Assembly (NCBI RefSeq): GCF_008274585.1
Contig: NZ_VTRT01000006.1
Span: 124,001 to 188,000, forward strand
Direction of reading: 5' to 3'
Origin: Pedobacter sp. BS3
Lineage (GTDB): Bacteria > Bacteroidota > Bacteroidia > Sphingobacteriales > Sphingobacteriaceae
Length of the DNA: 64,000 nucleotides
This document shows, piece by piece, positions 1 to 64,000 of this stretch (position 1 is its first letter; each line of letters begins with the position of its first letter). Position numbers and translations under genes: made by a program. A model generated the notes under the pieces. The model was not told the DNA's origin. It worked only from the letters and a program-made list of their open reading frames with translations, and made no database searches.

Positions 1-1310
1 TGCTGAATGTAGCCGGTTTTTAAAATAATATCAAACCAATTGTTCTGTGGATAGGTGAGCGGATCGGTGGCCATTCCGTTACGATATTCTTCTATCTGGG
101 CCGGAGAATAATCTACCGCGGCGGGCGATCTTCCTTCGTTGATCAGCGCCTGATCTTTCATTTGCATATAAAGTATCGGATCCCAAACCACATCGGGTAA
201 CATGGTTGGGCTTTGCCTGCCATACGAATAACTGTAGTTGATATCGGTTTTGCCTTTACGGCCTTTTTTGGTGGTTATCAGAATTACCCCGTTAGCAGCC
301 CTCGACCCGTATATTGCCGCAGAGGCATCTTTTAATACGGTGATGTTTTCAATAAAGGCTGGGTTTATAGCATTCAGATCATATTCAATACCATCTACCA
401 ATACCAATGGGTTGTTTTTACCGGCCTCGCCGATGGAGCCTATACCTCTTATGCGGATGGATGCTACATCTTGTCCTGGCTGGCTACCGGCCTGATTGAT
501 CCACATGCCCGAAACTCCATGCAACGCCTGACTGGCGTTGGTAATGGGCATATTTTCCTTGCTGCTCATTTTTAGGGTAGACACCGAGCCTGTTAAGGTT
601 TCTTTTTTAGTAGTGCCGTAACCTAACACCACCACTTCGGTGAGCGCCTGCTTATCTTCTTTTAGAACTATTTGCAGGCTGCCTGATACATTATCTATAG
701 TGATTTCGCGGGTAATAAAGCCCGTGTACGATACCTGCAGAACATCCGACTGATGTATATTTTTTATGCTGAATTTTCCATCCGCATTGGCAACAGTGCC
801 CGTCTGGCTACCTTTTATACGTATAGTAGCGCCAGCCAGCGGTTGCCCTTTTTCATCGGTAACCTGGCCGGAAATGTCTATCCATACATTATCCTCTACG
901 GTGTTAGAAAATATATCAGCCGCTTTTATAATAATGGTTTTGTTTGTTATTTTATAGGTAAACGGCTGGTCTTTAAAACATTGTTCCAGCACGTCTTCGA
1001 TGCTGGCATTGTTAACGGAGATAGTAACGATTTTAGCATTCTTTACAAGATCTATAGGATAAACAAAATCATAACCGGTTTGTAGCTGGATATTCTTTAA
1101 TACGTTTTTTAAGCTGGTGTTATTTTTTGATAAAGTAACTTTTTGAGCATAGGTAACAGCACTTACTTGTAAAAGAGCGCCTATTATCATCATCAGTGTA
1201 AGATTGGCCCTCATGACTATTTTTCGTTTTAATTCGGAATCCATTCCGGCAAAAAGCCGGTTAATATATTTCCTTATCGCACACGAATGGCGATTGTATA
1301 AGAATTTCAT
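1..1310 (-). CDS. SusC/RagA-family TonB-linked outer membrane receptor, N-terminal part (runs off the window)
   Basis: Outer-membrane importer of the SusC type, expected to take up a glycan or other large nutrient with a SusD partner outside the window. The reading frame is open from ATG at 1310 to the left edge (about 436 residues), so the beta-barrel is missing. Order seen: a hydrophobic export segment around residues 33-56 (from the internal ATG at 1214, ending VTYAQ), an STN domain (about 60-115), a carboxypeptidase-D-like regulatory domain (GQVTDEKGQPLAGATI), the SusC signature VVVLGYGTTKKE, and a plug domain (PLVLVDG, then VLKDASAAIYGSRAANG). An STN domain plus the adjacent fecR gene marks it as a transducer-type receptor that signals through an anti-sigma factor. 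The start could also be 1244 or 1214; 1310 is chosen because relatives carry a similar basic leader. Confidence 0.93.
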   Translation of the reverse strand, partial: MKFLYNRHSCAIRKYINRLFAGMDSELKRKIVMRANLTLMMIIGALLQVSAVTYAQKVTLSKNNTSLKNVLKNIQLQTGYDFVYPIDLVKNAKIVTISVNNASIEDVLEQCFKDQPFTYKITNKTIIIKAADIFSNTVEDNVWIDISGQVTDEKGQPLAGATIRIKGSQTGTVANADGKFSIKNIHQSDVLQVSYTGFITREITIDNVSGSLQIVLKEDKQALTEVVVLGYGTTKKETLTGSVSTLKMSSKENMPITNASQALHGVSGMWINQAGSQPGQDVASIRIRGIGSIGEAGKNNPLVLVDGIEYDLNAINPAFIENITVLKDASAAIYGSRAANGVILITTKKGRKGKTDINYSYSYGRQSPTMLPDVVWDPILYMQMKDQALINEGRSPAAVDYSPAQIEEYRNGMATDPLTYPQNNWFDIILKTGYIQ

Positions 1311-1424
1311 ATATTTGTTTATTAGGGTTAATATTTGAATTAGATTATTGCCAAATAACTATTTTACCGGCCCTGATTGGCCAGAGGTGTACCACCACTT
1401 CTGGCTTTTTGGCCACTTTAAAGC

Positions 1425-2576
1425 TTATGTCATAACAATTACCCTCCTTCCCTGAATTTTAAAGTGAACATATCCTGTTGCTTCTAAAATATTGAGTACC
1501 TCAGAAAGGTTCTTAGAGCGTGAAACGGAGCCTCCGAATCGTGAAGCGGGAATGCCCTGGTATTCGATTTCAACATTATACCAGCGTGAGAGCATACGCA
1601 TAATGCTTTGGATATCCGCATCAAAGAATTGTATTTTGCCGTTCTTCCATGCTATAGCATTGTCAATATCAGGGTCGTTAACAAGTCTGATGGCTGATAA
1701 TGTGGTTTCTGCCTGCTCGCCTGGTTTAAGAACGATGGAATTAGCTGCATTTTTTATAGCTACCGACCCTTTAAGCAAGGTGGTTTTTACGGTGGCCTCG
1801 TTATTGTATGCCATGACGTTAAACTGTGTACCCAATACTTTAATTTCCTGATCTCTGCTAACTACCTTAAATGGCTTTGATGCATTATGGGCCACTTCAA
1901 AATAAGCCTCGCCTGTGATGCTTACTTTGCGTTCCTTACCAGTAAACGCAATGGGGAAATGAATTGACGATTCGGCATTTAACCAAACCCTTGTTCCATC
2001 AGAAAGATTAACCTGGTACTGGCCTCCCGCCGGGGTCTGGATGGTATTGTAGCCGTGCAGATTCTGGGGTTCCTTAGCAGAGGATGTCAGATCGTAAACC
2101 AGCTGCCCCCCGGCTTTTTTATATATTTTTATCCCGTTTTGATTAACAAGTTCATTATCGGGGCCATCGGACAGATTGATTTTGCGTCCGTTAGCCAGGA
2201 TCAGGATCGCTTTATTTCCGCCCGGCGCTACATCGTTTGTACTTTTTGTTTTGGCAAACTGTTGTTGTGGGTTATGATTTATGATAAAATAACCTGCAAA
2301 CGAAAGCGCTATTATCAGCATGGCGGCAACAGCTACCCGCCAGAAAATCATGCGTTTTATAATGGTTTTGGATTGAATGCCTTCTTTGGTTAGGATGGCT
2401 TCAAACAACCGTTCTTTGAGTTCATCGGGCGTTTCGTCAGAAATCTCCTCAAGCCTGGTATCATCAAAAGAGTGATACCAGGTGTTAAATTCTTCTTTTT
2501 CACTATTTGTTATAGTGCCTTCCTGCCATTTACGGGCAAGGTTATATATTTTTTGATGGATATCCTTGTTGGTCAT
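1425..2576 (-). CDS. FecR-family anti-sigma factor
   Basis: Inner-membrane anti-sigma factor that relays the state of the STN-type receptor to an ECF sigma factor. The 383 residues show a cytosolic helical N-terminal part (1-70), one transmembrane segment (about 79-99), a periplasmic FecR domain (about 175-275, with TPAGGQYQVNLSDGTRVWLN and ITGEAYFEVAH) and a C-terminal DUF4974 domain (about 310-381) typical of Bacteroidota. It lies just upstream of the SusC-like gene on the same strand with a 114-bp spacer, the usual fecR-susC order. The ECF sigma gene normally found directly upstream is absent: the next gene upstream is divergent and the 289-bp gap is too short to hold one. Confidence 0.95.
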   Translation of the reverse strand: MTNKDIHQKIYNLARKWQEGTITNSEKEEFNTWYHSFDDTRLEEISDETPDELKERLFEAILTKEGIQSKTIIKRMIFWRVAVAAMLIIALSFAGYFIINHNPQQQFAKTKSTNDVAPGGNKAILILANGRKINLSDGPDNELVNQNGIKIYKKAGGQLVYDLTSSAKEPQNLHGYNTIQTPAGGQYQVNLSDGTRVWLNAESSIHFPIAFTGKERKVSITGEAYFEVAHNASKPFKVVSRDQEIKVLGTQFNVMAYNNEATVKTTLLKGSVAIKNAANSIVLKPGEQAETTLSAIRLVNDPDIDNAIAWKNGKIQFFDADIQSIMRMLSRWYNVEIEYQGIPASRFGGSVSRSKNLSEVLNILEATGYVHFKIQGRRVIVMT

Positions 2577-2836
2577 AAAGAATAATTGGCCTTTAACTAT
2601 AAGCCAATTGTTCTTATAAAATCCCTTAGTCCCCGGTTAAATTTTATGAATAATGTTTTTTGACTTTTTGGTCAGCCCCGGCCCGGGGCCATGGACGGGG
2701 CCTTCGGCCTGCCGTTCACAATTAGCAGAGATATGAAGTTTAAACAAAACTATTAAAGACTTTAAAGAGGAAAAAAGCTATGTACCTATGTGTTAAAAAA
2801 CTCCGTTAGCGTCACAGAATATCCACCTTTAATTTT
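2577..2836. repeat. Intergenic spacer with dispersed GC-rich repeat (about 2655-2725)
   Basis: Divergent spacer between fecR and the SDR gene. Positions 2657-2684 (TTTTTTGACTTTTTGGTCAG, then CCCCGGC) recur in inverse orientation at about 44309-44337, so this is a dispersed element. It continues into a GC-rich hairpin around CCATGGACGGGGCCTTCGGC; the word CCATGGACGG also starts the hairpin at 44600. No coding potential is visible. Confidence 0.6.
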
Positions 2837-2844
2837 TACTTTTG
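2837..2844 (+). promoter_or_regulatory. Probable Bacteroidota -7 promoter element for the SDR gene
   Basis: TACTTTTG matches the TAnnTTTG -7 consensus of the Bacteroidota primary sigma factor and sits 21 bp before the ATG at 2866. No clear -33 TTTG is visible at the expected distance, so this is moderate evidence. Confidence 0.45.
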
Positions 2845-2865
2845 AAAGCAATTTAAAAATCCCTG

Positions 2866-3840
2866 ATGATATTAGTTACCGGTGCTACGGGCTTTTTAGG
2901 TTCAGAGCTTGTTAAACAGCTTACAGATCAAGGTAAAGCGGTTCGGGCATTGAAACGCCAGGACTCTGTTATTCCTGTTTTTTTACAAAATAACCCGGCT
3001 ATAACATGGGCCGAAGCTGATATACTGGACTATTTTGCGTTGGAAGATGCGTTTGAAGGCATCTCGTACGTGTATCATTGCGCTGCTTTTATCTCGTTTA
3101 ACCCGGCAGATAAGCGCAAGTTACACCATATCAATATTGAGGGGACGGCAAATGTAGTAAACCTGTGCTTGCAGAAAAACGTTGAAAAGCTGGTTCATGT
3201 GAGCTCGGTAGCAGCGGTTGGCAATGCAAAGCCCGGTAACCTGACCACCGAAAAAAACCACTGGGAATACGATGGCAAACAGCACGATTATGCCATTTCA
3301 AAATACGAAAGCGAGATGGAGGTATGGCGTGGCGTGGCCGAAGGATTAAATGCGGTCATCATTAATCCATCGCTTATTATTGGCGCTAATGCGGGAATAT
3401 CCGGTAGCGGACAGCTATTTGACATGGTGCGTAAGGGGTTAAAATTTTATACCGAAGGCGGAACCGGCTTTGTAGATGTTACCGACGTTGCCCGTGCCAT
3501 GATACAGCTGATGGAAAGCGACATACGACAGGAACGATTCCTGGTCAATGCCGAAAACAGAAGCTATCGCGATATTTTTTCATTAACCGCATCGCATTTC
3601 GGCTTGCAGCCACCAACCATTAAGCTACGTAAATGGATGCTGTCGCTGGCCTGGCGTGCCGCAAAATTAGTATCCCTGTTTAACAGGAAAGCGCCCGGCT
3701 TAACCAAATATACGGCTGCCAGCGCCCTGGTAAAACACTACTATTCCAACGAAAAGATCCGGCAGGCTATCGGAATAGAATTTAAGCCGGTTAATGTTTC
3801 GATACAAGAAATTTGTTCAAATTTGCAGACGATTTACTAA
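2866..3840 (+). CDS. NAD(P)-dependent extended SDR (NAD-dependent epimerase/dehydratase family)
   Basis: A 324-residue cytosolic oxidoreductase or epimerase of the extended short-chain dehydrogenase class. The N-terminus has the Rossmann motif GATGFLG (residues 6-12). The catalytic region shows the serine in VHVSSVAAVG and the YxxxK pair in HDYAISKYESE. The set-up resembles dihydroflavonol reductase or 3-beta-hydroxysteroid dehydrogenase-like proteins acting on small or lipid substrates rather than nucleotide-sugar epimerases, but the substrate cannot be told. The next gene starts close to or overlapping its stop codon, suggesting co-transcription with the SerB-like fusion. Confidence 0.88.
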   Translation: MILVTGATGFLGSELVKQLTDQGKAVRALKRQDSVIPVFLQNNPAITWAEADILDYFALEDAFEGISYVYHCAAFISFNPADKRKLHHINIEGTANVVNLCLQKNVEKLVHVSSVAAVGNAKPGNLTTEKNHWEYDGKQHDYAISKYESEMEVWRGVAEGLNAVIINPSLIIGANAGISGSGQLFDMVRKGLKFYTEGGTGFVDVTDVARAMIQLMESDIRQERFLVNAENRSYRDIFSLTASHFGLQPPTIKLRKWMLSLAWRAAKLVSLFNRKAPGLTKYTAASALVKHYYSNEKIRQAIGIEFKPVNVSIQEICSNLQTIY

Positions 3841-3856
3841 ATCTATAATCCATACA

Positions 3857-5149
3857 TTGAAGAACTATTATATCATTGATTTCGACAGCACCTTTACCCA
3901 GGTAGAGGCTTTAGATGAGCTGGCCCGGATATCATTAAAAAATCACCCTGAACGGGAAGCCATTTACCAGAAAATTGAAGATTTAACCAATGCCGCGATG
4001 GAAGGCCGCCTGTCGTTTCGCGAAAGCCTTACCGGTCGCGTATTGTTGCTCGAAGCTAACCGCGATCACCTGAAACAGCTGGTTAGCCGGCTGAAGAAAA
4101 AAGTATCCGCTTCGTTCTCACGCAACCGCACATTTTTCAGGAAATATGCCGATGAGGTGCTGATTGTTTCGGGTGGATTTAAAGAATTTATAACGCCTGT
4201 TGTTACCGCTTACGGCATCAAAAAAGAAAATATCTACGCCAATACGTTTGTGTTTAACGATGAAGGTAAGATTATAGGTTACGATGATAGCAATCCGCTT
4301 TCTGACGAGGGTGGAAAAGTAAAATTGCTGCAGCAGATGAACCTGACCGGTAATATCTACGGCATTGGCGACGGTCATTCTGATTTCCAGCTGAAGGAAT
4401 CGGGATTGATCAAAAAGTTTTTTGCTTATACCGAAAATATAGAGCGTAAAACGGTTGCGGCTAAGGCCGATCACGTGGCTCCAAGCTTCGACGAGTTCTT
4501 ATATGTCAATAACCTTCCACGGGCAATTTCATATCCTAAAAACCGCATTCTTTGCCTTGTTATTGGCGATGTGCCCGAAGAAAGTATCCAGCTGCTGAAA
4601 AAAGACGGCTTTTCTATCCGCCATAAAGCCACTTTTGAAGAAAAGTATGTGCCCGATGTTGGTATGATGTTGCTGGCTAATGGCGAAAAGCTGGAAGATG
4701 AAAAGTTACGGCGTGCCGTAAAGCTGAAAACCATCGGTTACCTGGGTAACAGTAAGCCCAATCTATCCAGGCAGCTATGTGTTGAAATGGGTATTGTGCT
4801 GTTTGACGATCCGAAAGAAAATCCCCGCAACCGGCAGTTCATACCTAAACGTGTAGCCGATTTTATCAACAAGGGCGATACGTACATGAGCGCAAACTTC
4901 CCGAATTTGCAGCTACCCAAAATCGCAAAAGCGCACCGGCTCATACACATCCATAAAAATGTTCCGGGCATTATGGCTAAAATTAACCAGGTTTTTGCGC
5001 AGAATCACATTAATATAGTAGGCCAGTTTTTAATGACCAACCCGGATATTGGTTATGCCATTACCGATATTAATTCTGAATACGATAAAAAGATCCTGAA
5101 AGAGCTTAAGCAAATTGAGCATACCATTAAATTCAGGATATTGTATTAG
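3857..5149 (+). CDS. SerB-type HAD phosphatase fused to SerA-like (phosphoglycerate dehydrogenase) fragments and an ACT domain
   Basis: Predicted phosphoserine phosphatase (last step of serine synthesis) with a built-in regulatory tail. Residues 4-12 hold the HAD motif DFDST (Asp8, Asp10), followed by IVSGGF, a conserved lysine region and GDGHSD (171-176), so catalysis looks intact. Residues about 240-340 resemble the first part of the SerA substrate-binding domain, but the NAD-binding Rossmann domain is missing. From about 345 the text again follows SerA (SANFPNLQLP, then HIHKNVPG, an ACT domain to the end), the serine-sensing part of E. coli-type SerA. I chose TTG 3857 (LKNYYIIDFDST) because it gives a compact N-terminus and no overlap; ATG 3794 would add 21 residues and overlap the SDR gene. 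A free-standing reading as HAD-IB phosphatase is the conservative alternative. Confidence 0.88.
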   Translation: MKNYYIIDFDSTFTQVEALDELARISLKNHPEREAIYQKIEDLTNAAMEGRLSFRESLTGRVLLLEANRDHLKQLVSRLKKKVSASFSRNRTFFRKYADEVLIVSGGFKEFITPVVTAYGIKKENIYANTFVFNDEGKIIGYDDSNPLSDEGGKVKLLQQMNLTGNIYGIGDGHSDFQLKESGLIKKFFAYTENIERKTVAAKADHVAPSFDEFLYVNNLPRAISYPKNRILCLVIGDVPEESIQLLKKDGFSIRHKATFEEKYVPDVGMMLLANGEKLEDEKLRRAVKLKTIGYLGNSKPNLSRQLCVEMGIVLFDDPKENPRNRQFIPKRVADFINKGDTYMSANFPNLQLPKIAKAHRLIHIHKNVPGIMAKINQVFAQNHINIVGQFLMTNPDIGYAITDINSEYDKKILKELKQIEHTIKFRILY

Positions 5150-5159
5150 CCGGAGTCGC

Positions 5160-5258
5160 CTCAAAAAGTAATGTTTTGCCATTAAGGTGTTAAGGCACGA
5201 AAAGATAAAGCAGTAAAAAAGGCTATAACCTTGTGCCTTTGAAACTTTGTGGCATATC
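5160..5258. repeat. Degenerate heptameric (period-7) spacer
   Basis: The gap between the convergent serB-like and histidine kinase genes reads in 7-bp steps, for example ATTAAGG TGTTAAG followed further on by CTTGTGC CTTTGAA and ACTTTGT. It belongs to the heptamer family seen in many spacers here. No terminator hairpin with a T run is obvious. Confidence 0.45.
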
Positions 5259-5261
5259 TTA

Positions 5262-6548
5262 TTACTCCTTTCCAGGCAAAGAAATATAGAACGTAGTGCC
5301 AACGTTTGGCTGTGAAGTGAACCATATTTTCCCGTTTTGCCGTTCCATATATTCCCGGCATAGCATCAATCCCAGGCCGGTTCCCTGCTCCTTATTCGTG
5401 CCGGGTTTGCTGACAATATTTAGCGAGAATATGTCTTTCTGATCTTCTTCGGTTATACCGCTGCCATTATCTTCAATACTGATCAGGCAATTCTGGCTAT
5501 CTTTTTCAGGCTGAGCCGTAATTTTTACTGTACCATGTGGCGGCGTAAATTTAAGAGCATTATAAATCAGGTTGCGGATAACCAGGTTGAGCATGTTTTC
5601 ATCCGCGTAGACCGACAGATCATCCGGGATCGCAATTTGAAAAGCAATTTCTTTTTTTGCAGCTATCAGTGCCATGTGCCCTAACGTTGCCGAGATCTTA
5701 TCCTTTAAATTGAAATAGCCAAGCTGCGGCGCCGTTCTTCCCAGCTGGTTTTGCGACCAGGCCAGCAAATTGTTCAGCAGCTCATGTGTACTTTTGGTCG
5801 ATTCCAGCAGATCATGCTGAATAGCAGCCCTTTCTTCTGTACTAAGCTCTACCAGTGATAACGCCTCCAGGTACTGTTGTATATTGGCCAGCGGCGAACG
5901 CAGATCGTGAGAGATAATGGAAAAAAGTTTGTCTTTTTCTTTATTAATAGCTTCTAATATGACGGCTTTCTGCTCTATCTCTTTCCTCTGCCTGATATTG
6001 CTCTTTCTGATAGTAAGTGTTCCCCAAAAAATGATAAACACAACTACCATATAAGAGAACAACATATCAACAAAATAATCGCTGCGATTTGTGTAATTAA
6101 AAACTACCAGGTGCGGGAAATAATATTCCACACAAGCTAAGCCTGCTACTAAAACAACATTTAAAATTAACCAAACCGAGGTTTGCCTTAATGGTACTAC
6201 CGTAATAGCAAAATATAATGTAATGGCCAGGTAAAGTATGCTCGGCCCCTTTATACCTGCGTTATAGAAATAATTAGCAGCAAGCAAAACACTGGTCACA
6301 AATATGGAGGCAAAAACGGCAATCTTAAAATATTTATTATTTCTGCCGATATAGTAGATAATGCTCTGTAAAATAAATACACCGCCCGAGATACCTAAAA
6401 GGCCCCATGATTGGATGTAGACGTTGATTAATGAAGCCAGCAGCGCTGCGCACACAGCAATAAGTGAGAAAGAATAAAAAATGCGCTTTTCAAGATCATT
6501 TTCAGCTGGTGTATTATCTTCAAGGTTGCCGGAAGAGTAATCGCTCAT
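5262..6548 (-). CDS. Membrane sensor histidine kinase
   Basis: Two-component sensor kinase of 428 residues. Six hydrophobic segments lie at about 23-45, 48-68, 74-95, 101-120, 124-143 and 161-180 with no obvious periplasmic sensor domain. A short coiled linker leads to the HisKA dimerisation domain with the phospho-acceptor in ISHDLRSPL (His about 214). The ATP-binding domain shows the N box RNLIYNALKF, the G1 box EDNGSGI and the G2 box GTGLGL. No response regulator is adjacent on this strand, so the partner is unknown. It is convergent with the serB-like gene and divergent from the LytS-like gene at 6820. Confidence 0.93.
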   Translation of the reverse strand: MSDYSSGNLEDNTPAENDLEKRIFYSFSLIAVCAALLASLINVYIQSWGLLGISGGVFILQSIIYYIGRNNKYFKIAVFASIFVTSVLLAANYFYNAGIKGPSILYLAITLYFAITVVPLRQTSVWLILNVVLVAGLACVEYYFPHLVVFNYTNRSDYFVDMLFSYMVVVFIIFWGTLTIRKSNIRQRKEIEQKAVILEAINKEKDKLFSIISHDLRSPLANIQQYLEALSLVELSTEERAAIQHDLLESTKSTHELLNNLLAWSQNQLGRTAPQLGYFNLKDKISATLGHMALIAAKKEIAFQIAIPDDLSVYADENMLNLVIRNLIYNALKFTPPHGTVKITAQPEKDSQNCLISIEDNGSGITEEDQKDIFSLNIVSKPGTNKEQGTGLGLMLCREYMERQNGKIWFTSQPNVGTTFYISLPGKE

Positions 6549-6819
6549 TCTATCTCTCTTATATATGTGTTTATCAAATAAAAATACTAAATAAAGAAAA
6601 AAGCCTGACTTTTAGTTTAATGATATGCTTTAACTGATATGCTATACCTGCCATATCGCTGTAATTTTAATAAAATCAGGCATTTACACCAGGCGGATAA
6701 GCATGATTTCAACAGGTTGCTGATCTTGTCGCTTAAAAAACACGATTGGTCTAAAAAAAACGTTGAACAGGCGCTAATTTATAACGGGATGAAAGTTTAG
6801 CTGTAACTTTATTCTCATT

Positions 6820-7899
6820 ATGCTGAAAAAGCTTTATTTGAATAAGTACCTGCTCATTGCCATACACGTGTTGTTTTGGGGCCTGTTCATTATGTTACCC
6901 TATTTCTTCAGGCCATCTGCCCCTGAGCATCGCTTCGGGGCCGTAAACAGTATGTTTCAATACCGGTTTATAGCAAGCAACCTGCTATTGGTAGTACTGT
7001 TTTATGTAAATACATATCTGCTGTTCCCCTTATTTTACAAGCGCAAAAAGCTGCTGATCTATATCATCAGCGTTTGTGCTCTGATTGTTCTTTTTGTTTA
7101 TCTGTCATCGTATATAGACCGACATTTTTTTTCAGAAAACCTGTATTTTAAACATACAGAAAATTCATTCCCGCATAAGCGGATAGTGAAGTTTAAGTGG
7201 TGGTTCTTCCCGCAAATGATGTCGTATCTCTTTGTAACCGGTATCAGCTTTAGCTATGCCATTATTGTAGACACCGCCAAAAAAGAAAAAATCCGGAAGG
7301 AAAAAGAAAACGAAAACCTTAAAACCGAGCTTGGCTTTCTTCGCTCGCAGGTAAGTCCGCATTTTATTTTTAATACCCTGAACAACCTGGTATCGCTGGC
7401 CCGTAAAAAATCAGACCAGCTAGAGCCGGCACTTATCCGGCTGTCAAACCTCATCAGGTATATGCTGTATGAAAACGATGACGAAAAGGTCTCGCTATCT
7501 CGCGAGATAGATTACTTACAGGATTATATTGATTTGCAATATCTCCGCTTTGGCGATGATATCACCATCCATTTTAAAAAGCCCCGTTATACCGAAGCTT
7601 ATATGATAGAGCCCATGCTGCTTGTTCCGTTTGTAGAAAATGCGTTTAAGCACGGCATCGGGCTGGTTGATAACCCGGTTATCTCAATCAATGCCACCAT
7701 TGACGATAAAACCGGCTGGCTGAATTTTGACGTTGAAAACTCTATACCCTCGCAACAAAGCGCAAAAGACAAAAGCTCCGGCATTGGCCTGAATAATGTG
7801 AAACGTCGCCTGGAATTGTTATATCACGATAGTTACGAGCTGAATATTACCGAAACGGAAAGCAAGTTCAGGGTTAACCTTAAAATTAAATTGTTATGA
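6820..7899 (+). CDS. LytS/YehU-type sensor histidine kinase
   Basis: Inner-membrane kinase of 359 residues. The N-terminal half has four hydrophobic segments (about 10-30, 50-72, 78-99 and 132-150). The kinase part begins with the His_kinase (PF06580) signature [17 protein letters not shown] and ends in an ATPase domain with [16 protein letters not shown] and [13 protein letters not shown]. Its stop overlaps the start of the LytTR regulator (ATGA), so the two are translationally coupled. The signal sensed cannot be read from sequence; the downstream exported protein and barrel are likely outputs or partners. Confidence 0.94.
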
Positions 7900-8612
7900 T
7901 GAACTGCCTGCTGGTTGACGATGAAAAGCTTGCTTTAGACCTGATGGAAGATAACATCAGTCAGGTGCCGTTTCTTACCCTGAAAGGCAAATGCAAAAAC
8001 GCGATGGAAGCGATGGAGTTTCTGCGCCAGCATTCCATAGATCTGTTATTCCTGGATATACAAATGCCTGGCTTATCAGGTTTACAATTTCTAAGCGCCC
8101 TGTCCAATCCTCCGTTGGTTATTATGGTAACCGCTTATGATAAATACGCTTTAGACGGCTTTAATCTCGATGTGGTTGATTACCTGGTAAAACCCGTACC
8201 TTTTGCCCGCTTTTTAAAGGCTATAGACAAAGCGTACGAGCTCTTTACCCTGCGGCAAAAAGGCATTAGCACCAGCCTGGCCGCCCAGGACCATATTTTT
8301 GTTAATGCCGATTATTCCATTGTACGCATTAACCTGTCGGATGTTGTTTATATCGAAGGTTTGAAAGATTATATTAAAATATACCTGCTTAACCAGCCCA
8401 AACCGGTTATTACCCGGCTGAGTATGCGCTATATGGAAGAAAAGCTGCCTCCGGCCCGGTTTTTGCGCACCCATAAATCCTATATTATTGCGCTGGATAA
8501 GCTCATCGCGTTTAAGCGGAACCGGGTTACGCTGCCCAATGCAGAAATTCCGGTTAGCGATAATTATAAAGATGAATTACTAACGTATATTAGTCAACAT
8601 AATTCGATATGA
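7896..8612 (+). CDS. LytTR-family response regulator
   Basis: DNA-binding response regulator of 238 residues, partner of the LytS-like kinase it overlaps by 4 bp. The receiver domain (1-120) has the acidic pair in LLVDDE, the phospho-acceptor aspartate in [13 protein letters not shown], the threonine in MVTAYD and the lysine in YLVKP. The C-terminal LytTR domain (about 130-235) includes [13 protein letters not shown] and [10 protein letters not shown]. The following exported protein starts inside its stop codon (ATGA at 8609), so at least three genes form one operon. Confidence 0.95.
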
Positions 8613-9418
8613 TGAGATTAAAAAATATTTTGTTTACGCTTTCGCTGATAAGTGTTCATCTGGTTACACAGGCCCAGAAAAAGAATGAGGTGATAGAAAA
8701 CAGCGTAGCGCCGCAGCAGGTAAAAATTGACGGCAAGCTGAACGAGTGGGGCGACTCGCTGAAAAATTACAATGCGACAGCCAAGCTTTCGTACGTAATT
8801 GCCAACGACGATAACAAACTATACCTTGCCGTACGCTCGTCAGACAAACAAACCATCTCAAAAATAATGGTTGGCGGCATTGATTTTACCGTAAACACAT
8901 CCGGCAAGAAAAAGGAAGGGCCAACCGTTACCTTTCCGGTAATTAACCGGCAAGGTATGCGGCAGCAGGGTGGCAAACCCAACAGACAGCAGTTTGATAC
9001 AACCGAAATGCGCCAGAAAATGCTTTCGCAGATAAAAGAGATCAAGGTAAACCACTTTAAAAGTATCGTTGATGGCAGTATTTCCATTTACAACGATTAT
9101 GGCATCAGCGCAGCCGTGGCCTACGATGCATCCGGAGGCCTGGTTTATGAGCTGGCCATTCCTTTACAACAGTTAGACCTTTCAGCTACTGATAATAAGG
9201 TGCTGGCCTATAATATCAAAATAAACGGACTTCAGCTTCCGCAGATGCCCTCTGAAGGTAACCGCGAAAGCGGCGGCTATCCAATGGGTGGCGGAATGTA
9301 TGGCGGTGGCATGTATGGTGGCGGCGGTATGGGGCGATATAACGGCAGCGCTATGGACCGCAACCCGATGTTCCAGTCCACAGATTTTTGGATAAAGGCA
9401 ACACTGGTGAAGAAGTGA
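8609..9418 (+). CDS. Exported protein of unknown function, DOMON/CBM9-like, Gly/Met-rich C-terminus
   Basis: I do not recognise a named family with certainty. The 269 residues begin with a signal peptide (1-22, ending VTQAQ). A segment starting [11 protein letters not shown] and continuing [14 protein letters not shown] resembles the CBM9/DOMON-like beta-sandwich found in Bacteroidota surface proteins. Near residues 225-250 lies a Gly/Met/Tyr-rich repeat ([16 protein letters not shown]). It overlaps the LytTR regulator by 4 bp and is followed by an outer-membrane barrel gene whose own C-terminus is also Gly/Met-rich, suggesting a common surface complex or metal-related role (inference). Confidence 0.8.
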
Positions 9419-9458
9419 AAAGTTAACGGTCAAAAGTAGAAAGTTAAAAGTCAAAAGC
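9417..9458. repeat. Six degenerate heptamers of form NAAAAGT
   Basis: Six consecutive 7-bp units (GAAAAGT, TAACGGT, CAAAAGT, AGAAAGT, TAAAAGT and CAAAAGC) start at the stop codon of the upstream gene and fill most of the 62-bp spacer before the receptor gene. Confidence 0.8.
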
Positions 9459-9480
9459 CCCAGGGCACATAATTCCCTAT

Positions 9481-12411
9481 ATGAAAAATATCAAGGCAAT
9501 AATTAAAAGTGCAGGACTCACGTCTCATATCTCATATCTAAAATCTCCATTACTTGCAGCAACATTATTCCTGTTAGCAGCACTGGTAAAAACAGAATCT
9601 GTTAAAGCACAGACAGGCCGCGAAGTGAGCGGCGTTGTACGCGATACTGCCGGAAACAGCGTTATCTCGGCAAGTGTAAAACTGGTTTCGGCTAAAGATT
9701 CGCTGTTTGCCCGCACCAATGCCGATGGCGTTTTTGTTTTCCGAAATGTACAGTCATCACAATTTGTGATAACCATTACCAGCCTGGGCTACCGTACCAT
9801 TAATAAACGTTTTCTGTACAACGAAGGTACAGACCGCCTGGTGTTAGACCCGTTTGTGATGCAAATGCAATCAAACATGCTGCAAACCGTAGTCGTATCG
9901 GGTAATACGCCGGTCACCATTAAAGAAGATACCGTTGAATACCGGGCAAGCGATTACAAGCTGCGGGAGGATGCCGTTACCGAAGACCTGCTTAAAAAAC
10001 TCCCGGGAGTTGATGTAGACAAAGACGGTAACGTGACGGCTCAGGGAAAATCGGTTACCAAGGTACGGGTAAACGGCAAAGATTTTTTTGGCGGAGATGT
10101 GCGCACCGCGACACAGCAATTACCTGCCGATATTATCGATAAAATCCAGATCATTGATGACTACGGTGACCAGGCTAACATTACCGGTATTAAAAACGGC
10201 GACCCGGACAAAGTGCTGAACATCCAGATACGAAGAGATAAAAACAAAGGAACCTTTGGCCGTGCTAATGCCGGGGTTGGCGATAACGACCGGTATCAGG
10301 CTTCGCTGAGCGCTAATATATTTAATAATGAACAGCAGATTTCATTCCTGGGCAATGTGAACAATACCAATATATCGCTTTTTAACTTTGGCGGAGGCAG
10401 TTCAAGAGGAGGAGGACGAAGTAGTGGCGGCTTTAGCGGTGGAAGCAGCGGAGGGTCACGACGCAGCGGGGGGCTCCGTTCTTTTGGCAGCTCATCCAGC
10501 TTAGGCAACGGACTGGCACAAACGTCTACCGGGGACGGGCTGACCTCGCTGGCATCTGTTGGTTTAAACTACCGCGATGAATGGGGAAAGAAACTATCCT
10601 CATACGGAAGCTACAGTTATTCATACAAAGACAACAGTCTGCTCGAAAACCAGATACAACGCTATACCTCGGCCAGCGGTATTGACACTACTAACTCGGC
10701 CAACAACACCCGTGGTTTCACCACCAATCACCGCTTTAGCTGGAACTTAGAATATAAACCCGACAGCGTGAATTACATTAAGTTCTCTCCATCATTCAGT
10801 TATTCAGGAACCAACAATAACGTGATATCCAATTCGCGGATAAACAGTTACGACCCACAATCAAATTATAGTAATGATAATACCAGCAAAAGCCTGGTTA
10901 AAAACCCCAACTTCGGTGCAAACCTGTTGCTGAACCACCGGTTTAAAAAACCACGCCGCAACATCTCGCTGATGTTAAATGCCAATACCAATAATAACGA
11001 TGAAAACGATAATGTACTGAACATCCTCAACCTACAAACACCAGTTCCTAAAGATTCTATACAGCATCAGTTGCAGGATATTACCAACAACAGTTTTAAC
11101 GGTGGGGCAAACCTGTCGTACAGCGAACCGCTGGGCAAAAGCGGCAACCTGGAGTTTAATTACAATTACAACTATACCAAGTATAATAACGACAGGGAAA
11201 CTACCGGTCTTGACCCTATTGGCGCTGCCTCACGCATAGACAGCCTGAGCAACGATTACGATTACTCGTTCACCACGCACCGTATCGGGCTAAATTATCG
11301 TTTTAACGAGCGCCGTTATAATTATTCAATTGGTTTAAGCGTACAGCCAACGGTATTATCGGCACACTCCGTAACATCAAACGGAACAACAACCTATCGT
11401 AATACGGGATTTAATTATATCCCGGTGGCACGGTTCTCGTATAATTTTTCGCGTACACGCTCATTCAACGTCAGCTATTATGGCCGGAATACCGAACCAA
11501 CCTATATCCAGCTTCAACCTACGCCTGATTTTACCAATCCCAATGCCCCGATATACGGTAATCCGGACCTGAACGCAGAATTTAACCAAACGCTGAACAT
11601 CCGTTATAATAATTTCGATGTCAAAGCGGGGAATGTGCTGTTTACCAACCTGTCTGTATCAACCACATCCGATAAAATAGTGCAGAACATTGTGCACAGC
11701 AAAGACCCGAACACCAATACGCTTATCCAGGAAACCCATTACCTCAATGCCGACGGATATTACACCGTTAACGGCTTTTATGTATGGTCTATGCCTTTCC
11801 AGGAGAAAAAATACGTGCTTACCTTTAACGGAAATGCCAACTATAACAACAACATCGCATATAGCGATAATTTAAAGAACATTGGACATAACTGGATATT
11901 GATGCAGGGCGTACGCCTGCAAATTAATCCTACCGATTGGCTGGAAGTTTATCCCGGCGCATCGTACACCTACAACAGTAATACCTATACCGATGCTAAT
12001 TCTACAGATACCCGTGTGAGCACCTGGGCATTAAATTACAGCAGTAAAACCTATTTCCTGAAAAGCTGGCTGGTAGGTTTGGATATGAGCAAATCCATTA
12101 ACCGCGGTTACAGCTCACTATCTGCCAATCCGTTTATCATGAACGCTTACCTTGAAAAGCAGTTCTTTAAAGGAAAAACCGGTGCTTTGCGACTGCAGGG
12201 ATTTGACTTGTTTAACGAAAATACCAATATATCACGTACGGTTGACGGAAATATCACTACCGATACACAAAGCAACCGCTTAGGCCGATATTTTATGCTG
12301 AGCTTTACGTACAGATTCCAGAAATTTAACGGTAAAAATGGCGAAATGCCGCCACAGCAAGATCCCGGAGGTTATCGCGGCAGAGGTATGATGCGCATGC
12401 CGAGAGGATAG
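9481..12411 (+). CDS. TonB-dependent-receptor-like outer membrane beta-barrel protein (OMP_b-brl_3 family)
   Basis: Outer-membrane protein of 976 residues. It has an unusually long leader (about 45 residues, ending SVKAQ), a carboxypeptidase-D regulatory-like domain (about 48-125, GVVRDTAGNSVISASV), a plug-like region (about 150-260, with LLKKLPGVDVDKDGNVTAQG and VRVNGKDFFGGD), a Gly/Ser-rich linker near 300-345, and a long barrel region rich in NNN and aromatic strand patterns that ends in MSFTYRFQK-like text followed by a Gly/Met/Arg-rich tail (GRGMMRMPRG). Lies downstream of the LytSR-type pair and the exported protein in the same direction. Four heptamers are embedded in the leader, and 3' coding sequence plus stop is duplicated downstream. 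Confidence 0.92.
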   Translation: MKNIKAIIKSAGLTSHISYLKSPLLAATLFLLAALVKTESVKAQTGREVSGVVRDTAGNSVISASVKLVSAKDSLFARTNADGVFVFRNVQSSQFVITITSLGYRTINKRFLYNEGTDRLVLDPFVMQMQSNMLQTVVVSGNTPVTIKEDTVEYRASDYKLREDAVTEDLLKKLPGVDVDKDGNVTAQGKSVTKVRVNGKDFFGGDVRTATQQLPADIIDKIQIIDDYGDQANITGIKNGDPDKVLNIQIRRDKNKGTFGRANAGVGDNDRYQASLSANIFNNEQQISFLGNVNNTNISLFNFGGGSSRGGGRSSGGFSGGSSGGSRRSGGLRSFGSSSSLGNGLAQTSTGDGLTSLASVGLNYRDEWGKKLSSYGSYSYSYKDNSLLENQIQRYTSASGIDTTNSANNTRGFTTNHRFSWNLEYKPDSVNYIKFSPSFSYSGTNNNVISNSRINSYDPQSNYSNDNTSKSLVKNPNFGANLLLNHRFKKPRRNISLMLNANTNNNDENDNVLNILNLQTPVPKDSIQHQLQDITNNSFNGGANLSYSEPLGKSGNLEFNYNYNYTKYNNDRETTGLDPIGAASRIDSLSNDYDYSFTTHRIGLNYRFNERRYNYSIGLSVQPTVLSAHSVTSNGTTTYRNTGFNYIPVARFSYNFSRTRSFNVSYYGRNTEPTYIQLQPTPDFTNPNAPIYGNPDLNAEFNQTLNIRYNNFDVKAGNVLFTNLSVSTTSDKIVQNIVHSKDPNTNTLIQETHYLNADGYYTVNGFYVWSMPFQEKKYVLTFNGNANYNNNIAYSDNLKNIGHNWILMQGVRLQINPTDWLEVYPGASYTYNSNTYTDANSTDTRVSTWALNYSSKTYFLKSWLVGLDMSKSINRGYSSLSANPFIMNAYLEKQFFKGKTGALRLQGFDLFNENTNISRTVDGNITTDTQSNRLGRYFMLSFTYRFQKFNGKNGEMPPQQDPGGYRGRGMMRMPRG
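9523..9550 (+). repeat. Heptamer tract inside the receptor leader peptide
   Basis: Units TCTCATA, TCTCATA, TCTAAAA and TCTCCAT run in frame through codons about 15-24 (SHISYLKSP) of the receptor gene. The same words form the heptamer array at 20870-20904. Loss or gain of one 7-bp unit would shift the frame unless translation starts downstream. Confidence 0.75.
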
Positions 12412-12473
12412 ATCTTTAGTAACAGGAGTACGATTGAGCGAAGATCCGGCTTCATTCAGCTACTTTTAAGCCT
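12313..12473 (+). repeat. Direct repeat copy 1 (161 bp), 3' end of receptor gene plus stop and downstream DNA
   Basis: Matches 12545-12705 with only a few substitutions, offset 232 bp. This copy contains the last 33 codons of the receptor gene, its TAG stop and about 60 bp of following sequence. Confidence 0.93.
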
Positions 12474-12481
12474 TCTCAGCC

Positions 12482-12537
12482 AAGCTTCGTGTCTTCACGA
12501 AGCTTCTCTTATGCCGGTTCGTGAGGACACGAGCCGG
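12482..12537. repeat. Two adjacent hairpins of the GTG-TCYY-CAC family
   Basis: First hairpin 12482-12505: arms AAGCTTCGTG and CACGAAGCTT, loop TCTT, perfect 10-bp stem. Second hairpin 12514-12537: arms CCGGTTCGTG and CACGAGCCGG around AGGA, with one T:G position; read on the other strand its core is GTGTCCTCAC. They lie between the two copies of the 161-bp direct repeat and may also act as a terminator for the receptor operon, although no T run follows. Confidence 0.75.
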
Positions 12538-12544
12538 GGCTTTG

Positions 12545-12705
12545 AGATTCCAGAAATTTAACGGTAAAAATGGCGAAATGCCGCCACAGCAAGATTCCGG
12601 AGGTTATCGCGGCAGAGGTATGATGCGCATGCCGAGAGGATAGATCTTTAGAAACAGGAGTACGATTGAGCGAAGCTCCGGCTTCATTCAGCTACTTTTA
12701 AGCCT
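12545..12705 (+). repeat. Direct repeat copy 2 (161 bp), silent duplicate of receptor 3' end
   Basis: Duplicate of 12313-12473 lying outside the coding region. It still encodes the same C-terminal residues and stop but has no upstream frame. From here to 12962 I see only AT-rich spacer and the promoter region of the next gene. Confidence 0.93.
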
Positions 12706-12933
12706 CCGGCTGATACATGCAAACTAAAATCGCAATACTCATTGCCCCAAACCAATTGCCCCTGCAAAAAATGAGTTAAAGTTGCCTTTTTTCAATTTTT
12801 TATTTTTTAATTTTAGGCTTTTCCGAATTTTGGCTTTCAATTATACCAATGTCAGGTTATTATAAACTGATGTGTAAGCATATTTTTATACTGTTGATTT
12901 TAAGCCTGTTACCTGTTTTTAATTTTGGATTAT

Positions 12934-12941
12934 TACTTTTG
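12934..12941 (+). promoter_or_regulatory. Probable -7 element upstream of the PP2C phosphatase gene
   Basis: TACTTTTG fits TAnnTTTG and lies 21 bp before the GTG start at 12963. A -33 box is not convincing. A second weaker match, TAATTTTG, lies at about 12920. Confidence 0.4.
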
Positions 12942-12962
12942 ACTTAACATTTAACAAACCCT

Positions 12963-14294
12963 GTGAAACCGTTAACCCGTTTGAGCGAATCCGGCTTAAT
13001 TGCACATCCTACGTTACAGGGGGCATTGCCCCAGGCTGCCGACAGTAACCTGTCTGCGGTTAAAAATCAGCCCGGCACAGACGAGAATGAACTGATCCAG
13101 CTATTGCTTAAACGGCAGGCCGAGTTAAATTCATTGCTTGAGGTCACCCGGGCCATTAACCGCAACAGCTCCTCGTCGGTGCTGTTCCAGATGCTGGAAG
13201 TAATTTTCAAGGTGCATTTAAAGATCGGCAAAATGCGCCTGCTCGTTAAAGAAGAAGAGCATTTTTATTGCGCATCCAAATATGGCGGCAAACCCGAAGA
13301 CATTAAAACGCTTCAGCAAATTTGCCAGGTACTGCAAGCCAGTAAAACAACCGAAAAACTTTCAGAGCATCCTCATCCGGCTTTAAACTCATACCAGTAT
13401 TTTGTTCCGGTACGGCATAAAAAAGCCATGCTGGCTTTTGTGCTTATCGGCGATTTTGAAAGCGAAGCCGAATTGATCAGTAACGACCTGAATTTTGTGC
13501 AGACGCTGATCAACCTGATCATTGTGGCTTTAGAAAACAAAAAGCTGTTCAAAGACCGGGTTCAGCGGGAACGGCTGCAACGCGATATGGAGCTGGCCAG
13601 CGAGGTGCAGAGCATGATGATACCCGGCAACCTGCCTTACAGCGATGAGATACAGGTAGCATCCATGTACCTGCCTAACCAGAATATTGGCGGCGATTAT
13701 TTTGATTTCATCAAGATCAACGAAGAAGAATATTTGTGGTGTATTGCCGATGTTTCGGGAAAAGGGGTGTCAGCAGCCCTGCTGATGGCCAATTTGCAGG
13801 CCAGCCTGCGGGCCTGGACCTGGGTAGAAACCGACCTGCGAAAAATTGTAGATCGCCTGAATCATGTATTGATCCAGAATACAAAAGGCGAGCGGTTCAT
13901 CACCATGTTTATTGCCAAATATAACTTGAAAACCAGGCAACTGCGTTACATCAATGCGGGTCACAATCCGCCCTTACTCGTTACCGGGAGATCGGTGCAG
14001 TTTTTAACTTTAGGGACAACCATGATCGGCGCTTTCGATGAATTGCCGCACATGACACTGGGTGTTGTTCAGGTTCCGCCAGACTCGGTAATTTTTAATT
14101 ATACCGACGGTCTGCTGGAATGCTCCAATGAGAACGTTTATATTACCGACGATGAACTGGCCGAACATCTTGTGCAGTACAGCAACTATCCGGTAAACGA
14201 ACTGAATAAACAGGTTATTGAGGCCATCCGTCAAAAGCACAACGTGCGTATGGACGACGATGATGTAACCTTGTTAACTATAAAAATTTTATAA
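12963..14294 (+). CDS. GAF-SpoIIE (PP2C) serine phosphatase, RsbU-like
   Basis: Cytosolic PPM-type serine/threonine phosphatase of 443 residues, usually acting on anti-anti-sigma partners. The first 200 residues include a GAF-like sensing region after a helical segment (LIQLLLKRQAELNSLLEVTR). The catalytic SpoIIE domain (about 215-443) follows a linker with MELASEVQSMMIPGNLP and has the metal-binding motifs GGDYFDFI, DVSGKGVSAALLMA, NAGHNPPL, YTDGLLEC and the terminal DDDDVTLLTI. Translation starts at GTG; the next in-frame Met would remove part of the sensing region. No partner-switch genes are adjacent, so the target is unknown. Confidence 0.92.
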   Translation: MKPLTRLSESGLIAHPTLQGALPQAADSNLSAVKNQPGTDENELIQLLLKRQAELNSLLEVTRAINRNSSSSVLFQMLEVIFKVHLKIGKMRLLVKEEEHFYCASKYGGKPEDIKTLQQICQVLQASKTTEKLSEHPHPALNSYQYFVPVRHKKAMLAFVLIGDFESEAELISNDLNFVQTLINLIIVALENKKLFKDRVQRERLQRDMELASEVQSMMIPGNLPYSDEIQVASMYLPNQNIGGDYFDFIKINEEEYLWCIADVSGKGVSAALLMANLQASLRAWTWVETDLRKIVDRLNHVLIQNTKGERFITMFIAKYNLKTRQLRYINAGHNPPLLVTGRSVQFLTLGTTMIGAFDELPHMTLGVVQVPPDSVIFNYTDGLLECSNENVYITDDELAEHLVQYSNYPVNELNKQVIEAIRQKHNVRMDDDDVTLLTIKIL

Positions 14295-14396
14295 GATACA
14301 GCATAAAGCCGGTTTTTGGCGTTATAAAATCAATTAGTTTTGATTTTTACAGGTCGTGTGCTTCGGCATTTTACCCCTGAATAGTCGGAATTTTGC

Positions 14397-14425
14397 TTTG
14401 TTCAATTTTTGAATTTTTACTTTTG
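14397..14425 (+). promoter_or_regulatory. Bacteroidota-type promoter for rnhB
   Basis: TTTG (14397-14400), a 17-bp spacer and TACTTTTG (14418-14425) match the -33/-7 consensus; the ATG follows 19 bp later. One of the clearest promoters in the window. Confidence 0.65.
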
Positions 14426-14444
14426 AAGTTTAACTTAGCGTTGC

Positions 14445-15056
14445 ATGCTATTGTCATTCTACCAGCAGGAGTTTATTGAAGCAGGTTGCGATGAAGCCGG
14501 TCGCGGATGCCTGGCCGGCCCGGTATTTGCCGCTGCGGTAATTTTGCCGCCAACATTTCACCATGAGCTGCTTACCGATTCCAAGCAGCTCAATGCGGCA
14601 CAGCGCTATGCTTTGCGTACGGTGATAGAAACCGAGGCCGTAGCCTTTGCCGTAGCAATGGTAGACAATCACGAAATAGACCGCATCAATATTCTCAATG
14701 CTTCGTTCCTGGCAATGCATAAGGCGCTGGATATGTTAACCGTCAGGCCCGGATACATCCTGGTGGACGGAAACCGGTTTAAAAAATATGCCAATGTGCC
14801 GCACAGTTGTATTATCAAGGGCGATGGTAAATACTTTTCTATCGCGGCAGCATCTGTATTGGCAAAAACCTACCGGGATGATTTTATGCACAACATAGCC
14901 GGACAATATCCACATTATGATTGGCTGAATAATAAAGGTTATCCAACCGTTAAGCACCGGACAGCCGTTATTGAGCACGGATTTTCGCCTTTTCACCGCA
15001 AAACATTCCGTGTTACCGACCCGCAATTAGAGATTTTATTTGAAGATGAGCTTTGA
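14445..15056 (+). CDS. rnhB: Ribonuclease HII
   Basis: Cuts RNA in RNA-DNA hybrids and removes misincorporated ribonucleotides. The 203-residue length is normal. The active-site motif GCDEAGRG gives Asp16 and Glu17, with Asp108 in ILVDGNRF and Asp145 in AKTYRDDF completing the acidic set. The C-terminal YPHYDWLNNKGYPTVKH block is typical of the family. It has its own promoter and sits between the phosphatase gene and a glycosyltransferase gene, with no functional link apparent. Confidence 0.97.
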   Translation: MLLSFYQQEFIEAGCDEAGRGCLAGPVFAAAVILPPTFHHELLTDSKQLNAAQRYALRTVIETEAVAFAVAMVDNHEIDRINILNASFLAMHKALDMLTVRPGYILVDGNRFKKYANVPHSCIIKGDGKYFSIAAASVLAKTYRDDFMHNIAGQYPHYDWLNNKGYPTVKHRTAVIEHGFSPFHRKTFRVTDPQLEILFEDEL

Positions 15057-15082
15057 TTGCGACCATCAGCTTGTTATTTTTG
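15052..15082 (+). promoter_or_regulatory. Probable promoter for the glycosyltransferase gene
   Basis: TTTG (15052-15055), a 19-bp spacer and TATTTTTG (15075-15082) fit the Bacteroidota consensus; ATG follows at 15097. The -33 box overlaps the rnhB stop codon. Confidence 0.5.
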
Positions 15083-15096
15083 AATAAATACAGTTT

Positions 15097-16314
15097 ATGA
15101 GAGTTCTTTTGTTAACCAACCAAGTACCGTTTTCATCAACCAGCGGTTACCCAATAGTGGTATATAACACCATTAAAGGTTTGTTGGCGCAGGGAGCAGA
15201 AGTAGCTGTTTTTAGTTTAAATCCACAGACCTATCATATCGATATACGAACCATAGATGATCCCTTGCTAAAGCAAATTACGCTGGCAACAGCATCTATT
15301 AATACCAATCTCAGCACCTGGAATCTGCTGATCAATATGTTTAAGGGACGGGCAGCCAATGTTTCCCGTTTCTACAAATCAGCCTCGGTAGCCAAGCTGA
15401 AAAATTTCCTGAAGCATCATAAGTTCGATATCATTCAGTTGGAGGGCCTGTTTGTAATGCCTTACCTTAGTGTGATCAGGCAATACAGCAAAGCCAAAAT
15501 TATTTACCGGGCACATAACTTAGAGCACCAGGTAGGCGAGCTGCTGGCGTCGACCGAGCGCTCACCTTTGCGGCGCTTATACCGGCAGATGGCGGCAAAA
15601 CGGCTCTATAAATTTGAAATTGCCAACATGAACAAGCCCGATGCCATATTGACGCTGAATGAATCGGACAAAAGCCATCTGCAATTTCTCGGCTGCACCG
15701 TCCATATCCACAGCTTCCCGGTAGCCATCGACCTGGAAAACTATCATCCTGATTTTAGCCAGATGGAATTTCCCAGCATTTTCCACATCGGCTCTATGGA
15801 TTTTGCCCCAAACGTAGATAGCCTCAATTGGTTTATCAACACCGTATGGAAAGATCTGCAGGCATTAAATATCGGTTTGACGTTACACCTGGCTGCACGC
15901 GATATGCCTCCTGATTTCCTCGACGACGATGAATATAACATTAAGCTGTATCATAACGTAGGCGATGCCCGGCAGTTTATGAATTCAAAAGCGATAATGA
16001 TTGTGCCCCTGCGTTCAGTTAGCGGTATGCGGGTACGCATTATCGAAGCCATGGCCATGAAAAAGTGTATCATTTCCACCTCTCTTGGCGCCGATGGCAT
16101 CAGGTATCAGCATGGCAAAAACATCCTGATTGCCGATACGGCCGATGAGTTCTACAAATACATTCTGAAGTGCACAACCGACCGCAAATTCTGCGAAACC
16201 ATTGGCGAAAATGCCCGCAAGCTGGTAGAACGTGAGTACGATATTTCCAGCACCAGCCATAGGCTTATGGCATTTTATAAAAAGCTGGCCGTAAACAATG
16301 CCGAATTATTTTAA
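15097..16314 (+). CDS. Glycosyltransferase family 4 protein
   Basis: GT-B fold sugar transferase of 405 residues, probably acting in cell-surface polysaccharide or glycolipid synthesis in the cytosol. The N-terminal acceptor domain includes LLTNQVPFSSTSGYP and YRAHNLEHQ. The C-terminal donor-binding domain shows GSMDFAPNVDSLNWF, PLRSVSGMRVRIIEAMAMKK (the E-x7-E-like region) and STSLGADGI, followed by the terminal helices. No other surface-sugar genes are next to it; the sugar-nucleotide cluster begins 36 kb away. Confidence 0.88.
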   Translation: MRVLLLTNQVPFSSTSGYPIVVYNTIKGLLAQGAEVAVFSLNPQTYHIDIRTIDDPLLKQITLATASINTNLSTWNLLINMFKGRAANVSRFYKSASVAKLKNFLKHHKFDIIQLEGLFVMPYLSVIRQYSKAKIIYRAHNLEHQVGELLASTERSPLRRLYRQMAAKRLYKFEIANMNKPDAILTLNESDKSHLQFLGCTVHIHSFPVAIDLENYHPDFSQMEFPSIFHIGSMDFAPNVDSLNWFINTVWKDLQALNIGLTLHLAARDMPPDFLDDDEYNIKLYHNVGDARQFMNSKAIMIVPLRSVSGMRVRIIEAMAMKKCIISTSLGADGIRYQHGKNILIADTADEFYKYILKCTTDRKFCETIGENARKLVEREYDISSTSHRLMAFYKKLAVNNAELF

Positions 16315-16342
16315 CCCCCTCACACGGTAACCGCATATTTTG

Positions 16343-16350
16343 TACTTTTG
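16343..16350 (+). promoter_or_regulatory. Possible -7 element for the gcvT transcript
   Basis: TACTTTTG followed by CGCC is a good -7 match and is the only one seen between the glycosyltransferase gene and gcvT. If used, gcvT mRNA would carry a leader of about 285 nt made almost wholly of dispersed repeats. Confidence 0.4.
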
Positions 16351-16360
16351 CGCCTTATTA

Positions 16361-16490
16361 AGAAACAAGAACATAGAAGCAAGAGACAAGATAGGTAGAA
16401 GGCTATCTACAAACAAGAACATAGAAGCAAGAGACAAGACAAGGAGCAGAAACTAAGCTCCCTCCCTTTGGGAGGGTTGGGGTGGGCTTT
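16361..16490. repeat. Composite repeat: heptamer tract plus GGGAGGG-type element
   Basis: Heptamers such as AGAAACA, AGAACAT, AGAAGCA and AGAGACA run from 16361. A 29-bp word at 16363-16391 recurs exactly at 16411-16439. The tract leads into a palindrome-bearing element (CTCCCTCCCTTTGGGAGGG, then TTGGGGTGGGCTT) ending near 16490. The right part, about 16411-16490, recurs collinearly in inverse orientation at 60392-60468. The fill of the 16315-16640 spacer is therefore repeat DNA. Confidence 0.85.
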
Positions 16491-16494
16491 CTGC

Positions 16495-16543
16495 TTGCGC
16501 TCGTTTGCAACGAATGCATAATTACCCGGCGTTTATAACGTCG
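16495..16543. repeat. Truncated copy of the four-hairpin element (two hairpins left)
   Basis: TGCGCTCGTTTGCAACGAA and CGGCGTTTATAACGTCG correspond to the first two hairpins of the complete element at 18603-18746. It lies in the untranslated region before gcvT. Confidence 0.75.
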
Positions 16544-16640
16544 TAATGCAAGCTATAAGAACATAAAAACGAATAACAATGCCTTGCCTCCTCGTTCGCC
16601 AGCCGGCAGAGCTGGGGGAGGGCTCGGAGAAATTAACACA

Positions 16641-17720
16641 ATGAAGAATACCGCCTTAACCGAAATTCACATTGCAGCCGGTGCAAAAATGGTTCCCTTT
16701 GCAGGATACAACATGCCGGTACAATATGCGGGCATTAATGCAGAGCACGAAACTGTTAGAAAAGCTGTTGGCGTTTTTGATGTGAGCCACATGGGCGAAT
16801 TTATCCTTAAAGGAGACAATGCCCTCGACCTGATCCAGAAAGTAACCTCAAACGATGCATCAAAGCTATACGATGGCAAAGTTCAGTACGCATATATGCC
16901 CAACGAGACCGGCGGAATTGTAGACGATCTGCTGGTTTACCGCATTGACGAGCGTACCTATATGCTGGTGGTGAATGCTTCGAACATTGAAAAAGACTGG
17001 AACTGGATCAGTCGCTATAATACGTTTGGCGTGGAGATGAAAGATATTTCAGACCGCACAGCTTTGCTGGCTGTACAGGGGCCGCTGGCCGCACAGGCAT
17101 TACAAAGCCTTACCGATATTGACCTTTCGGCGATGGAATATTATACCTTTAAAAAAGGAACTTTCGCCGGAATTAACAACGTGCTGGTATCAGCAACCGG
17201 CTATACCGGCGCCGGAGGCTTTGAAATTTATGTAGATAATCAACACGCCATACACATCTGGAACGAAGTATTTAAAGCCGGCGAACCTTATGGGATAAAA
17301 CCGATCGGACTTGGTGCACGTGATACCTTGCGCCTTGAAATGGGCTTTTGCCTGTATGGTAACGATATTGACGAAACCACATCTCCTATAGAAGCCGGGC
17401 TGGGCTGGGTAACAAAATTCACCAAAGATTTTGTGAATTCCGAAGCCCTGAAACAGCAAAAGCAGCAGGGCGTTGCCCGTAAGCTGGTAGGATTTGAAAT
17501 GGTTGAGCGGGGCATTCCACGCCATGATTATGCTATTGTTGACGCCAGCGGAAACCCTATTGGAAAGGTAACTTCGGGAACACAATCGCCATCGCTGCAA
17601 AAAGCCATTGGCATGGGATATGTTAATACCGATATGGCTGCCGAAGGCACGGAGATCTTCATCAGGATCCGCGATAATAACATTAAGGCCAAAGTGGTTA
17701 AGCTGCCATTCTACAAATAG
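16641..17720 (+). CDS. gcvT: Glycine cleavage system aminomethyltransferase (T protein)
   Basis: Transfers the methylene group from the aminomethyl-lipoyl H protein to tetrahydrofolate, releasing ammonia. From ATG 16641 ([14 protein letters not shown]) the product is 359 residues, the normal size; an upstream extension to 16584 would translate repeat DNA and is rejected. Family motifs include [21 protein letters not shown], the folate-binding region around [13 protein letters not shown], and [20 protein letters not shown]. gcvP lies 6.2 kb downstream and gcvH is not in the window. comB follows 11 bp after the stop. Confidence 0.97.
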
Positions 17721-17731
17721 AACGTTTCCGG

Positions 17732-18454
17732 ATGCAAAAACAGTTAAAGCTCGAAACCTGCCTGAGCCCGGCCTTACTTCCCTTGTTCGACATTAAAAAC
17801 AGCATTGCTGTTATTATTGATATTTTTCGTGCCAGCTCATCCATCTGCTACGGTATTGCCAACGGTGCGGAGGCCATTATTCCCGTTGCCGAAGTGGAAG
17901 AATGTGCCGCCTATCGCGAAAAGTATCCGCAATATTTGCTGGCTGCCGAACGCAATGGCGAGGTGGTGACCGGCTACGATTTTGGCAACTCTCCATTTTC
18001 ATATACAGCGGAACACGTATGCGGAAAAACGATTGTGCTAACCACTACTAACGGGACACATGCCTTGCATCTGTCACGCAATGCCAAACAGGTAATACTG
18101 GGATCTTTTCTTAACCTGACAGCCGTTTGCAACTGGCTCAGGCAGCAACAGGAAAATGTATTGCTGGTGTGTGCGGGCTGGAAAAATAACTTCAACCTGG
18201 AAGATACGCTTTTTGCCGGGGCCGTTGTTGAACAGCTGCAATCAGGTAATTACAAACCCGACGATGCCTCGATAGCAGCTAACGATCTATACCGGGCCGG
18301 GCAATCGGATCTGAATCAATACCTTAAAAAAACATCGCACAGCGAACGCCTTAAAAAGCTCGGAATTGAAAAAGATATTGAATTTTGCCTGAACGTGGAT
18401 CTGATCACGGCTATCCCTGCGCTGCGGGATGATAAGCTGGTTAAGATATCGTAA
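17732..18454 (+). CDS. comB: 2-phosphosulfolactate phosphatase family protein (ComB)
   Basis: Mg2+-dependent phosphatase family first described in methanogen coenzyme M synthesis, releasing 3-sulfolactate. The 240 residues have the family blocks VIIDIFRASSSICYGIANGA, AAERNGEVVTGYDFGNSP, TTTNGTHAL and VCAGWKNNFNLEDTLFAGA. ComA and ComC are not in the window. In Bacteroidota the role is not settled; sulfonate metabolism is plausible, and the nearby cysH-cysD-cysN genes make a sulfur link attractive but unproved. It is 11 bp downstream of gcvT and probably co-transcribed. Confidence 0.9.
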   Translation: MQKQLKLETCLSPALLPLFDIKNSIAVIIDIFRASSSICYGIANGAEAIIPVAEVEECAAYREKYPQYLLAAERNGEVVTGYDFGNSPFSYTAEHVCGKTIVLTTTNGTHALHLSRNAKQVILGSFLNLTAVCNWLRQQQENVLLVCAGWKNNFNLEDTLFAGAVVEQLQSGNYKPDDASIAANDLYRAGQSDLNQYLKKTSHSERLKKLGIEKDIEFCLNVDLITAIPALRDDKLVKIS

Positions 18455-18511
18455 GCCCGAAGCATCGTATTTTCAATTTTATAACCTGAGTTCGATTAAT
18501 AATTATATTAA

Positions 18512-18600
18512 AAAAAGGAATTGCTTCGTCGTCCCTCCTCGCAATGACGCCCCTATTTTCGTCATTGTCCCGAGATTTCGTATTAACGTCAAGCTAAGAA
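18512..18600. repeat. Dispersed repeat with CGTCATTG palindrome
   Basis: ATTGCTTCGTCGTCCCTCCT followed by CGCAATGACG, then CGTCATTGTCCCGAGATTTC. Inverse and rearranged parts of the same unit lie at 51317-51425. Adjacent text CTGAGTTCGATTA at about 18486 also precedes the other copy. Confidence 0.75.
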
Positions 18601-18602
18601 AG

Positions 18603-18746
18603 AACCTGTTTGCGCTCGTTTGCAAAACGAGTGCATAAAATCTCCGGCGTTTGTAACGCCGATAATAGCGGCCTTTGATTGTCTTAAGCAACATTGCGGC
18701 GTTGCAAACGCCGTTCTCCGGCATCCCGATTGCAAATCGGGAGAAG
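18603..18746. repeat. Four-hairpin dispersed element, complete copy 1
   Basis: About 140 bp with four hairpins at 18611-18635, 18645-18661, 18697-18713 and 18724-18742. Stem arms are TGCGCTCGTTT (with one wobble), CGGCGTT, CGGCGTT and TCCCGATT; loops are 3 nt (GCA, TGT, GCA, GCA). A near-identical inverted copy is at 26829-26968. No ORF of its own. The rest of the 18455-19023 spacer holds AT-rich DNA without recognisable genes. Confidence 0.9.
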
Positions 18747-19023
18747 GCTGCGGACTCCTATGGAGAAGCAATCTGCTAATAATCAGACAAATAACAACAG
18801 AGCTCAGGCTCTTAGATATAAAATTCTTTCATAGCTTCATACGTATATTCTCATTTCATCCTTGTAAGGTTATTATTTCAGAAGTTTTTAACTGCTTTTT
18901 TACAAAGTGTCACAGGGCGTTCTGATGCACTGATCATCTCACTATTGTCATTATCTATAACCTCTATAGGATAATTTTACTATTTCATCCTAATTCTCAA
19001 TTGCTTTTACTAAATTTGCGGCC

Positions 19024-19740
19024 ATGTCCGAGTTGCTGAAAGATAAGTATCATGCATTGGCCGAAACGATTGAGGGCGTTCCTCCCCAGGATGCGCTGCA
19101 ACGTCTTGCCGGGGAATTTCCAGGCAAAATTGTGTTTTCTACCAGCTTTAGCTGGGAAGACCAGGCCATAACGCATTTGATTTTAACACAGCAGCTGCCC
19201 ATTTCCATATTCACGCTCGATACAGGTCGCTTATTTGAAGAAACCTATTATGTGTGGAGCCGTACCAATGAGCAGTACCAAACGCATATCAAGCCTTATT
19301 ATCCTGATAAGGATGCCTTAGAGAGTTTTATCGCCCAAAAAGGGCCTAACTCATTCTATGAATCGATTGAAAACCGTAAGGCCTGCTGCCACATACGCAA
19401 AGTAGAACCTTTGCAGCGGGCGCTCAAAGGAAATGAGCTTTGGATAACCGGACTGCGTGCCGAACATTCTCCGGAACGTACAGGCTTGCCTCAGCTGGAA
19501 TGGGATGAAACCAACCAGATCATCAAGTATCACCCCATTCTGAACTGGACAACAGAGCAGCTAAAGCAGTTTGTTTACGAAAACGGTATTCCGTACAATA
19601 CCTTGCACGACAAGGGTTTTGTAAGCATCGGCTGTGCGCCATGTACACGTGCCGTACGGCCCGGCGAGGATTTCAGGGCCGGCCGCTGGTGGTGGGAGAA
19701 CAGGGAAAGTAAGGAATGCGGATTACATGCACATTCATAA
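19024..19740 (+). CDS. cysH: Phosphoadenylyl/adenylyl-sulfate reductase with [4Fe-4S] cysteines
   Basis: Reduces activated sulfate (APS, or PAPS) to sulfite in assimilation. The 238-residue protein has the PP-loop-like STSFSWEDQ (39-47) and the cysteine pattern of the iron-sulfur class: Cys121-Cys122 in KACCHIRKVEPL and Cys204/Cys207 in IGCAPCTRA, plus the catalytic ECGLH cysteine (232). These FeS-type enzymes usually prefer APS, which fits the absence of cysC nearby. TAAATTTG at 19011-19018 lies only 5 bp from the ATG, so the mRNA could be nearly leaderless if that is the -7 box. cysD and cysN follow. Confidence 0.96.
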   Translation: MSELLKDKYHALAETIEGVPPQDALQRLAGEFPGKIVFSTSFSWEDQAITHLILTQQLPISIFTLDTGRLFEETYYVWSRTNEQYQTHIKPYYPDKDALESFIAQKGPNSFYESIENRKACCHIRKVEPLQRALKGNELWITGLRAEHSPERTGLPQLEWDETNQIIKYHPILNWTTEQLKQFVYENGIPYNTLHDKGFVSIGCAPCTRAVRPGEDFRAGRWWWENRESKECGLHAHS

Positions 19741-19826
19741 TTCATTAATATTAAGTTTAGTATAAAAAGAGGTGTATAATGTTATATCTATGTTGTTAAT
19801 ATTGAATCGATTATCCGCTTCTTCTT

Positions 19827-19854
19827 TTTTACTTTTTACTTTTTACTTTTTACT
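19827..19854. repeat. Four perfect heptamers TTTTACT between cysH and cysD
   Basis: TTTTACT repeated four times exactly, ending 8 bp before the cysD ATG at 19863. The remaining spacer is AT-rich. The tract lies where a ribosome binding site would be. Confidence 0.9.
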
Positions 19855-19862
19855 TAAAATAT

Positions 19863-20771
19863 ATGTCTTCGTATAAATTAGACTACCTGGATCAGCTTGA
19901 GTCAGAATCCATACACATCATGCGTGAGGTTGCTGCCCAGTTTGAGCGTCCGGCCCTGCTGTTTTCGGGTGGTAAAGACTCTATTACACTGGTTCAGCTG
20001 GCTATCAAAGCTTTCAGTCCCGGAAAAATACCATTTCCGCTGGTGCACATTGATACCGGTCATAATTTTCCCGAAGCTATCGCTTATCGCGATAAATTAG
20101 CCGAACAAACCGGCGCCAAGCTTATTGTACGTTATGTTGAAGATACCATTAAGGCCAAAGGATTAAAAGAGCCGGTAGGCAAATTTGCTTCACGCAACGC
20201 CTTGCAGGCTTACACGCTGCTGGACACTATCGAAGAGTTCGGTTTTGACGCTTGTATAGGCGGTGCTCGTCGCGATGAGGAGAAAGCACGGGCCAAAGAG
20301 CGTATTTTCTCCGTTCGGGATGAGTTCGGGCAATGGGATCCTAAAAAACAGCGTCCCGAATTATGGAATTTGTACAACGGTAAGATCCATAAAGGCGAAA
20401 ACGTGCGGGCTTTTCCCATCAGCAACTGGGTAGAGCTGGATGTGTGGAACTATATCAAACGCGAAGGCGTTGAGCTGCCATCCATCTACTTTGCACATGA
20501 GCGGGAAGTGCTGGTGCACGGTGATTTCCTGGTGGCTACCTCTCCGTTTATACGGATTGATGAAGGCGACGTGATTGAGAAAAGGACTGTACGCTACCGC
20601 ACCGTGGGCGATATGACCTGTACCGCAGCCGTAGAATCATCGGCAGCCAGCATTGACGATATTGTGGCCGAAATTACCCGTACCCAGATCAGCGAACGCG
20701 GCGAAACCCGCATAGACGACCAGGTTTCTGAAGCCGCTATGGAAGACCGCAAAAAGAATGGATACTTTTAA
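19863..20771 (+). CDS. cysD: Sulfate adenylyltransferase subunit 2
   Basis: Catalytic subunit of ATP sulfurylase, forming APS from sulfate and ATP together with the GTPase subunit CysN. The 302 residues match the family length. The PP-loop SGGKDS is at about 35-40, followed by HIDTGHNFPEAIAYRD, the GGARRDEEKARAKER block and a C-terminal region with RYRTVGDMTCTAAVES. Located 122 bp after cysH and 141 bp before cysN, both gaps filled with heptamer repeats. Confidence 0.97.
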   Translation: MSSYKLDYLDQLESESIHIMREVAAQFERPALLFSGGKDSITLVQLAIKAFSPGKIPFPLVHIDTGHNFPEAIAYRDKLAEQTGAKLIVRYVEDTIKAKGLKEPVGKFASRNALQAYTLLDTIEEFGFDACIGGARRDEEKARAKERIFSVRDEFGQWDPKKQRPELWNLYNGKIHKGENVRAFPISNWVELDVWNYIKREGVELPSIYFAHEREVLVHGDFLVATSPFIRIDEGDVIEKRTVRYRTVGDMTCTAAVESSAASIDDIVAEITRTQISERGETRIDDQVSEAAMEDRKKNGYF

Positions 20772-20912
20772 TTTCAGACAAGAGATTTTAGATGTAAGAT
20801 TTTAGACATCTGATGTTAAATATAAAATAATAGCCAGGATATTGAGAAGAGAGCGGGACCGATAAAGTCTCATATCTCATATCTCATATCTCATATCTCA
20901 TATCTAAAGAAC
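20772..20912. repeat. Heptamer array between cysD and cysN
   Basis: From about 20781 the spacer reads in 7-bp units such as TTAGATG, TAAGATT and TTAGACA, and ends in five perfect copies of TCATATC (20870-20904). It fills the whole intercistronic gap. No terminator or promoter is evident. Confidence 0.88.
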
Positions 20913-22157
20913 ATGGATTTACTCAGATTTATAACCGCAGGCAGTGTTGATGATGGTAAAAGTACCCTGATTGGCCGCCTGTTATACGATACCGATTCGA
21001 TTAAGGTAGACCAGCTACAGGCTATACAAAAGCAAAGCAAAAATAAAGGTGAAGGCGAAATTGACCTCGCCTTGTTTACCGATGGCCTGCGTGCAGAACG
21101 CGAACAGGGAATTACGATTGATGTAGCTTATAAATATTTCGCTACCGAAAAGCGCAAATTCATTATTGCCGATGCTCCGGGACATATCCAGTACACCCGT
21201 AACATGGTTACCGGCGCTTCAAATTCAGACCTGATCATCATCCTGGTGGATGCCCGCCAGGGAGTGGTAGAGCAAACCCGCCGGCACAGCATTATTGCCT
21301 CGTTGCTGCAAATACCGCATGTATTAGTTGCCATTAACAAAATGGATATGGTCAACTATTCGGAAGATGTTTACAATAACATTGTTGCCGATTATAATAA
21401 GATTGCAGCCCAGCTTAATATTAAAGATGTGGTATTTATTCCCATCAGCGCCCTTGTAGGCGATAATATTGTAAACCCATCGGCAAGAACGCCTTGGTAT
21501 ACCGGCGAAACATTATTGCATCACCTGGAAAACGTAAACGTGGTTAATGATATCGACTTCAATACATCACGTTTCCCCGTGCAATATGTTATCCGGCCGC
21601 AGTCAGACGATTTACATGATTACCGCGGCTATGCCGGGAAGATCATCAGCGGAACCTATAAAAAAGGTGATAAAGTTATCGTGCTTCCCGAAGGTATCCC
21701 GTCAGAAATTGAGGCGGTTGAGGTTTCGGGCGTTGAGGTTGCCGAAGCATTTGCTCCGCAAAGCGCCGTGATCCGCTTAAAAGACGATATCGACGTAAAC
21801 CGCGGAAATGTGATCGTTACCGCAACCAGCAACCAGCCTAAAGTTGAGCAGGAAATTGAGGCTACCATTTGCTGGATGGATAACCGTCCGTTGCAAACCG
21901 GCGGTAAATACCTTATACAGCTGCACGGTAAAATGGTGCGGTGCATTGTTCGCGAAATACATCATAAAATTGATGTAAACACCCTTGAGAAGATCAGAAA
22001 TATCGAAGAAGCAGCGCTTAACGATGTTGTACACGTTACCCTGAAAACGGCATCGCCCATTGTGTTTGACAGTTATAATGCGTTGCGTACCAACGGCGGT
22101 GCTATCCTTATCGACGAAACCCGGTACAATACTGTGGCCGGCTGCATGCTGCAGTAA
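20913..22157 (+). CDS. cysN: Sulfate adenylyltransferase subunit 1 (GTPase)
   Basis: GTP-hydrolysing partner of CysD that drives APS formation. The 414-residue protein is the short form without a fused APS kinase domain. The G domain has the P-loop GSVDDGKST (10-18), DAPGHIQYTRNM and NKMD; the elongation-factor-like beta-barrel domains fill the C-terminal half. Third gene of the cysH-cysD-cysN set. No sulfite reductase or cysC gene lies within the window. Confidence 0.97.
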   Translation: MDLLRFITAGSVDDGKSTLIGRLLYDTDSIKVDQLQAIQKQSKNKGEGEIDLALFTDGLRAEREQGITIDVAYKYFATEKRKFIIADAPGHIQYTRNMVTGASNSDLIIILVDARQGVVEQTRRHSIIASLLQIPHVLVAINKMDMVNYSEDVYNNIVADYNKIAAQLNIKDVVFIPISALVGDNIVNPSARTPWYTGETLLHHLENVNVVNDIDFNTSRFPVQYVIRPQSDDLHDYRGYAGKIISGTYKKGDKVIVLPEGIPSEIEAVEVSGVEVAEAFAPQSAVIRLKDDIDVNRGNVIVTATSNQPKVEQEIEATICWMDNRPLQTGGKYLIQLHGKMVRCIVREIHHKIDVNTLEKIRNIEEAALNDVVHVTLKTASPIVFDSYNALRTNGGAILIDETRYNTVAGCMLQ

Positions 22158-22375
22158 CCGATAATCTTAGAGCCTGTTACCCTGCCAACATGGAGAAAAG
22201 CTTCGAATAATAGAGTATGGAAGCCGCCCAACCGTAGAGCGTGATTCTTAACATTATTCTTTGTATTTTTGATAAAACCTTACACCGGGTAGTGCTTCCG
22301 TTTTGCAAGCAGGTGCAAACAGAGCTTCCTTTTGCTTTTTAGCCGTTCACCTTAAACCTTCGGCCTTTTACCTTG
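22158..22375. repeat. Convergent spacer with AGAGCCTGT half-element and short heptamer tract
   Basis: AGAGCCTGT at 22169-22177 is the arm of the inverted repeat seen at 41406-41445. Four heptamers (ACCTTAA, ACCTTCG, GCCTTTT, ACCTTGC) cover 22349-22376 up to the DUF763 stop codon. No gene seen. Confidence 0.6.
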
Positions 22376-23587
22376 CTAATATTTAGCAAACAAATTTAGC
22401 TGAGCGCCTGCAGGGGGCTTGGCCCGGCCGAAAACCGTACGACCGCCATATCGCCATGATTCGCGATGCTCTTTTTCAATTACCTGCTCAAAATTCTGGT
22501 TAGGAGTAAAATCCTTTTCAGCCTGACGGGCTATTTCGGATATTTTTTTAATGGCCTGCTGTTTTTCACCCTGCCCGATCTTTGCCTGGTAAACTGCCTT
22601 TTGCAGCACAGATATCGTTTCATCGTATGTTTTAACGGGAACCGGAAAAGGATGGCCATCCTTACCGCCATGTGCAAACGAAAACCGGGCCGGATCTTTA
22701 AACCGGCTGGGAGCGCCATAAATTACCTCGCTTACCAGTGCCAGCGATTGCATGGTTCGCGGCCCCAACCCTTCAAGTAAAAGCAAGTCTTCAAAATCCT
22801 TTGGCGATCTCTCGTGCGCTAACCACAATACAGAACCCAATCGTTTTAAATCAACATCCTTGGCACGTACATCATGATGCGCCGGCAAAACCATTTTTTG
22901 CACTTCGGCTAACATTTGCTGAGGCGCTTCACGCGAGATGCTCATTACGGCATCGCGGGCCTGCAGCGCTTTATCAGAAGCCATATTCAGGATATTGCCC
23001 TGGTTCTGTCCGTAAATAAAGCTATGCGGATTATTAACAAATGAGCTTATTCCCGGCGAATGCCAGTGATAACGCCTTGCAGTAGAGTTACCCGTGCGCA
23101 TGCCCTGCTGCACAACAGCCCATTGTCCGCTGTGGCTCACAATAAAATTATGCGTATAAAGCTGGAAACCATCCTGTACCGCCGTATTATCAACCTTTGC
23201 GCTTAGCTTGCTGCATCTTACCAGGTAATTTCCGTCAAGGCCGGTGCGGTTTGCAACCGAAAGCAGCTCATGGGGCGCTTGTCGCGAAAATTTCCCCTTA
23301 CCCCCGCAAATGTAAAGTCCTAAATCTTTAGAATATGGGTTCACCGCCCGTTTAAGAGCGCCCATAACAGAAGTGGTAATGCCCGAAGAATGCCAGTCCA
23401 TACCCATAACCGCCCCAAAGCTCTGAAACCAGAACGGATCGCTGATCCGCGATAAAAAACCATCCTGGCCAAATTCCATAATAATGGACTCTGTAATAGC
23501 CAGGCCTAATTTGGCCATACGTTCTGCCAGCCATTTAGGCACATATCCGTAATGTAAAGGTAGATCTGCCGAACCCGCACGTTTCAT
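22376..23587 (-). CDS. DUF763 domain-containing protein
   Basis: Conserved uncharacterised protein of 403 residues found in bacteria and archaea. The N-terminal half has the family text MKRAGSADLPLHYGYVPKWL, GMDWHSSGITTSVMGALKRA and GLYICGGKGKFSRQ. A short segment near residue 275 (LLLLEGLGPRTMQSLALVSE) looks like a helix-hairpin-helix DNA-contact motif, so a nucleic-acid role is plausible but unproved. Stands alone on the minus strand, convergent with cysN and divergent from gcvP. Its 3' end touches a heptamer tract. Confidence 0.93.
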   Translation of the reverse strand: MKRAGSADLPLHYGYVPKWLAERMAKLGLAITESIIMEFGQDGFLSRISDPFWFQSFGAVMGMDWHSSGITTSVMGALKRAVNPYSKDLGLYICGGKGKFSRQAPHELLSVANRTGLDGNYLVRCSKLSAKVDNTAVQDGFQLYTHNFIVSHSGQWAVVQQGMRTGNSTARRYHWHSPGISSFVNNPHSFIYGQNQGNILNMASDKALQARDAVMSISREAPQQMLAEVQKMVLPAHHDVRAKDVDLKRLGSVLWLAHERSPKDFEDLLLLEGLGPRTMQSLALVSEVIYGAPSRFKDPARFSFAHGGKDGHPFPVPVKTYDETISVLQKAVYQAKIGQGEKQQAIKKISEIARQAEKDFTPNQNFEQVIEKEHRESWRYGGRTVFGRAKPPAGAQLNLFAKY

Positions 23588-23689
23588 GCTAACAAAATTA
23601 GCAATTTATTTGCAGCAATGCTTCGTTTATTTTATGATTTTTTGAATATTACCTGTGCAATGGTGCAGATTGCCGAAATTGTTTAATGA

Positions 23690-23870
23690 GTATGTTAGTT
23701 TGTTAGTTGTTCGTCTCTCGTCATTCGCCTTAAACCTTCTACCTTAAACCTTCTACCTTCCACCTTTCTACCTTTCTTGTCTCTTGCATCTATGCTCTTG
23801 TTTCTATGATAGCCTTCCACCTTTCTGCCAAAACTGCTAACTACTAAACAACTAATAATCAATTGTTATT
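23690..23870. repeat. Long degenerate heptamer array between DUF763 and gcvP
   Basis: The spacer can be read in uninterrupted 7-bp steps: TTAGTTT GTTAGTT early, then TTAAACC TTCTACC twice, then TTCCACC. It includes TCTTGTCTCTTGC (23775-23787) and CTCTTGTTTCT (23795-23805), the inverse of the tract at 16361. It fills most of the 342-bp spacer. Confidence 0.85.
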
Positions 23871-23898
23871 AACCATACTGTTTCAGCAGGCTTTTTAT

Positions 23899-23906
23899 TA
23901 CCTTTG
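23899..23906 (+). promoter_or_regulatory. Probable -7 element for gcvP
   Basis: TACCTTTG followed by CGAC fits TAnnTTTG and lies 23 bp upstream of the ATG at 23930. The -33 region is not clear. Confidence 0.5.
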
Positions 23907-23929
23907 CGACACTTATTTCGCTGCGCTTA

Positions 23930-26800
23930 ATGAAACTCGCTATTGACTATCAGGAGAAGTTTGAACACCGGCATATTGCCCCTAATTCTCAGGATACTAC
24001 CGAAATGCTTCGTCTTACCGGAGCCGCTTCTATTGATGAACTGATTGACCAGACCGTGCCGCCGGCTATACGCTTAAACCGGCCGCTTAATTTGCCGCCG
24101 GCACAAAGCGAAGCGGGGTACCTGGCTAATATGAAGCGGGTTTCGTTAAAGAATAAGCTGTTCAAATCGTTTATCGGACAAGGCTATTACGATACCGTAA
24201 CACCCGGTGTAATTCTTCGTAACATCTTCGAAAATCCGGGTTGGTACACACAGTACACACCTTACCAGGCAGAAATTTCGCAGGGACGTTTACAGGCGCT
24301 GCTCAATTTCCAGACCATGATCATCGAGCTGACGGGTATGGAAATAGCCAATGCTTCGTTACTTGACGAAGGTACGGCTGCTGCCGAAGCTATGTTCATG
24401 CAGTACAGCCTGCGTAAAAATCCATCGGCCAACGTTTATTTTGTATCCGATAAGCTGTTCCCGCAAACCATCGATATCTTAAAAACACGTTCGGCCCCTT
24501 ACGGGATACAGCTACGCATTGGCGATCATCAAAACGTTGAACTTACGGATGAGATGTTCGGGGCCATTGTACAATATCCTGCCGGCGACGGAGCGATATA
24601 TGATTATTCCGGTTTCGCGGCACAGGCACATGCAAAAGATATTAAACTCACCGTTATTGCCGATATCCTCAGCCTGGCGTTGCTTACGCCTCCCGGCGAA
24701 TGGGGAGCCGATGTGGTAGTGGGTTCAGCGCAACGGTTCGGTGTCCCTATGGGATTCGGCGGCCCGCATGCGGCATTTTTTGCCACCAAGGAAGCCTATA
24801 AACGCTCTATTCCCGGACGTATTATCGGCGTTAGTGTAGATAATGCCGGCAACTATGCGTTACGCATGGCGCTTCAAACCCGCGAACAACACATCCGCAG
24901 GGATAAAGCCACGTCAAATATCTGCACGGCGCAGGCGTTGCTGGCCATTATGGCCGGTATGTATGCCGTTTATCATGGGCCAAAAGGCATTAAAGCCATC
25001 GCGTCGCGTGTACACGGGTTGACAGTGCTACTTTCAGACGCATTGCAGCAGTTAGGGTATAAACAACTCAATCAGGCGTTTTTTGATACGCTGCACATTG
25101 ATACCGGTAATTTAACTGATCCGATACACGGCGAGGCCTTAAATAACGAGGTGAATTTTACCTACCGGGATTCGTCTATCCTGTTATCTATTGACGAAAC
25201 TACCACACCGGAAGATATCCAGACTTTGATCCGGATCTTTGCCAAAGTTAAAGGTAAAGCCCAGGGCGAGATTAATTTTGAAGCCTTACAAAGTACTATA
25301 CAAGCTACTATTCCGGCTGCATTACAACGGCAATCAGAACCGTTGACCCATGCCGTTTTTAATACGCACCATGCGGAGCATGAGATGCTGCGCTATATCA
25401 AATCGCTGGAAGTTAAAGATCTTTCACTCTGTCATTCCATGATCCCGCTCGGATCATGTACCATGAAGCTGAACGCTACTGCCGAAATGATACCTGTTAC
25501 CTGGAATCACTTCGGCAAGCTGCACCCGTTTGCTCCAACCGACCAGGTTGGCGGCTACATGCAGGTGTTTGATGAGCTGAACCGCTGGCTTTGCGAGATC
25601 ACCGGCTTTGCCGCGATGAGCTTTCAGCCTAATTCAGGAGCGCAGGGCGAATATGCCGGCTTAATGGTTATAAGGGCTTATCATCAGGATAGGGGAGAAG
25701 GCCACCGGAACATTGTGCTGATCCCATCGTCGGCACACGGCACAAACCCGGCATCTGCGGCCATGGCCGGAATGAAGATCGTGGTAGTGCAGTGTGATGA
25801 GCATGGCAATATTGATGTGGCCGACCTGAAAGCCAAAGCTGCCGAGCATCATGATAATTTGTCATGCCTGATGGTTACCTATCCGTCAACACACGGTGTA
25901 TTTGAAGAATCCATCATCGAAATATGCCAGACCATCCATGAGCATGGCGGACAGGTGTATATGGATGGCGCTAATATGAACGCCCAGGTCGGGCTAACCA
26001 GTCCGGCAGCTATCGGCGCCGATGTATGCCATCTTAACCTGCATAAAACGTTCTGTATTCCGCATGGCGGAGGCGGCCCTGGAGTAGGCCCGATTGGCGT
26101 TGCCAAGCATCTGGTTCCGTTTCTTCCCGGGCATCCGGTTGTGGATATTGAGTCGGGCAAATCTATTCACGCTGTAGCAGCGGCTCCATGGGGTTCGGCT
26201 TCTATCCTGCTTATTTCGCATGCCTATATTGCCATGATGGGTGCAGAAGGCCTGACCAATGCCACCCGCTACGCTATTCTGAATGCCAATTATATCAAAG
26301 CACGTCTCGAAAAATACTATCCTGTATTATATACCGGTAAAAATAACCGGTGTGCCCACGAAATGATACTGGATTGTCGTGCCTTTAAAAATGCCGGTAT
26401 CGAGGTTACCGATATTGCCAAACGTTTAATGGATTACGGCTTCCATGCGCCAACGGTTTCGTTCCCTGTGGCTGGTACGCTGATGGTAGAGCCTACCGAG
26501 TCAGAACCCAAACAAGAACTGGATCGCTTTTGCGATGCGCTGATTGCTATCCGGAAGGAAATTGAAGCGGTAGAAAATGGTTCGGCTGATAAGGTAAATA
26601 ACCCGTTAAAAAATGCGCCGCATACGGCACAGGCGGTTACAGCCGATAGCTGGGATAAACCTTACAGCAGGCAACAAGCTGCATATCCGCTGCCTTATGT
26701 AACGGTGCATAAATTCTGGCCAAGTGTAGGACGGGTAAATGACACGTATGGCGACAGAACGCTGGTTTGCTCATGTCCGCCGATAGAAGCGTATGTGTAG
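23930..26800 (+). CDS. gcvP: Aminomethyl-transferring glycine dehydrogenase (P protein)
   Basis: PLP-dependent decarboxylase of the glycine cleavage complex. The 956 residues represent the fused single-chain form. The N-terminal half has [24 protein letters not shown] and [12 protein letters not shown]-like text ([15 protein letters not shown]); the C-terminal half holds the PLP lysine (Lys706) in [16 protein letters not shown]. Starts at ATG with a good promoter. It is separate from gcvT (6.2 kb away) and gcvH is not in the window, so the system is dispersed here. A four-hairpin repeat follows 28 bp after the stop. Confidence 0.97.
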
Positions 26801-26828
26801 TTAACGTAAGTTTGGGTTAAGACGTAGC

Positions 26829-26968
26829 TTGTCCCGATTTGCAATCGGGATGCCGGAAAACGACGTTTGCAACGCCGAATGTTGCTTAAACAATCAAATG
26901 CCGCTATTACCGGCGTTACAAACGCCGGAGATTTATGCACTCGTTTTGCAAACGAGCGCAAACAGGTT
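26829..26968. repeat. Four-hairpin dispersed element, complete copy 2 (inverted)
   Basis: Reverse complement of 18603-18746 with about 90% or more identity by eye. Hairpins include TCCCGATT-TGC-AATCGGGA (26832-26850) and, at the other end, a 25-bp hairpin ending at 26960. One stem position in the second hairpin has changed (CGACGTT against AACGCCG). It could act as terminator for gcvP. Confidence 0.9.
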
Positions 26969-27050
26969 GTGCGTTTCCTATCCCGAACTCACGTTAGTTA
27001 GACGCTTCATACTTAGAATTTCTTGTGAATAGAAAAATAACTGCTGTGCG

Positions 27051-27479
27051 CTATTTCTTTGAGTTTCGCATTGCTTTTACCTTTTTTATTCCGGGGTCAC
27101 TCACAAATTCCTTATAGGCATCTGTCTCCACCCCATAAAGCGCCACTTTTCCATTTTTGTCGGCATGGATTCCGAATCCATACCTTTTGGTTAAAGGCGA
27201 AGCTCTGAAGCAAGGTTGTCCCTTCGAGAAAAATGCCTCCCGGGCTGCATGATATTCTTCTTTTGTTAAATCGTTTCGTCCGGCAAAAACCTGAAAAAGA
27301 ACGTCATCGGAAGTAAATTTGTAAGGATTTTTTGCGATCAATTCATACTGCATTTCTGCAACAGTTTTTTTGTCGCCTTTTGATTTGGGAACTTCACCAA
27401 AGTTTGCGGGGCAATCATCAGAAACTTCTATAAAGGTATCGAAGTAATTTGTAGTATGTAAATTATCGTTCTTGTTCAT
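27051..27479 (-). CDS. DUF6157 family protein
   Basis: Small cytosolic protein of 142 residues of unknown function. The recognisable stretch is TFIEVSDDCPANFGEVP near the N-terminus, followed by KNPYKFTSDDVLFQVFA and a C-terminal RYGFGIHADKNGKVALYG. No signal peptide or membrane segment. Lies 31 bp downstream of the YceH-like gene on the same strand, so probably co-transcribed with it. Confidence 0.82.
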   Translation of the reverse strand: MNKNDNLHTTNYFDTFIEVSDDCPANFGEVPKSKGDKKTVAEMQYELIAKNPYKFTSDDVLFQVFAGRNDLTKEEYHAAREAFFSKGQPCFRASPLTKRYGFGIHADKNGKVALYGVETDAYKEFVSDPGIKKVKAMRNSKK

Positions 27480-27510
27480 GCACCATAAATTTCAATGCCC
27501 ATTTTCAGTT

Positions 27511-28161
27511 TCAGTACAACTCCTTCATCAGCTTATCAAAAGCCGCTTTCAGTTCGGCCAGTTCCTGTTCTACTTTTGACAGGCGGTTTTCCAACTCGTT
27601 AACCGATTTCCGGGCAGGTTCTTCGGGCAGTACGTCATCTTCAATTTCCGGAGTGCCGCCTAACAGGTGCATATAACGCACTTCTTTTTGTCCGGGTTTT
27701 CGCGGTAGCTGCATAATATAAGGCATTGCCGGGTCGGCAAGTTTTTCCAGCACGGCCTGCACTTCATCCAGCGACTCAAATTCATACAGCCGGCCGGAGT
27801 TGGTATTGATCTCGCCGGGCGTTTGCGGGCCGCGTAACAGCAGCAGGCAAATAACAGCTACCTCGGCCGGAATAACCGGGTAAACAATGGCAAAATTATG
27901 CTTGTATTTCACCACACGGCTTGAACCCCCGGTAGCCGTGGAGATCAGTCCCCGTTTTTTAAGCGAATCCAGGGCCATTACTACGGTAGCTTCATCGTAT
28001 TCTACAACAGGCTTACGCGATGTTTTCTGGTTACAGGCGGCTGTAAGGCCATTTAAGGTCATCGGGTAATAATCGGGCGTAGTTTTGCATTTTTCCATCA
28101 GAGCGCCCAGCACACGTTGTTCTTCGGCAGTTAATACGGGTAAAGTTTGAGTAGCATCCAT
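27511..28161 (-). CDS. YceH family protein (DUF480)
   Basis: Conserved 216-residue protein with two winged-helix domains and a C-terminal coiled-coil (ENRLSKVEQELAELKAAFDK). The N-terminal signature LTAEEQRVLGALMEKCKTTP, then YPMTLNGLTAACNQKTSR, defines the family. The winged helices suggest nucleic-acid or protein binding; the molecular role is not established. First gene of a two-gene minus-strand unit with the DUF6157 gene. Confidence 0.93.
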   Translation of the reverse strand: MDATQTLPVLTAEEQRVLGALMEKCKTTPDYYPMTLNGLTAACNQKTSRKPVVEYDEATVVMALDSLKKRGLISTATGGSSRVVKYKHNFAIVYPVIPAEVAVICLLLLRGPQTPGEINTNSGRLYEFESLDEVQAVLEKLADPAMPYIMQLPRKPGQKEVRYMHLLGGTPEIEDDVLPEEPARKSVNELENRLSKVEQELAELKAAFDKLMKELY

Positions 28162-28248
28162 GCGCTAAATATACGCATCTGTTCATTATGCCCGAAACAG
28201 GGATGCCGACTTATGCTATACTTTATTATTTTTAGCGTTTAATTGGTT

Positions 28249-29997
28249 ATGAAGGGAATGAACCTGCTTTTTTCTGTTGTACTGGGTACCCTGGTGTTAT
28301 GCAGTGCAGCGGGTTATGCCCAGGAAAAAAAGTATACGCTTACGGTAAGCACTATTCCCTTAAACCCGGATATAGTTAAAAAGCTCCATATTGATAAAGC
28401 CTATCCCGATACGGCAACCGTAACCCGTGCATTAGCAAACATGCTGTCGGATATTCGCTTTCAGGGCTACCTGCTTGCCGAGATAGCTGAAAAACAAAAA
28501 ACAGATGGCAATACCCGGGTAACCATTCGTTTAAACCAGGTGTTTACACTGGTGCGGCTTCGGCCCGGAAATGTGCCTCAAACGGTAATGCAGCAGTCCG
28601 GGTATCGCGAAAAGCTGTTTAGCAATACTCCGTTTAATATGCAGCAGCTAAGCAGCCTGTTTCACAACATGCTGGCTTTTTATGAAAATAACGGGTACCC
28701 GTTTGCGGCGGTAAATTTAGACAGCGTTGAGTTTCACCAGTCGGGTATAAGCGCCGGTATCGCGGTAAGCAAGGGAAAATATATCACTTATGATACACTC
28801 CAGATAGCGGGGACAGCAAAGGTTTCGAGACCGTACCTGGAATCATTTCTTAACATAAGATCCGGAATGCCCTATTCAGAGCAGGATGTTCAAGCCATTG
28901 ATCGGAAGCTGGCTCAACTATCTTTCCTGACACCGGTTAAGCCGCTGGAGGTACGATTCTATGGCGAAAAAGCGGCAATTACAGTATTTCTGAATAAAAA
29001 GAATGCCAACCAGTTTGATGGTATTTTGGGTATTGCTCCCGGTCAGAATGGCAAGGTGCAGCTTACCGGGGATATTAAGCTAAAGCTTCAGAATACGTTC
29101 AGGCGTGCCGAAACAATTGGCCTTAACTATAAAGGCTTGCCTGCCCAAAGCCGTGAGCTGAACCTGGCTGCCGCTTTTCCGGGTATCTTTTCAAGTCCGC
29201 TGGGATTAGAAGCGGGTATGAACCTGTATAAGCAGGATTCCAGTTTCCAGAATATCAATTTCAATGCGGCTTTATCGTATAAGATCGGCAGGCATAGCCG
29301 GCTAAGATTTTATATCGACCAGCGGGCCGGTAATAACCTATCGGCACAGGATTCTATGTCAACAACCAGCCTGACCGCTTATGCGGATGTGAATACAACC
29401 TTGTACGGGTTAGGATTGCAATCGGAAACATTAGATTATCCCCTGAATCCTACAAAAGGGTACCTGTTTTCGGTGAATATGGCGGCTGGTAAACGACATC
29501 TGAAAAACAGTGCAGCATTAGATTCAGCGCTTTACGCTCATCTCAAAACCAACTCAAGCCAGTATGAGATACAGGGGCAACTGGATTACTATATCCCGGC
29601 AGGACAGCGCAGCGTGATCAGGCTGATGGATCAAACCGGCATCATGCTGGGTAAAGATCTGTTCGATAATGAGATTTACCGCCTTGGCGGATTTAATAAT
29701 CTGCGTGGATTTAATGAGCAGTCCATACTGGCAACCCGCTATACCTATGTTAATGCCGAATACCGGTACCTGCTTGAACGTAACTCATTTTTATTTGCAT
29801 TTGTTAACCAGGCCTTTACCTGGTATGAAACAGTAAATACCAACACCTTTGATAAACCGCTTGGTTTTGGCGCCGGTATCAACGTAGAAACCAAAGCCGG
29901 AATAGTTTCTTTAAGCTATGCCTTAGGAAAACAACGGAATATTCCGGTAAATTTGCAGCGGGGTAAAATCCATTTTGGCTTAATTGCATTGTTTTGA
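28249..29997 (+). CDS. BamA/TamA-family outer membrane protein with POTRA-like region
   Basis: Omp85-superfamily protein of 582 residues. It has a signal peptide (1-24, ending GYAQ), POTRA-like modules (about 25-260) with ITYDTLQIAGTAKVSRPYLE and IRSGMPYSEQDVQAIDRKL, and a C-terminal 16-strand-type barrel containing LGGFNNLRGFNEQS, the L6-loop motif of the family. Shorter than BamA, so it is more likely an accessory family member acting in outer-membrane protein or lipid handling. ATG 28249 is preferred to TTG 28243. The stop overlaps the next start by one base (TGATG). Confidence 0.9.
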   Translation: MKGMNLLFSVVLGTLVLCSAAGYAQEKKYTLTVSTIPLNPDIVKKLHIDKAYPDTATVTRALANMLSDIRFQGYLLAEIAEKQKTDGNTRVTIRLNQVFTLVRLRPGNVPQTVMQQSGYREKLFSNTPFNMQQLSSLFHNMLAFYENNGYPFAAVNLDSVEFHQSGISAGIAVSKGKYITYDTLQIAGTAKVSRPYLESFLNIRSGMPYSEQDVQAIDRKLAQLSFLTPVKPLEVRFYGEKAAITVFLNKKNANQFDGILGIAPGQNGKVQLTGDIKLKLQNTFRRAETIGLNYKGLPAQSRELNLAAAFPGIFSSPLGLEAGMNLYKQDSSFQNINFNAALSYKIGRHSRLRFYIDQRAGNNLSAQDSMSTTSLTAYADVNTTLYGLGLQSETLDYPLNPTKGYLFSVNMAAGKRHLKNSAALDSALYAHLKTNSSQYEIQGQLDYYIPAGQRSVIRLMDQTGIMLGKDLFDNEIYRLGGFNNLRGFNEQSILATRYTYVNAEYRYLLERNSFLFAFVNQAFTWYETVNTNTFDKPLGFGAGINVETKAGIVSLSYALGKQRNIPVNLQRGKIHFGLIALF

Positions 29998-30992
29998 TGT
30001 ATAGAAAGATTTTTGTGCTTATCGGGTTCTTATGCCTAACTGTTCTGGGGGTATCGGCTCAAACCGATTCGGCAACACTGCCTGCTGCGGTAACCAAGCC
30101 GGACAGTACGGTAACGGTTGCTCCCAGGCCCGATTCTGCTGCTTTGGCCCGGTGGAAATTCAGGCGGGACTCGCTGAAAGCCATTGGCGATTCGCTGTCC
30201 ATGGTGTGGATAAAGCCGCTAAATCCCAACCGTCCCGACCAGTTTATAGACAGCCTGATCAACCTATACCTGGTTAAAGATCTTGATTTCAATGCCTGGG
30301 CACATAAATTTACCAAAAAAGTAAACCACGATAACGAAGGGAAAGTTCGCCGCAAAGGCGAAACCTGGATACTGGGCTTTATCATCTTGCTATTGTTGTT
30401 GTTTGCGCTCATTAAAAAATACTTTTCTAAAGAATTAGAAATAATTATCGAGGCATTTTACAGCAAACGCGTACTTACACAGGTTAATAAAGAAGATAAC
30501 CTGTTCAATTCATGGCCATTTTTGTTTTTATACATACTTTTTGGCTTTACCATAGGGGTATTTCTGTATCTATGCGGCAAATTTTACCAGCTAACCTATG
30601 AGTATGATGGTATACAGTGGCTGTTTGTATTGTCGGTTTTAGTGATCAGCCTGTTCACGCTGAAGATCATTGCTTTGCGATTACTGGGCTTTGTTTTCGG
30701 GATACAAAAAATGGTTCGCGAATACGTTTCTGTGCTGTACCTGGCCTATTTTAATGTAGCAATTCTGTTCCTTCCGGTGATAGTGGCCTTTGCCTTAACG
30801 CCATCCCGGTATGCCCAGATCTACATCTATTTATCATTAATTATTGTGGCTGCCATGTTTGCCTTTCAGTTCTTCAGGGCGGGGGCCACAATATTATCCG
30901 GATACAAATTTTCAAAAGTTTATTTATTTCTATATCTTTGTGCCCTCGAATTTTGTCCTTTTTTGCTTCTGATCAAAGCACTTAGATATTAG
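29997..30992 (+). CDS. DUF4271 domain-containing membrane protein
   Basis: Inner-membrane protein of 331 residues. A signal peptide (ending VSAQ) and a Pro/Asp/Ser-rich extracytoplasmic part (25-110) precede about seven hydrophobic segments in the C-terminal two thirds, beginning with ETWILGFIILLLLLFALI. The C-terminal domain fits DUF4271, a Bacteroidota family of unknown role commonly beside hemD, as here (hemD begins 15 bp downstream). Start ATG 29997 shares a base with the stop of the upstream barrel gene, showing translational coupling. Confidence 0.88.
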   Translation: MYRKIFVLIGFLCLTVLGVSAQTDSATLPAAVTKPDSTVTVAPRPDSAALARWKFRRDSLKAIGDSLSMVWIKPLNPNRPDQFIDSLINLYLVKDLDFNAWAHKFTKKVNHDNEGKVRRKGETWILGFIILLLLLFALIKKYFSKELEIIIEAFYSKRVLTQVNKEDNLFNSWPFLFLYILFGFTIGVFLYLCGKFYQLTYEYDGIQWLFVLSVLVISLFTLKIIALRLLGFVFGIQKMVREYVSVLYLAYFNVAILFLPVIVAFALTPSRYAQIYIYLSLIIVAAMFAFQFFRAGATILSGYKFSKVYLFLYLCALEFCPFLLLIKALRY

Positions 30993-31007
30993 CGCCTAAA
31001 TAGAACT

Positions 31008-31778
31008 ATGCAAGTTACACCGGAAGAAAGAAATAGAAAAGTTAAAAGTATTTTAGTTACGTTGCCCAAGCCCGAAAGTGATAAATCGCCATATTTCGAC
31101 CTGGCTAAAAAATACAACCTAAAAATAGATTTTCGTTCTTTTATTCATGTAGAAGGCGTTCCTGCAAAAGATTTCAGAAAAGAAAAAATAAACCTGGCCG
31201 ATTTTACTGCCGTGATCTTTACCAGCCGCAATGCGGCAGACCATTTTTTCAGGATATGTGAAGAGATGCGTTACGATGTTCCGGCAGATCTGAAGTATTT
31301 CTGTTTATCAGAAACCATTGCCCTGTATCTTCAAAAGTATATTCAATATCGTAAACGCAAAATATTTTTTGGAAAGCAAACTGCCGCAGATCTGGCCGAA
31401 GTGCTGAAGAAACATTCATCAGAAAAGTTTTTATATCCCTGTTCGGATGTTGCTGCCGAAGAGACCCAGCGCTTTTTGCAGGAAGAAGGTTATGATTTTA
31501 CACCGGCAGTATTATTTCGTACCGTATGCAGCGATCTTTCAGATCTGGCCGAAGTTTATTACGATATTATTGCCTTTTTCAGCCCGTCAAGTATCCAGTC
31601 CTTATATAAAAATTTCCCCGATTTTAAGCAGAATTATACCCGTATAGCTGCCTTTGGTGCCAGTACGCACAAGGCAGTGCACGAGCATGATCTGATACTT
31701 GATATACCAGCGCCAACGCCAAACGCCCCCAGTATGACAATGGCTATAGAGCAGTATATCAAGCAGGTAAACAAGTAG
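31008..31778 (+). CDS. hemD: Uroporphyrinogen-III synthase
   Basis: Cyclises hydroxymethylbilane to uroporphyrinogen III in haem and sirohaem synthesis. The 256 residues show the weakly conserved two-lobed HemD pattern: VKSILVTLPKPESDKSPYFD at the start, FTAVIFTSRNAADHFF, the second-lobe YPCSDVAAEETQRFLQ and ETIALYLQK, and DIIAFFSPSSIQSLYKNFPD near the end. Sequence conservation in this family is low, so the call leans on these blocks and on the DUF4271 neighbour. It is the last gene of the 28.2-31.8 kb unit. Confidence 0.88.
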   Translation: MQVTPEERNRKVKSILVTLPKPESDKSPYFDLAKKYNLKIDFRSFIHVEGVPAKDFRKEKINLADFTAVIFTSRNAADHFFRICEEMRYDVPADLKYFCLSETIALYLQKYIQYRKRKIFFGKQTAADLAEVLKKHSSEKFLYPCSDVAAEETQRFLQEEGYDFTPAVLFRTVCSDLSDLAEVYYDIIAFFSPSSIQSLYKNFPDFKQNYTRIAAFGASTHKAVHEHDLILDIPAPTPNAPSMTMAIEQYIKQVNK

Positions 31779-32024
31779 TTAACCGGTATAAATTTTAAAA
31801 AAATGTGGCTGTCTATTGCAAAGTATGATAGAAATCACATACTTTTATAAAATTTTTATAACATTTTTGATGCATTTGTAGTATACATGGATGTTACAAC
31901 GTCGGCAATATGATGAGTGTATGTGCTGGCTTAATGAATTTTTAAAGAAAATATTTTTAATATTTAAAGAACATCTTTTTATATTCGGAAACAGAACAAT
32001 TGGCGATTTATGCCTTTTATGGAC

Positions 32025-33341
32025 ATGAAGAAATTATACTTTATCGCTCTTATAATCCTCTCGATAGGCTGGAGCAGTTGTGGCAGAGGAGCTGGAGGCG
32101 AGTTAATTGGTGTTAAAAATAAAAAGCTTAACAATAGGCATATCCCTCTGGGTATGGTTTATATTCCCGCCGGAACCTTTATTATGGGACAAACCGATCA
32201 GGACATTACGTTTGCACAAATTGCCCAAAATAAGCAGGTAACCGTGCAGGCGTTCTATATGGATCAAACAGAGATCACCAACAGCGAATACCGCCAGTTT
32301 GTAAATTGGGTCCGCGATTCCATTGCCATTACCAACTATCTGCAGGATGACAAGTACTACATCAAGCCGAAAGGTAACACCAACAATACCGGGCCTAAGT
32401 ACATCGACTGGAAAAAAGTAGGTAATGGATCTTCTATCTGGGGAAATAAAAAAGGAAATGACGCCAATGCAAATAAATTGCAGGGCATGTATTACCAGGG
32501 CGAAGACAGGATATTTGATCGTAATGAAATTGATGTCAGGCTGCTGAAATACAATTTTGCCATTATGAAGCAGCGTGAGGCAGCCAACTACCGGGGTGAT
32601 AAAACCAAGAAACGTTCTGACTTTATTTTACGCGATACCGTTGCCGTTTACCCGGATACATTGGTATGGCTGGCCGATTTCGCCTATGCGCAAAACGAAC
32701 CGATGACAGAAGGTTATTTTTCACATCCGGCGTTTGACGATTACCCGGTTGTAGGTGTAACCTGGCGTCAGGCACGGGCATTTACCGTATGGCGTACCCG
32801 TTTATACGAAGGATATGCCCAGGCCCATAAAATGCCGCGTTTAAGCCGCTTACCTTATGAATTGCCTACAGAAGCAGAATTTGAGTATGCCGCACGTGGC
32901 GGAAGGATCGGGAACGATTATCCCTGGGGCGGGCCCTTTATCCGCAATGCCAAAGGATGCCTGATGGCTAACTTTAAACCCGGGCGTGGAAATTATATTG
33001 ACGATGGCGGCGCTTTTACAGTAAGCGCTAAATCATACTTCCCTAATGATTTTGGCCTGTATAACATGGCCGGTAATGTTGCCGAGTGGACAGCTTCTGC
33101 GTTTGACGAATCGGCATCAACTTTTGTAAATGATTTGAACCCCACATTCAATTATGAGGCAAAGGCCGGCGATCCGGAGGTGCTGAAACGTAAAGTAGTA
33201 CGCGGAGGCTCATGGAAAGATATCGGGTATTTCCTCCAAAATTCTACCCGTACATTTGAGTACCAGGATACGGCCAAGTCGTATATTGGCTTCAGGTGTG
33301 TTACCAAATTCCCCGGACGCGATATCAGAGACAAAAAATAA
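32025..33341 (+). CDS. gldK: Gliding motility / type IX secretion lipoprotein GldK (PorK)
   Basis: Outer-membrane-associated lipoprotein forming the periplasmic ring of the type IX secretion system with GldN. From ATG 32025 the product is 438 residues with a lipoprotein signal (MKKLYFIALIILSIGWSSC, lipid Cys19). The rest is a formylglycine-generating-enzyme-like (SUMF1) fold: IPAGTFIMGQTDQD, MDQTEITNSEYRQFV, PVVGVTWRQARAF, ELPTEAEFEYAARGG, NMAGNVAEWT and a terminal VRGGSWKD. Start choices 32010 and 32019 would only add a few residues before the signal peptide. First gene of gldKLMN, which also identifies it as GldK rather than GldJ. Confidence 0.95.
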   Translation: MKKLYFIALIILSIGWSSCGRGAGGELIGVKNKKLNNRHIPLGMVYIPAGTFIMGQTDQDITFAQIAQNKQVTVQAFYMDQTEITNSEYRQFVNWVRDSIAITNYLQDDKYYIKPKGNTNNTGPKYIDWKKVGNGSSIWGNKKGNDANANKLQGMYYQGEDRIFDRNEIDVRLLKYNFAIMKQREAANYRGDKTKKRSDFILRDTVAVYPDTLVWLADFAYAQNEPMTEGYFSHPAFDDYPVVGVTWRQARAFTVWRTRLYEGYAQAHKMPRLSRLPYELPTEAEFEYAARGGRIGNDYPWGGPFIRNAKGCLMANFKPGRGNYIDDGGAFTVSAKSYFPNDFGLYNMAGNVAEWTASAFDESASTFVNDLNPTFNYEAKAGDPEVLKRKVVRGGSWKDIGYFLQNSTRTFEYQDTAKSYIGFRCVTKFPGRDIRDKK

Positions 33342-33392
33342 AGCAATAAACTACACTACACAAAAATTATCATTTAGTAAGCAACATTAATT

Positions 33393-34193
33393 ATGGCCGG
33401 CAAAAAAAAGTTCAAATTCACTCTTGACACAATTATTTCCTGGGGTGCAACAGTAGTTATTATCGGTGCGATGTTTAAAATCCTGCACTTACCTGGCGGT
33501 TCTATCATCATCGGTTTGGGTTTGGCTGTAGAAGCATTTCTTTTCTTTCTGATGGGATTTGTGGTACAGCACAAAGAACCCGACTGGACCCGTGTGTACC
33601 CTGAATTGGCCGATGATTACACCGGCGAATTACCGACAGCATCTTCACGTAACGCTTATGCTGCTCCGTCATCAACAGCTGCGTTAGACAATATGTTGGC
33701 AGAAGCCAAAATTGGCCCCGAGCTTATCGAAAGCTTAGGTAATGGTTTGCGTACCTTTGGCGATAAAGTAGCTGCCATATCCAATGTAGCCGATGCTTCG
33801 GTTGCTACAAATGAGTTTACCGAAAAGGTTAAGGTTGCCAGCACCAATTTTGATAACCTGAGCGCTGCCTTTGAAAAAGCAACCAACGGATTAGCCGAAA
33901 TGGGTAATACCAATATTGATTCTAAGGCGTATCATGATCAGGTTAATTTGCTGGCTAAAAATTTATCGGCCTTAAATGCCGTGTACGAATTAGAATTACA
34001 GGATTCAAGCGCCCACCTGAAATCAATGAATAAATTCTACCAGAATTTGTCGTTAACAATGCAGAACTTTAATGAGTCAATGGAAGATTCCAAGCAGTTT
34101 AAAGAAGAAGTTGGCAGGTTGGCTAAAAATCTATCTTCGCTTAACGCCATATATGGTAACATGCTATCTGCAATGAACCAGCCACGTGTTTAA
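33393..34193 (+). CDS. gldL: Type IX secretion / gliding motility inner-membrane protein GldL (PorL)
   Basis: Part of the proton-driven GldL-GldM motor. Two transmembrane helices lie at about 11-29 and 34-56 (ISWGATVVIIGAMFKILHL, then the AVEAFLFFLMGF helix), with the family glutamate in the second helix (VEAF) that is thought to take part in proton flow. The remaining cytoplasmic part (residues 60-266) is helical with a duplicated pattern (LAKNLSALNAVYELELQDSS and LAKNLSSLNAIYGNMLSAMN). Spacing to gldK is 51 bp and to gldM 42 bp. Confidence 0.96.
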   Translation: MAGKKKFKFTLDTIISWGATVVIIGAMFKILHLPGGSIIIGLGLAVEAFLFFLMGFVVQHKEPDWTRVYPELADDYTGELPTASSRNAYAAPSSTAALDNMLAEAKIGPELIESLGNGLRTFGDKVAAISNVADASVATNEFTEKVKVASTNFDNLSAAFEKATNGLAEMGNTNIDSKAYHDQVNLLAKNLSALNAVYELELQDSSAHLKSMNKFYQNLSLTMQNFNESMEDSKQFKEEVGRLAKNLSSLNAIYGNMLSAMNQPRV

Positions 34194-34235
34194 TAATTCA
34201 TTAATTGTTTTTACATTTTAAAAATTAGATGACTA

Positions 34236-35771
34236 ATGGCAGGCGGTAAAGAAACCCCAAGGCAGAAGATGATCGGTATCATGTACCTGGTGTTAATGGC
34301 TATGCTGGCCCTTAACGTATCTGATACCATATTAAATGCCTTTTCAACATTAAACGATAGTTTACAAACCTCAACCTCAAATGTAAATACCGGGTTACAA
34401 CAATCCATCCAGGCGTTTGAGGCAACCAAGATGAAAGATAACCCCCAGCGGGCTAAGCCTATTTTAGATAAAATTCGCGAAACGCAACGCATAGCCGGAG
34501 AGCTGAACACGATGGTTGACCAGCTAAAAAAGGAGCTTGAAACAGCCGGTGGCGGTCGCGATCCCCAAACCGGCGAGCTGAAAGGCCGTGATAACCTGGA
34601 TGTTTCGCCACGCATCATGGTGCAGCAGGGTAAAGGTGCAAAGCTGAAAGCAAAAATTAACGAGACCCGCGAAAAGCTGCTGAATTTGTTAGATCCCCGC
34701 GATCGTGCATCCGTTAACTTCTCGCTCGAAGCCAAAGATCCTACCAAGCGTACAACCGACGGAACACGTAAAAACTGGGAAGAATCTAACTTTGGCGAGG
34801 GCATTCCGTTAACGGCAACCATTACCATTCTGTCTAAGATCCAGGCTGATGCCAAGAATGCAGAATCGGCAGTGGTAAAGAAATTTTTATCTAAAATGGA
34901 TGAGGCCCTGGTTAACCTGGATGCATTTGCTGCCGTTGCTGTGGCGCCCACATCGTATGTAATACAAGGACAACCTTATACCGCAGAGGTATTTTTAACA
35001 GCCTCAGACTCCAAATCGAGTCCTGATATAGCTGTAAATGGTTCGCGTTTACCGGTAAAAGATGGCAAAGGGCTTTATACGGTGAATACCAATAGCGAAG
35101 GCAGCTTTACCTGGGTAGGAACCATCAATGTAAAGCAAACGGATGGTACAGTAAAAACCTATACTACGCCTCCTCAAAAATACCAGGTGGCACGTCCGTC
35201 GGCAGTGGTATCGCCCGATAAGATGAATGTATTTTATATCGGCGTTGATAACCCGGTATCCATTTCAGCCCCGGGCATACCTAAAGAAAACCTGAAAGTA
35301 AGCATGAAGGGGGGAAGCATCTCCGGATCTAACGGCAAGTATATTGTTAAGGTGCATGAAGTTGGTGATGCCAGCATCTCGGTATCGGCCGATATTGGCG
35401 GCAAACCTGTAAATTTCGGTGCAACGCCATTCCGGGTAAAACGTATTCCCGACCCGGTAGCTAAAGTAGCCGGTAAATCTGGCGGAACCTTAGGCGCTGC
35501 AGTAATTAAATCGCAGGATGCTATATTTGCCATGCTGGAGAATTTTGATTTTGATGCCCGGTTCAGGATAACAAGATACACCCTGATCATAGCCAAGCCC
35601 AGGGCCGACGCCGTTGTTTTATCAGCAAACGGTAACGAATTTACCGGGCCTGTACGTTCGGCTATTTCAGGCATAACCCCCGGAAGCCGGGTTATTTTTG
35701 ATAATATTGTTGCAGTTGGGCCAGATGGCAGCCAAAGACAATTGAACCCGATTGCGTTTACGGCTAATTGA
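34236..35771 (+). CDS. gldM: Type IX secretion / gliding motility protein GldM (PorM)
   Basis: Periplasm-spanning rotor of the type IX secretion motor. The N-terminal text AGGKETPRQKMIGIMYLVLM leads into one transmembrane helix (about 12-35), followed by a helical bundle (40-220) and beta-rich domains that reach the GldK-GldN ring. The 511-residue length is normal. gldN starts one base after the stop, showing tight coupling. Long antisense open frames across this gene are treated as shadows. Confidence 0.96.
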   Translation: MAGGKETPRQKMIGIMYLVLMAMLALNVSDTILNAFSTLNDSLQTSTSNVNTGLQQSIQAFEATKMKDNPQRAKPILDKIRETQRIAGELNTMVDQLKKELETAGGGRDPQTGELKGRDNLDVSPRIMVQQGKGAKLKAKINETREKLLNLLDPRDRASVNFSLEAKDPTKRTTDGTRKNWEESNFGEGIPLTATITILSKIQADAKNAESAVVKKFLSKMDEALVNLDAFAAVAVAPTSYVIQGQPYTAEVFLTASDSKSSPDIAVNGSRLPVKDGKGLYTVNTNSEGSFTWVGTINVKQTDGTVKTYTTPPQKYQVARPSAVVSPDKMNVFYIGVDNPVSISAPGIPKENLKVSMKGGSISGSNGKYIVKVHEVGDASISVSADIGGKPVNFGATPFRVKRIPDPVAKVAGKSGGTLGAAVIKSQDAIFAMLENFDFDARFRITRYTLIIAKPRADAVVLSANGNEFTGPVRSAISGITPGSRVIFDNIVAVGPDGSQRQLNPIAFTAN

Positions 35772-35772
35772 T

Positions 35773-36633
35773 ATGAAAAGAGTAGTAACAGCGGTAGCTT
35801 TGTTGATGAGTATGTCGGGGTTTGCACAAACCCCGGCAGGCGGGAACAGACCGGTAGACGGCGTAAAACCTACAGACGGCTATTACAAGAAGAACAATAT
35901 TCTTGATGCCAAGGTAACGCCTTATCCTAATCTGCGTGAAGCCGATGTGATGTATGCCAAGCGGGTGTGGCGTGAAATAGATCTGCGTGCAAAGATGAAC
36001 CGGCCTTATGCATCGCCTAAAAGCCGGTTGATCGATGTGATCATGGATGCTGTTACTGCCGGCGAGCTTACCGCTTATGATGCTACCAGCAGGAAAGAAG
36101 ATCCTAACGGCGATGAATTCTCTACCGTGCTGAAACCTGAAGAGGCGAAGGCAAAATTCGGCGGCGATACAACTTATGCCCCGGTTTTTGATAAAAATGG
36201 TAACCAGACCGGAACCAAACCGGTTGTTAATGAATTTAACCCGGATAGCGTGCTCAAATTCCGCATTAAAGAAGATTGGATATTTGATAAACAACGATCT
36301 GTATTTGAGCCACGTATTGTAGGAATAGCTCCGCTGGTTAAAATAAAAGCAGCGGGCCAGGATCTGGGTGAGCAGCCCGCTTTCTGGATATATTTTCCCG
36401 AAGCCCGCAAAATATTTGCCACCAAAGAAGTGGTTAACCGTGCAAACGATGCTACCGGTTTGAGCTATGACGATATTTTTGTGAAACGTATCTTTGATAG
36501 CTATATCGTCAAAGAATCTAACCCTGATGATCTGCGTATCAAAGATTATGCACAGGGTATTGATAAGCTGTATGAATCTGAACGGATCAAAAAAGAGCTG
36601 TTAGATTATGAGCACGATCTGTGGTCGTATTGA
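35773..36633 (+). CDS. gldN: Type IX secretion / gliding motility protein GldN (PorN)
   Basis: Ring partner of GldK. From ATG 35773 the protein has 286 residues with a signal peptide (1-19, ending GFAQ). Family text includes ADVMYAKRVWREIDLRAKMN, IKEDWIFDKQRSVFEPRIVG and a C-terminal EHDLWSY. An upstream in-frame start at 35752 would overlap gldM and precede the signal peptide, so it is rejected. Last gene of the gldKLMN operon; no gldJ or sprA lies in the window. Confidence 0.95.
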   Translation: MKRVVTAVALLMSMSGFAQTPAGGNRPVDGVKPTDGYYKKNNILDAKVTPYPNLREADVMYAKRVWREIDLRAKMNRPYASPKSRLIDVIMDAVTAGELTAYDATSRKEDPNGDEFSTVLKPEEAKAKFGGDTTYAPVFDKNGNQTGTKPVVNEFNPDSVLKFRIKEDWIFDKQRSVFEPRIVGIAPLVKIKAAGQDLGEQPAFWIYFPEARKIFATKEVVNRANDATGLSYDDIFVKRIFDSYIVKESNPDDLRIKDYAQGIDKLYESERIKKELLDYEHDLWSY

Positions 36634-36809
36634 TCTCTGGTCAATAAAGAAACAAGCTGTCCAAAAGCCAGGATAGACCCCTTTCATATCAGGAACCCGG
36701 ATCCTCGTAAAGATTCTGAAAGACGGATCTGCTTAATAATATGACGAAATTCCGGGGCTTTTGAACAGCATTTCCCTGCCGTTTAAGAATACTTTGCCCG
36801 TACTTTTTT

Positions 36810-37001
36810 TTACGTATTGCTTACATCTTTGGTGGTTCTTATCAGGCCAATGCCCGTAAAGAAGAATATTACGCCTAAAATAGAATACACAATAAGTGTT
36901 CTGCTGGCTCCGCTTCCCTGTGCGAAATTTATAGCCGCATAAATCAATCCGATAATACCCAAAATGGTGAGTATAGTACCGAAAATTCGTTTTAAGTTCA
37001 T
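36810..37001 (-). CDS. Small two-helix membrane protein
   Basis: A 63-residue protein with two hydrophobic helices (about 7-28 and 38-56: ILTILGIIGLIYAAINFAQG and LIVYSILGVIFFFTGIGLI). No family recognised; proteins of this layout are common in Sphingobacteriaceae. It is convergent with gldN across a spacer (36634-36809) in which I see no other gene. Its start ATG at 37001 is supported by a basic MNLKRIF N-terminus. Confidence 0.65.
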   Translation of the reverse strand: MNLKRIFGTILTILGIIGLIYAAINFAQGSGASRTLIVYSILGVIFFFTGIGLIRTTKDVSNT

Positions 37002-37167
37002 AGCTGTATGTAAATTTTATACAACTAAACAATAAGCCTGCCAGATATTAAATTGCATCGAATTTAGATATTCGTATTAAAGATTAAAACAAGTGGAATC
37101 TGCACTAAAATTTAAATCACGCAGGTATGAGTGAACAAAGTACTTGTTGCAAAATCTATGCTTTCTC

Positions 37168-37584
37168 TCATGAGAACTCTAAAATAGTTTTAGGATCTAT
37201 TCTTAGTTTCTGGTATAGTCTTTTAGCCAGTTTCATGGATACGTTACGCTTACCTGTCATTATCTGGCTGAATGTATTTTCTTTAACTTCCAGTAATTCA
37301 GCTGCCTGACGTTGGTTCAGCTTATTTTTTTTCATCTCGTTTTCTATGGATATGATGAGTGGGTTCTTTACTTTCAGGTGCTTAAATGTCATAAAGATAC
37401 TTTCATAATCGGCGCACATGATACCTATACGGCCTATTTCACGCGTATATTCGTTATCATTTTCAGGATTGCTTAAATATCCATGTTGTGTGGCATAATC
37501 AATCAATTCATGCATGTATGCCATTGCCTCATCATAGGTAGGCTGGTCTATAATACTTTCCAGATGCTCTAACTTCTTTTTCAT
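37168..37584 (-). CDS. higA: HigA-type antitoxin with XRE helix-turn-helix
   Basis: Antitoxin and autoregulator of 138 residues. The N-terminal part (1-80) is a HigA-like dimerisation region; the C-terminal helix-turn-helix is LNQRQAAELLEVKENTFSQI followed by MTGKRNVSMKLAKRL. The gene follows higB with a 3-bp gap on the same strand, the toxin-first order that defines higBA. It would neutralise the toxin and repress the shared promoter. Confidence 0.9.
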   Translation of the reverse strand: MKKKLEHLESIIDQPTYDEAMAYMHELIDYATQHGYLSNPENDNEYTREIGRIGIMCADYESIFMTFKHLKVKNPLIISIENEMKKNKLNQRQAAELLEVKENTFSQIMTGKRNVSMKLAKRLYQKLRIDPKTILEFS

Positions 37585-37587
37585 ATC

Positions 37588-37884
37588 TCAGATGTTTTGA
37601 ATATCCTTTATTTTATCATACTCTGCGTGCGTACCGCAAAATTTAACTTCTATAATGCCATTAATAAAAATAACCAAAACTATAAACCTGTATTTGTTAC
37701 CTTTAATGTTAAACACATACCGACTGTTTCCTACATAATCCGCAGACGGAAAAACGCTTTTCAATTCGTTATGATTGGTAAAGCTGTTATTTTCGACTAT
37801 TGCAACCCATTTGTTTATCGGGCTTCTCGTATCAGCATGTTTATGCATGAAGATATCTAATACGCCCTTATTGATTATTCTCAT
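37588..37884 (-). CDS. higB: HigB-family type II toxin (ribosome-dependent mRNA interferase)
   Basis: RelE-superfamily toxin of 98 residues, expected to cut mRNA on translating ribosomes. The text RSPINKWVAIVENNSFTNHN, YVFNIKGNKYRFIVLVIF and EVKFCGTHAEYDKI is characteristic of the HigB subfamily (the GTHAEYDKI ending especially). It is followed by its HigA antitoxin; no frameshift or truncation seen. A perfect long inverted repeat lies 19 bp upstream. Confidence 0.93.
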   Translation of the reverse strand: MRIINKGVLDIFMHKHADTRSPINKWVAIVENNSFTNHNELKSVFPSADYVGNSRYVFNIKGNKYRFIVLVIFINGIIEVKFCGTHAEYDKIKDIQNI

Positions 37885-37902
37885 CTTATAGGCCTGAACA
37901 CA

Positions 37903-37945
37903 AAGCTAATAAAAACTTCTCTTTTTGAGAAGTTTTTATTAGCTT
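37903..37945. promoter_or_regulatory. Perfect 19-bp inverted repeat upstream of higBA (operator and/or tetR terminator)
   Basis: Arms AAGCTAATAAAAACTTCTC (37903-37921) and its exact complement (37927-37945) flank TTTTT. The repeat lies between the tetR stop (38021) and higB start (37884), both read leftward. It may be a terminator for the tetR transcript, a HigA operator, or both. The AT-rich arms are unlike a normal GC-rich terminator. Confidence 0.65.
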
Positions 37946-38020
37946 GTTAGAGAGCCCTTTATTTAACCTTCCGGTTATTTCGACAGGAATAACAACTACA
38001 TAAAATTATCTGGAAAAATT

Positions 38021-38599
38021 TTACAGCACCGCTGCTCTTACCAAAAAGGGCAGCATTTCTTTCTGGAAAGAAACGAAGTTTTTGCGCACGTCCGAATCGC
38101 TTACTGAAGTAAAGGCAAATGAGAACACGATACTTTTGCTGGCTTTGATGAGAAACCGCAACCGTTCCTGGAAGCCACTGTCCTGCCTAAAGAGCTTAAT
38201 GTCGTTAAATGAGCTGATAAGCAACGTTTCCAGGTCATCGGAAAGGGATTTTAAAAAGTCTTGCGCATTGGTTGATTCGCGTATAAAATCCCAGCCGATA
38301 AACTCATTGCAGATGGCATAAGAGAGGCGGCTGGTTTTCAGGATCAGGTCGCTCAGATAATCCTCGTGGGTTGAAAATTTGCTTTCGCTGTTAATAAGCA
38401 GGCTTACGCTGTGGCGGATATAATCCATCAGGATACTGTGCAGCACCAGCTCTTTGCTTTCAAAATACTTATAAATGGTTGCCTTGGCAATATGCGCCTT
38501 TTTAGCGATCTCGTTAACGCTGGTTTTATGGTAACCGTATTTTCTGAAAAGGTCACGGGCGGCCCGCTTTATGGTATCCTTGATTTTGTCTGCTTCCAT
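38021..38599 (-). CDS. TetR/AcrR-family transcriptional regulator
   Basis: DNA-binding repressor of 192 residues. The N-terminal helix-turn-helix is AARDLFRKYGYHKTSVNEIA followed by KKAHIAKATIYKYFESKE; the ligand-binding C-terminal part is unlike any family I can name. Its start is 4 bp after the stop of the lipoprotein gene, and that gene in turn overlaps pheS, so the order pheS-lipoprotein-tetR suggests a single transcript. Target genes are not apparent. Confidence 0.92.
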   Translation of the reverse strand: MEADKIKDTIKRAARDLFRKYGYHKTSVNEIAKKAHIAKATIYKYFESKELVLHSILMDYIRHSVSLLINSESKFSTHEDYLSDLILKTSRLSYAICNEFIGWDFIRESTNAQDFLKSLSDDLETLLISSFNDIKLFRQDSGFQERLRFLIKASKSIVFSFAFTSVSDSDVRKNFVSFQKEMLPFLVRAAVL

Positions 38600-38603
38600 T
38601 GAT

Positions 38604-39023
38604 CTAATTGATTACAGAAAGTTGGTATCCCGAAATGTAAACCGCGTATTGCTTCAGCGCCCGTTTTGCCGGTGCCTTAACCGGCGAACCATCGTATAAC
38701 GAAAACTTTGCCCCACTGCACGGGTCGGTAACGGTTATGGTCGGATCATCAAGCGTTACGGCACAGCGGCTTTGCACGTTTACGGTGCTGCACCGGTCAT
38801 AAGCCACATACGAGCCATCCGGCTTACGATACAGCACCAGCCCGGCTACGCCATAGCCATCAATAGTAACGGCGCCACCTGCGCTGTTCAGGCGTTGAAG
38901 ACGTGGGTCTGTTAATGGTGCATGAAAATTGACAACTACATCAGGCACATAGTTCCCATCATCTTTTCCGCAGCTAACCAGCAGCAAAAAACATCCAACA
39001 AGCAGGCAGGAAAAATTCTTCAT
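38604..39023 (-). CDS. Lipoprotein with Rieske-like C-terminal domain lacking the usual ligands
   Basis: Exported lipoprotein of 139 residues: signal peptide 1-17 with lipobox LLLVSC (Cys18). The C-terminal part (about 60-137) recalls the Rieske 2Fe-2S fold of Bacteroidota lipoproteins (GLVLYRKPDGSYVAYDRCST, DPCSGAKFSLYDGSPVKAPA, LKQYAVYI). However the CxH and CxxH cluster ligands are not present: the first site reads DRCST and the second DPCSG. Four cysteines remain in the mature domain apart from the lipid one if one counts RCAV, so a disulphide-stabilised, clusterless fold is likely. It overlaps the pheS stop by one base. Confidence 0.8.
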   Translation of the reverse strand: MKNFSCLLVGCFLLLVSCGKDDGNYVPDVVVNFHAPLTDPRLQRLNSAGGAVTIDGYGVAGLVLYRKPDGSYVAYDRCSTVNVQSRCAVTLDDPTITVTDPCSGAKFSLYDGSPVKAPAKRALKQYAVYISGYQLSVIN

Positions 39024-40075
39024 CAGATCAATTCTGTTTTAAATTGTTTCAGAAAACGGATATCGTTTTCTGAGAACATGCGCAAATCCCTGATCTCGTA
39101 TTTCAGGTTCGTAATGCGCTCTATTCCCATACCAAACGCGAAACCGGTGTATTTCTTACTATCTATGCCACAATTTTCAAGCACGTTGGGGTCTACCATA
39201 CCGCAGCCCAGAATTTCTACCCAGCCGGAATGCTTGCACATCTGGCAGCCGGCGCCCTTGCAAATGGTACAGGATATATCCATTTCGGCAGAGGGTTCTG
39301 TAAACGGAAAATACGAGGGGCGGAAACGCACTTTGGTATCTTCGCCAAAAAGCTCCTGTACAAAGTAGAATAAAGTTTGTTTAAGGTCGGCAAACGATAC
39401 GTTTTCATCCACATACAAGCCTTCTACCTGGTGGAAAAAGCAATGCGCCCGTGCCGAAATGGCCTCATTACGGTAAACCCGGCCCGGCATAATAGCCCTG
39501 AAAGGCGGCTTTCCCTGCTCCATCATGCGCACCTGTACCGACGAGGTGTGTGTGCGAAGGGCTACAGATTCACTGCCCTGATCTCCCTCTCCTTTGGAGA
39601 GGCTAATAAAAAACGTATCCTGCATATCGCGGGCAGGGTGTTCTTCAGGGAAGTTAAGTGCCGAAAAGTTATGCCAGTCGTCCTCAATTTCAGGGCCTTC
39701 GGCAACATTGAAACCCAATTTTTTAAATATCTCGATAATTTCTGTGCGTACCATCACCAGCGGATGGCGTGCACCCAGTTCTAGGCCATTTCCGGGAAGT
39801 GTCAAATCGCCATGAGTCTGACGGCTACTACCGGTGTTGCTTAACGAATCTTTGAGCTGGTTATATTTTTCTTCAGCAAGTTTTTTAAACTCATTCAGCA
39901 CCTTGCCTAAAACCCGTTTTTCTTCGGCAGATACTGTTTTAAATTCTTCAAAGAGATCTTTGATAATGCCCTTTGTTCCTAAAAATCTGATCCGGAACTG
40001 CTCTAACTCATCGGCAGTACCGGCAGAAAACGCATGTATCTCATCCGAGTACTGCGCTATTTTATCCTGTAACAT
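39023..40075 (-). CDS. pheS: Phenylalanine--tRNA ligase alpha subunit
   Basis: Catalytic subunit of phenylalanyl-tRNA synthetase. The 350 residues include the N-terminal coiled coil, PLMV-type text HPLVMVRTEIIEIF, LRTHTSSVQVR (motif 2 region), FRAIMPGRVYRNEAISARAH, FRPSYFPFTEPSAEMDI and the terminal GFAFGMGIERITNLKY (motif 3). pheT is not in the window. Between DMQDTFFI and LRTHTSSVQ there is an extra Ser/Gly/Glu-rich stretch (SLSKGEGDQGSESV), encoded by palindromic DNA that looks like an inserted repeat element. Confidence 0.96.
   Translation of the reverse strand: MLQDKIAQYSDEIHAFSAGTADELEQFRIRFLGTKGIIKDLFEEFKTVSAEEKRVLGKVLNEFKKLAEEKYNQLKDSLSNTGSSRQTHGDLTLPGNGLELGARHPLVMVRTEIIEIFKKLGFNVAEGPEIEDDWHNFSALNFPEEHPARDMQDTFFISLSKGEGDQGSESVALRTHTSSVQVRMMEQGKPPFRAIMPGRVYRNEAISARAHCFFHQVEGLYVDENVSFADLKQTLFYFVQELFGEDTKVRFRPSYFPFTEPSAEMDISCTICKGAGCQMCKHSGWVEILGCGMVDPNVLENCGIDSKKYTGFAFGMGIERITNLKYEIRDLRMFSENDIRFLKQFKTELI
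39567..39606 (-). repeat. Palindromic element inside pheS
   Basis: CTCTCC-TTT-GGAGAG (39587-39601) within a GC-rich stretch resembles the dispersed GGGAGGG/CCTCCC elements in the spacers at 16459 and 60392. It encodes about 10-14 residues (around 158-172) placed between two conserved blocks of PheS, in frame and without a stop. Confidence 0.5.
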
Positions 40076-40174
40076 ACCGCCAAATATACGGCGATTTTAT
40101 GTAAAATTTACAGGCTGCCGGGTTCAAATATCATGCTAATGTAGCTTTTACGTAAGAAAATGAACTCGCTGTAC

Positions 40175-40182
40175 TATTTTTG
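40175..40182 (+). promoter_or_regulatory. Possible -7 element in the pheS / PAS-kinase divergent spacer
   Basis: TATTTTTG followed by CACAGC fits TAnnTTTG, but it is 134 bp from the kinase ATG and no -33 box is clear. Weak evidence. Confidence 0.3.
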
Positions 40183-40315
40183 CACAGCATGTGATGATGT
40201 GCATTTTGTATTTATCTTAATCATCTGTACTTTTATTTGGCACGGACATTCTGCCTGACGGTTTTAACGCTCACTGTACTGTATACCGCAAATGCCCGGA
40301 AATTAATAGGATTAA

Positions 40316-41407
40316 ATGACCATCAGAGTGGATAAGCTGCCATTGCAGTATGATTTTAAGATAGAACCCTTTTTTGAGTTGTCGCATGATTTATTGTGCA
40401 TTGCCGGGTTTGACGGTTATTTTAAAAAAGTTAATCCGGCGGTTTGCCGGGTTTTGGGATATACCGCAGATGAGTTAATGGCAAAACCTATCAATCAATT
40501 TGTTTATAGTGCAGACCAGCACATTACAGAACAGCATCGCAATAATCTCCGGAAAAATACTCCGCTGCTTAATTTTGAAAACCGTTACGTAACTAAAACC
40601 GGTGAAATTGTATGGCTGTCGTGGACTTCTATTCCGGCAAAAGATGAGCAACTTGTTTATGCTATTGCCAAAGATATTACCGCTAAAAAACGGATGGAAG
40701 AAGAGCGTAACGCTTTACTGGCTAATCTTACCCGTATTAATACTGACTTAAAACAGATTAATTACACCACCTCGCACGATTTGCGATCGCCGGTAAACAA
40801 CCTGCTTTCAACGTTTGATATGCTGGATGTTTCTAAAATTAACGATATTGAAATTCATAATTTAATTAACATACTAAAACTTACCGTTGATAATTTAAAG
40901 GAAACGCTGAATAAGCAGATTGAAGTTTTAAACCAACGGGAAGACCTGGTTGTGAATACAGAGGCACTGAATTTAAACACATCATTAAACGTGGTGCTAC
41001 AATCTATAAACAAGCTTATACATGATTCAAAGGCAACGTTTACTATTGATTTTTCTGCATTTGATACCATTATATTTAACAAGGCTTACCTGGAAAGTAT
41101 TTTCCTGAACCTGATAACAAACGCCATTAAATACGCACGTGCCGATTGTCTGCCGCTTATTTCAATTTACTCCAGGGAAACTAACGGAGTAAAACAGCTG
41201 GTGTTTTCTGATAATGGGCAGGGGTTTGACATGAATAAAGTAGGCGATAAAATCTTCGGACTAAACCAAACCTTCCATGGCCATGCCGATAGTAAAGGCA
41301 TAGGGCTATACCTGGTTTACAACCATGTTGTTGGTTTGGGCGGTCATATAAGCGTAGAAAGCAATGTCAATGCCGGAACAACGTTTATTATCTCGTTTAA
41401 ATCTTAG
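40316..41407 (+). CDS. PAS-domain sensor histidine kinase (soluble)
   Basis: Cytosolic kinase of 363 residues with no membrane segment. A PAS domain occupies about 15-130 (ELSHDLLCIAGFDGYFKKVN, then a PAC-like end DITAKKRMEEERN). The HisKA region carries the phospho-acceptor in TSHDLRSPVNNL (His about 155), and the ATPase domain has NLITNAIKYA, FSDNGQGFDM and GIGLYLVYN. It stands alone with no receiver partner. Its TAG stop lies inside the left arm of an AGAGCCTGT inverted repeat. Confidence 0.93.
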   Translation: MTIRVDKLPLQYDFKIEPFFELSHDLLCIAGFDGYFKKVNPAVCRVLGYTADELMAKPINQFVYSADQHITEQHRNNLRKNTPLLNFENRYVTKTGEIVWLSWTSIPAKDEQLVYAIAKDITAKKRMEEERNALLANLTRINTDLKQINYTTSHDLRSPVNNLLSTFDMLDVSKINDIEIHNLINILKLTVDNLKETLNKQIEVLNQREDLVVNTEALNLNTSLNVVLQSINKLIHDSKATFTIDFSAFDTIIFNKAYLESIFLNLITNAIKYARADCLPLISIYSRETNGVKQLVFSDNGQGFDMNKVGDKIFGLNQTFHGHADSKGIGLYLVYNHVVGLGGHISVESNVNAGTTFIISFKS

Positions 41408-41445
41408 AGCCTGTGAGATCTTTATATGAAATTTAAACAGGCTCT
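41406..41445. repeat. AGAGCCTGT inverted-repeat element, copy 1
   Basis: Arms AGAGCCTGT (41406-41414) and ACAGGCTCT (41437-41445) enclose 22 bp. A second copy with the same centre lies at 44630-44668. The left arm contains two bases of the kinase stop codon. Confidence 0.75.
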
Positions 41446-41510
41446 TAACAACTACGGTTAAGGATGACAAACAATTTGAAGGTTATTTTATTTAAAGGCT
41501 ATTAGTGCCG

Positions 41511-43970
41511 ATGAAAAATGTTATTACGCTCTTTGCGCTGATCTTTGTAGCCGTTACTGCACCTGCACAGGATCGCTGGCTTCGCGGTACGGTTACCGAT
41601 AGCCTGGGCAATCCGTTACCGTTTGGTTCCATTTACATCAATAATACCAGTCGTGGCACATCGGCCAACGAAAAAGGTTTTTACCAGCTTAAGCTCAATA
41701 CATCGGCTAACCAGGTTGTGTTTAAGTTTATAGGATATAACCCGGTTCTGGTTACCATTCCTCCCGGTAAAGCCGATACCAGCGTTCATGTACAACTTAG
41801 CCAGACGGTTTACCAGCTTGATCATGTAACCGTTACAGGTAAAAAATCAAATACCGCCAACCGGATCATGCGTATGGTTATCGATAACCGTATCAGGCAT
41901 TTAGAAGAGATTAGGAACTATGTAGCCGACGTATATATTAAGGGTATGCAAAAATTAACCCGGGCGCCCAAAAGGTTTCTCGGGCAGGATGTTACCCACG
42001 TGCTTCAGCTGGATTCTAACGGGCACGGTATCATTTATCTTTCAGAATCAGAATCAAAGCTCCATTTCCAGGCGCCCAATAATTATCGCGAAGTAATGCT
42101 GGCCAGCCGGGTTTCAGGCAAAAATTCATCGTTCAGCTTTCATAAGGCCGAAGACCTGATGGTTAATTTTTACCAGAACCTGATACAGTTTGACAGTCTG
42201 GCCATACGGGGATTTATTTCGCCGCTGGCTGATTATGCGTTTGCTTATTACCGGTATAAGCTCCTGGGGCAAATTACCGAAAACGGCGAAACTATCAGCA
42301 AAATTGCGGTTATTCCCCGCAGGGCGCATGACCCGGTTTTCAGAGGAGAAATTTATATTGCCGAACATGACTGGCGTTTATATGCCGTTAACCTGTACCT
42401 TACAAAAAAAAATAACATTAACCTGGCAGATACCATACGGTTCAGTCAGCAATATTTACCCGCGAGCGATAATATTTGGATGCCATCCTCGCTGCAATTG
42501 AGTTTTAAGGGAAAAGTTTTAGGCTTTTCATACGAAGGTTATTTTGTAGGAATATTTAACAATTATAAAATAAACGAGCCACAGCCCGGAACAAAATTCA
42601 GCGGCGAAATTTTAAAGATAAGTAAAAATGCCATTAAGAAAAGCGAATCGTACTGGGAAGACAAACGCCCCATACCCTTAACAAAAGAAGAGATCCGCGA
42701 TTATCGCCAAAAAGACAGCATTGAGCATATACGTACGCTGCCGCGTTATCGCGATTCTATTATGGACGTTGAAAACCGTCTGACCCTGGCCAAGGCCGCA
42801 TTGTTTGGCTATACCTGGAAAAATACATTAACAGGTCGCTCGTTGAGGTTTGCGCCGGTATTACCTTCGCTATTTTACAATACGGTTGAAGGTTTCGGCT
42901 TCCAGTACGATGTACGGTTTAAAAAAGAATACAACCTGAAAAATTCCATAGAAGTTACACCACAATTGCGGTATGGCTTCTCAAACAAGCACCTCAATCC
43001 GCTGGTTGAGGGAAGGTATTATTACGATCCCGTTAACAAAGGTTTTTTAAGTCTGCGGGCGGGTTCCGAAGTGCTTGATCTCACTAATCTCCGCTCATCA
43101 ACCAGCGTAACCAACTCGCTGAATACGCTGATATATGAAACCAACTGGCGCAAATTCTACGAGCAGTCGTTGCTTAGCTTTAGTGCCAGCTATGAAACCA
43201 ATCCCGGCCTTTTCTTAATGGGTGGCCTTGAATATAGCCGTCGCCGGTGGCTGAATAATACCTCCAATTTCCGGCTTATTGACCATCCCGGTAAATCTTT
43301 TACATCAAACAACCCGTTTTATCCCGACGATAATACTATTCCGTTGTTTGCCAATCATACGGCTTTCATCTTTTCGGCCGAGCTGGATTATGCCCCGGCA
43401 GCCCGATATATTACCCGCCCCGAAGGGCGCTTTTATGAGCCGTTTAAATATCCCCGGTTCCTGGTAAACTATAAAAAAGGCATCAACGATTTGTTTAACT
43501 CTGATGTGGGTTTTGATTTTGCCTCGCTGGAAGTTTACCAGAATGATTTAAAGCTGGGTTTATTGGGCCGGGCCTCATACACGTTTAAGACCGGTAAATT
43601 TTTTAATGCGGCAAGCATTTATTACCCGGATTATTACCATTATCGCGGTAATAACTCGCTGATCTTTGAAAGCAGCCTGCGTAATTTCCATTACCTGGAT
43701 ATTTATCGTTTTAGTACCAGGGGACAGTTTTTTGAGGCTCACTACGAGCAAAATTTCGGCGGCTTTATCACAAATAAATTACCCCTGATACGCAGGTTGA
43801 AGCTGGAGGAGATTGTGGGTGGGGCCTACCTTGACCAGTCATCGCAAAAAAATTATGCGGAAGTTTTCTTCGGCTTGCAACGTTTGATATTCCGGGTTGA
43901 CTATGCCGTTGCATTCAGCTACGGTGTGAAAGTTTACCATGGCTTTAAACTATCGTACAGGTTGAAGTAA
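41511..43970 (+). CDS. DUF5686 and carboxypeptidase regulatory-like domain outer membrane protein
   Basis: Outer-membrane protein of 819 residues from ATG 41511 (GTG 41505 would add two). Signal peptide 1-20 (ending APAQ), then a carboxypeptidase-D-like domain (about 23-105: GTVTDSLGNPLPFGSIYINN, then VTVTGKKSNTANRIM), then the long DUF5686 region and a C-terminal beta-barrel ending HGFKLSYRLK. DUF5686 proteins are widespread in Bacteroidota with no settled function. A single transcription unit. Its last codons and stop are duplicated downstream at 44110-44139. Confidence 0.93.
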   Translation: MKNVITLFALIFVAVTAPAQDRWLRGTVTDSLGNPLPFGSIYINNTSRGTSANEKGFYQLKLNTSANQVVFKFIGYNPVLVTIPPGKADTSVHVQLSQTVYQLDHVTVTGKKSNTANRIMRMVIDNRIRHLEEIRNYVADVYIKGMQKLTRAPKRFLGQDVTHVLQLDSNGHGIIYLSESESKLHFQAPNNYREVMLASRVSGKNSSFSFHKAEDLMVNFYQNLIQFDSLAIRGFISPLADYAFAYYRYKLLGQITENGETISKIAVIPRRAHDPVFRGEIYIAEHDWRLYAVNLYLTKKNNINLADTIRFSQQYLPASDNIWMPSSLQLSFKGKVLGFSYEGYFVGIFNNYKINEPQPGTKFSGEILKISKNAIKKSESYWEDKRPIPLTKEEIRDYRQKDSIEHIRTLPRYRDSIMDVENRLTLAKAALFGYTWKNTLTGRSLRFAPVLPSLFYNTVEGFGFQYDVRFKKEYNLKNSIEVTPQLRYGFSNKHLNPLVEGRYYYDPVNKGFLSLRAGSEVLDLTNLRSSTSVTNSLNTLIYETNWRKFYEQSLLSFSASYETNPGLFLMGGLEYSRRRWLNNTSNFRLIDHPGKSFTSNNPFYPDDNTIPLFANHTAFIFSAELDYAPAARYITRPEGRFYEPFKYPRFLVNYKKGINDLFNSDVGFDFASLEVYQNDLKLGLLGRASYTFKTGKFFNAASIYYPDYYHYRGNNSLIFESSLRNFHYLDIYRFSTRGQFFEAHYEQNFGGFITNKLPLIRRLKLEEIVGGAYLDQSSQKNYAEVFFGLQRLIFRVDYAVAFSYGVKVYHGFKLSYRLK

Positions 43971-44139
43971 CAGATGGTAGAAGGTTTAATTAATAATTGA
44001 CAATGGAGAGATGACAGTTGACAATGGAGAGATGACAGTTGACAATGGAGAGATGACAGTTGACAATGGAGAGATGACAGTTGACAATGGAGAGATGACA
44101 GTTGACAAGGGTTGAAGTAATAGATGGTAGAAGGTTTAA
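43960..44139. repeat. 21-bp tandem repeat flanked by a 30-bp direct repeat
   Basis: Unit TTGACAATGGAGAGATGACA plus G is repeated five times perfectly (starts 43997, 44018, 44039, 44060, 44081) with a partial sixth at 44102-44108. The flanks 43960-43989 and 44110-44139 are the same 30-bp sequence (one mismatch) and contain the end of the DUF5686 gene (GTTGAAGTAA). The 21-bp unit equals three heptamers, and the flanks also read in 7-bp steps. Confidence 0.95.
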
Positions 44140-44159
44140 GGCGTAAGGTAGGAGGCTGA

Positions 44160-44629
44160 GTAAAACGAAATCCCGGTCATTCGTATTGGTGTCAGGTTAA
44201 GAAAAGATACGCTATTTCTTGTTTTTATTCTGCCGGTATTTAGAGCCTGTTTAAAAATGAAAATTTAAGTTATATGGAGCTGTTGGTGGGGACACCAGCA
44301 GCGGCAGGAAGCCGGGGTTGACCAAAAAGTCAAAAAGCAGCGCCATTTCGATCCCTCCCGTACATGCCGCATAGGCGTCAAGTTAATTTTATGAAATGTT
44401 AATAATTGGCTGTAAATCAATCAATTGTTCAAAAAGCACAGACAGAGCTAAAAAGCCCGGAACCCCGTCACCCTGAACCTGATTTCACCCCGAAACTTCG
44501 GGATTAAAACGGCGCTTATGCTGCTATTTAGGAGATTCCGGATCCCCCGAGCACTCGGGGTGGACGGCAGGGGCTTTTTAGACACCCCGGCAGGAAGCCA
44601 TGGACGGTGTCTTCACCGTCCATTAATTA
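44160..44629. repeat. Spacer packed with dispersed hairpin repeats
   Basis: No gene seen. Contents in order: AGAGCCTGT half-element (44242-44250); GTG-TCYY-CAC family hairpin GCTGTTGGTG-GGGA-CACCAGCAGC (44279-44302); the inverse of the 2657-2684 element (about 44309-44337); paired CCCGGAACCCCGTCACCCTG and related text; and a perfect hairpin ATGGACGGTG-TCTT-CACCGTCCAT (44600-44623). Confidence 0.75.
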
Positions 44630-44668
44630 AAGCCTGTGAAATCTTTATATGAAATTCAAACAGGCTCT
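44630..44668. repeat. AGAGCCTGT inverted-repeat element, copy 2
   Basis: Same internal text as copy 1 (ATCTTTATATGAAATT) with three or four substitutions. The ATG within this element (44649) opens an apparent start for the DUF2683-like frame. Confidence 0.7.
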
Positions 44669-44690
44669 TAGTGAAATTTATTTTATTTGT

Positions 44691-44921
44691 GTGGACTTTC
44701 TGATTGTTTACCCGGAAAACAAAACCCAATTGAAAGCAATAAAGGCTGTAATGAAAGCCGTGAATATTACTTTTGAACAAAATCCTGAATATGTGGAACA
44801 AGATGTAAAAGAGTCACTACATCAGGCCGAAAACGGCCAATTGATACCATATACCGGTATAAAAAGATATGATAGAGCCGGCTATCAATCTAACATCTCA
44901 TATCTAACATCTAACATCTAA
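44691..44921 (+). CDS. DUF2683-like small protein (possible antitoxin)
   Basis: Small protein of 76 residues if started at GTG 44691 (VDFLIVYPENKTQLKAIKAV, then MKAVNITFEQNPEYVEQD). This text resembles DUF2683/antitoxin-like proteins that start MDTLIVHPEN-like. The ATG at 44649 would add 14 residues encoded by the inverted-repeat element and is less likely. The last 12 residues (YQSNISYLTSNI) are encoded by a heptamer tract. No toxin gene is visible next to it. It may be a decaying orphan antitoxin. Confidence 0.6.
   Translation: MDFLIVYPENKTQLKAIKAVMKAVNITFEQNPEYVEQDVKESLHQAENGQLIPYTGIKRYDRAGYQSNISYLTSNI
44890..44920 (+). repeat. Heptamer tract at the 3' end of the DUF2683-like gene
   Basis: CTAACAT, CTCATAT, CTAACAT, CTAACAT then CTAAAAA. 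The tract supplies the last codons and the stop of the gene. Confidence 0.8.
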
Positions 44922-44926
44922 AAAAA

Positions 44927-45667
44927 CTATATCCCCAGCAACTGCTTCAATTTACCGTAGCCGGTTTTGCTTACGGGCAGCTTTTTACCATTTTTCAGGA
45001 TGGCGGTATAGGTTTCCTTTTCGTAGGGGTCAAGGCGGGTAATTTGTTGTACCTGCACCATATATGAGCGGTGAATGCGGGCAAACTGGCCGGGCGGCAG
45101 GGTTTGCTCAAAAAACTGCATGGTTTTATTCTTCAGGTAAGTGCCGCCTGCGGTATGTATCTTCACATAATCGTCGCTGGCTTCCAGGTATTCAATCTCA
45201 TTTACCGGGATGATGATGATGTTACTTCCGCTTTTTACCACCACGCGGTTATGCGCTTCTTCACGACTTACTGTTTCGAGCAGATGCTGTGTCTGCCGGC
45301 TGCTTTCAGTAGCCTGGTGTTGCGCCAGCCATTTGGTTACGGCTTTATCGAAACGCTCTTTGCCGAACGGCTTTAGCAGGTAATCAACCGCATGAGCTTC
45401 AAAAGCTTTAATGGCGTATTCATCAAAAGCGGTAGCAAATATCACCGCAGGCGGATGGTCAATCAGCTCAAGCATTTCGAAGCCATTTATTTTAGGCATC
45501 TGCACATCCAGGAATATCAGGTCGGGCTGGTGCTGCATAATAGCTTTCATGCCTTCAAAACCATCGTTACACTCGGCCACCACCTCAATCTGCTTAAAAT
45601 CTTCCAGGTATTCTTTTACCACCTCCCTGGCCAACGGTTCATCGTCAATGAGTATCGCTTTGATCAT
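44927..45667 (-). CDS. LytTR-family response regulator
   Basis: Response regulator of 246 residues. Receiver domain 1-120 with AILIDDEPLAREVVKEYL, the phospho-acceptor in LIFLDVQMPKINGFEML, ATAFDEYA and YLLKPFGKERF. LytTR DNA-binding domain about 140-245 with NEIEYLEASDDYVKIHTA and FARIHRSYMVQ. Its ATG overlaps the stop of the LytS-like kinase (4 bp). Second LytSR-type pair in the window; the LiaF-like gene upstream on the same strand is a likely partner or target. Confidence 0.95.
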   Translation of the reverse strand: MIKAILIDDEPLAREVVKEYLEDFKQIEVVAECNDGFEGMKAIMQHQPDLIFLDVQMPKINGFEMLELIDHPPAVIFATAFDEYAIKAFEAHAVDYLLKPFGKERFDKAVTKWLAQHQATESSRQTQHLLETVSREEAHNRVVVKSGSNIIIIPVNEIEYLEASDDYVKIHTAGGTYLKNKTMQFFEQTLPPGQFARIHRSYMVQVQQITRLDPYEKETYTAILKNGKKLPVSKTGYGKLKQLLGI

Positions 45668-46701
45668 GCCTGCGGAATTTTTACCAATGTGGTAAAGATA
45701 TTTTTTTCTCCTGAGGTTTGAACTAAATCATGCCGGGCAAATAACAAATAAAGCCGCCTTTTTACTCCGGCCAGGCCGAAACCGGTTCCGCGTCGGGGTT
45801 GCGAGGTATCGGGATCGTATGGGTTTTGAATGCGGATAACCAGGTATCCATCCTCGCAAATAGCCTTTATGGTGATGTTCACCTGCCCGGTAGTATCGTA
45901 TAAGCCGAATTTTATGGCATTTTCAACCAAGGGCTGTAATAACATGCTGGGCAGTTTCATATCGGGACAATTATCATCCTGTTCTATTTCAGTAGTCAGG
46001 CGATGTCCGAAACGCACTTTTTCAATATCGAGGTACAATTGCAGATGCTGTAATTCTTCGGCCAGCGACACCCATTCATTCTCTTCTTTCTTTAGCGTTC
46101 CCCGCAGAAAATCCGACAACTGGTGCACCATTTTCCGGGCTTCGTCGGGTTTGCGGCCAACCAACGCACTGATAGAATTGAGACTGTTAAACAGAAAATG
46201 CGGTTGCAACTGCTGCCGTAATTTATATAATTCCGCTTCGCGGGAAAGACGTTCGGCATCGTTCTTCCGGCGCTCAGCTTCCTGCTGATCCTGCCGGGTG
46301 TACCAGATAATACTTAACAAGGCCACCCACCCGATAATCAAAAAACCCACACTAAAACGCACCGGCAACGATTTATAGAATAAGGACGGGTAATCCGGCG
46401 TGACGGTAAACGTGCTTTTAATAATCCACTGACTGGCGAGAATCCATATCAGCGTAAGCAGCATACACCAAACGGCAACGTACAAAAAGCGGCCTTTTTG
46501 CGGCTGATAGTATTGAAGATTGTTGCTAATCATGGCGCTGGCCGCCATGAGGAGTACGTTGGTTATAGCAGAATCAATGAAAGACATTCGCCAGTCCAGG
46601 CCAATCCACCACAAAATACCGGCCTGCAATACCGCCCAGCATATCCAGCAGCTTAAATAAATAAGCTTTACGCGATTTGATGATAGTAATGACTGTGCCA
46701 A
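45664..46701 (-). CDS. LytS-type sensor histidine kinase
   Basis: Inner-membrane kinase of 345 residues with four hydrophobic segments (about 12-31, 40-58, 70-92, 113-132), a coiled linker (YTRQDQQEAERRKNDAERLS) and the His_kinase signature LRQQLQPHFLFNSLNSISAL, then a HATPase domain with MLLQPLVENAIKFGL and GTGFGLAGVKRRL. Coupled to the LytTR gene by overlapping start and stop. Separated from the LiaF-like gene by 131 bp of heptamer array. Confidence 0.94.
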   Translation of the reverse strand: MAQSLLSSNRVKLIYLSCWICWAVLQAGILWWIGLDWRMSFIDSAITNVLLMAASAMISNNLQYYQPQKGRFLYVAVWCMLLTLIWILASQWIIKSTFTVTPDYPSLFYKSLPVRFSVGFLIIGWVALLSIIWYTRQDQQEAERRKNDAERLSREAELYKLRQQLQPHFLFNSLNSISALVGRKPDEARKMVHQLSDFLRGTLKKEENEWVSLAEELQHLQLYLDIEKVRFGHRLTTEIEQDDNCPDMKLPSMLLQPLVENAIKFGLYDTTGQVNITIKAICEDGYLVIRIQNPYDPDTSQPRRGTGFGLAGVKRRLYLLFARHDLVQTSGEKNIFTTLVKIPQA

Positions 46702-46708
46702 TGTTTAT

Positions 46709-46835
46709 AATTCTGGTATTGAGTACTGGGTATTGAGTATTGCGAGAAGCCTATGCTCCTATCTTGTCTCTTGCTTCTACGTTCTTGTTTCTAAATTGCC
46801 TTCTACCTTACGCCTTAAAACCTTCTACCTCTTTA
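46709..46835. repeat. Heptamer array between LiaF-like and LytS-like genes
   Basis: Reads ATTGAGT ACTGGGT, then ATTGAGT ATTGCGA, and onward to TCTACCT words, in 7-bp steps across the whole gap. Positions 46761-46792 are the inverse of 16361-16394 with one or two mismatches. Confidence 0.88.
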
Positions 46836-47717
46836 ATAACTCCGTATATCAATGCCTCCAAAAATGGATGTTCCTTTAATGATGAGTACTTTATCGGTTT
46901 GCTGATCCGGTACATGCAACGGCCTGCGGTCTTCTATGCCGCCAAACACCGCCGACATCTCCGAATGGATATGCCAGTGTGGCGGAACGATAATTTTTGT
47001 GCCGCCGCAAACCTGTACCACATCCAGGATGATACGACCCGTAAAATCGGCTTGTGTAAGGTTGATTTCCGTACCGCCCATAAAATTTACCACTTCACCG
47101 CCCTTGAAATTTTTAGAGATTACATTCTTTTTTATGCCGCCAAAAACAGTGGTGGTGTCCAGATAATCCTCGTTCGCGTAATAATTATTACGGGTATCGT
47201 TATTTTCGGTTTGTTCAGGTTCCGGCTGTGCTTCAGGCTCATGTATCGGTTCTTCCGGCTGTTGTTCATCTTCCTCAACTCTTGGAGCGGACTCGGGTTC
47301 ATCAGCATTATTCCAGTCAAAATTGCGTTTGTCCCAGTTGGCTCTATCACCCCATTGATTACGCATACGTCTGCCGTAATCGCGTTTAAAAATCATCAGC
47401 AAGCCCAGCATGATAATCAGCATGGGCCAGATAAATGATGTAAAGTTAAAATCGGGGACTACCCTGTCGGCAAGAAACGCTCCGCCAATAAATATCATAA
47501 TAAACGATCCCGGGTTCCTGAATTGATGACGTACACCGGAAAATATCCCGAAAACAATCAGTAGCATCGGCCAGCTAAACAGCCATCCGGGGAAGAAAAA
47601 GCCCAGTTGCTTGAGCAGTAAAATAAGCCCGATAACAAGCAGCAGCAATCCGGCCAATGCTTTTCTGGGACGGGCGTAACGGTTATATTTTCGTGGTCTT
47701 GGTCTTCTGGTTCTCAT
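46833..47717 (-). CDS. LiaF-like transmembrane protein with cell-wall-active antibiotics response domain
   Basis: Membrane protein of 294 residues. A basic N-terminus (MRTRRPRPRKYNRYARPRKA) precedes four hydrophobic segments (about 20-38, 45-60, 70-86, 92-110) of the LiaI/DUF5668 type. A Pro/Glu-rich acidic linker (about 140-185) leads to a C-terminal beta-helix-like domain with repeated VFGGIKKNV, FMGGTEINL, VCGGTKIIV and VFGGIEDRR words, as in LiaF. In Firmicutes LiaF restrains the LiaRS envelope-stress kinase; here the neighbouring kinase is LytS-type. The link is inferred from synteny. Confidence 0.88.
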   Translation of the reverse strand: MRTRRPRPRKYNRYARPRKALAGLLLLVIGLILLLKQLGFFFPGWLFSWPMLLIVFGIFSGVRHQFRNPGSFIMIFIGGAFLADRVVPDFNFTSFIWPMLIIMLGLLMIFKRDYGRRMRNQWGDRANWDKRNFDWNNADEPESAPRVEEDEQQPEEPIHEPEAQPEPEQTENNDTRNNYYANEDYLDTTTVFGGIKKNVISKNFKGGEVVNFMGGTEINLTQADFTGRIILDVVQVCGGTKIIVPPHWHIHSEMSAVFGGIEDRRPLHVPDQQTDKVLIIKGTSIFGGIDIRSY

Positions 47718-47852
47718 ATTCTTTGATCCGAAATTTAATCTGCCTCAAATGTATAGCGATATTAGCTGTCAGGCAATATTAAACTGGTCGAAAAAGGGAT
47801 TTTATCGGTAAATTGCCGAAAAAAATCGGTGAACTAAACCAATAGCATAACA

Positions 47853-48836
47853 ATGAAAACCTTGTTTTTCAGTACAAAATCATACGATAAGCTTTATTTC
47901 GACCGGGTTAACGTTCATTACAACCAGGTTCTTGACTACACCGAAACGGCGCTCGATGCCACTACAGCCGTACTTGCCAACGGTTACGATGCGGTTTGCA
48001 CTTTTGTTAATGACGCCATTGACGAAGCCGTATTACATGCCTTAAAGAAAGCCGGTATAAAAGTCATAGCCCTGCGTTGTGCCGGCTTCAACCAGGTAAA
48101 CCTCGATGAAGCTAAAAAGCTGAATATCGCGGTTGTGCGTGTACCGGCCTATTCGCCGCATGCCATCGCCGAGCATGCCCTGGCGTTAATTATGACGCTG
48201 AACCGCAAAACGCACAAGGCCTATAACCGTGTACGCGAAGGTAATTTTTCGCTGGAACGACTTACCGGTTTCGATATTTATGGTAAAACCCTTGGCATTG
48301 TAGGTTTGGGTAAAATAGGCCATGCTTTTGCCGAAGTGATGTCGGGTTTCGGATGTAAGCTTATCGCTTACGACCCGGTGGCTACAACAGCACCTGGACG
48401 GGTTTTGCTGGTGAGCTTTGACGAATTGCTTGCACAAAGTGACATTATTTCGGTACACTGCCCGCTTACCCCCGAAACGCACCACCTGTTTAACGATGAC
48501 AGCTTTGCGAAAATGAAACAGTCGGCCATGCTGATCAATACCAGCCGGGGCGCTGTTGTGGATACAGATGCCGCCATCAGGGCGCTGAAAAGCGGCAAGC
48601 TGGGTTACCTGGGCCTGGATGTATATGAGCAGGAAGAAAAGCTGTTTTTCAGGGATTTATCCGAAAGTGTTATTCAGGATGATTTGCTGCTGCGGCTGAT
48701 GAGCTTCCCCAATGTGCTGATAACCTCGCACCAGGGCTTTTTTACCGCCGAAGCCCTGATGGAAATTGCCCATGTTACTCTACAAAACCTGAGCGATATC
48801 GAGAATAACGTTACAAACGCCAATCGCCTGACCTGA
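47853..48836 (+). CDS. ldhA: D-lactate dehydrogenase (2-hydroxyacid dehydrogenase family)
   Basis: NAD-dependent interconversion of pyruvate and D-lactate. The 327 residues match LdhA length. NAD-binding motif GIVGLGKIGHAFAEVMSGFG, then HCPLTPETHHLFND, the catalytic Arg232 in NTSRGAVVD, the glutamate in LGLDVYEQEEK and His293 in TSHQGFFTAEA. The text RCAGFNQVNLDEAKKLNI is typical of the D-LDH subgroup. Its stop overlaps the ATG of the CrtI-like gene by one base. Confidence 0.95.
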   Translation: MKTLFFSTKSYDKLYFDRVNVHYNQVLDYTETALDATTAVLANGYDAVCTFVNDAIDEAVLHALKKAGIKVIALRCAGFNQVNLDEAKKLNIAVVRVPAYSPHAIAEHALALIMTLNRKTHKAYNRVREGNFSLERLTGFDIYGKTLGIVGLGKIGHAFAEVMSGFGCKLIAYDPVATTAPGRVLLVSFDELLAQSDIISVHCPLTPETHHLFNDDSFAKMKQSAMLINTSRGAVVDTDAAIRALKSGKLGYLGLDVYEQEEKLFFRDLSESVIQDDLLLRLMSFPNVLITSHQGFFTAEALMEIAHVTLQNLSDIENNVTNANRLT

Positions 48837-50308
48837 TGCCCAAAGCTGTTGTGATTGGCGCAGGTATTGGCGGAATTGCTACGGCTATCCGCCTGGCTGT
48901 TAAAGGATATGACGTTACCGTATTCGAAGCAAATGAATCGGCCGGGGGAAAGCTGTCTGAAATACGGATGAACGGTTTCCGGTTCGATGCCGGGCCCAGC
49001 CTGTTTACCATGCCGCATTATGTAGATGAGCTATTCCAACTGGCCGGCAAAAATCCGCGGGCATATTTTAATTACAGCAAGCTGGATGTTATCTGCCGGT
49101 ATTTTTATGAAGACGGCACTGAAATTTCCGCTTTCGCGGATGCACGGCAACTGGCTGGTGAAATCGCTGCCAAAACCACCGATGATGCGGCTTCCGTGTT
49201 AAAATTCCTGGAAAACAGTGCTCGTATATACGACATTACCCATAACGTATTTCTTGAACGTTCGCTGCATCGCTTGTCCACCTATTTACGATGGTCAACG
49301 GTATATTCCGCTCTCCGGTTACCGGCCATAGATGCCCTACGCACCATGAACAAGGCCAACAGTCGTTTTTTTAACGATAGCAAAACCATCCGTTTTTTTA
49401 ACCGTTATGCCACCTATAACGGCTCTAACCCTTACCAGGCTCCGGCAACCTTAAACATTATTCCGCATTTCGAGCAGCATTTCGGGGCATATTTCCCCGA
49501 TGGCGGCATGCAAAGCATTGTACGAAGCCTGCTGAAGCTGGCGTCGGAAACCGGTGTGAAGTTCAGCTATCGCTCACAGGTTACCAGGATTCTTACCGGC
49601 AAAAACAGGGTAACCGGTATCGAGGTGAACGGGAAGCAGGTAAACGCGGATATCATTATTTCAAACATGGATGTCTGGTTTACGTACAGGCAGTTGCTTA
49701 ACGAAAGGAATTTCCCTAAACGCGTACTGCGCCAGCAAAGAAGCAGCTCGGCCCTGATATTTTACTGGGGCATCGGCAAGCGTTTTGAGCAACTGGATTT
49801 ACATAATATCTTTTTCAGCGATGATTATGAGGATGAATTCAGGCATATCTGGCAACATCAAACCATCAGTGATGATCCTACCATTTATATCAATATCAGC
49901 TCCAAACGTCAACCCGGTGATGCTCCCGAAGGCTCCGAGAACTGGTTCGTGATGATCAATGTGCCGGCAAACAGCGGTCAAAACTGGAATATACTTATCG
50001 CGGAAGCCAGGCAGCATATCCTAAAGAAATTATCGCGGATGCTGGACGAAGATATCAGCAAGCTGATTGTATGCGAAGATACTCTCGACCCGCGAAAAAT
50101 AGAACAACAAACCTCTTCCTACCAGGGATCGCTGTATGGCACGGCATCCAACAACCGGTTCGCGGCTTTTTTCAGGCATGCTAATTTTTCTTCGAAATAC
50201 AAGGGCTTATATTTTACCGGCGGAAGCGTACATCCCGGCGGCGGTATTCCGTTGGCACTGCTTTCGGCCGGAATTGTAGATGGATTGATTGGTAATATCC
50301 GGCGTTAA
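48836..50308 (+). CDS. Phytoene desaturase family FAD-dependent oxidoreductase
   Basis: CrtI/CrtD-like enzyme of 490 residues. The dinucleotide-binding motif is VIGAGIGGIATAIRLAVKGY, followed by the CrtI-like AGGKLSEIRMNGFRFDAGPS and a C-terminal GLYFTGGSVHPGGGIPLALL. Carotenoid desaturation is expected from the family, perhaps of a hydroxylated carotenoid, but no crtB, crtY or crtZ gene lies near, so the exact substrate is open. It is translationally coupled to ldhA, an odd pairing. Confidence 0.88.
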   Translation: MPKAVVIGAGIGGIATAIRLAVKGYDVTVFEANESAGGKLSEIRMNGFRFDAGPSLFTMPHYVDELFQLAGKNPRAYFNYSKLDVICRYFYEDGTEISAFADARQLAGEIAAKTTDDAASVLKFLENSARIYDITHNVFLERSLHRLSTYLRWSTVYSALRLPAIDALRTMNKANSRFFNDSKTIRFFNRYATYNGSNPYQAPATLNIIPHFEQHFGAYFPDGGMQSIVRSLLKLASETGVKFSYRSQVTRILTGKNRVTGIEVNGKQVNADIIISNMDVWFTYRQLLNERNFPKRVLRQQRSSSALIFYWGIGKRFEQLDLHNIFFSDDYEDEFRHIWQHQTISDDPTIYINISSKRQPGDAPEGSENWFVMINVPANSGQNWNILIAEARQHILKKLSRMLDEDISKLIVCEDTLDPRKIEQQTSSYQGSLYGTASNNRFAAFFRHANFSSKYKGLYFTGGSVHPGGGIPLALLSAGIVDGLIGNIRR

Positions 50309-50429
50309 CAGGCACCAGACGGTGATATTCTCCTATTTTCAATTTTGACACACAAAGTACCGCTTCAACTGTAGTATAGATGTGCCGCACCTTCTGATTC
50401 AGGATCACACGGGTACAGCGCAAACATCC

Positions 50430-51119
50430 ATGAAAAAAATAGCAAAGAATCCAGACAAAAATTTAAGACCTTCCCATCCCGGCATGCTGATCCATTTGGC
50501 TGATTTCGAGCCCGTTAGGCTCAAAAATACGTTTGTTCCGAAAATCCAGGCACAGCAGCAAAGCAATACTATTTACGCCGAATTTAAACAACGCAATATC
50601 CGGGTGGCCGATAATTGGCCGCTTGCCGGTAGTGAACCTGACCATGAAAATTATCAGGCCATGCTTACCCGGTATTTTAAACAACATACAGATCCGCTGC
50701 TGGTAGTGCATCCCCAAAAACCACTAAAAGAGGTGAAACGCCTGGTGCATCTTACCGACCTGCGGTATTGTGATACGGGGATCTTACAGCCGATGACAAA
50801 TTTGGCAAAATCGTTGGGCGCTGATATTTTTATTGTGCACATTTCGGTTGATGGCCTTCCGGATATGGAAAATAATTACGCCGAAGATTTTCTTAAGTCT
50901 GAGATACTTCCCCGGATGTATTATGAGAACGTGGTGCTGATCAATCTTCGCAAAAAAGATCTGTTGAACGACCTGGCTATGAGTATGGACATCATTGATC
51001 CTGACATTATTTCGCTGTTCTGGAAACGACACAGTTTGTTTGATAAACTGTTCATGAATAGCGATTTAAGGCGAGCCGTCTATACCCGGGCACCTTTGTT
51101 GCTGTTTCCATCGGTATAG
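50430..51119 (+). CDS. Universal stress protein (UspA)-like protein, diverged
   Basis: Cytosolic protein of about 229 residues. The second half follows the Bacteroidota UspA pattern: HTDPLLVVHPQKPLKEVKRL, LADIFIVHISVD-like text (LGADIFIVHISVDGLPDMEN), VVLINLRKKDLLND and the ending FMNSDLRRAVYTRAPLLLFP, equivalent to the usual tail before CPVLVV. The glycine-rich ATP-binding tail is not conserved, so this is probably a non-ATP-binding form. GTG 50382 would add 16 residues; ATG 50430 (MKKIAKNPDKN) is preferred. Single gene, 121 bp after the CrtI-like gene. Confidence 0.6.
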   Translation: MKKIAKNPDKNLRPSHPGMLIHLADFEPVRLKNTFVPKIQAQQQSNTIYAEFKQRNIRVADNWPLAGSEPDHENYQAMLTRYFKQHTDPLLVVHPQKPLKEVKRLVHLTDLRYCDTGILQPMTNLAKSLGADIFIVHISVDGLPDMENNYAEDFLKSEILPRMYYENVVLINLRKKDLLNDLAMSMDIIDPDIISLFWKRHSLFDKLFMNSDLRRAVYTRAPLLLFPSV

Positions 51120-51469
51120 TTTAATGCCTGTTTCCAGCTTTCACGGTAGCTGTGGGCTGAAACGAAAGATCCAGGTGGATATAAAAAAGATTGATGAATA
51201 TTGGCACAGGCGCATTTTCAAAGCGATGCCAGGATCTTTTTATCTTTTAATCTCAATTCGATTGTTAATGTAATCTGAGTTCGATTATTATTTGTTTGAT
51301 TTAGTTGATTATTAGAGATTGCTTCACGCTAATGCTCACTGCCAACGCTTTCCCGAAATCTCGGGACAATGACGCACCTATTTTCGTCATTGCGAGGACG
51401 ATAGGACGAAGCAATCTTCGGGATAGAACTTATTGTTACTATATTTTATTAATATGCAAATGGTTACTT
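51120..51469. repeat. Spacer with the CGTCATTG dispersed repeat (51317-51425)
   Basis: AGATTGCTTC (51317-51326) and GAAGCAATCT (about 51409-51418) form outer arms. Inside are CGAAATCTCGGGACAATGAC and CGTCATTGCGAGGACGATAG, the inverse of the unit at 18512-18600, with an inverted centre. CTGAGTTCGATTA upstream is shared with 18486. No gene seen. Confidence 0.75.
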
Positions 51470-52735
51470 CTATGTATCTATGTGGTTTTTAACCGAACTC
51501 AGATTCTTACAAATGTATCCTACAATCGCACTTGTTGCGCCGGTATTTCGCTGCACATAATTTTTGGCAGTTTCACTGGCTTGTACTCTTAGCGAATCAT
51601 CCTGTAAACGTTGCATCACCGCTTTTAATCCGTTAAACGTGTCAATACTAAAGGCGGCCTGTAGCGTTATCAGTTCCCTGGCTTCGCGGAAACGCTGGTA
51701 ATTAGGGCCGAAGATGACCGGCAAACCAAAAGCTGCCGCTTCGAGCGTATTGTGGATGCCTACGCCGAATCCGCCACCAATGTACGCGATGTTTCCATAT
51801 TGATACAGTGATGAGAGCATGCCGATGTTATCGATGATTAAGATTTGAGATTTGAGATTTGAGATTTGAGATGTTGCTATAGCTGAATAGCGGACAAAGC
51901 TGTTTTCGGGCAATAACTTGCAAAGGGCAGTGATCCGGCTTTCGCCGATTTCATGCGGAACGATAATAAATTTCCAGTCCGGGTATTCAACAACCAGTTC
52001 AGCGAGCAGCTTTTCATCCTCAGGCCAGGTACTGCCGGCAATAAAAACCTGGTGATTGTTTGAAAATTGTTCCGCTACGGCAATAGCTTTAGGATGTACC
52101 GCGTTTTCTGCCACACGGTCAAAACGGGTATCGCCGCTAACGGTAACATGCCTTATGCCGATGGTTTGCAGGAGCTCCTTGCTGGCTTCATCCTGCACAA
52201 AAATATGACTGATGAAGTCCAGCATCTTCCTGTTTAGCGTGCCGTACCATTTAAAAAAAGGCTGCTGTTTACGGAATATCGCCGAAATGACATACAGGGG
52301 AACCTGTTTTTCATGTAATTCGTTGAAATAGTGATACCAGTAATCGTACTTGGTGAAAATAGCCATTTCAGGCTGGACGAGCCGGATAAATTCACGGGCA
52401 TTGCGCCGCGTATCAACCGGAAGGTAAAAAACGTGATCGGCCAGCGGCGTATTTTTACGTATCTCATATCCCGACGGCGAAAAAAAGGTGATCACGATCT
52501 TCTTCCCCGGATAATTTTTTCGCAGCGCTTCCAGCACCGGCCGGCCTTGTTCAAATTCCCCCAACGAGGGAAAATGAAACCAGATACGGGAGTCGCCGGT
52601 ATCCAGTACATCAGCAATGTGCTCAAGCAAATGCCGGCGCCCGTTTACCCACAATTTTATCTTTTTATTAAAGAGCGCTAAAATTCGGGCTACAAGAAAA
52701 TAAAGGTAAATTCCGGCATCGTAAAGAAACAGCAT
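51470..52735 (-). CDS. waaA: 3-deoxy-D-manno-octulosonic acid transferase (Kdo transferase)
   Basis: Adds Kdo to lipid A precursor at the inner membrane; normally essential for LPS. The 421 residues have an N-terminal membrane anchor (LYDAGIYLYFLVARILALF), FHFPSLGEFEQGRPVLEALR, KKIVITFFSPSGYEIRKN, AIFTKYDYWYHYFNELH, FIAGSTWPEDEKLL and YIGGGFGVGIHNTLEAAAFG with PVIFGPNYQRF. Residues about 289-300 (TSQISNLKSQI) are encoded by a heptamer tract. Single gene; ugd is divergent. Confidence 0.96.
   Translation of the reverse strand: MLFLYDAGIYLYFLVARILALFNKKIKLWVNGRRHLLEHIADVLDTGDSRIWFHFPSLGEFEQGRPVLEALRKNYPGKKIVITFFSPSGYEIRKNTPLADHVFYLPVDTRRNAREFIRLVQPEMAIFTKYDYWYHYFNELHEKQVPLYVISAIFRKQQPFFKWYGTLNRKMLDFISHIFVQDEASKELLQTIGIRHVTVSGDTRFDRVAENAVHPKAIAVAEQFSNNHQVFIAGSTWPEDEKLLAELVVEYPDWKFIIVPHEIGESRITALCKLLPENSFVRYSAIATSQISNLKSQILIIDNIGMLSSLYQYGNIAYIGGGFGVGIHNTLEAAAFGLPVIFGPNYQRFREARELITLQAAFSIDTFNGLKAVMQRLQDDSLRVQASETAKNYVQRNTGATSAIVGYICKNLSSVKNHIDT
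51841..51868 (-). repeat. In-frame heptamer tract inside the Kdo transferase gene
   Basis: On the given strand AGATTTG three times, then AGATGTT. Read in the gene it encodes QISNLKSQ-like residues between two conserved blocks. One unit is 7 bp, so a change in copy number would shift the frame. Confidence 0.8.
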
Positions 52736-52892
52736 ATTTATTGCTTAATTATTATATTCGCCGAAGTTAATACTAAAAACTGCAAAGTTTAAAAAGTAAA
52801 GTGAAACAGGTTTGAGGCTTCATCTTTCGCTCAAAACAAAAGAAAGTAATATTGTATTTTACCCTTTTATCAAAAAAATTAGAATAATCTGA

Positions 52893-54206
52893 ATGAAAAT
52901 TGCTGTAGTTGGAACCGGGTACGTTGGATTGGTAACCGGAACCTGTTTGGCCGAAACGGGAAATGATGTAACCTGTGTGGATATTAATGAGGAAAAAGTT
53001 GCCCAGATGAAACAAGGGCAAATTCCCATTTACGAGCCCGGCCTCGACTTACTTTTTCACCGTAACATAGAACAAAAGCGCTTATTGTTTACCACCAGCC
53101 TGGCTGATGCGATTAAAGACGCCCAGATCATTTTCCTGGCATTGCCAACGCCGCCCGGAGGCGATGGCTCCGCCGATCTGAGCTTTGTGCTGGGGGCCGC
53201 CAAAGATATCGCCAGGCTGATAACCGATTATAAGGTGGTAGTTACCAAATCAACCGTTCCGGTTGGTACGGCAGATAAGGTAAAAGCCGTATTTAAAGAA
53301 CATACCACGGTTGAAGTTGACATTGTATCAAACCCCGAATTTTTACGCGAAGGCGTTGCCGTTGAGGACTTTATGAAACCCGACCGCGTAGTGGTGGGAA
53401 CCAGCAGCGAAAGGGCCCGCAACCTGATGTCTGAATTGTATGCACCGTATGTACGTTCCGGAAACCCGATCATCTTTATGGACGAGCGTTCATCAGAACT
53501 TACCAAATATGCGGCAAACTCGTTCCTGGCTACAAAAATTACCTTTATGAACGAAGTTGCCAACCTGTGCGAACGGGTAGGCGCTGATGTAGACATGGTT
53601 CGCCGCGGCATAGGTTCCGATGAGCGTATCGGCAAGCGCTTCCTGTTTCCCGGCGTGGGCTATGGCGGAAGCTGTTTCCCTAAGGACGTGCAGGCGCTGG
53701 TAAAATCGGCTAATGAGTATCAGTATGAGTTTAAGATATTAAACTCGGTTATCGATGTTAATGAGCGGCAAAAAACCATCATTGTAGATAAAATGAACCG
53801 CTATTACAACGGCGATTTAAAAGGTAAGAAATTTGCGCTTTGGGGCCTGGCATTTAAGCCCGAAACTGATGATATCCGCGAAGCGCCGGCCTTATATATT
53901 ATTGACGCCCTGGTAAAAGCAGGCGCCCGGGTAACGGCTTACGACCCGGAAGCGATGGAAAATGTGAAAAAGTTGAAAGGCGATGCCATTGCTTACGCTA
54001 CAGACCCTTACCAGGCGTTAGAAGGCGCCGATGCGCTGATCATTGTTACCGAATGGCAATTGTTCAGGAACCCTGACTTTGACCGGATAGACCAGCTGCT
54101 GAAAGCAAAAGTGATATTCGACGGACGCAACCTGTACGACATCCAGCGCATGATTGATAAAGGATATTATTACAACAGCATTGGCCGTAAAATAGTAGAA
54201 GCATAA
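52893..54206 (+). CDS. ugd: UDP-glucose 6-dehydrogenase (UDP-glucose/GDP-mannose dehydrogenase family)
   Basis: Oxidises UDP-glucose to UDP-glucuronate with two NAD+. The 437 residues begin with the NAD motif [19 protein letters not shown]. Later blocks are [54 protein letters not shown] and the catalytic Cys261 in [14 protein letters not shown]. First gene of a five-gene run; its product is the substrate of the next enzyme, whose ATG overlaps its stop by one base. Confidence 0.96.
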
Positions 54207-55195
54207 TGGCACGTAAACGCATTTTAATTACCGGGGCAGCCGGGTTTCTCGGTTCGCACCTTTGCGACAGGTTTATCAGCGAAGATTTCCATGTTATTGG
54301 TATGGATAACCTGATTACCGGCGATATCCGCAACATTGAGCATTTGTTCAAACTCGAAAATTTTGAGTTTTATAATCACGATGTTTCAAAGTTTGTGCAT
54401 GTGCCCGGCCAGCTGGATTACATCCTGCATTTTGCATCACCGGCCAGCCCGATAGACTATCTCAAGATACCGATACAGACGCTCAAAGTAGGCTCGTTAG
54501 GAACCCATAACCTGCTGGGACTTGCCCGTGCTAAAAAAGCACGTATGCTCATTGCGTCCACCTCCGAAGTTTATGGCGATCCCAGCGTTAACCCGCAACC
54601 TGAAGAATATTGGGGAAACGTAAACCCCGTAGGGCCGAGGGGCGTTTACGATGAAGCCAAGCGTTTCCAGGAAGCCATCACCATGGCTTATCATACCTTT
54701 CACGGACTGGAAACCCGTATTGTACGGATATTCAACACCTATGGCCCCCGTATGCGCCTGAACGATGGCCGGGTGCTGCCCGCATTTATCGGGCAGGCTA
54801 TCCGCGGCGAAGACCTTACCGTTTTCGGCGATGGCTCACAAACCCGTTCGTTCTGCTATGTGGACGACCTGGTGGAAGGGATTTACCGCCTGCTGTTTTC
54901 CGATTACGTTTACCCGGTAAATATTGGCAACCCAAGCGAAATTACCATCAGGGAATTTGCCGAGGAAATTATTAAGCTAACAGGCACTACACAGAAAATA
55001 GTGTACAAAGAGCTGCCAACCGACGACCCAAAGCAACGCAGGCCGGATATCACGAAAGCCAGATCCATTTTAGGCTGGGAGCCCAAGGTATCACGTGCCG
55101 AAGGGCTGAAAATAACGTATGAATATTTTAAATCCCTTCCGAAGGATTTAATTGACAAGATTGAACACAAAGATTTTAAAAGCTATAACAAATAA
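54206..55195 (+). CDS. UDP-glucuronate decarboxylase (UDP-xylose synthase)
   Basis: Converts UDP-glucuronate to UDP-xylose. The extended-SDR fold shows [16 protein letters not shown] (NAD binding), [16 protein letters not shown], the catalytic [11 protein letters not shown] and the UXS signature [12 protein letters not shown], then [19 protein letters not shown]. The 329-residue length is that of bacterial UXS. It follows ugd directly, making a complete route from UDP-glucose to UDP-xylose. Confidence 0.93.
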
Positions 55196-55197
55196 TT

Positions 55198-56226
55198 ATG
55201 AGTAAGAAAATCCTGGTAACAGGCGGCACCGGTTACATTGGCTCGCACACCGTAGTGGAGCTGCAAAATGCCGGTTATGAAGTGATCATTGTGGATAACC
55301 TGGATAATTCAAACATCCGGATATTGGACCAGATAACTAAAATATCGGGCATTAAGCCACAGTTCTACCAATTAGATCTAAGCGAAGAAAATAAGGTAAT
55401 TGAGCTGGCGAAAGCGCACCCTGAGATTTCGGGAGTTATCCATTTTGCCGCTCATAAGGCCGTTGGTGAATCGGTGCAGCTTCCGCTGAAATATTACCGC
55501 AATAATTTCTTTTCGCTGATAAACCTGCTTACCGCTTTTGCCGGAAGGGAAGTTGATTTCGTTTTCTCTTCGTCCTGTACCGTTTACGGGCAGCCCGATC
55601 AGCTTCCGGTAACCGAGAGCGCACCGGTAAAAAAAGCCGAATCGCCTTACGGAAACACCAAGCAGGTTGCCGAGGAAATACTCCAGGAAACAGCCGAAGC
55701 AAACACCAATTACCACGTGATATCCCTGCGCTATTTTAATCCCGTTGGGGCACATGCGTCGGCGTTGATCGGCGAGCTTCCTATCGGCGTTCCGCAAAAC
55801 CTGGTTCCGTTCATTACCCAAAGCGCTATTGGCAAACGTGGCCCCATTACCGTTTTCGGCGATGATTATAATACACCCGATGGCAGCTGCATCCGCGATT
55901 ATATTCATGTAGTTGACCTGGCGAAAGCACACGTAGCCGCTATTAAGCTGCTTGAAGACAATCGTACCATTAAATACGATGTGTTTAACGTAGGGACCGG
56001 TAAAGGCAGCTCGGTGCTGGAAACCATTAAGGCGTTTGAGAGCGCTACCGGCGTTAAGCTGAACTATAAGATCGGGCCACGTCGGGCCGGAGATATTGAG
56101 CAGGTTTGGGGCGATGTTACCAAATCAGCAAAAGAATTACATTGGAAAGCGGAGTTAGGCCTTGATGAAATGATGCGCTCGGCATGGGCCTGGGAACAAT
56201 ATATCGCGGAAAATCCGTTTGAATAG
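55198..56226 (+). CDS. galE: UDP-glucose 4-epimerase
   Basis: Interconverts UDP-glucose and UDP-galactose. The 342 residues carry LVTGGTGYIGSHTVVELQNA, HFAAHKAVGESVQLPLKYY, the catalytic SSSCTVYGQP, YGNTKQVAEEIL, LRYFNPVGAHASALIGELP and a C-terminal RRAGDIEQVWGD. It starts 2 bp after the decarboxylase stop, so it is in the same operon. Confidence 0.95.
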   Translation: MSKKILVTGGTGYIGSHTVVELQNAGYEVIIVDNLDNSNIRILDQITKISGIKPQFYQLDLSEENKVIELAKAHPEISGVIHFAAHKAVGESVQLPLKYYRNNFFSLINLLTAFAGREVDFVFSSSCTVYGQPDQLPVTESAPVKKAESPYGNTKQVAEEILQETAEANTNYHVISLRYFNPVGAHASALIGELPIGVPQNLVPFITQSAIGKRGPITVFGDDYNTPDGSCIRDYIHVVDLAKAHVAAIKLLEDNRTIKYDVFNVGTGKGSSVLETIKAFESATGVKLNYKIGPRRAGDIEQVWGDVTKSAKELHWKAELGLDEMMRSAWAWEQYIAENPFE

Positions 56227-56247
56227 TTGCAGACAGAGGAGATACCC

Positions 56248-57300
56248 ATGAAAAAAATAGTTATTACCGGCGGTGCAGGATTTATCGGTTCGCATGTAGT
56301 GCGCCGGTTTGTGAATACATACCCGCAATACCAGATCATTAATCTGGATAAGCTGACGTATGCCGGTAATCTGGCAAACCTGAAAGATATTGAGCAAAAA
56401 GACAACTACCGTTTTGTAAAAGGCGATATTGTTGACGCAGCATTTATTGACCAGTTGTTTGCCGATGAGCAGTTTGATGCCGTGATACATCTTGCGGCAG
56501 AATCGCATGTAGACCGTTCTATTTCCAGTCCGCTGGATTTTGTAATGACCAATGTGGTAGGTACGGTAAACCTGCTCAACGCGGCACGCAAATACTGGAA
56601 GGATGACTATCCATCCCGGCGATTTTATCATGTATCTACCGACGAGGTTTACGGTACGCTTGGCGAGGATGGCATGTTTACCGAGGAAACACCTTACGAC
56701 CCGCACAGCCCATATTCGGCATCTAAAGCCAGCTCAGACCATTTTGTGCGGGCTTACCAGGATACTTATGGTTTAAATACCGTTATTTCGAACTGCTCAA
56801 ACAATTATGGCTCGCACCATTTTCCTGAAAAGCTGATCCCACTGGCTATCAACAATATTAAAAACAATAAGCCTGTTCCGGTTTACGGCAAGGGCGAAAA
56901 TATACGCGACTGGCTTTGGGTTGAAGATCATGCCCGTGCCATCGATGTGATCTTCCACCAGGCGAAAGCCGGCGATACTTACAATATTGGCGGGCATAAC
57001 GAGTGGAAAAATATCGATCTGATACGTTTGCTTTGCCGTATTATGGATAAAAAGTTGGGGCGAGAAAGCGGTGAATCTGAAAAGCTGATCACTTTTGTAA
57101 CCGACCGTGCCGGACATGACCTGCGCTATGCCATTGACTCAACCAAATTGCAAAAAGAGCTGGGCTGGGTTCCGAGCCTGCAATTTGAGGAAGGGCTTGA
57201 AAAGACTGTAGATTGGTACCTGGCTAACGAAGACTGGCTAAGCGATGTGACCTCCGGTCATTACCAGTCGTACTACGAGGAACAATATGCAAACCGGTAA
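56248..57300 (+). CDS. rfbB: dTDP-glucose 4,6-dehydratase
   Basis: Second step of dTDP-rhamnose and related deoxysugar routes. From ATG 56248 the product has 350 residues (TTG 56227 is an upstream alternative). Motifs: ITGGAGFIGSHVVRRFVNTY, HLAAESHVDRSISSPLDFV, the catalytic STDEVYGTLGEDG, YSASKASSDHFVRAY and NCSNNYGSHHFPEKLIPL. The text AGAGGAG about 9 bases before the ATG is an unusually good Shine-Dalgarno for this phylum. rfbA, rfbC and rfbD are not in the window. Confidence 0.95.
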   Translation: MKKIVITGGAGFIGSHVVRRFVNTYPQYQIINLDKLTYAGNLANLKDIEQKDNYRFVKGDIVDAAFIDQLFADEQFDAVIHLAAESHVDRSISSPLDFVMTNVVGTVNLLNAARKYWKDDYPSRRFYHVSTDEVYGTLGEDGMFTEETPYDPHSPYSASKASSDHFVRAYQDTYGLNTVISNCSNNYGSHHFPEKLIPLAINNIKNNKPVPVYGKGENIRDWLWVEDHARAIDVIFHQAKAGDTYNIGGHNEWKNIDLIRLLCRIMDKKLGRESGESEKLITFVTDRAGHDLRYAIDSTKLQKELGWVPSLQFEEGLEKTVDWYLANEDWLSDVTSGHYQSYYEEQYANR

Positions 57301-58040
57301 TGTTTAACCTGTTTAAAAAGAAAGAACAGCTTCCGCAAACCGATTTTTCGGCTGTAAAGGCCGATATGCATTCACACCTTATTCCCGGCATTGACGATGG
57401 GGCCCCGAACCTGGAGGCTTCCATCTTGCTATTGCAAAAAATGCAGGCGCTGGCTTTTGAAAAAGTAATTACCACGCCGCATATTATGGCCGATTACTAT
57501 CGCAATACGCCGGAAATTATATTGTCTGGCCTGGATAAATTGCGGGAAGAAGCCATCAAACAGCAGCTTACTATAAAAATTGACGCTGCCGCAGAATATT
57601 ACCTGGATGAAACCTTTGTTTCAAAGTTGCAAAAGCAAAAGCTGTTAACACTGGGGCAGGATTACCTGTTGTTCGAGCTATCCTTTGTGAATTACCCGCA
57701 AAACCTGTTCGATGTGATTTTCGAGATACAGGCAAAAGGGTATAAGCCGGTGCTGGCCCATCCCGAACGGTATCCCTATTTTGCCGGCGAGATGGAAAAT
57801 TACTCCCGTATAAAAAATGCGGGATGTTTATTGCAACTCAATACCATTTCCCTTACGGGACATTATGGCAAAAACGTGCAGAAAACCGCCGAAGACCTGG
57901 TGGATCATTACCTGGTTGATTTTATCGGCACAGACATGCATCATCCCGGCCATGCACAGCTGTTGCAGAAGGCGCTCACATTGCCTTATGTGCACCGGCT
58001 TGCAACCGATTACCAGTTGCTAAACCCGCTGCTGGCTTGA
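57300..58040 (+). CDS. CpsB/CapC-type tyrosine-protein phosphatase (PHP family)
   Basis: Metal-dependent phosphatase that usually dephosphorylates capsule-export tyrosine kinases. The 246 residues show ADMHSHLIPGIDDGAPNLEA (metal-binding His pair), TTPHIMADYYRNT, AAEYYLDETF, LAHPERYPYF and the last GTDMHHPGH. The ATG overlaps the rfbB stop. No tyrosine kinase or export gene is in the window. Its place at the end of the sugar-nucleotide run supports a role in exopolysaccharide or capsule control. Confidence 0.92.
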   Translation: MFNLFKKKEQLPQTDFSAVKADMHSHLIPGIDDGAPNLEASILLLQKMQALAFEKVITTPHIMADYYRNTPEIILSGLDKLREEAIKQQLTIKIDAAAEYYLDETFVSKLQKQKLLTLGQDYLLFELSFVNYPQNLFDVIFEIQAKGYKPVLAHPERYPYFAGEMENYSRIKNAGCLLQLNTISLTGHYGKNVQKTAEDLVDHYLVDFIGTDMHHPGHAQLLQKALTLPYVHRLATDYQLLNPLLA

Positions 58041-58227
58041 AAAGATCCCTGGAATTTATGCACAGAAAAAGAAGGGGATGACTACAAGCAGCGTGATGTC
58101 CGAAGGAATGTTAACAGGACAGAAATGCTGTTCACGGATTTGCGGAACAGCTCGATGGTATTGATGGTTGCCGGCTTTTAGGTCCCCTCCTTTAATTTTT
58201 CAGGTCAATTTTTACCTGGTCATTTGT

Positions 58228-58707
58228 TTACTTATTGATACTGTCGAACATTTTATCGGCCACGGCTGTATCATCCTGGTTGCTTCTGATCAGGGTGATG
58301 GAGTAAGCGTTTTTGCCTTCTACCACTACGCCTTTATCTACATAGAACTTCCTTTCAGGCTCATAAAATAATGCCCTTAAGCCTTTTTGTCCATTGATGA
58401 TCAGGTCTGATTTTCTGATAAGCTTTGCCTGTTGCGAATTGCCGCTTACGATCATATTTGCTGCTGCCATAAAAGGATCACCTTTGATGCCGTTGGGTAA
58501 ATCGTAAACATTAATATAAACCGAATAATCGCCATATTCAGCTTTTACACGTCGTAAGCCATTCTGCGTATCCTCGGTTATGGTTGGCGTGGTTGGCACG
58601 GAGATACTAAAATTGGCCGATTTGTCTTTGTAGCTTGTCCAGTTTTGGGCAAAAGCGTTTGCTGAAATCACCGTTACAGCAAAAAGTAGAATGGAGAACT
58701 TTTTCAT
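58228..58707 (-). CDS. Exported small protein, PsbP/DcrB-like fold
   Basis: Secreted or periplasmic protein of 159 residues. Signal peptide 1-20 (ending NAFAQ). The mature part SYKDKSANFSISVPTTPTIT, the later DYSVYINVYDLPN and ending DKMFDSINK recall the PsbP/DcrB-like small alpha-beta fold (weak recognition). Third and last gene of the minus-strand group led by the TPR-CHAT gene; it starts 27 bp after the end of the beta-propeller-like gene. Function unknown. Confidence 0.75.
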   Translation of the reverse strand: MKKFSILLFAVTVISANAFAQNWTSYKDKSANFSISVPTTPTITEDTQNGLRRVKAEYGDYSVYINVYDLPNGIKGDPFMAAANMIVSGNSQQAKLIRKSDLIINGQKGLRALFYEPERKFYVDKGVVVEGKNAYSITLIRSNQDDTAVADKMFDSINK

Positions 58708-58734
58708 GATTGTGTGTATTTATTAATTTATTAG

Positions 58735-60378
58735 TTATTTCTTCTCGTAAACCTGGCAAACGCCATGGTCGAACATTAAGGTTTTTTTGAAATTTGATTT
58801 CGGAGCTTTCGGATAACGCTGGTCGATAACAATGGCCGTTTTGTTGTTGGCCACATAAACGCCCAGATCAATGGTTGCCAGAAACGGCCCTCCGGCTGTT
58901 TTTTTGGCCATAATACCCACATCCTGCAGCTTAATGCTGTTACCCTTTTCGTCCAGGTGGTCGACGAAAAAAATGGTACGGTCTTCACCATTCCGGATGG
59001 TGCGCACCACAAAAAGTATCAGCGAACCTGCGCCGCAATTACCAATTTTACCCAGCGCCAGGATATCTTTTACCTTCGTGTCGGCGCTTAACGAATTAAG
59101 ATAATGGTTTTTGGTAAAGGGCAGGCTGATAATGTCACGGCCTTTTAGGGACTGTGCGTTGGTAAGATTAAAATAAAAATGATCGATATCGGCAAAGTTG
59201 ATCATGAAATTTTTAAAATCATAGTCAGCTTTTGCATCCTCTTCGATCTTTCTTATCCCAAATTCTGAGTTAAGAGCATTTTTGGCCATCGCAACGGTAC
59301 TTTCGCCGGCCATGATACTGAATGATTTTACCGGGTCTGGTTTATTAATATCGTACACCAAAATTTTGCCCGGATCGTTGCTCATTACAAAGAATTTCGT
59401 GTTACCCTGGGGCATCCTGGCATAAGTATACCTTGAAGATTGATCCGTCTGATTCATACGGGCGAAATCTTTACCGGTTTTCATATCCCTTATTACAAAC
59501 TGGTACAGCTTGTTTGTTTCAAAGTACATTCCGTATTTCCCATCGTCAGAAAAGGTGTAAGGGCCGGTAATACCGTCTTTATCCGTCCATTTCACAATAT
59601 CTTTGGTTTCGGTATTATAATAGGCGTTTCGCCAGTCATCCCCGGTTGGCGGACGCTTTATCCATTTGGATGTATAGAAAAGGTAATCTGTATAGTAGAA
59701 ATAATACTTGGTCTTATCGTTGTATTTCAAGCCGGTATTTTCAGATTTCCCGGTCAGCGGGTCATATAAGATAAAGCGCTTGTTCTCCGTATTTTTCCCG
59801 TAATACGTTTTCCCATCAAGGCTGAAGCCTACGGGTGCAAAGTTTTTTATGCCCTGAACCGTAATAATTACCTTACTCCCCTCAGGTGGCGGACAGGTTT
59901 GCACGTACCAGCTGGGCGATTTTCCGGCTTCACGCATGTGCGCCATAGCCACATAATCGCCTTTGGCAGAAAAGCCATAGATCTTATCATTGAACACGGC
60001 ATCGTCGGGGCTGAGCTTTCCGGCCCGGATATCAAAAAGAAATGCCTGCTCATTTCCGCCTTTAGGCGTAAGCAATACAATGAGCTTGGTCAAATCCGGC
60101 GATGGCACGGCTTTTAGCGACCAGCGCTCATCCGTAGGGTCATATTGTTTTATAAAGGCCGCAAAGTTTATTCGCTGTACAGGCTTCTCTGTGGCAATAT
60201 CCCATAAAATAGCGTCGGCCAGCCCAACGGTTAACACCTGGGTACAGTTTTCGTTAAAAAAGCTGTACTGGGGGCTTATGATATGCCCCTCGGAAAGCGG
60301 CGGACTATAAACTGCCTGGGCATGAGCTTTGCCGAAAAGCAGCAACGCCGGAATGAATAAGTAAATTAATTTTTTCAT
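58735..60378 (-). CDS. Exported beta-propeller-like protein of unknown function
   Basis: Secreted protein of 547 residues from ATG 60378 (signal peptide MKKLIYLFIPALLLFGKAHA). The body contains repeated WD/YVTN-like blades: VLTVGLADAILWDIATEKPV, LIVLLTPKGGNEQAFLFDIR, KGDYVAMAHMREAGKSPSWY, KYGMYFETNKLYQFVIRDMK, KFFVMSNDPGKILVYDINKP. An upstream in-frame extension to 60552 would translate the GGGAGGG-type repeat (SLREGWGGLN) and is rejected. It lies between the TPR-CHAT gene and the small exported protein on the same strand. No named family. Confidence 0.85.
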   Translation of the reverse strand: MKKLIYLFIPALLLFGKAHAQAVYSPPLSEGHIISPQYSFFNENCTQVLTVGLADAILWDIATEKPVQRINFAAFIKQYDPTDERWSLKAVPSPDLTKLIVLLTPKGGNEQAFLFDIRAGKLSPDDAVFNDKIYGFSAKGDYVAMAHMREAGKSPSWYVQTCPPPEGSKVIITVQGIKNFAPVGFSLDGKTYYGKNTENKRFILYDPLTGKSENTGLKYNDKTKYYFYYTDYLFYTSKWIKRPPTGDDWRNAYYNTETKDIVKWTDKDGITGPYTFSDDGKYGMYFETNKLYQFVIRDMKTGKDFARMNQTDQSSRYTYARMPQGNTKFFVMSNDPGKILVYDINKPDPVKSFSIMAGESTVAMAKNALNSEFGIRKIEEDAKADYDFKNFMINFADIDHFYFNLTNAQSLKGRDIISLPFTKNHYLNSLSADTKVKDILALGKIGNCGAGSLILFVVRTIRNGEDRTIFFVDHLDEKGNSIKLQDVGIMAKKTAGGPFLATIDLGVYVANNKTAIVIDQRYPKAPKSNFKKTLMFDHGVCQVYEKK

Positions 60379-60700
60379 GATTACTAAGTTTAGCCCACCC
60401 CAGCCCTCCCTAAGGGAGGGAGCTTGGTTTCTACTCCTTATTTTGCTTCTTGCATTTATGTTCTTGTTGGCCTCATCCCAACCCTCTTGATCTGGTATTG
60501 GGTATTGAGTAGTGCGTATTGAGCCTTGCGCCTTAAACCTTCTGCCTTCCATCTTTTTTGTTTCTTTGTTCTTTCCTCTCTTCCCGACTCTCGGACTTTC
60601 CCGACTTCCGGACTATATGCCATAAACTATGAACCATAAGCCTCTAAAACCTAAAACGTATAACCTTCTACCTTCTACCTTCCAGCCTTCCACCTTTTCA
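60379..60700. repeat. Composite repeat and long heptamer array between the TPR-CHAT and propeller-like genes
   Basis: 60392-60468 is the inverse of 16411-16490 (GGGAGGG-type element plus heptamers). From about 60492 the DNA reads in 7-bp steps (CTGGTAT TGGGTAT, TGAGTAG TGCGTAT, then TAAACCT TCTGCCT, and on to TCTACCT TCTACCT) for some 30 units up to the TPR-CHAT stop. No gene seen. Confidence 0.88.
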
Positions 60701-63589
60701 TCACATTCCGTAAAGCACGTATGGCGCCCAGAAATTAAAGTGCCTGAATTGTTGCCCGAAATCGCCGCGGATAAACCTGCGCTTCATGATCGAGGCTGCT
60801 TCTTCGTAGCTTTTCCCCTCTTTGGTTGTCATGGTGTAAAGCCCGGTCATATAGTACATCGTTCCCTCGTCGGACACGGGCCATAACGATACCAGCGCCC
60901 GGTTAGCACCCGCAGTAAGCAGCGAGCCGGTTAAACCGGATACACCTTCACCGCCATAAATCTTACCCAGGGCTGTTTCGCAGGCAGAAAGCACCGCGAT
61001 ATCGGCCTGCATGTGCAACCCGGAAATTTCAGGTGCGGTAAGATAGCCGTCTTCATTGCCCTGCATCTGGTTGAAAATACACATGGCAACGCCGGATAAT
61101 TCCGGGATTTCGGGAACGGCAAAACCATGTGTTGCCAGGTGGATGACCTTGTAGTTTTTTAGCTGTCCCGTTGCCGACATCTGCTTAATGCGATTCTCGG
61201 TCATGTCGGCCCCGAAGAACACATCCCTGTCCTGGAAAATATTGCTCAGATTTTTTACTTCCTGTAGCGTTCCGGCCAGGTAATTCATCTTTTTAGAGCC
61301 GAAAAGCGCCGCGTAGATTTCCCGTTGCGGTTTGTTGTTGAACAGGTTCTGCTCGGCAATTTCCTGCAGGTTCACCAGTTGCTCCTGGCCGCGAAGCGGC
61401 TGGGCCTGCTCAGACATATCCTGGTATATGGCGCCGCCCATGCCTAAAAATGATTTGCGTGAAGCGGGGTAAACGCGTTCATGAACAGTATTAAACACAT
61501 CGGCCGACTGGCAATACCTGATATCAAAATTCTCAATCAGGAAGTGGTTATCGGGCGCCAGAAGCGCTTCGTAAGGAAGAAAATTTAAAATGCCGCTGGG
61601 CGAAATAATGAGCTTGCTTTTCCCGGTTATTCTGGATAACACCGGCGAAATCAGCGTTCTATAATAGCTGGCCAGTAAATCGGCAGTAACCGAAGCTGGT
61701 ATCTGGCCCTGAACATCCTGTAAACATTCGCGGGTGAGCTGCATGATCTCATCCATGTCGTTTCGCGAAATCATCTGGGAAACATCCTTCGTCTGGTATT
61801 TTATGCCACTCTGCTCAATAATACCCGTAGCCGGTTTATAGCCTGAGGCCTTGCCATCTGCCTGGTGTATGCGGTCTAAATATTTTTTCTTTACATCAAC
61901 CCAGTGCTGAAAATCTTCTATATACACCGGCGTTGCGCTCTCTTTGGTTACTACGTTAATAATGAAGGCTCCGGCCTCCATCTGGCTGTAAAACAAGGCG
62001 GCTTCATCCGCTTTAAGCTTTGCCTGAAACTTTTCAAGCGTTACCGGCGATGACAGTCTTTTCTTCAGGGTTTCGCCCAGCACCCGTGCCCGGTCTTTAT
62101 TCTGAATATCAAAAACCGCTTTGCCATTGCCCAGCCGGGCATACGAGGCTACCAGCAGCTCAAAAGCGCTTACGTGCTGCTGGAAGTAAAGAATTTTTTC
62201 ACGACCCTTGAGCGTGCTGCGCAACTGCTCGGTAATATCTGCCGCCTTTTGTAATAAGGGAATTGCTGCCGCGAAATTTTTATCTTGATAATACAAAGCT
62301 CCGGCATTATTGTACGAGCTTTCTGCCAGGCCCAGATCTCCTTTGGCCCTCGCTTTTTCTGCCGCTTCAACGTACAATTGTTTGGCTTTCTCTTTGTCGC
62401 CCTGTTGCCATAATGAAATAGCTGTATTGGGGGTAAACTCATCGTATAAAGCATCCAGGTTATTCAGTTTGGCCGTGTTTAATGCCTGCTGAAAATAAAA
62501 AGCCGCTTTTTTACGGTCGACGGGAATGGGCGATGCCACATACGCTATACCCAGAAAATTGCTGGCATTTGCCTGGTACCAGGCATCGCTTGTAGTATTC
62601 TGAACCTTGCTAAGCGTTTCGGCAATAACTTTAAGGCTTTGCAGGGCGGTGGGGTCAGACTGCTGCACCCCGTTCATGAGTGTGGCGTAGTAGTACAAAA
62701 AATTCGCTTTCTCATTACCATAATTAATGGCTGCGGGAACCAGCTTCCAATAAGCATTGCCAAAAGAAACGCCTTTTTCATAGTCGTTAACCCGCTGATA
62801 GTGCGAAAGCACAATAGCTGCCGCAGATAGCTGGGCAGTAGCCATAATTTTGCCGGGGTAGCTTTTAGCCATATCCAGCGACTGCATGGCGTAAGGAAAA
62901 TCGTAATCGTTGGCTGCATTAAAAAAGTTTTGCGCTGCCACAAAGGCCACTGTCGATCTCAGAAACTGAAATTCGGCAGGAACCTGGGCAAATAAACCGA
63001 GCGCCTTGTCAAAAGCGGATTTGGCCGGCGTATATTTTTTCGCGTTGATTTGCTGTACAGCCTCGTTAATAAGAGCGTTGATTTGTATGAATGTTTTGTT
63101 TCTTGCCGGATGCGCCGTTTTAACATACGTAAGCACTTCGTTGAAAACCGCCGGGTTTACATGATGCGCTATAATATCATTCAGGTCTTTCTCAACAGCC
63201 GGCAGGTTGTTGCCATCCGGGTCGAGCCATAAAGCCAGATTCAGGAACCCAAGCCCTTCGCTTTTTCTGTTCTGGGCATACAGCACATACGCTTTTATAA
63301 TGGTAGCACCTATATCCATCTGGTATAACTGGTAAGCGTTATCAGCATAGGCCGATGCCTGCGTTAAATCGTTTTTCAGCAGGTAGATCCAGGAAATTTG
63401 AACGTGCACACCGCTATATCCGGGCGCCTCTTTCAGCAAGGCCTGAAATTTGGGAAGCGCCTCGTCTGGTTTACCGGCATTGCTCAGTTGCCAGGCCTCC
63501 TGAAACCGGGCATTAAAATCCTGCGAGTAACCTGCTAATGGCGCAAGTATTGCAACAAGCAGCAGTATGAAGATGCGTTTTTTTACCAT
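60701..63589 (-). CDS. Exported TPR-CHAT peptidase-like protein
   Basis: Large protein of 962 residues with a signal peptide (1-22, ending AGYSQ), about ten TPR-like helical repeats (25-500, for example NAGKPDEALPKFQALLKEAP, NLDALYDEFTPNTAISLWQQ and SSYNNAGALYYQDKNFAAAI), and a C-terminal caspase-like CHAT domain (about 640-962). The catalytic pair looks intact: His821 in HLATHGFAV and Cys870 in LSACETALGKIYGGEGVSGL. It is expected to work outside the cytosol. It leads a minus-strand group with the propeller-like and small exported proteins, although a 322-bp repeat spacer separates it from them. Confidence 0.93.
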   Translation of the reverse strand: MVKKRIFILLLVAILAPLAGYSQDFNARFQEAWQLSNAGKPDEALPKFQALLKEAPGYSGVHVQISWIYLLKNDLTQASAYADNAYQLYQMDIGATIIKAYVLYAQNRKSEGLGFLNLALWLDPDGNNLPAVEKDLNDIIAHHVNPAVFNEVLTYVKTAHPARNKTFIQINALINEAVQQINAKKYTPAKSAFDKALGLFAQVPAEFQFLRSTVAFVAAQNFFNAANDYDFPYAMQSLDMAKSYPGKIMATAQLSAAAIVLSHYQRVNDYEKGVSFGNAYWKLVPAAINYGNEKANFLYYYATLMNGVQQSDPTALQSLKVIAETLSKVQNTTSDAWYQANASNFLGIAYVASPIPVDRKKAAFYFQQALNTAKLNNLDALYDEFTPNTAISLWQQGDKEKAKQLYVEAAEKARAKGDLGLAESSYNNAGALYYQDKNFAAAIPLLQKAADITEQLRSTLKGREKILYFQQHVSAFELLVASYARLGNGKAVFDIQNKDRARVLGETLKKRLSSPVTLEKFQAKLKADEAALFYSQMEAGAFIINVVTKESATPVYIEDFQHWVDVKKKYLDRIHQADGKASGYKPATGIIEQSGIKYQTKDVSQMISRNDMDEIMQLTRECLQDVQGQIPASVTADLLASYYRTLISPVLSRITGKSKLIISPSGILNFLPYEALLAPDNHFLIENFDIRYCQSADVFNTVHERVYPASRKSFLGMGGAIYQDMSEQAQPLRGQEQLVNLQEIAEQNLFNNKPQREIYAALFGSKKMNYLAGTLQEVKNLSNIFQDRDVFFGADMTENRIKQMSATGQLKNYKVIHLATHGFAVPEIPELSGVAMCIFNQMQGNEDGYLTAPEISGLHMQADIAVLSACETALGKIYGGEGVSGLTGSLLTAGANRALVSLWPVSDEGTMYYMTGLYTMTTKEGKSYEEAASIMKRRFIRGDFGQQFRHFNFWAPYVLYGM

Positions 63590-64000
63590 CGTATTGAGAG
63601 ACGTGTGTTAACAGAGGTAAAGATATTCTGATAGATCAGGCGTCTGCAATACCGGGAAATACGTAGATGATGTATTTAGATAAAAGATATTAGATGAAAT
63701 CAGCTTTACTGCCCTGAATGAGAAAAGAGTGGATTTTCACTTTGCTGGTAGCTAAACCTCACGGGGTTTCTGAAACTTGTCAGGCTTGCAAGTTTAACAG
63801 CACTGTCCTGACTTAGCTAAACCCGGTTGCAGCGAATACCGGCCTTGTGGCTAATGCCCTGCGAGGTATCGGGGCGGGCCTGTGCAGTATAAGCGGAAGA
63901 CGGGACTATCCTGTGCTGATGCAATACTGTCTTTGCTTTTCAAACTAAAAAACAATCAGTAAAAAGACATTGTAAAATAAATCGCAAACTGTATTGTGAT
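63590..64000. other. Spacer at window end, upstream of the TPR-CHAT gene
   Basis: No convincing gene. Contains a short heptamer stretch (ATTTAGA TAAAAGA TATTAGA near 63672-63695) and GC-richer text from 63760 (CTCACGGGGTTTCTGAAACT, CTTGTCAGGCTTGCAAG) of unknown origin. It probably holds the promoter for the TPR-CHAT gene, but no clear TAnnTTTG was identified. Confidence 0.4.

Follow-up and report, generated by a model that had tools for sequence, protein, structure and literature searches.

The intergenic spacers of Pedobacter sp. BS3 are rich in degenerate tandem arrays of seven-base words, which tend to adjoin genes and to have their G-richer strand directed 5′ to 3′ into the spacer. The kind is already known, the same polar pattern having been reported for other words in other bacteria. 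The favored reading, given a little less than an even chance, combines tandem duplication with copying between spacers: arrays would grow and shrink in steps of seven (by slippage or unequal exchange), copies of array DNA already present would seed new arrays in other spacers, and arrays would be tolerated wherever no gene is disrupted.

The seven-base period and the arrays of the window

In 864 kb of this genome, with genes called by a simple finder made for the analysis, the spacers hold 152 lag-7 segments (score at least 10) against 5–7 in dinucleotide shuffles (6.6 in the comparison of lags that follows), and such segments are present in 127 of 538 spacers. The same spacers give 118 segments at lag 14 (4.8 shuffled), 39 at lag 8 (4.6 shuffled) and 8–16 at lags 4–6 and 9–13 (3.4–8.0 shuffled), with a small excess at some of the latter. 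Expressed as z relative to the median lag, spacer autocorrelation reaches about 22 at lag 7, with 14 at lag 14, 12.5 at lag 21 and 4 at lag 28, and is also raised at lags 1, 3, 6, 8, and 9 (49, 8, 8, 10, and 7). The initial annotation had proposed a period-seven excess over composition-matched shuffles that is kept through divergence and goes beyond ordinary microsatellite noise, and both points hold. The lag-7 autocorrelation of coding DNA is negative (z −2.8). About 0.69 Mb of coding DNA holds 13 lag-7 segments against 4–8 at lags 5, 8, 10, and 14, and is thus not wholly array-free; one of the arrays found there lies 6 nt from the 3′ end of a gene.

Within the window (the whole stretch of 64,000 nucleotides that was analyzed), the 36 spacers (8574 bp) give z values of 8.2, 5.5, and 7.4 at lags 7, 14, and 21, and of 4.5, 1.8, −0.8, and 0.8 at lags 8, 6, 5, and 10. 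The heptamer periodicity first described at 60492-60705 is confirmed, as 7 is the best lag of those from 4 to 14, with 116 of 207 lag-7 matches (P = 0.001, 1000 dinucleotide shuffles). Of the 11 other loci listed at the outset, those beginning at 9417, 16361, 19827, 20781, 22349, 23690, 43970, 44890, and 46709 are borne out on total lag-7 matches (P ≤ 0.006), although the best single segment of 16361-16450 alone has P = 0.10. The locus at 63672-63695 is marginal (P = 0.05), and periodicity at 5163-5257 is unsupported (P = 0.21, best lag 8). The arrays are as follows.

9417..9458, strand +: AAGTNAA-type array that starts at the 8609-9418 stop and extends into the spacer
16361..16450, strand +: two copies of the five-word module AGAAACA AGAACAT AGAAGCA AGAGACA AG, then the GGGAGGG hairpin
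19819..19855, strand −: TTTTTAC x4 array, G strand −, 7 nt before the cysD-like start at 19863
20781..20829, strand +: left array of AGATTTT/AGATGTA words, after the cysD-like stop
20868..20905, strand −: right array, TCTCATA x5.4, 7 nt before the cysN-like start at 20913
22349..22376, strand −: CCTTAAA CCTTCGG CCTTTTA words, adjoining the stop of 22376-23587 (strand −)
23690..23870, unstranded: TTGTTAG/TTCGTTG-type words (G strand +), then CCTTNNA and CTTGTTT module words (G strand −)
43970..44160, strand +: repeat whose unit is strictly the 21-mer TTGACAATGGAGAGATGACAG (3 x 7), 5.3 copies, with GAAGGT words; inward from the stop at 43970
44888..44921, strand −: ATCTAAC/ATCTCAT array overlapping the 3′ end of the 44649-44921 ORF (DUF2683 match)
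46709..46835, unstranded: GTATTGR words (G strand +), module CTTGTCTCTTGCTTCTACGTTCTTG, and CCTTNNA words at the stop of the 46833 gene
51838..51872, strand +: intragenic AGATTTG-type array within the WaaA-like gene 51470-52735 (strand −), in a loop variable among relatives
60386..60480, strand −: GCCCACCCC...CCCTCCC-GGGAGGG hairpin and a degenerate copy of the CTTGTCTCTTGCTTC module (8/30 mismatches), part of the same mosaic as 60492..60705
60492..60705, unstranded: mosaic spacer with GTATTGR words first (G strand +), then CCTTNNA, CTTGTTT/GACTTTC-type, ACTATGA/ACCATAA, CTAAAAC, and CCTTNNA words (G strand −)

The last mosaic terminates 4 nt from the stop of the 60701-63589 gene and has 116–119 nt in common with two other spacers at 74–75% identity. 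A search of the window with Rfam 15 at gathering score returned no matches.

The trait is patchy, since a genome of the same genus is almost array-free (3 of 206 sampled spacers); its spacer before the cysD-like gene measures 16 nt, against 122 nt in the window. More widely, 616 spacers of at most 600 nt from 80 CysN loci, mainly of Bacteroidota, gave 62 lag-7 segments against 4 in one shuffle, the corresponding figures being 5 and 9 at lag 5, 4 and 7 at lag 10, and 21 and 10 at lag 8. Twenty further stretches from array-bearing genomes gave 16 against 0 at lag 7. Evolution by point substitution only is contradicted by one orthologous pair of spacers (L101 and L110), whose lengths differ by 14 nt, or two units, within one array. 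Between L148 and L150 the word has changed across several units. Unit-to-unit changes comprise 605 transitions and 693 transversions, giving no transition bias. The two congeners share 32 reciprocal best hits with only six conserved neighbor pairs. Automatic ortholog pairing mostly aligned unrelated spacers and was uninformative on indel length, gaps being a multiple of 7 in 24 of 369 cases in arrays and 148 of 2005 outside.

Shared words and polarity at gene edges

The words form a shared set of about a dozen families, and some recur between loci as ordered multi-word modules. Counting the query locus at 16361 itself, the five-word module has 13 start sites in 11 spacers of the 864 kb at no more than 7/30 mismatches (1 in a reversed-pattern control) and 17 sites at no more than 8 (2 in the control). 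BLAST finds 556 pairs of array spacers with at least 30 nt in common, a figure inflated by simple shared words. The only trend toward one degenerate word common to all is a weak RGTNNNN, whose reversed-pattern counts are sizeable in some genomes. Copying between spacers would give each genome its shared lexicon. A dispersed mobile element, akin to a MITE or small repeat, with a body heptameric by chance and an insertion preference that sets edge position and polarity, is rather improbable. It would fit the recurrence, side by side, of multi-word modules and the non-periodic GGGAGGG hairpin, all six hits of which in the 864 kb lie in spacers beside array words. However, modules are combined in varying ways, many loci have just a single word, and two spacers with modules and hairpin had no match in 72,556 plasmid records. 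Y1 transposases, moreover, were detected in 18 of the 22 genomes with arrays and 15 of the 27 without (Fisher P 0.07) and are present in the window's and the same-genus genome alike.

The G-richer strand runs 5′ to 3′ inward from the gene edge in 36 of 41 arrays near stops and, as a fixed orientation, in 20 of 25 near starts. Whatever the orientation of the genes, 74 of 96 arrays lie closer to the ORF that the 5′ end of the G strand faces, with 19 nearer the 3′ ORF and 3 ties. Array ends lie within 10 nt of a gene in 64 cases, against 30 expected by random placement of the 117 arrays. All 11 mixed spacers of the 80 CysN loci switch once, from G-type to C-type, and in the 20 further stretches the 5′ ORF is the nearer by 11 to 2. 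Polarity is weak in divergent spacers, where only five arrays lying no more than 40 nt from a start have an unambiguous G strand and these split 3:2, and the left third of convergent spacers in another genome, G013, holds 5 G-type and 5 C-type pieces.

Slippage alone fails to account for this polarity or for modules repeated in order at several loci. The specific seven-nucleotide expansion proposed in the initial annotation stands as to the distinct step and falls short as to mechanism; the idea of slippage on a polymerase-sized DNA segment is, moreover, already cited in the excerpted text of Rehm 2015 (PMC4692102). Codon selection is likewise insufficient as the cause of polarity: start codons are not avoided before starts (4.30 per 100 nt in sense vs 3.62 in antisense), and stop codons after stops are somewhat commoner in sense (8.5 vs 5.9). 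On the simplest conjecture, the newly made strand would be the G-richer one, which would start at the 3′ end on the gene side and grow toward the spacer interior. The arrays give no sign of such directional growth, since identity shows no 5′-to-3′ gradient along the G strand (0.79, 0.72, and 0.78 in successive thirds of 61 arrays).

Quadruplex-forming repeats, as proposed for Xanthomonas and Nostoc, share the period, intergenic location and polarity of the present arrays, as far as the excerpts of Rehm 2015 (PMC4692102) go. This explanation is barely tenable here, as the G2+ pattern occurs in 24 of 117 arrays and the G3+ pattern in none, so that quadruplexes cannot be the general cause and were rejected.

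Insertions by Ku-pathway end joining, or products of a reverse transcriptase, would yield inward one-strand polarity if 3′ ends were extended on both sides of a break. This origin is very unlikely, and neither Ku end joining nor RVT_1 reverse transcriptases are required for arrays: Ku is found in 6 of the 22 genomes with arrays, in 13 of the 27 without and in both congeners, and RVT_1 has no match in either congener. These gene-content counts cover 49 of the 80 CysN genomes (22 of 39 with an array at score at least 10, 27 of 41 without) and 10 further genomes; they ignore kinship, and array class is set by one 5–21 kb locus per genome, some "array-free" genomes carrying weaker arrays (L079, L086, L092, and L104). 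The hairpin nuclease SbcD scores above its cut-off in 7 of the 22 genomes with arrays and in 17 of the 27 without (Fisher P 0.045, kinship uncorrected). In a wider set of 296 genomes, TTAGTTGTTAGTTGTTAG is found in 9 and its reversed control in 4; SbcD is over cut-off in 2 of the 9, against 93 of 296, three of the nine lying outside the matches listed and being counted as without. The initial annotation had suggested looking for co-occurring repair or polymerase genes; among the candidates tried, none of Ku, RVT_1, Y1 transposase, and SbcD accounts for presence or absence.

As a long shot, polar heptamer arrays might form one cross-phylum class defined by geometry rather than by word or quadruplex. 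Synthesis in seven-base steps would extend the 3′ ends on the gene side with G-richer words and enter the spacer from both flanks, much like telomere-like addition at healed breaks, with gene edges as a barrier set by selection. Heptamer excess in bacteria is a long-standing curiosity, tied to quadruplexes where words are G-rich. With the same geometry found for G3-free words, the matter to explain becomes whatever advances seven bases at a time and the strand that it extends, and congeners of which one is array-rich and one nearly array-free (in sampled stretches) make this accessible to comparative genomics and experiment.

The spacer before cysN

Upstream of cysN in many Bacteroidota, arrays are predicted to fold as one hairpin that draws the stop toward the start, while their words change by taxon. 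In the window, the 20868..20905 array is predicted to pair with the left array at 20781..20829 (spacer z −1.97). All 80 loci were entered in the folding test and 59 were usable: spacers with a lag-7 array (score at least 8) have a median fold z of −2.60 (n = 30), against −0.49 without (n = 29; P 1e-4), and the outermost pair spans more than 0.6 of the spacer in 22 of 30 and 9 of 29, respectively. The cysN-upstream arrays are also more identical than cysN third codon positions in 8 of 8 chosen pairs. The gap exceeds 0.2 in four (e.g., 0.95 vs 0.49 and 0.97 vs 0.67) and is smallest at 0.76 vs 0.74. This suggests selection rather than neutral turnover at that locus.

These results favor a reading, somewhat unlikely for the arrays as a whole, in which they are selected RNA or DNA elements, either multi-site platforms that bind a protein of which each subunit covers seven bases, or translation-coupling intercistronic hairpins, with selection keeping lexicon and polarity. 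Also in its favor, median z for spacers of the 80 CysN loci in general is −1.94 with an array (41) and −1.11 without (124, a random part; P 0.026), and the excerpts of MacGregor 2015 (PMC4679880) state that heptamer direct repeats can be bound by CspB, with a single protein on each heptamer. Against it, 60–260 nt spacers of the window's genome fold no better with arrays than without (median z −0.66, n = 43, vs −0.81, n = 68, the latter a random part), and the G and C arms within a spacer resemble each other no more than they do arms taken from different spacers (mean rank 0.49, 18 spacers). Array frequency differs little among tandem (70/373), convergent (18/81), and divergent (15/84) spacers, start codons are not avoided, and the same-genus genome nearly lacks arrays. 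Hairpins as a general cause thus find no support across the window's genome and are retained for the cysN-upstream spacer. Under tandem duplication with copying between spacers, the inverted pair in this short operon spacer would be kept as one hairpin bringing stop and start codons near, and its sequence is probably under selection.

Relation to known heptamer repeats

The heptanucleotide repeats of cyanobacteria are named STRR and, likened by description rather than letter by letter, are seven-base tandem repeats like the present arrays. A 2007 survey of bacterial simple repeats is reportedly by Mrazek. In the excerpted text of Rehm 2015 (PMC4692102), that survey (ref. 33) is given for a heptamer excess among such repeats, and heptanucleotides of Calothrix are mentioned. 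The initial annotation knew of no named counterpart to the arrays in Bacteroidota. Excerpts of MacGregor 2015 (PMC4679880) nevertheless describe, for five Bacteroidetes, heptamer assemblages with TAACTGA as well as "other heptamer direct repeats."

Unlike the TAACTGA repeats, the present arrays include no TAACTGA tandem pair in samples of the window's genome (G000), the same-genus genome (G001), and G013. As excerpted, the TAACTGA repeats of Beggiatoaceae, Cyanobacteria and the five Bacteroidetes resemble them in being intergenic and close before starts, in having one set reversed directly after a stop, in the shorter, repeat-free spacers of relatives, and in other heptamers within the same spacers (MacGregor 2015, PMC4679880).

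The GGGAATC/GGGGAYT heptamers of Xanthomonas and Nostoc are, as excerpted, one G-run word type with quadruplex potential (Rehm 2015, PMC4692102), whereas the present arrays use about a dozen words, partly in composite modules, and tandem pairs of GGGAATC or GGGGAYT are absent from the sample of the window's genome. The two are alike in being degenerate, tandem and mostly in spacers, with convergent pairs and the same polarity: the nearer ORF lies on the 5′ side of the G strand, at an average of 28 vs 160 nt in Xanthomonas and Nostoc (Rehm 2015, PMC4692102) and a median of 13 vs 136 nt here.

Period seven in spacers of Pedobacter sp. BS3 and other genomes

The initial annotation held that degenerate seven-base words fill many intergenic spacers of the window, and a tandem-repeat finder returned many period-7 rows there. 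At the main locus (60492-60705), the best lag was indeed seven (116 of 207 matches, P=0.001, 1000 dinucleotide shuffles), and nine of the eleven other places named were also positive (P<=0.006 for total lag-7 matches, 1000 dinucleotide shuffles), leaving 63672-63695 marginal (P=0.05) and 5163-5257 unsupported (P=0.21). The period extends to 864 kb of the genome (400 kb each of contigs 12 and 21, plus the window), where spacer autocorrelation was prominent at lags 7, 14 and 21 (z about 22, 14 and 12.5) and coding DNA showed no lag-7 rise (-2.8); lags 1, 3, 6, 8 and 9 were also raised in spacers (z 49, 8, 8, 10 and 7). Lag-7 segments, which match themselves 7 nt away, numbered 152 in these spacers at scores of at least 10, against 6.6 after shuffling (5.2 with other shuffles), and occupied 127 of 538 spacers. 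At the same threshold, lags 4-6 and 9-13 gave 8-16 segments against 3.4-8.0 shuffled, and coding DNA gave 13 lag-7 segments, with 4-8 for each of lags 5, 8, 10 and 14. The smaller spacer excess at lag 8 (39 against 4.6) suggests drift in unit length or mixed steps of seven and eight. Spacer borders are partly approximate, since gene calling relied on a simple finder based on hexamers, which left out, for example, the ORF 44649-44921 with its Pfam match.

The organism's place is close to Sphingobacteriaceae, as its CysN protein indicates: the ten nearest relatives of that protein in named genomes, 75-82% identical, belong to Sphingobacteriaceae and Sphingobacteriales MAGs, Desertivirga, Arcticibacter, Pedobacter and Hufsiella. 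A same-genus genome (G001) held 3 lag-7 segments in 400 kb against 1.8 shuffled, and 200-kb samples of four others held 17 against 2.4 (G013), 5 against 0.8 (G007), 4 against 1.0 (G016) and 2 against 0.2 (G012). CCTTNNA x3 had 34 overlapping matches in BS3, none in G001, and matches in 15 of 60 genomes (reversed control: 9 of 60, none in BS3). AAGTNAA x3 had 114 in BS3 (control 1), none in G001, and matches in 12 of 60 genomes; in G051, another genome compared, the control exceeded the pattern (8 vs 6). An 18-base word array was present in 9 of 296 Bacteroidota genomes, four of these nine among 17 sampled from one genus. At 80 CysN loci, mainly from Bacteroidota, 616 spacers gave 62 segments at lag 7, where one shuffle gave 4 (lag 5, 5 vs 9; lag 8, 21 vs 10; lag 10, 4 vs 7), and 41 of the 80 loci had none. 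In G007, a related genome otherwise array-poor in the stretch sampled, one spacer (contig 1 near 1235938, locus L212) carries a very long array (lag-7 score 194) made up of CTTGAAC/GTTGAAC-type words.

Words, modules and copying between loci

About a dozen word families, grouped by eye and labelled by us, recur across the BS3 genome.

Recurrent word families
AAGTNAA, ACAATGG/ACAGTTG, ATCTCAT/ATCTAAC, GTATTGR, CCTTNNA, YRGCYAA
ACTATGA/ACCATAA, TTGTTAG/TTCGTTG, AATCGTA, ACGTAAA/ACTTATA, GTTATGT, CTTGTTT

Some words keep a fixed order. One module, made of five words that all differ, starts at 13 sites in the 864 kb, spread over 11 spacers, when up to 7/30 mismatches are allowed (query included; reversed control 1) and at 17 sites when up to 8/30 are allowed (reversed control 2), several times adjoining a GGGAGGG hairpin; a second module joins ACGTAAA-, GACTTTC- and ACTATGA-type words. 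The main locus, taken with its adjoining part (60386-60705), forms a mosaic of module-like stretches, and it has 116 and 119 nt in common with two other spacers at 74-75% identity. Given the ordered modules and common stretches, the arrays probably owe something to copying between loci, and not just to independent slippage at each locus. Arrays would grow and shrink through duplication in steps of seven, and array DNA would be copied from locus to locus, a composite explanation that we hold tentatively, at a little under even confidence. The features seen directly are period, patchiness, polarity, modules and one two-unit difference. Two of the spacers had no match among 72,556 plasmids.

The GC-rich hairpin GCTCCCTCCC-GGGAGGG...GGGGTGGGC is dispersed (window 16440-16500 and 60386-60420), and all six matches in the 864 kb lie in spacers, beside heptamer words. 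Separately, one long spacer (12412-12700) contains two slightly different copies of the stretch ATCTTTAGTAACAGGAGTACGATTGAGCGAAG..., a repeat that has nothing to do with period 7.

Polarity and arrays inside genes

In most arrays one strand is richer in G than in C. When BS3 arrays were cut into 28-base pieces, which are not independent, the left third of spacers held 73 G-type, 2 C-type and 13 unclear pieces, and the right third 43 C-type, 11 G-type and 16 unclear; this layout occurs in tandem and convergent spacers and is weaker in divergent ones. Spacers with both types showed a single G-to-C switch in 15 of 16 cases in BS3 and 5 of 5 in G013, where the left third of convergent spacers was even (5:5). 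At the CysN loci all 11 mixed spacers switch once, with 22 G and 5 C pieces in the left third and 27 C and 5 G in the right. Counted as whole arrays (score at least 12, clear G strand, at most 40 nt from an edge; 66 of 117 qualify), the G-richer strand ran 5'->3' from the gene edge into the spacer in 36 of 41 BS3 arrays at stop edges, and 20 of 25 at start edges; among the latter, those in divergent spacers gave 3 of 5. The nearest ORF lay on the 5' side of this strand in 74 of 96 arrays and on the 3' side in 19 (median distances 13 and 136 nt), with 9 vs 2 in G013 and 11 vs 2 in 20 further stretches.

Start- or stop-codon rules at gene edges were insufficient for this polarity. Synthesis in seven-base steps that adds G-richer words at gene-side 3' ends, into the spacer, is an improbable reading, and against simple terminal growth the G strand has no identity gradient. 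Among candidate machinery, Ku was present in BS3 and G001 alike, and in 6 of 22 genomes with arrays against 13 of 27 without; RVT_1 is absent from both congeners, and SbcD (7 of 22 vs 17 of 27) shows at most a trend (P 0.045), with no clearer pattern in a wider set. The literature searched, mostly titles and abstracts, held no statement of polarity for Bacteroidota words; single cases in one paper are consistent with it (MacGregor, 2015; PMC4679880).

Arrays scoring at least 15 within called genes
6 nt from the 3' end of a gene
9512-9546, close to a start that may be misplaced
position 272120 of the joined C21 sample, mid-gene
51838-51872, AGATTTG type, in a WaaA-like (KDO transferase) gene (Pfam PF04413; PDB 2xci relative)

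The array at 51838-51872 encodes SQISNLKSQI, which falls in a loop that differs between 19 relatives and whose length is not unusual. Another, 44888-44921, overlaps the 3' end of the small ORF 44649-44921 (DUF2683 match), whose C-terminal tail would therefore be array-encoded.

The spacer before cysN and known repeats

An array pair recurs upstream of cysN in many loci, with words that differ by taxon. All 80 loci entered a folding test, of which 59 provided a usable spacer, 30-250 nt long and preceded by an ORF that need not be cysD at every locus. The 30 spacers with a lag-7 array (score at least 8) had a median z of -2.60, with 19 below -2 and the outermost pair spanning >0.6 of the spacer in 22; the 29 without had a median of -0.49, with five below -2 and nine so spanned (P 1e-4). 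A hand-picked set of 47 loci gave much the same result. Across the BS3 genome, arms within a spacer match no better than arms across spacers (mean rank 0.49 for 18 spacers), nor do array spacers fold better than array-free ones; the hairpin is thus one form that arrays take rather than what generally gives rise to them.

In eight chosen locus pairs, some sharing members, aligned array columns were 0.70-0.97 identical and cysN third codon positions 0.49-0.78; the arrays had the higher identity in every pair, with a margin of >0.2 for four pairs and of 0.02 for one, and the few non-array spacer columns were more conserved than arrays in three. The left array differs by 14 nt between loci L101 and L110, and between L148 and L150 the word has changed in several units. 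That arrays are selected functional elements seems rather unlikely, less so than terminal seven-base synthesis; duplication with copying between loci remains our preferred explanation. The heptamer arrays themselves are an already known kind of repeat. New here are the many words without G3+ quadruplex patterns, the composite modules of several words, and the hairpins before cysN, with words changing across Bacteroidota.
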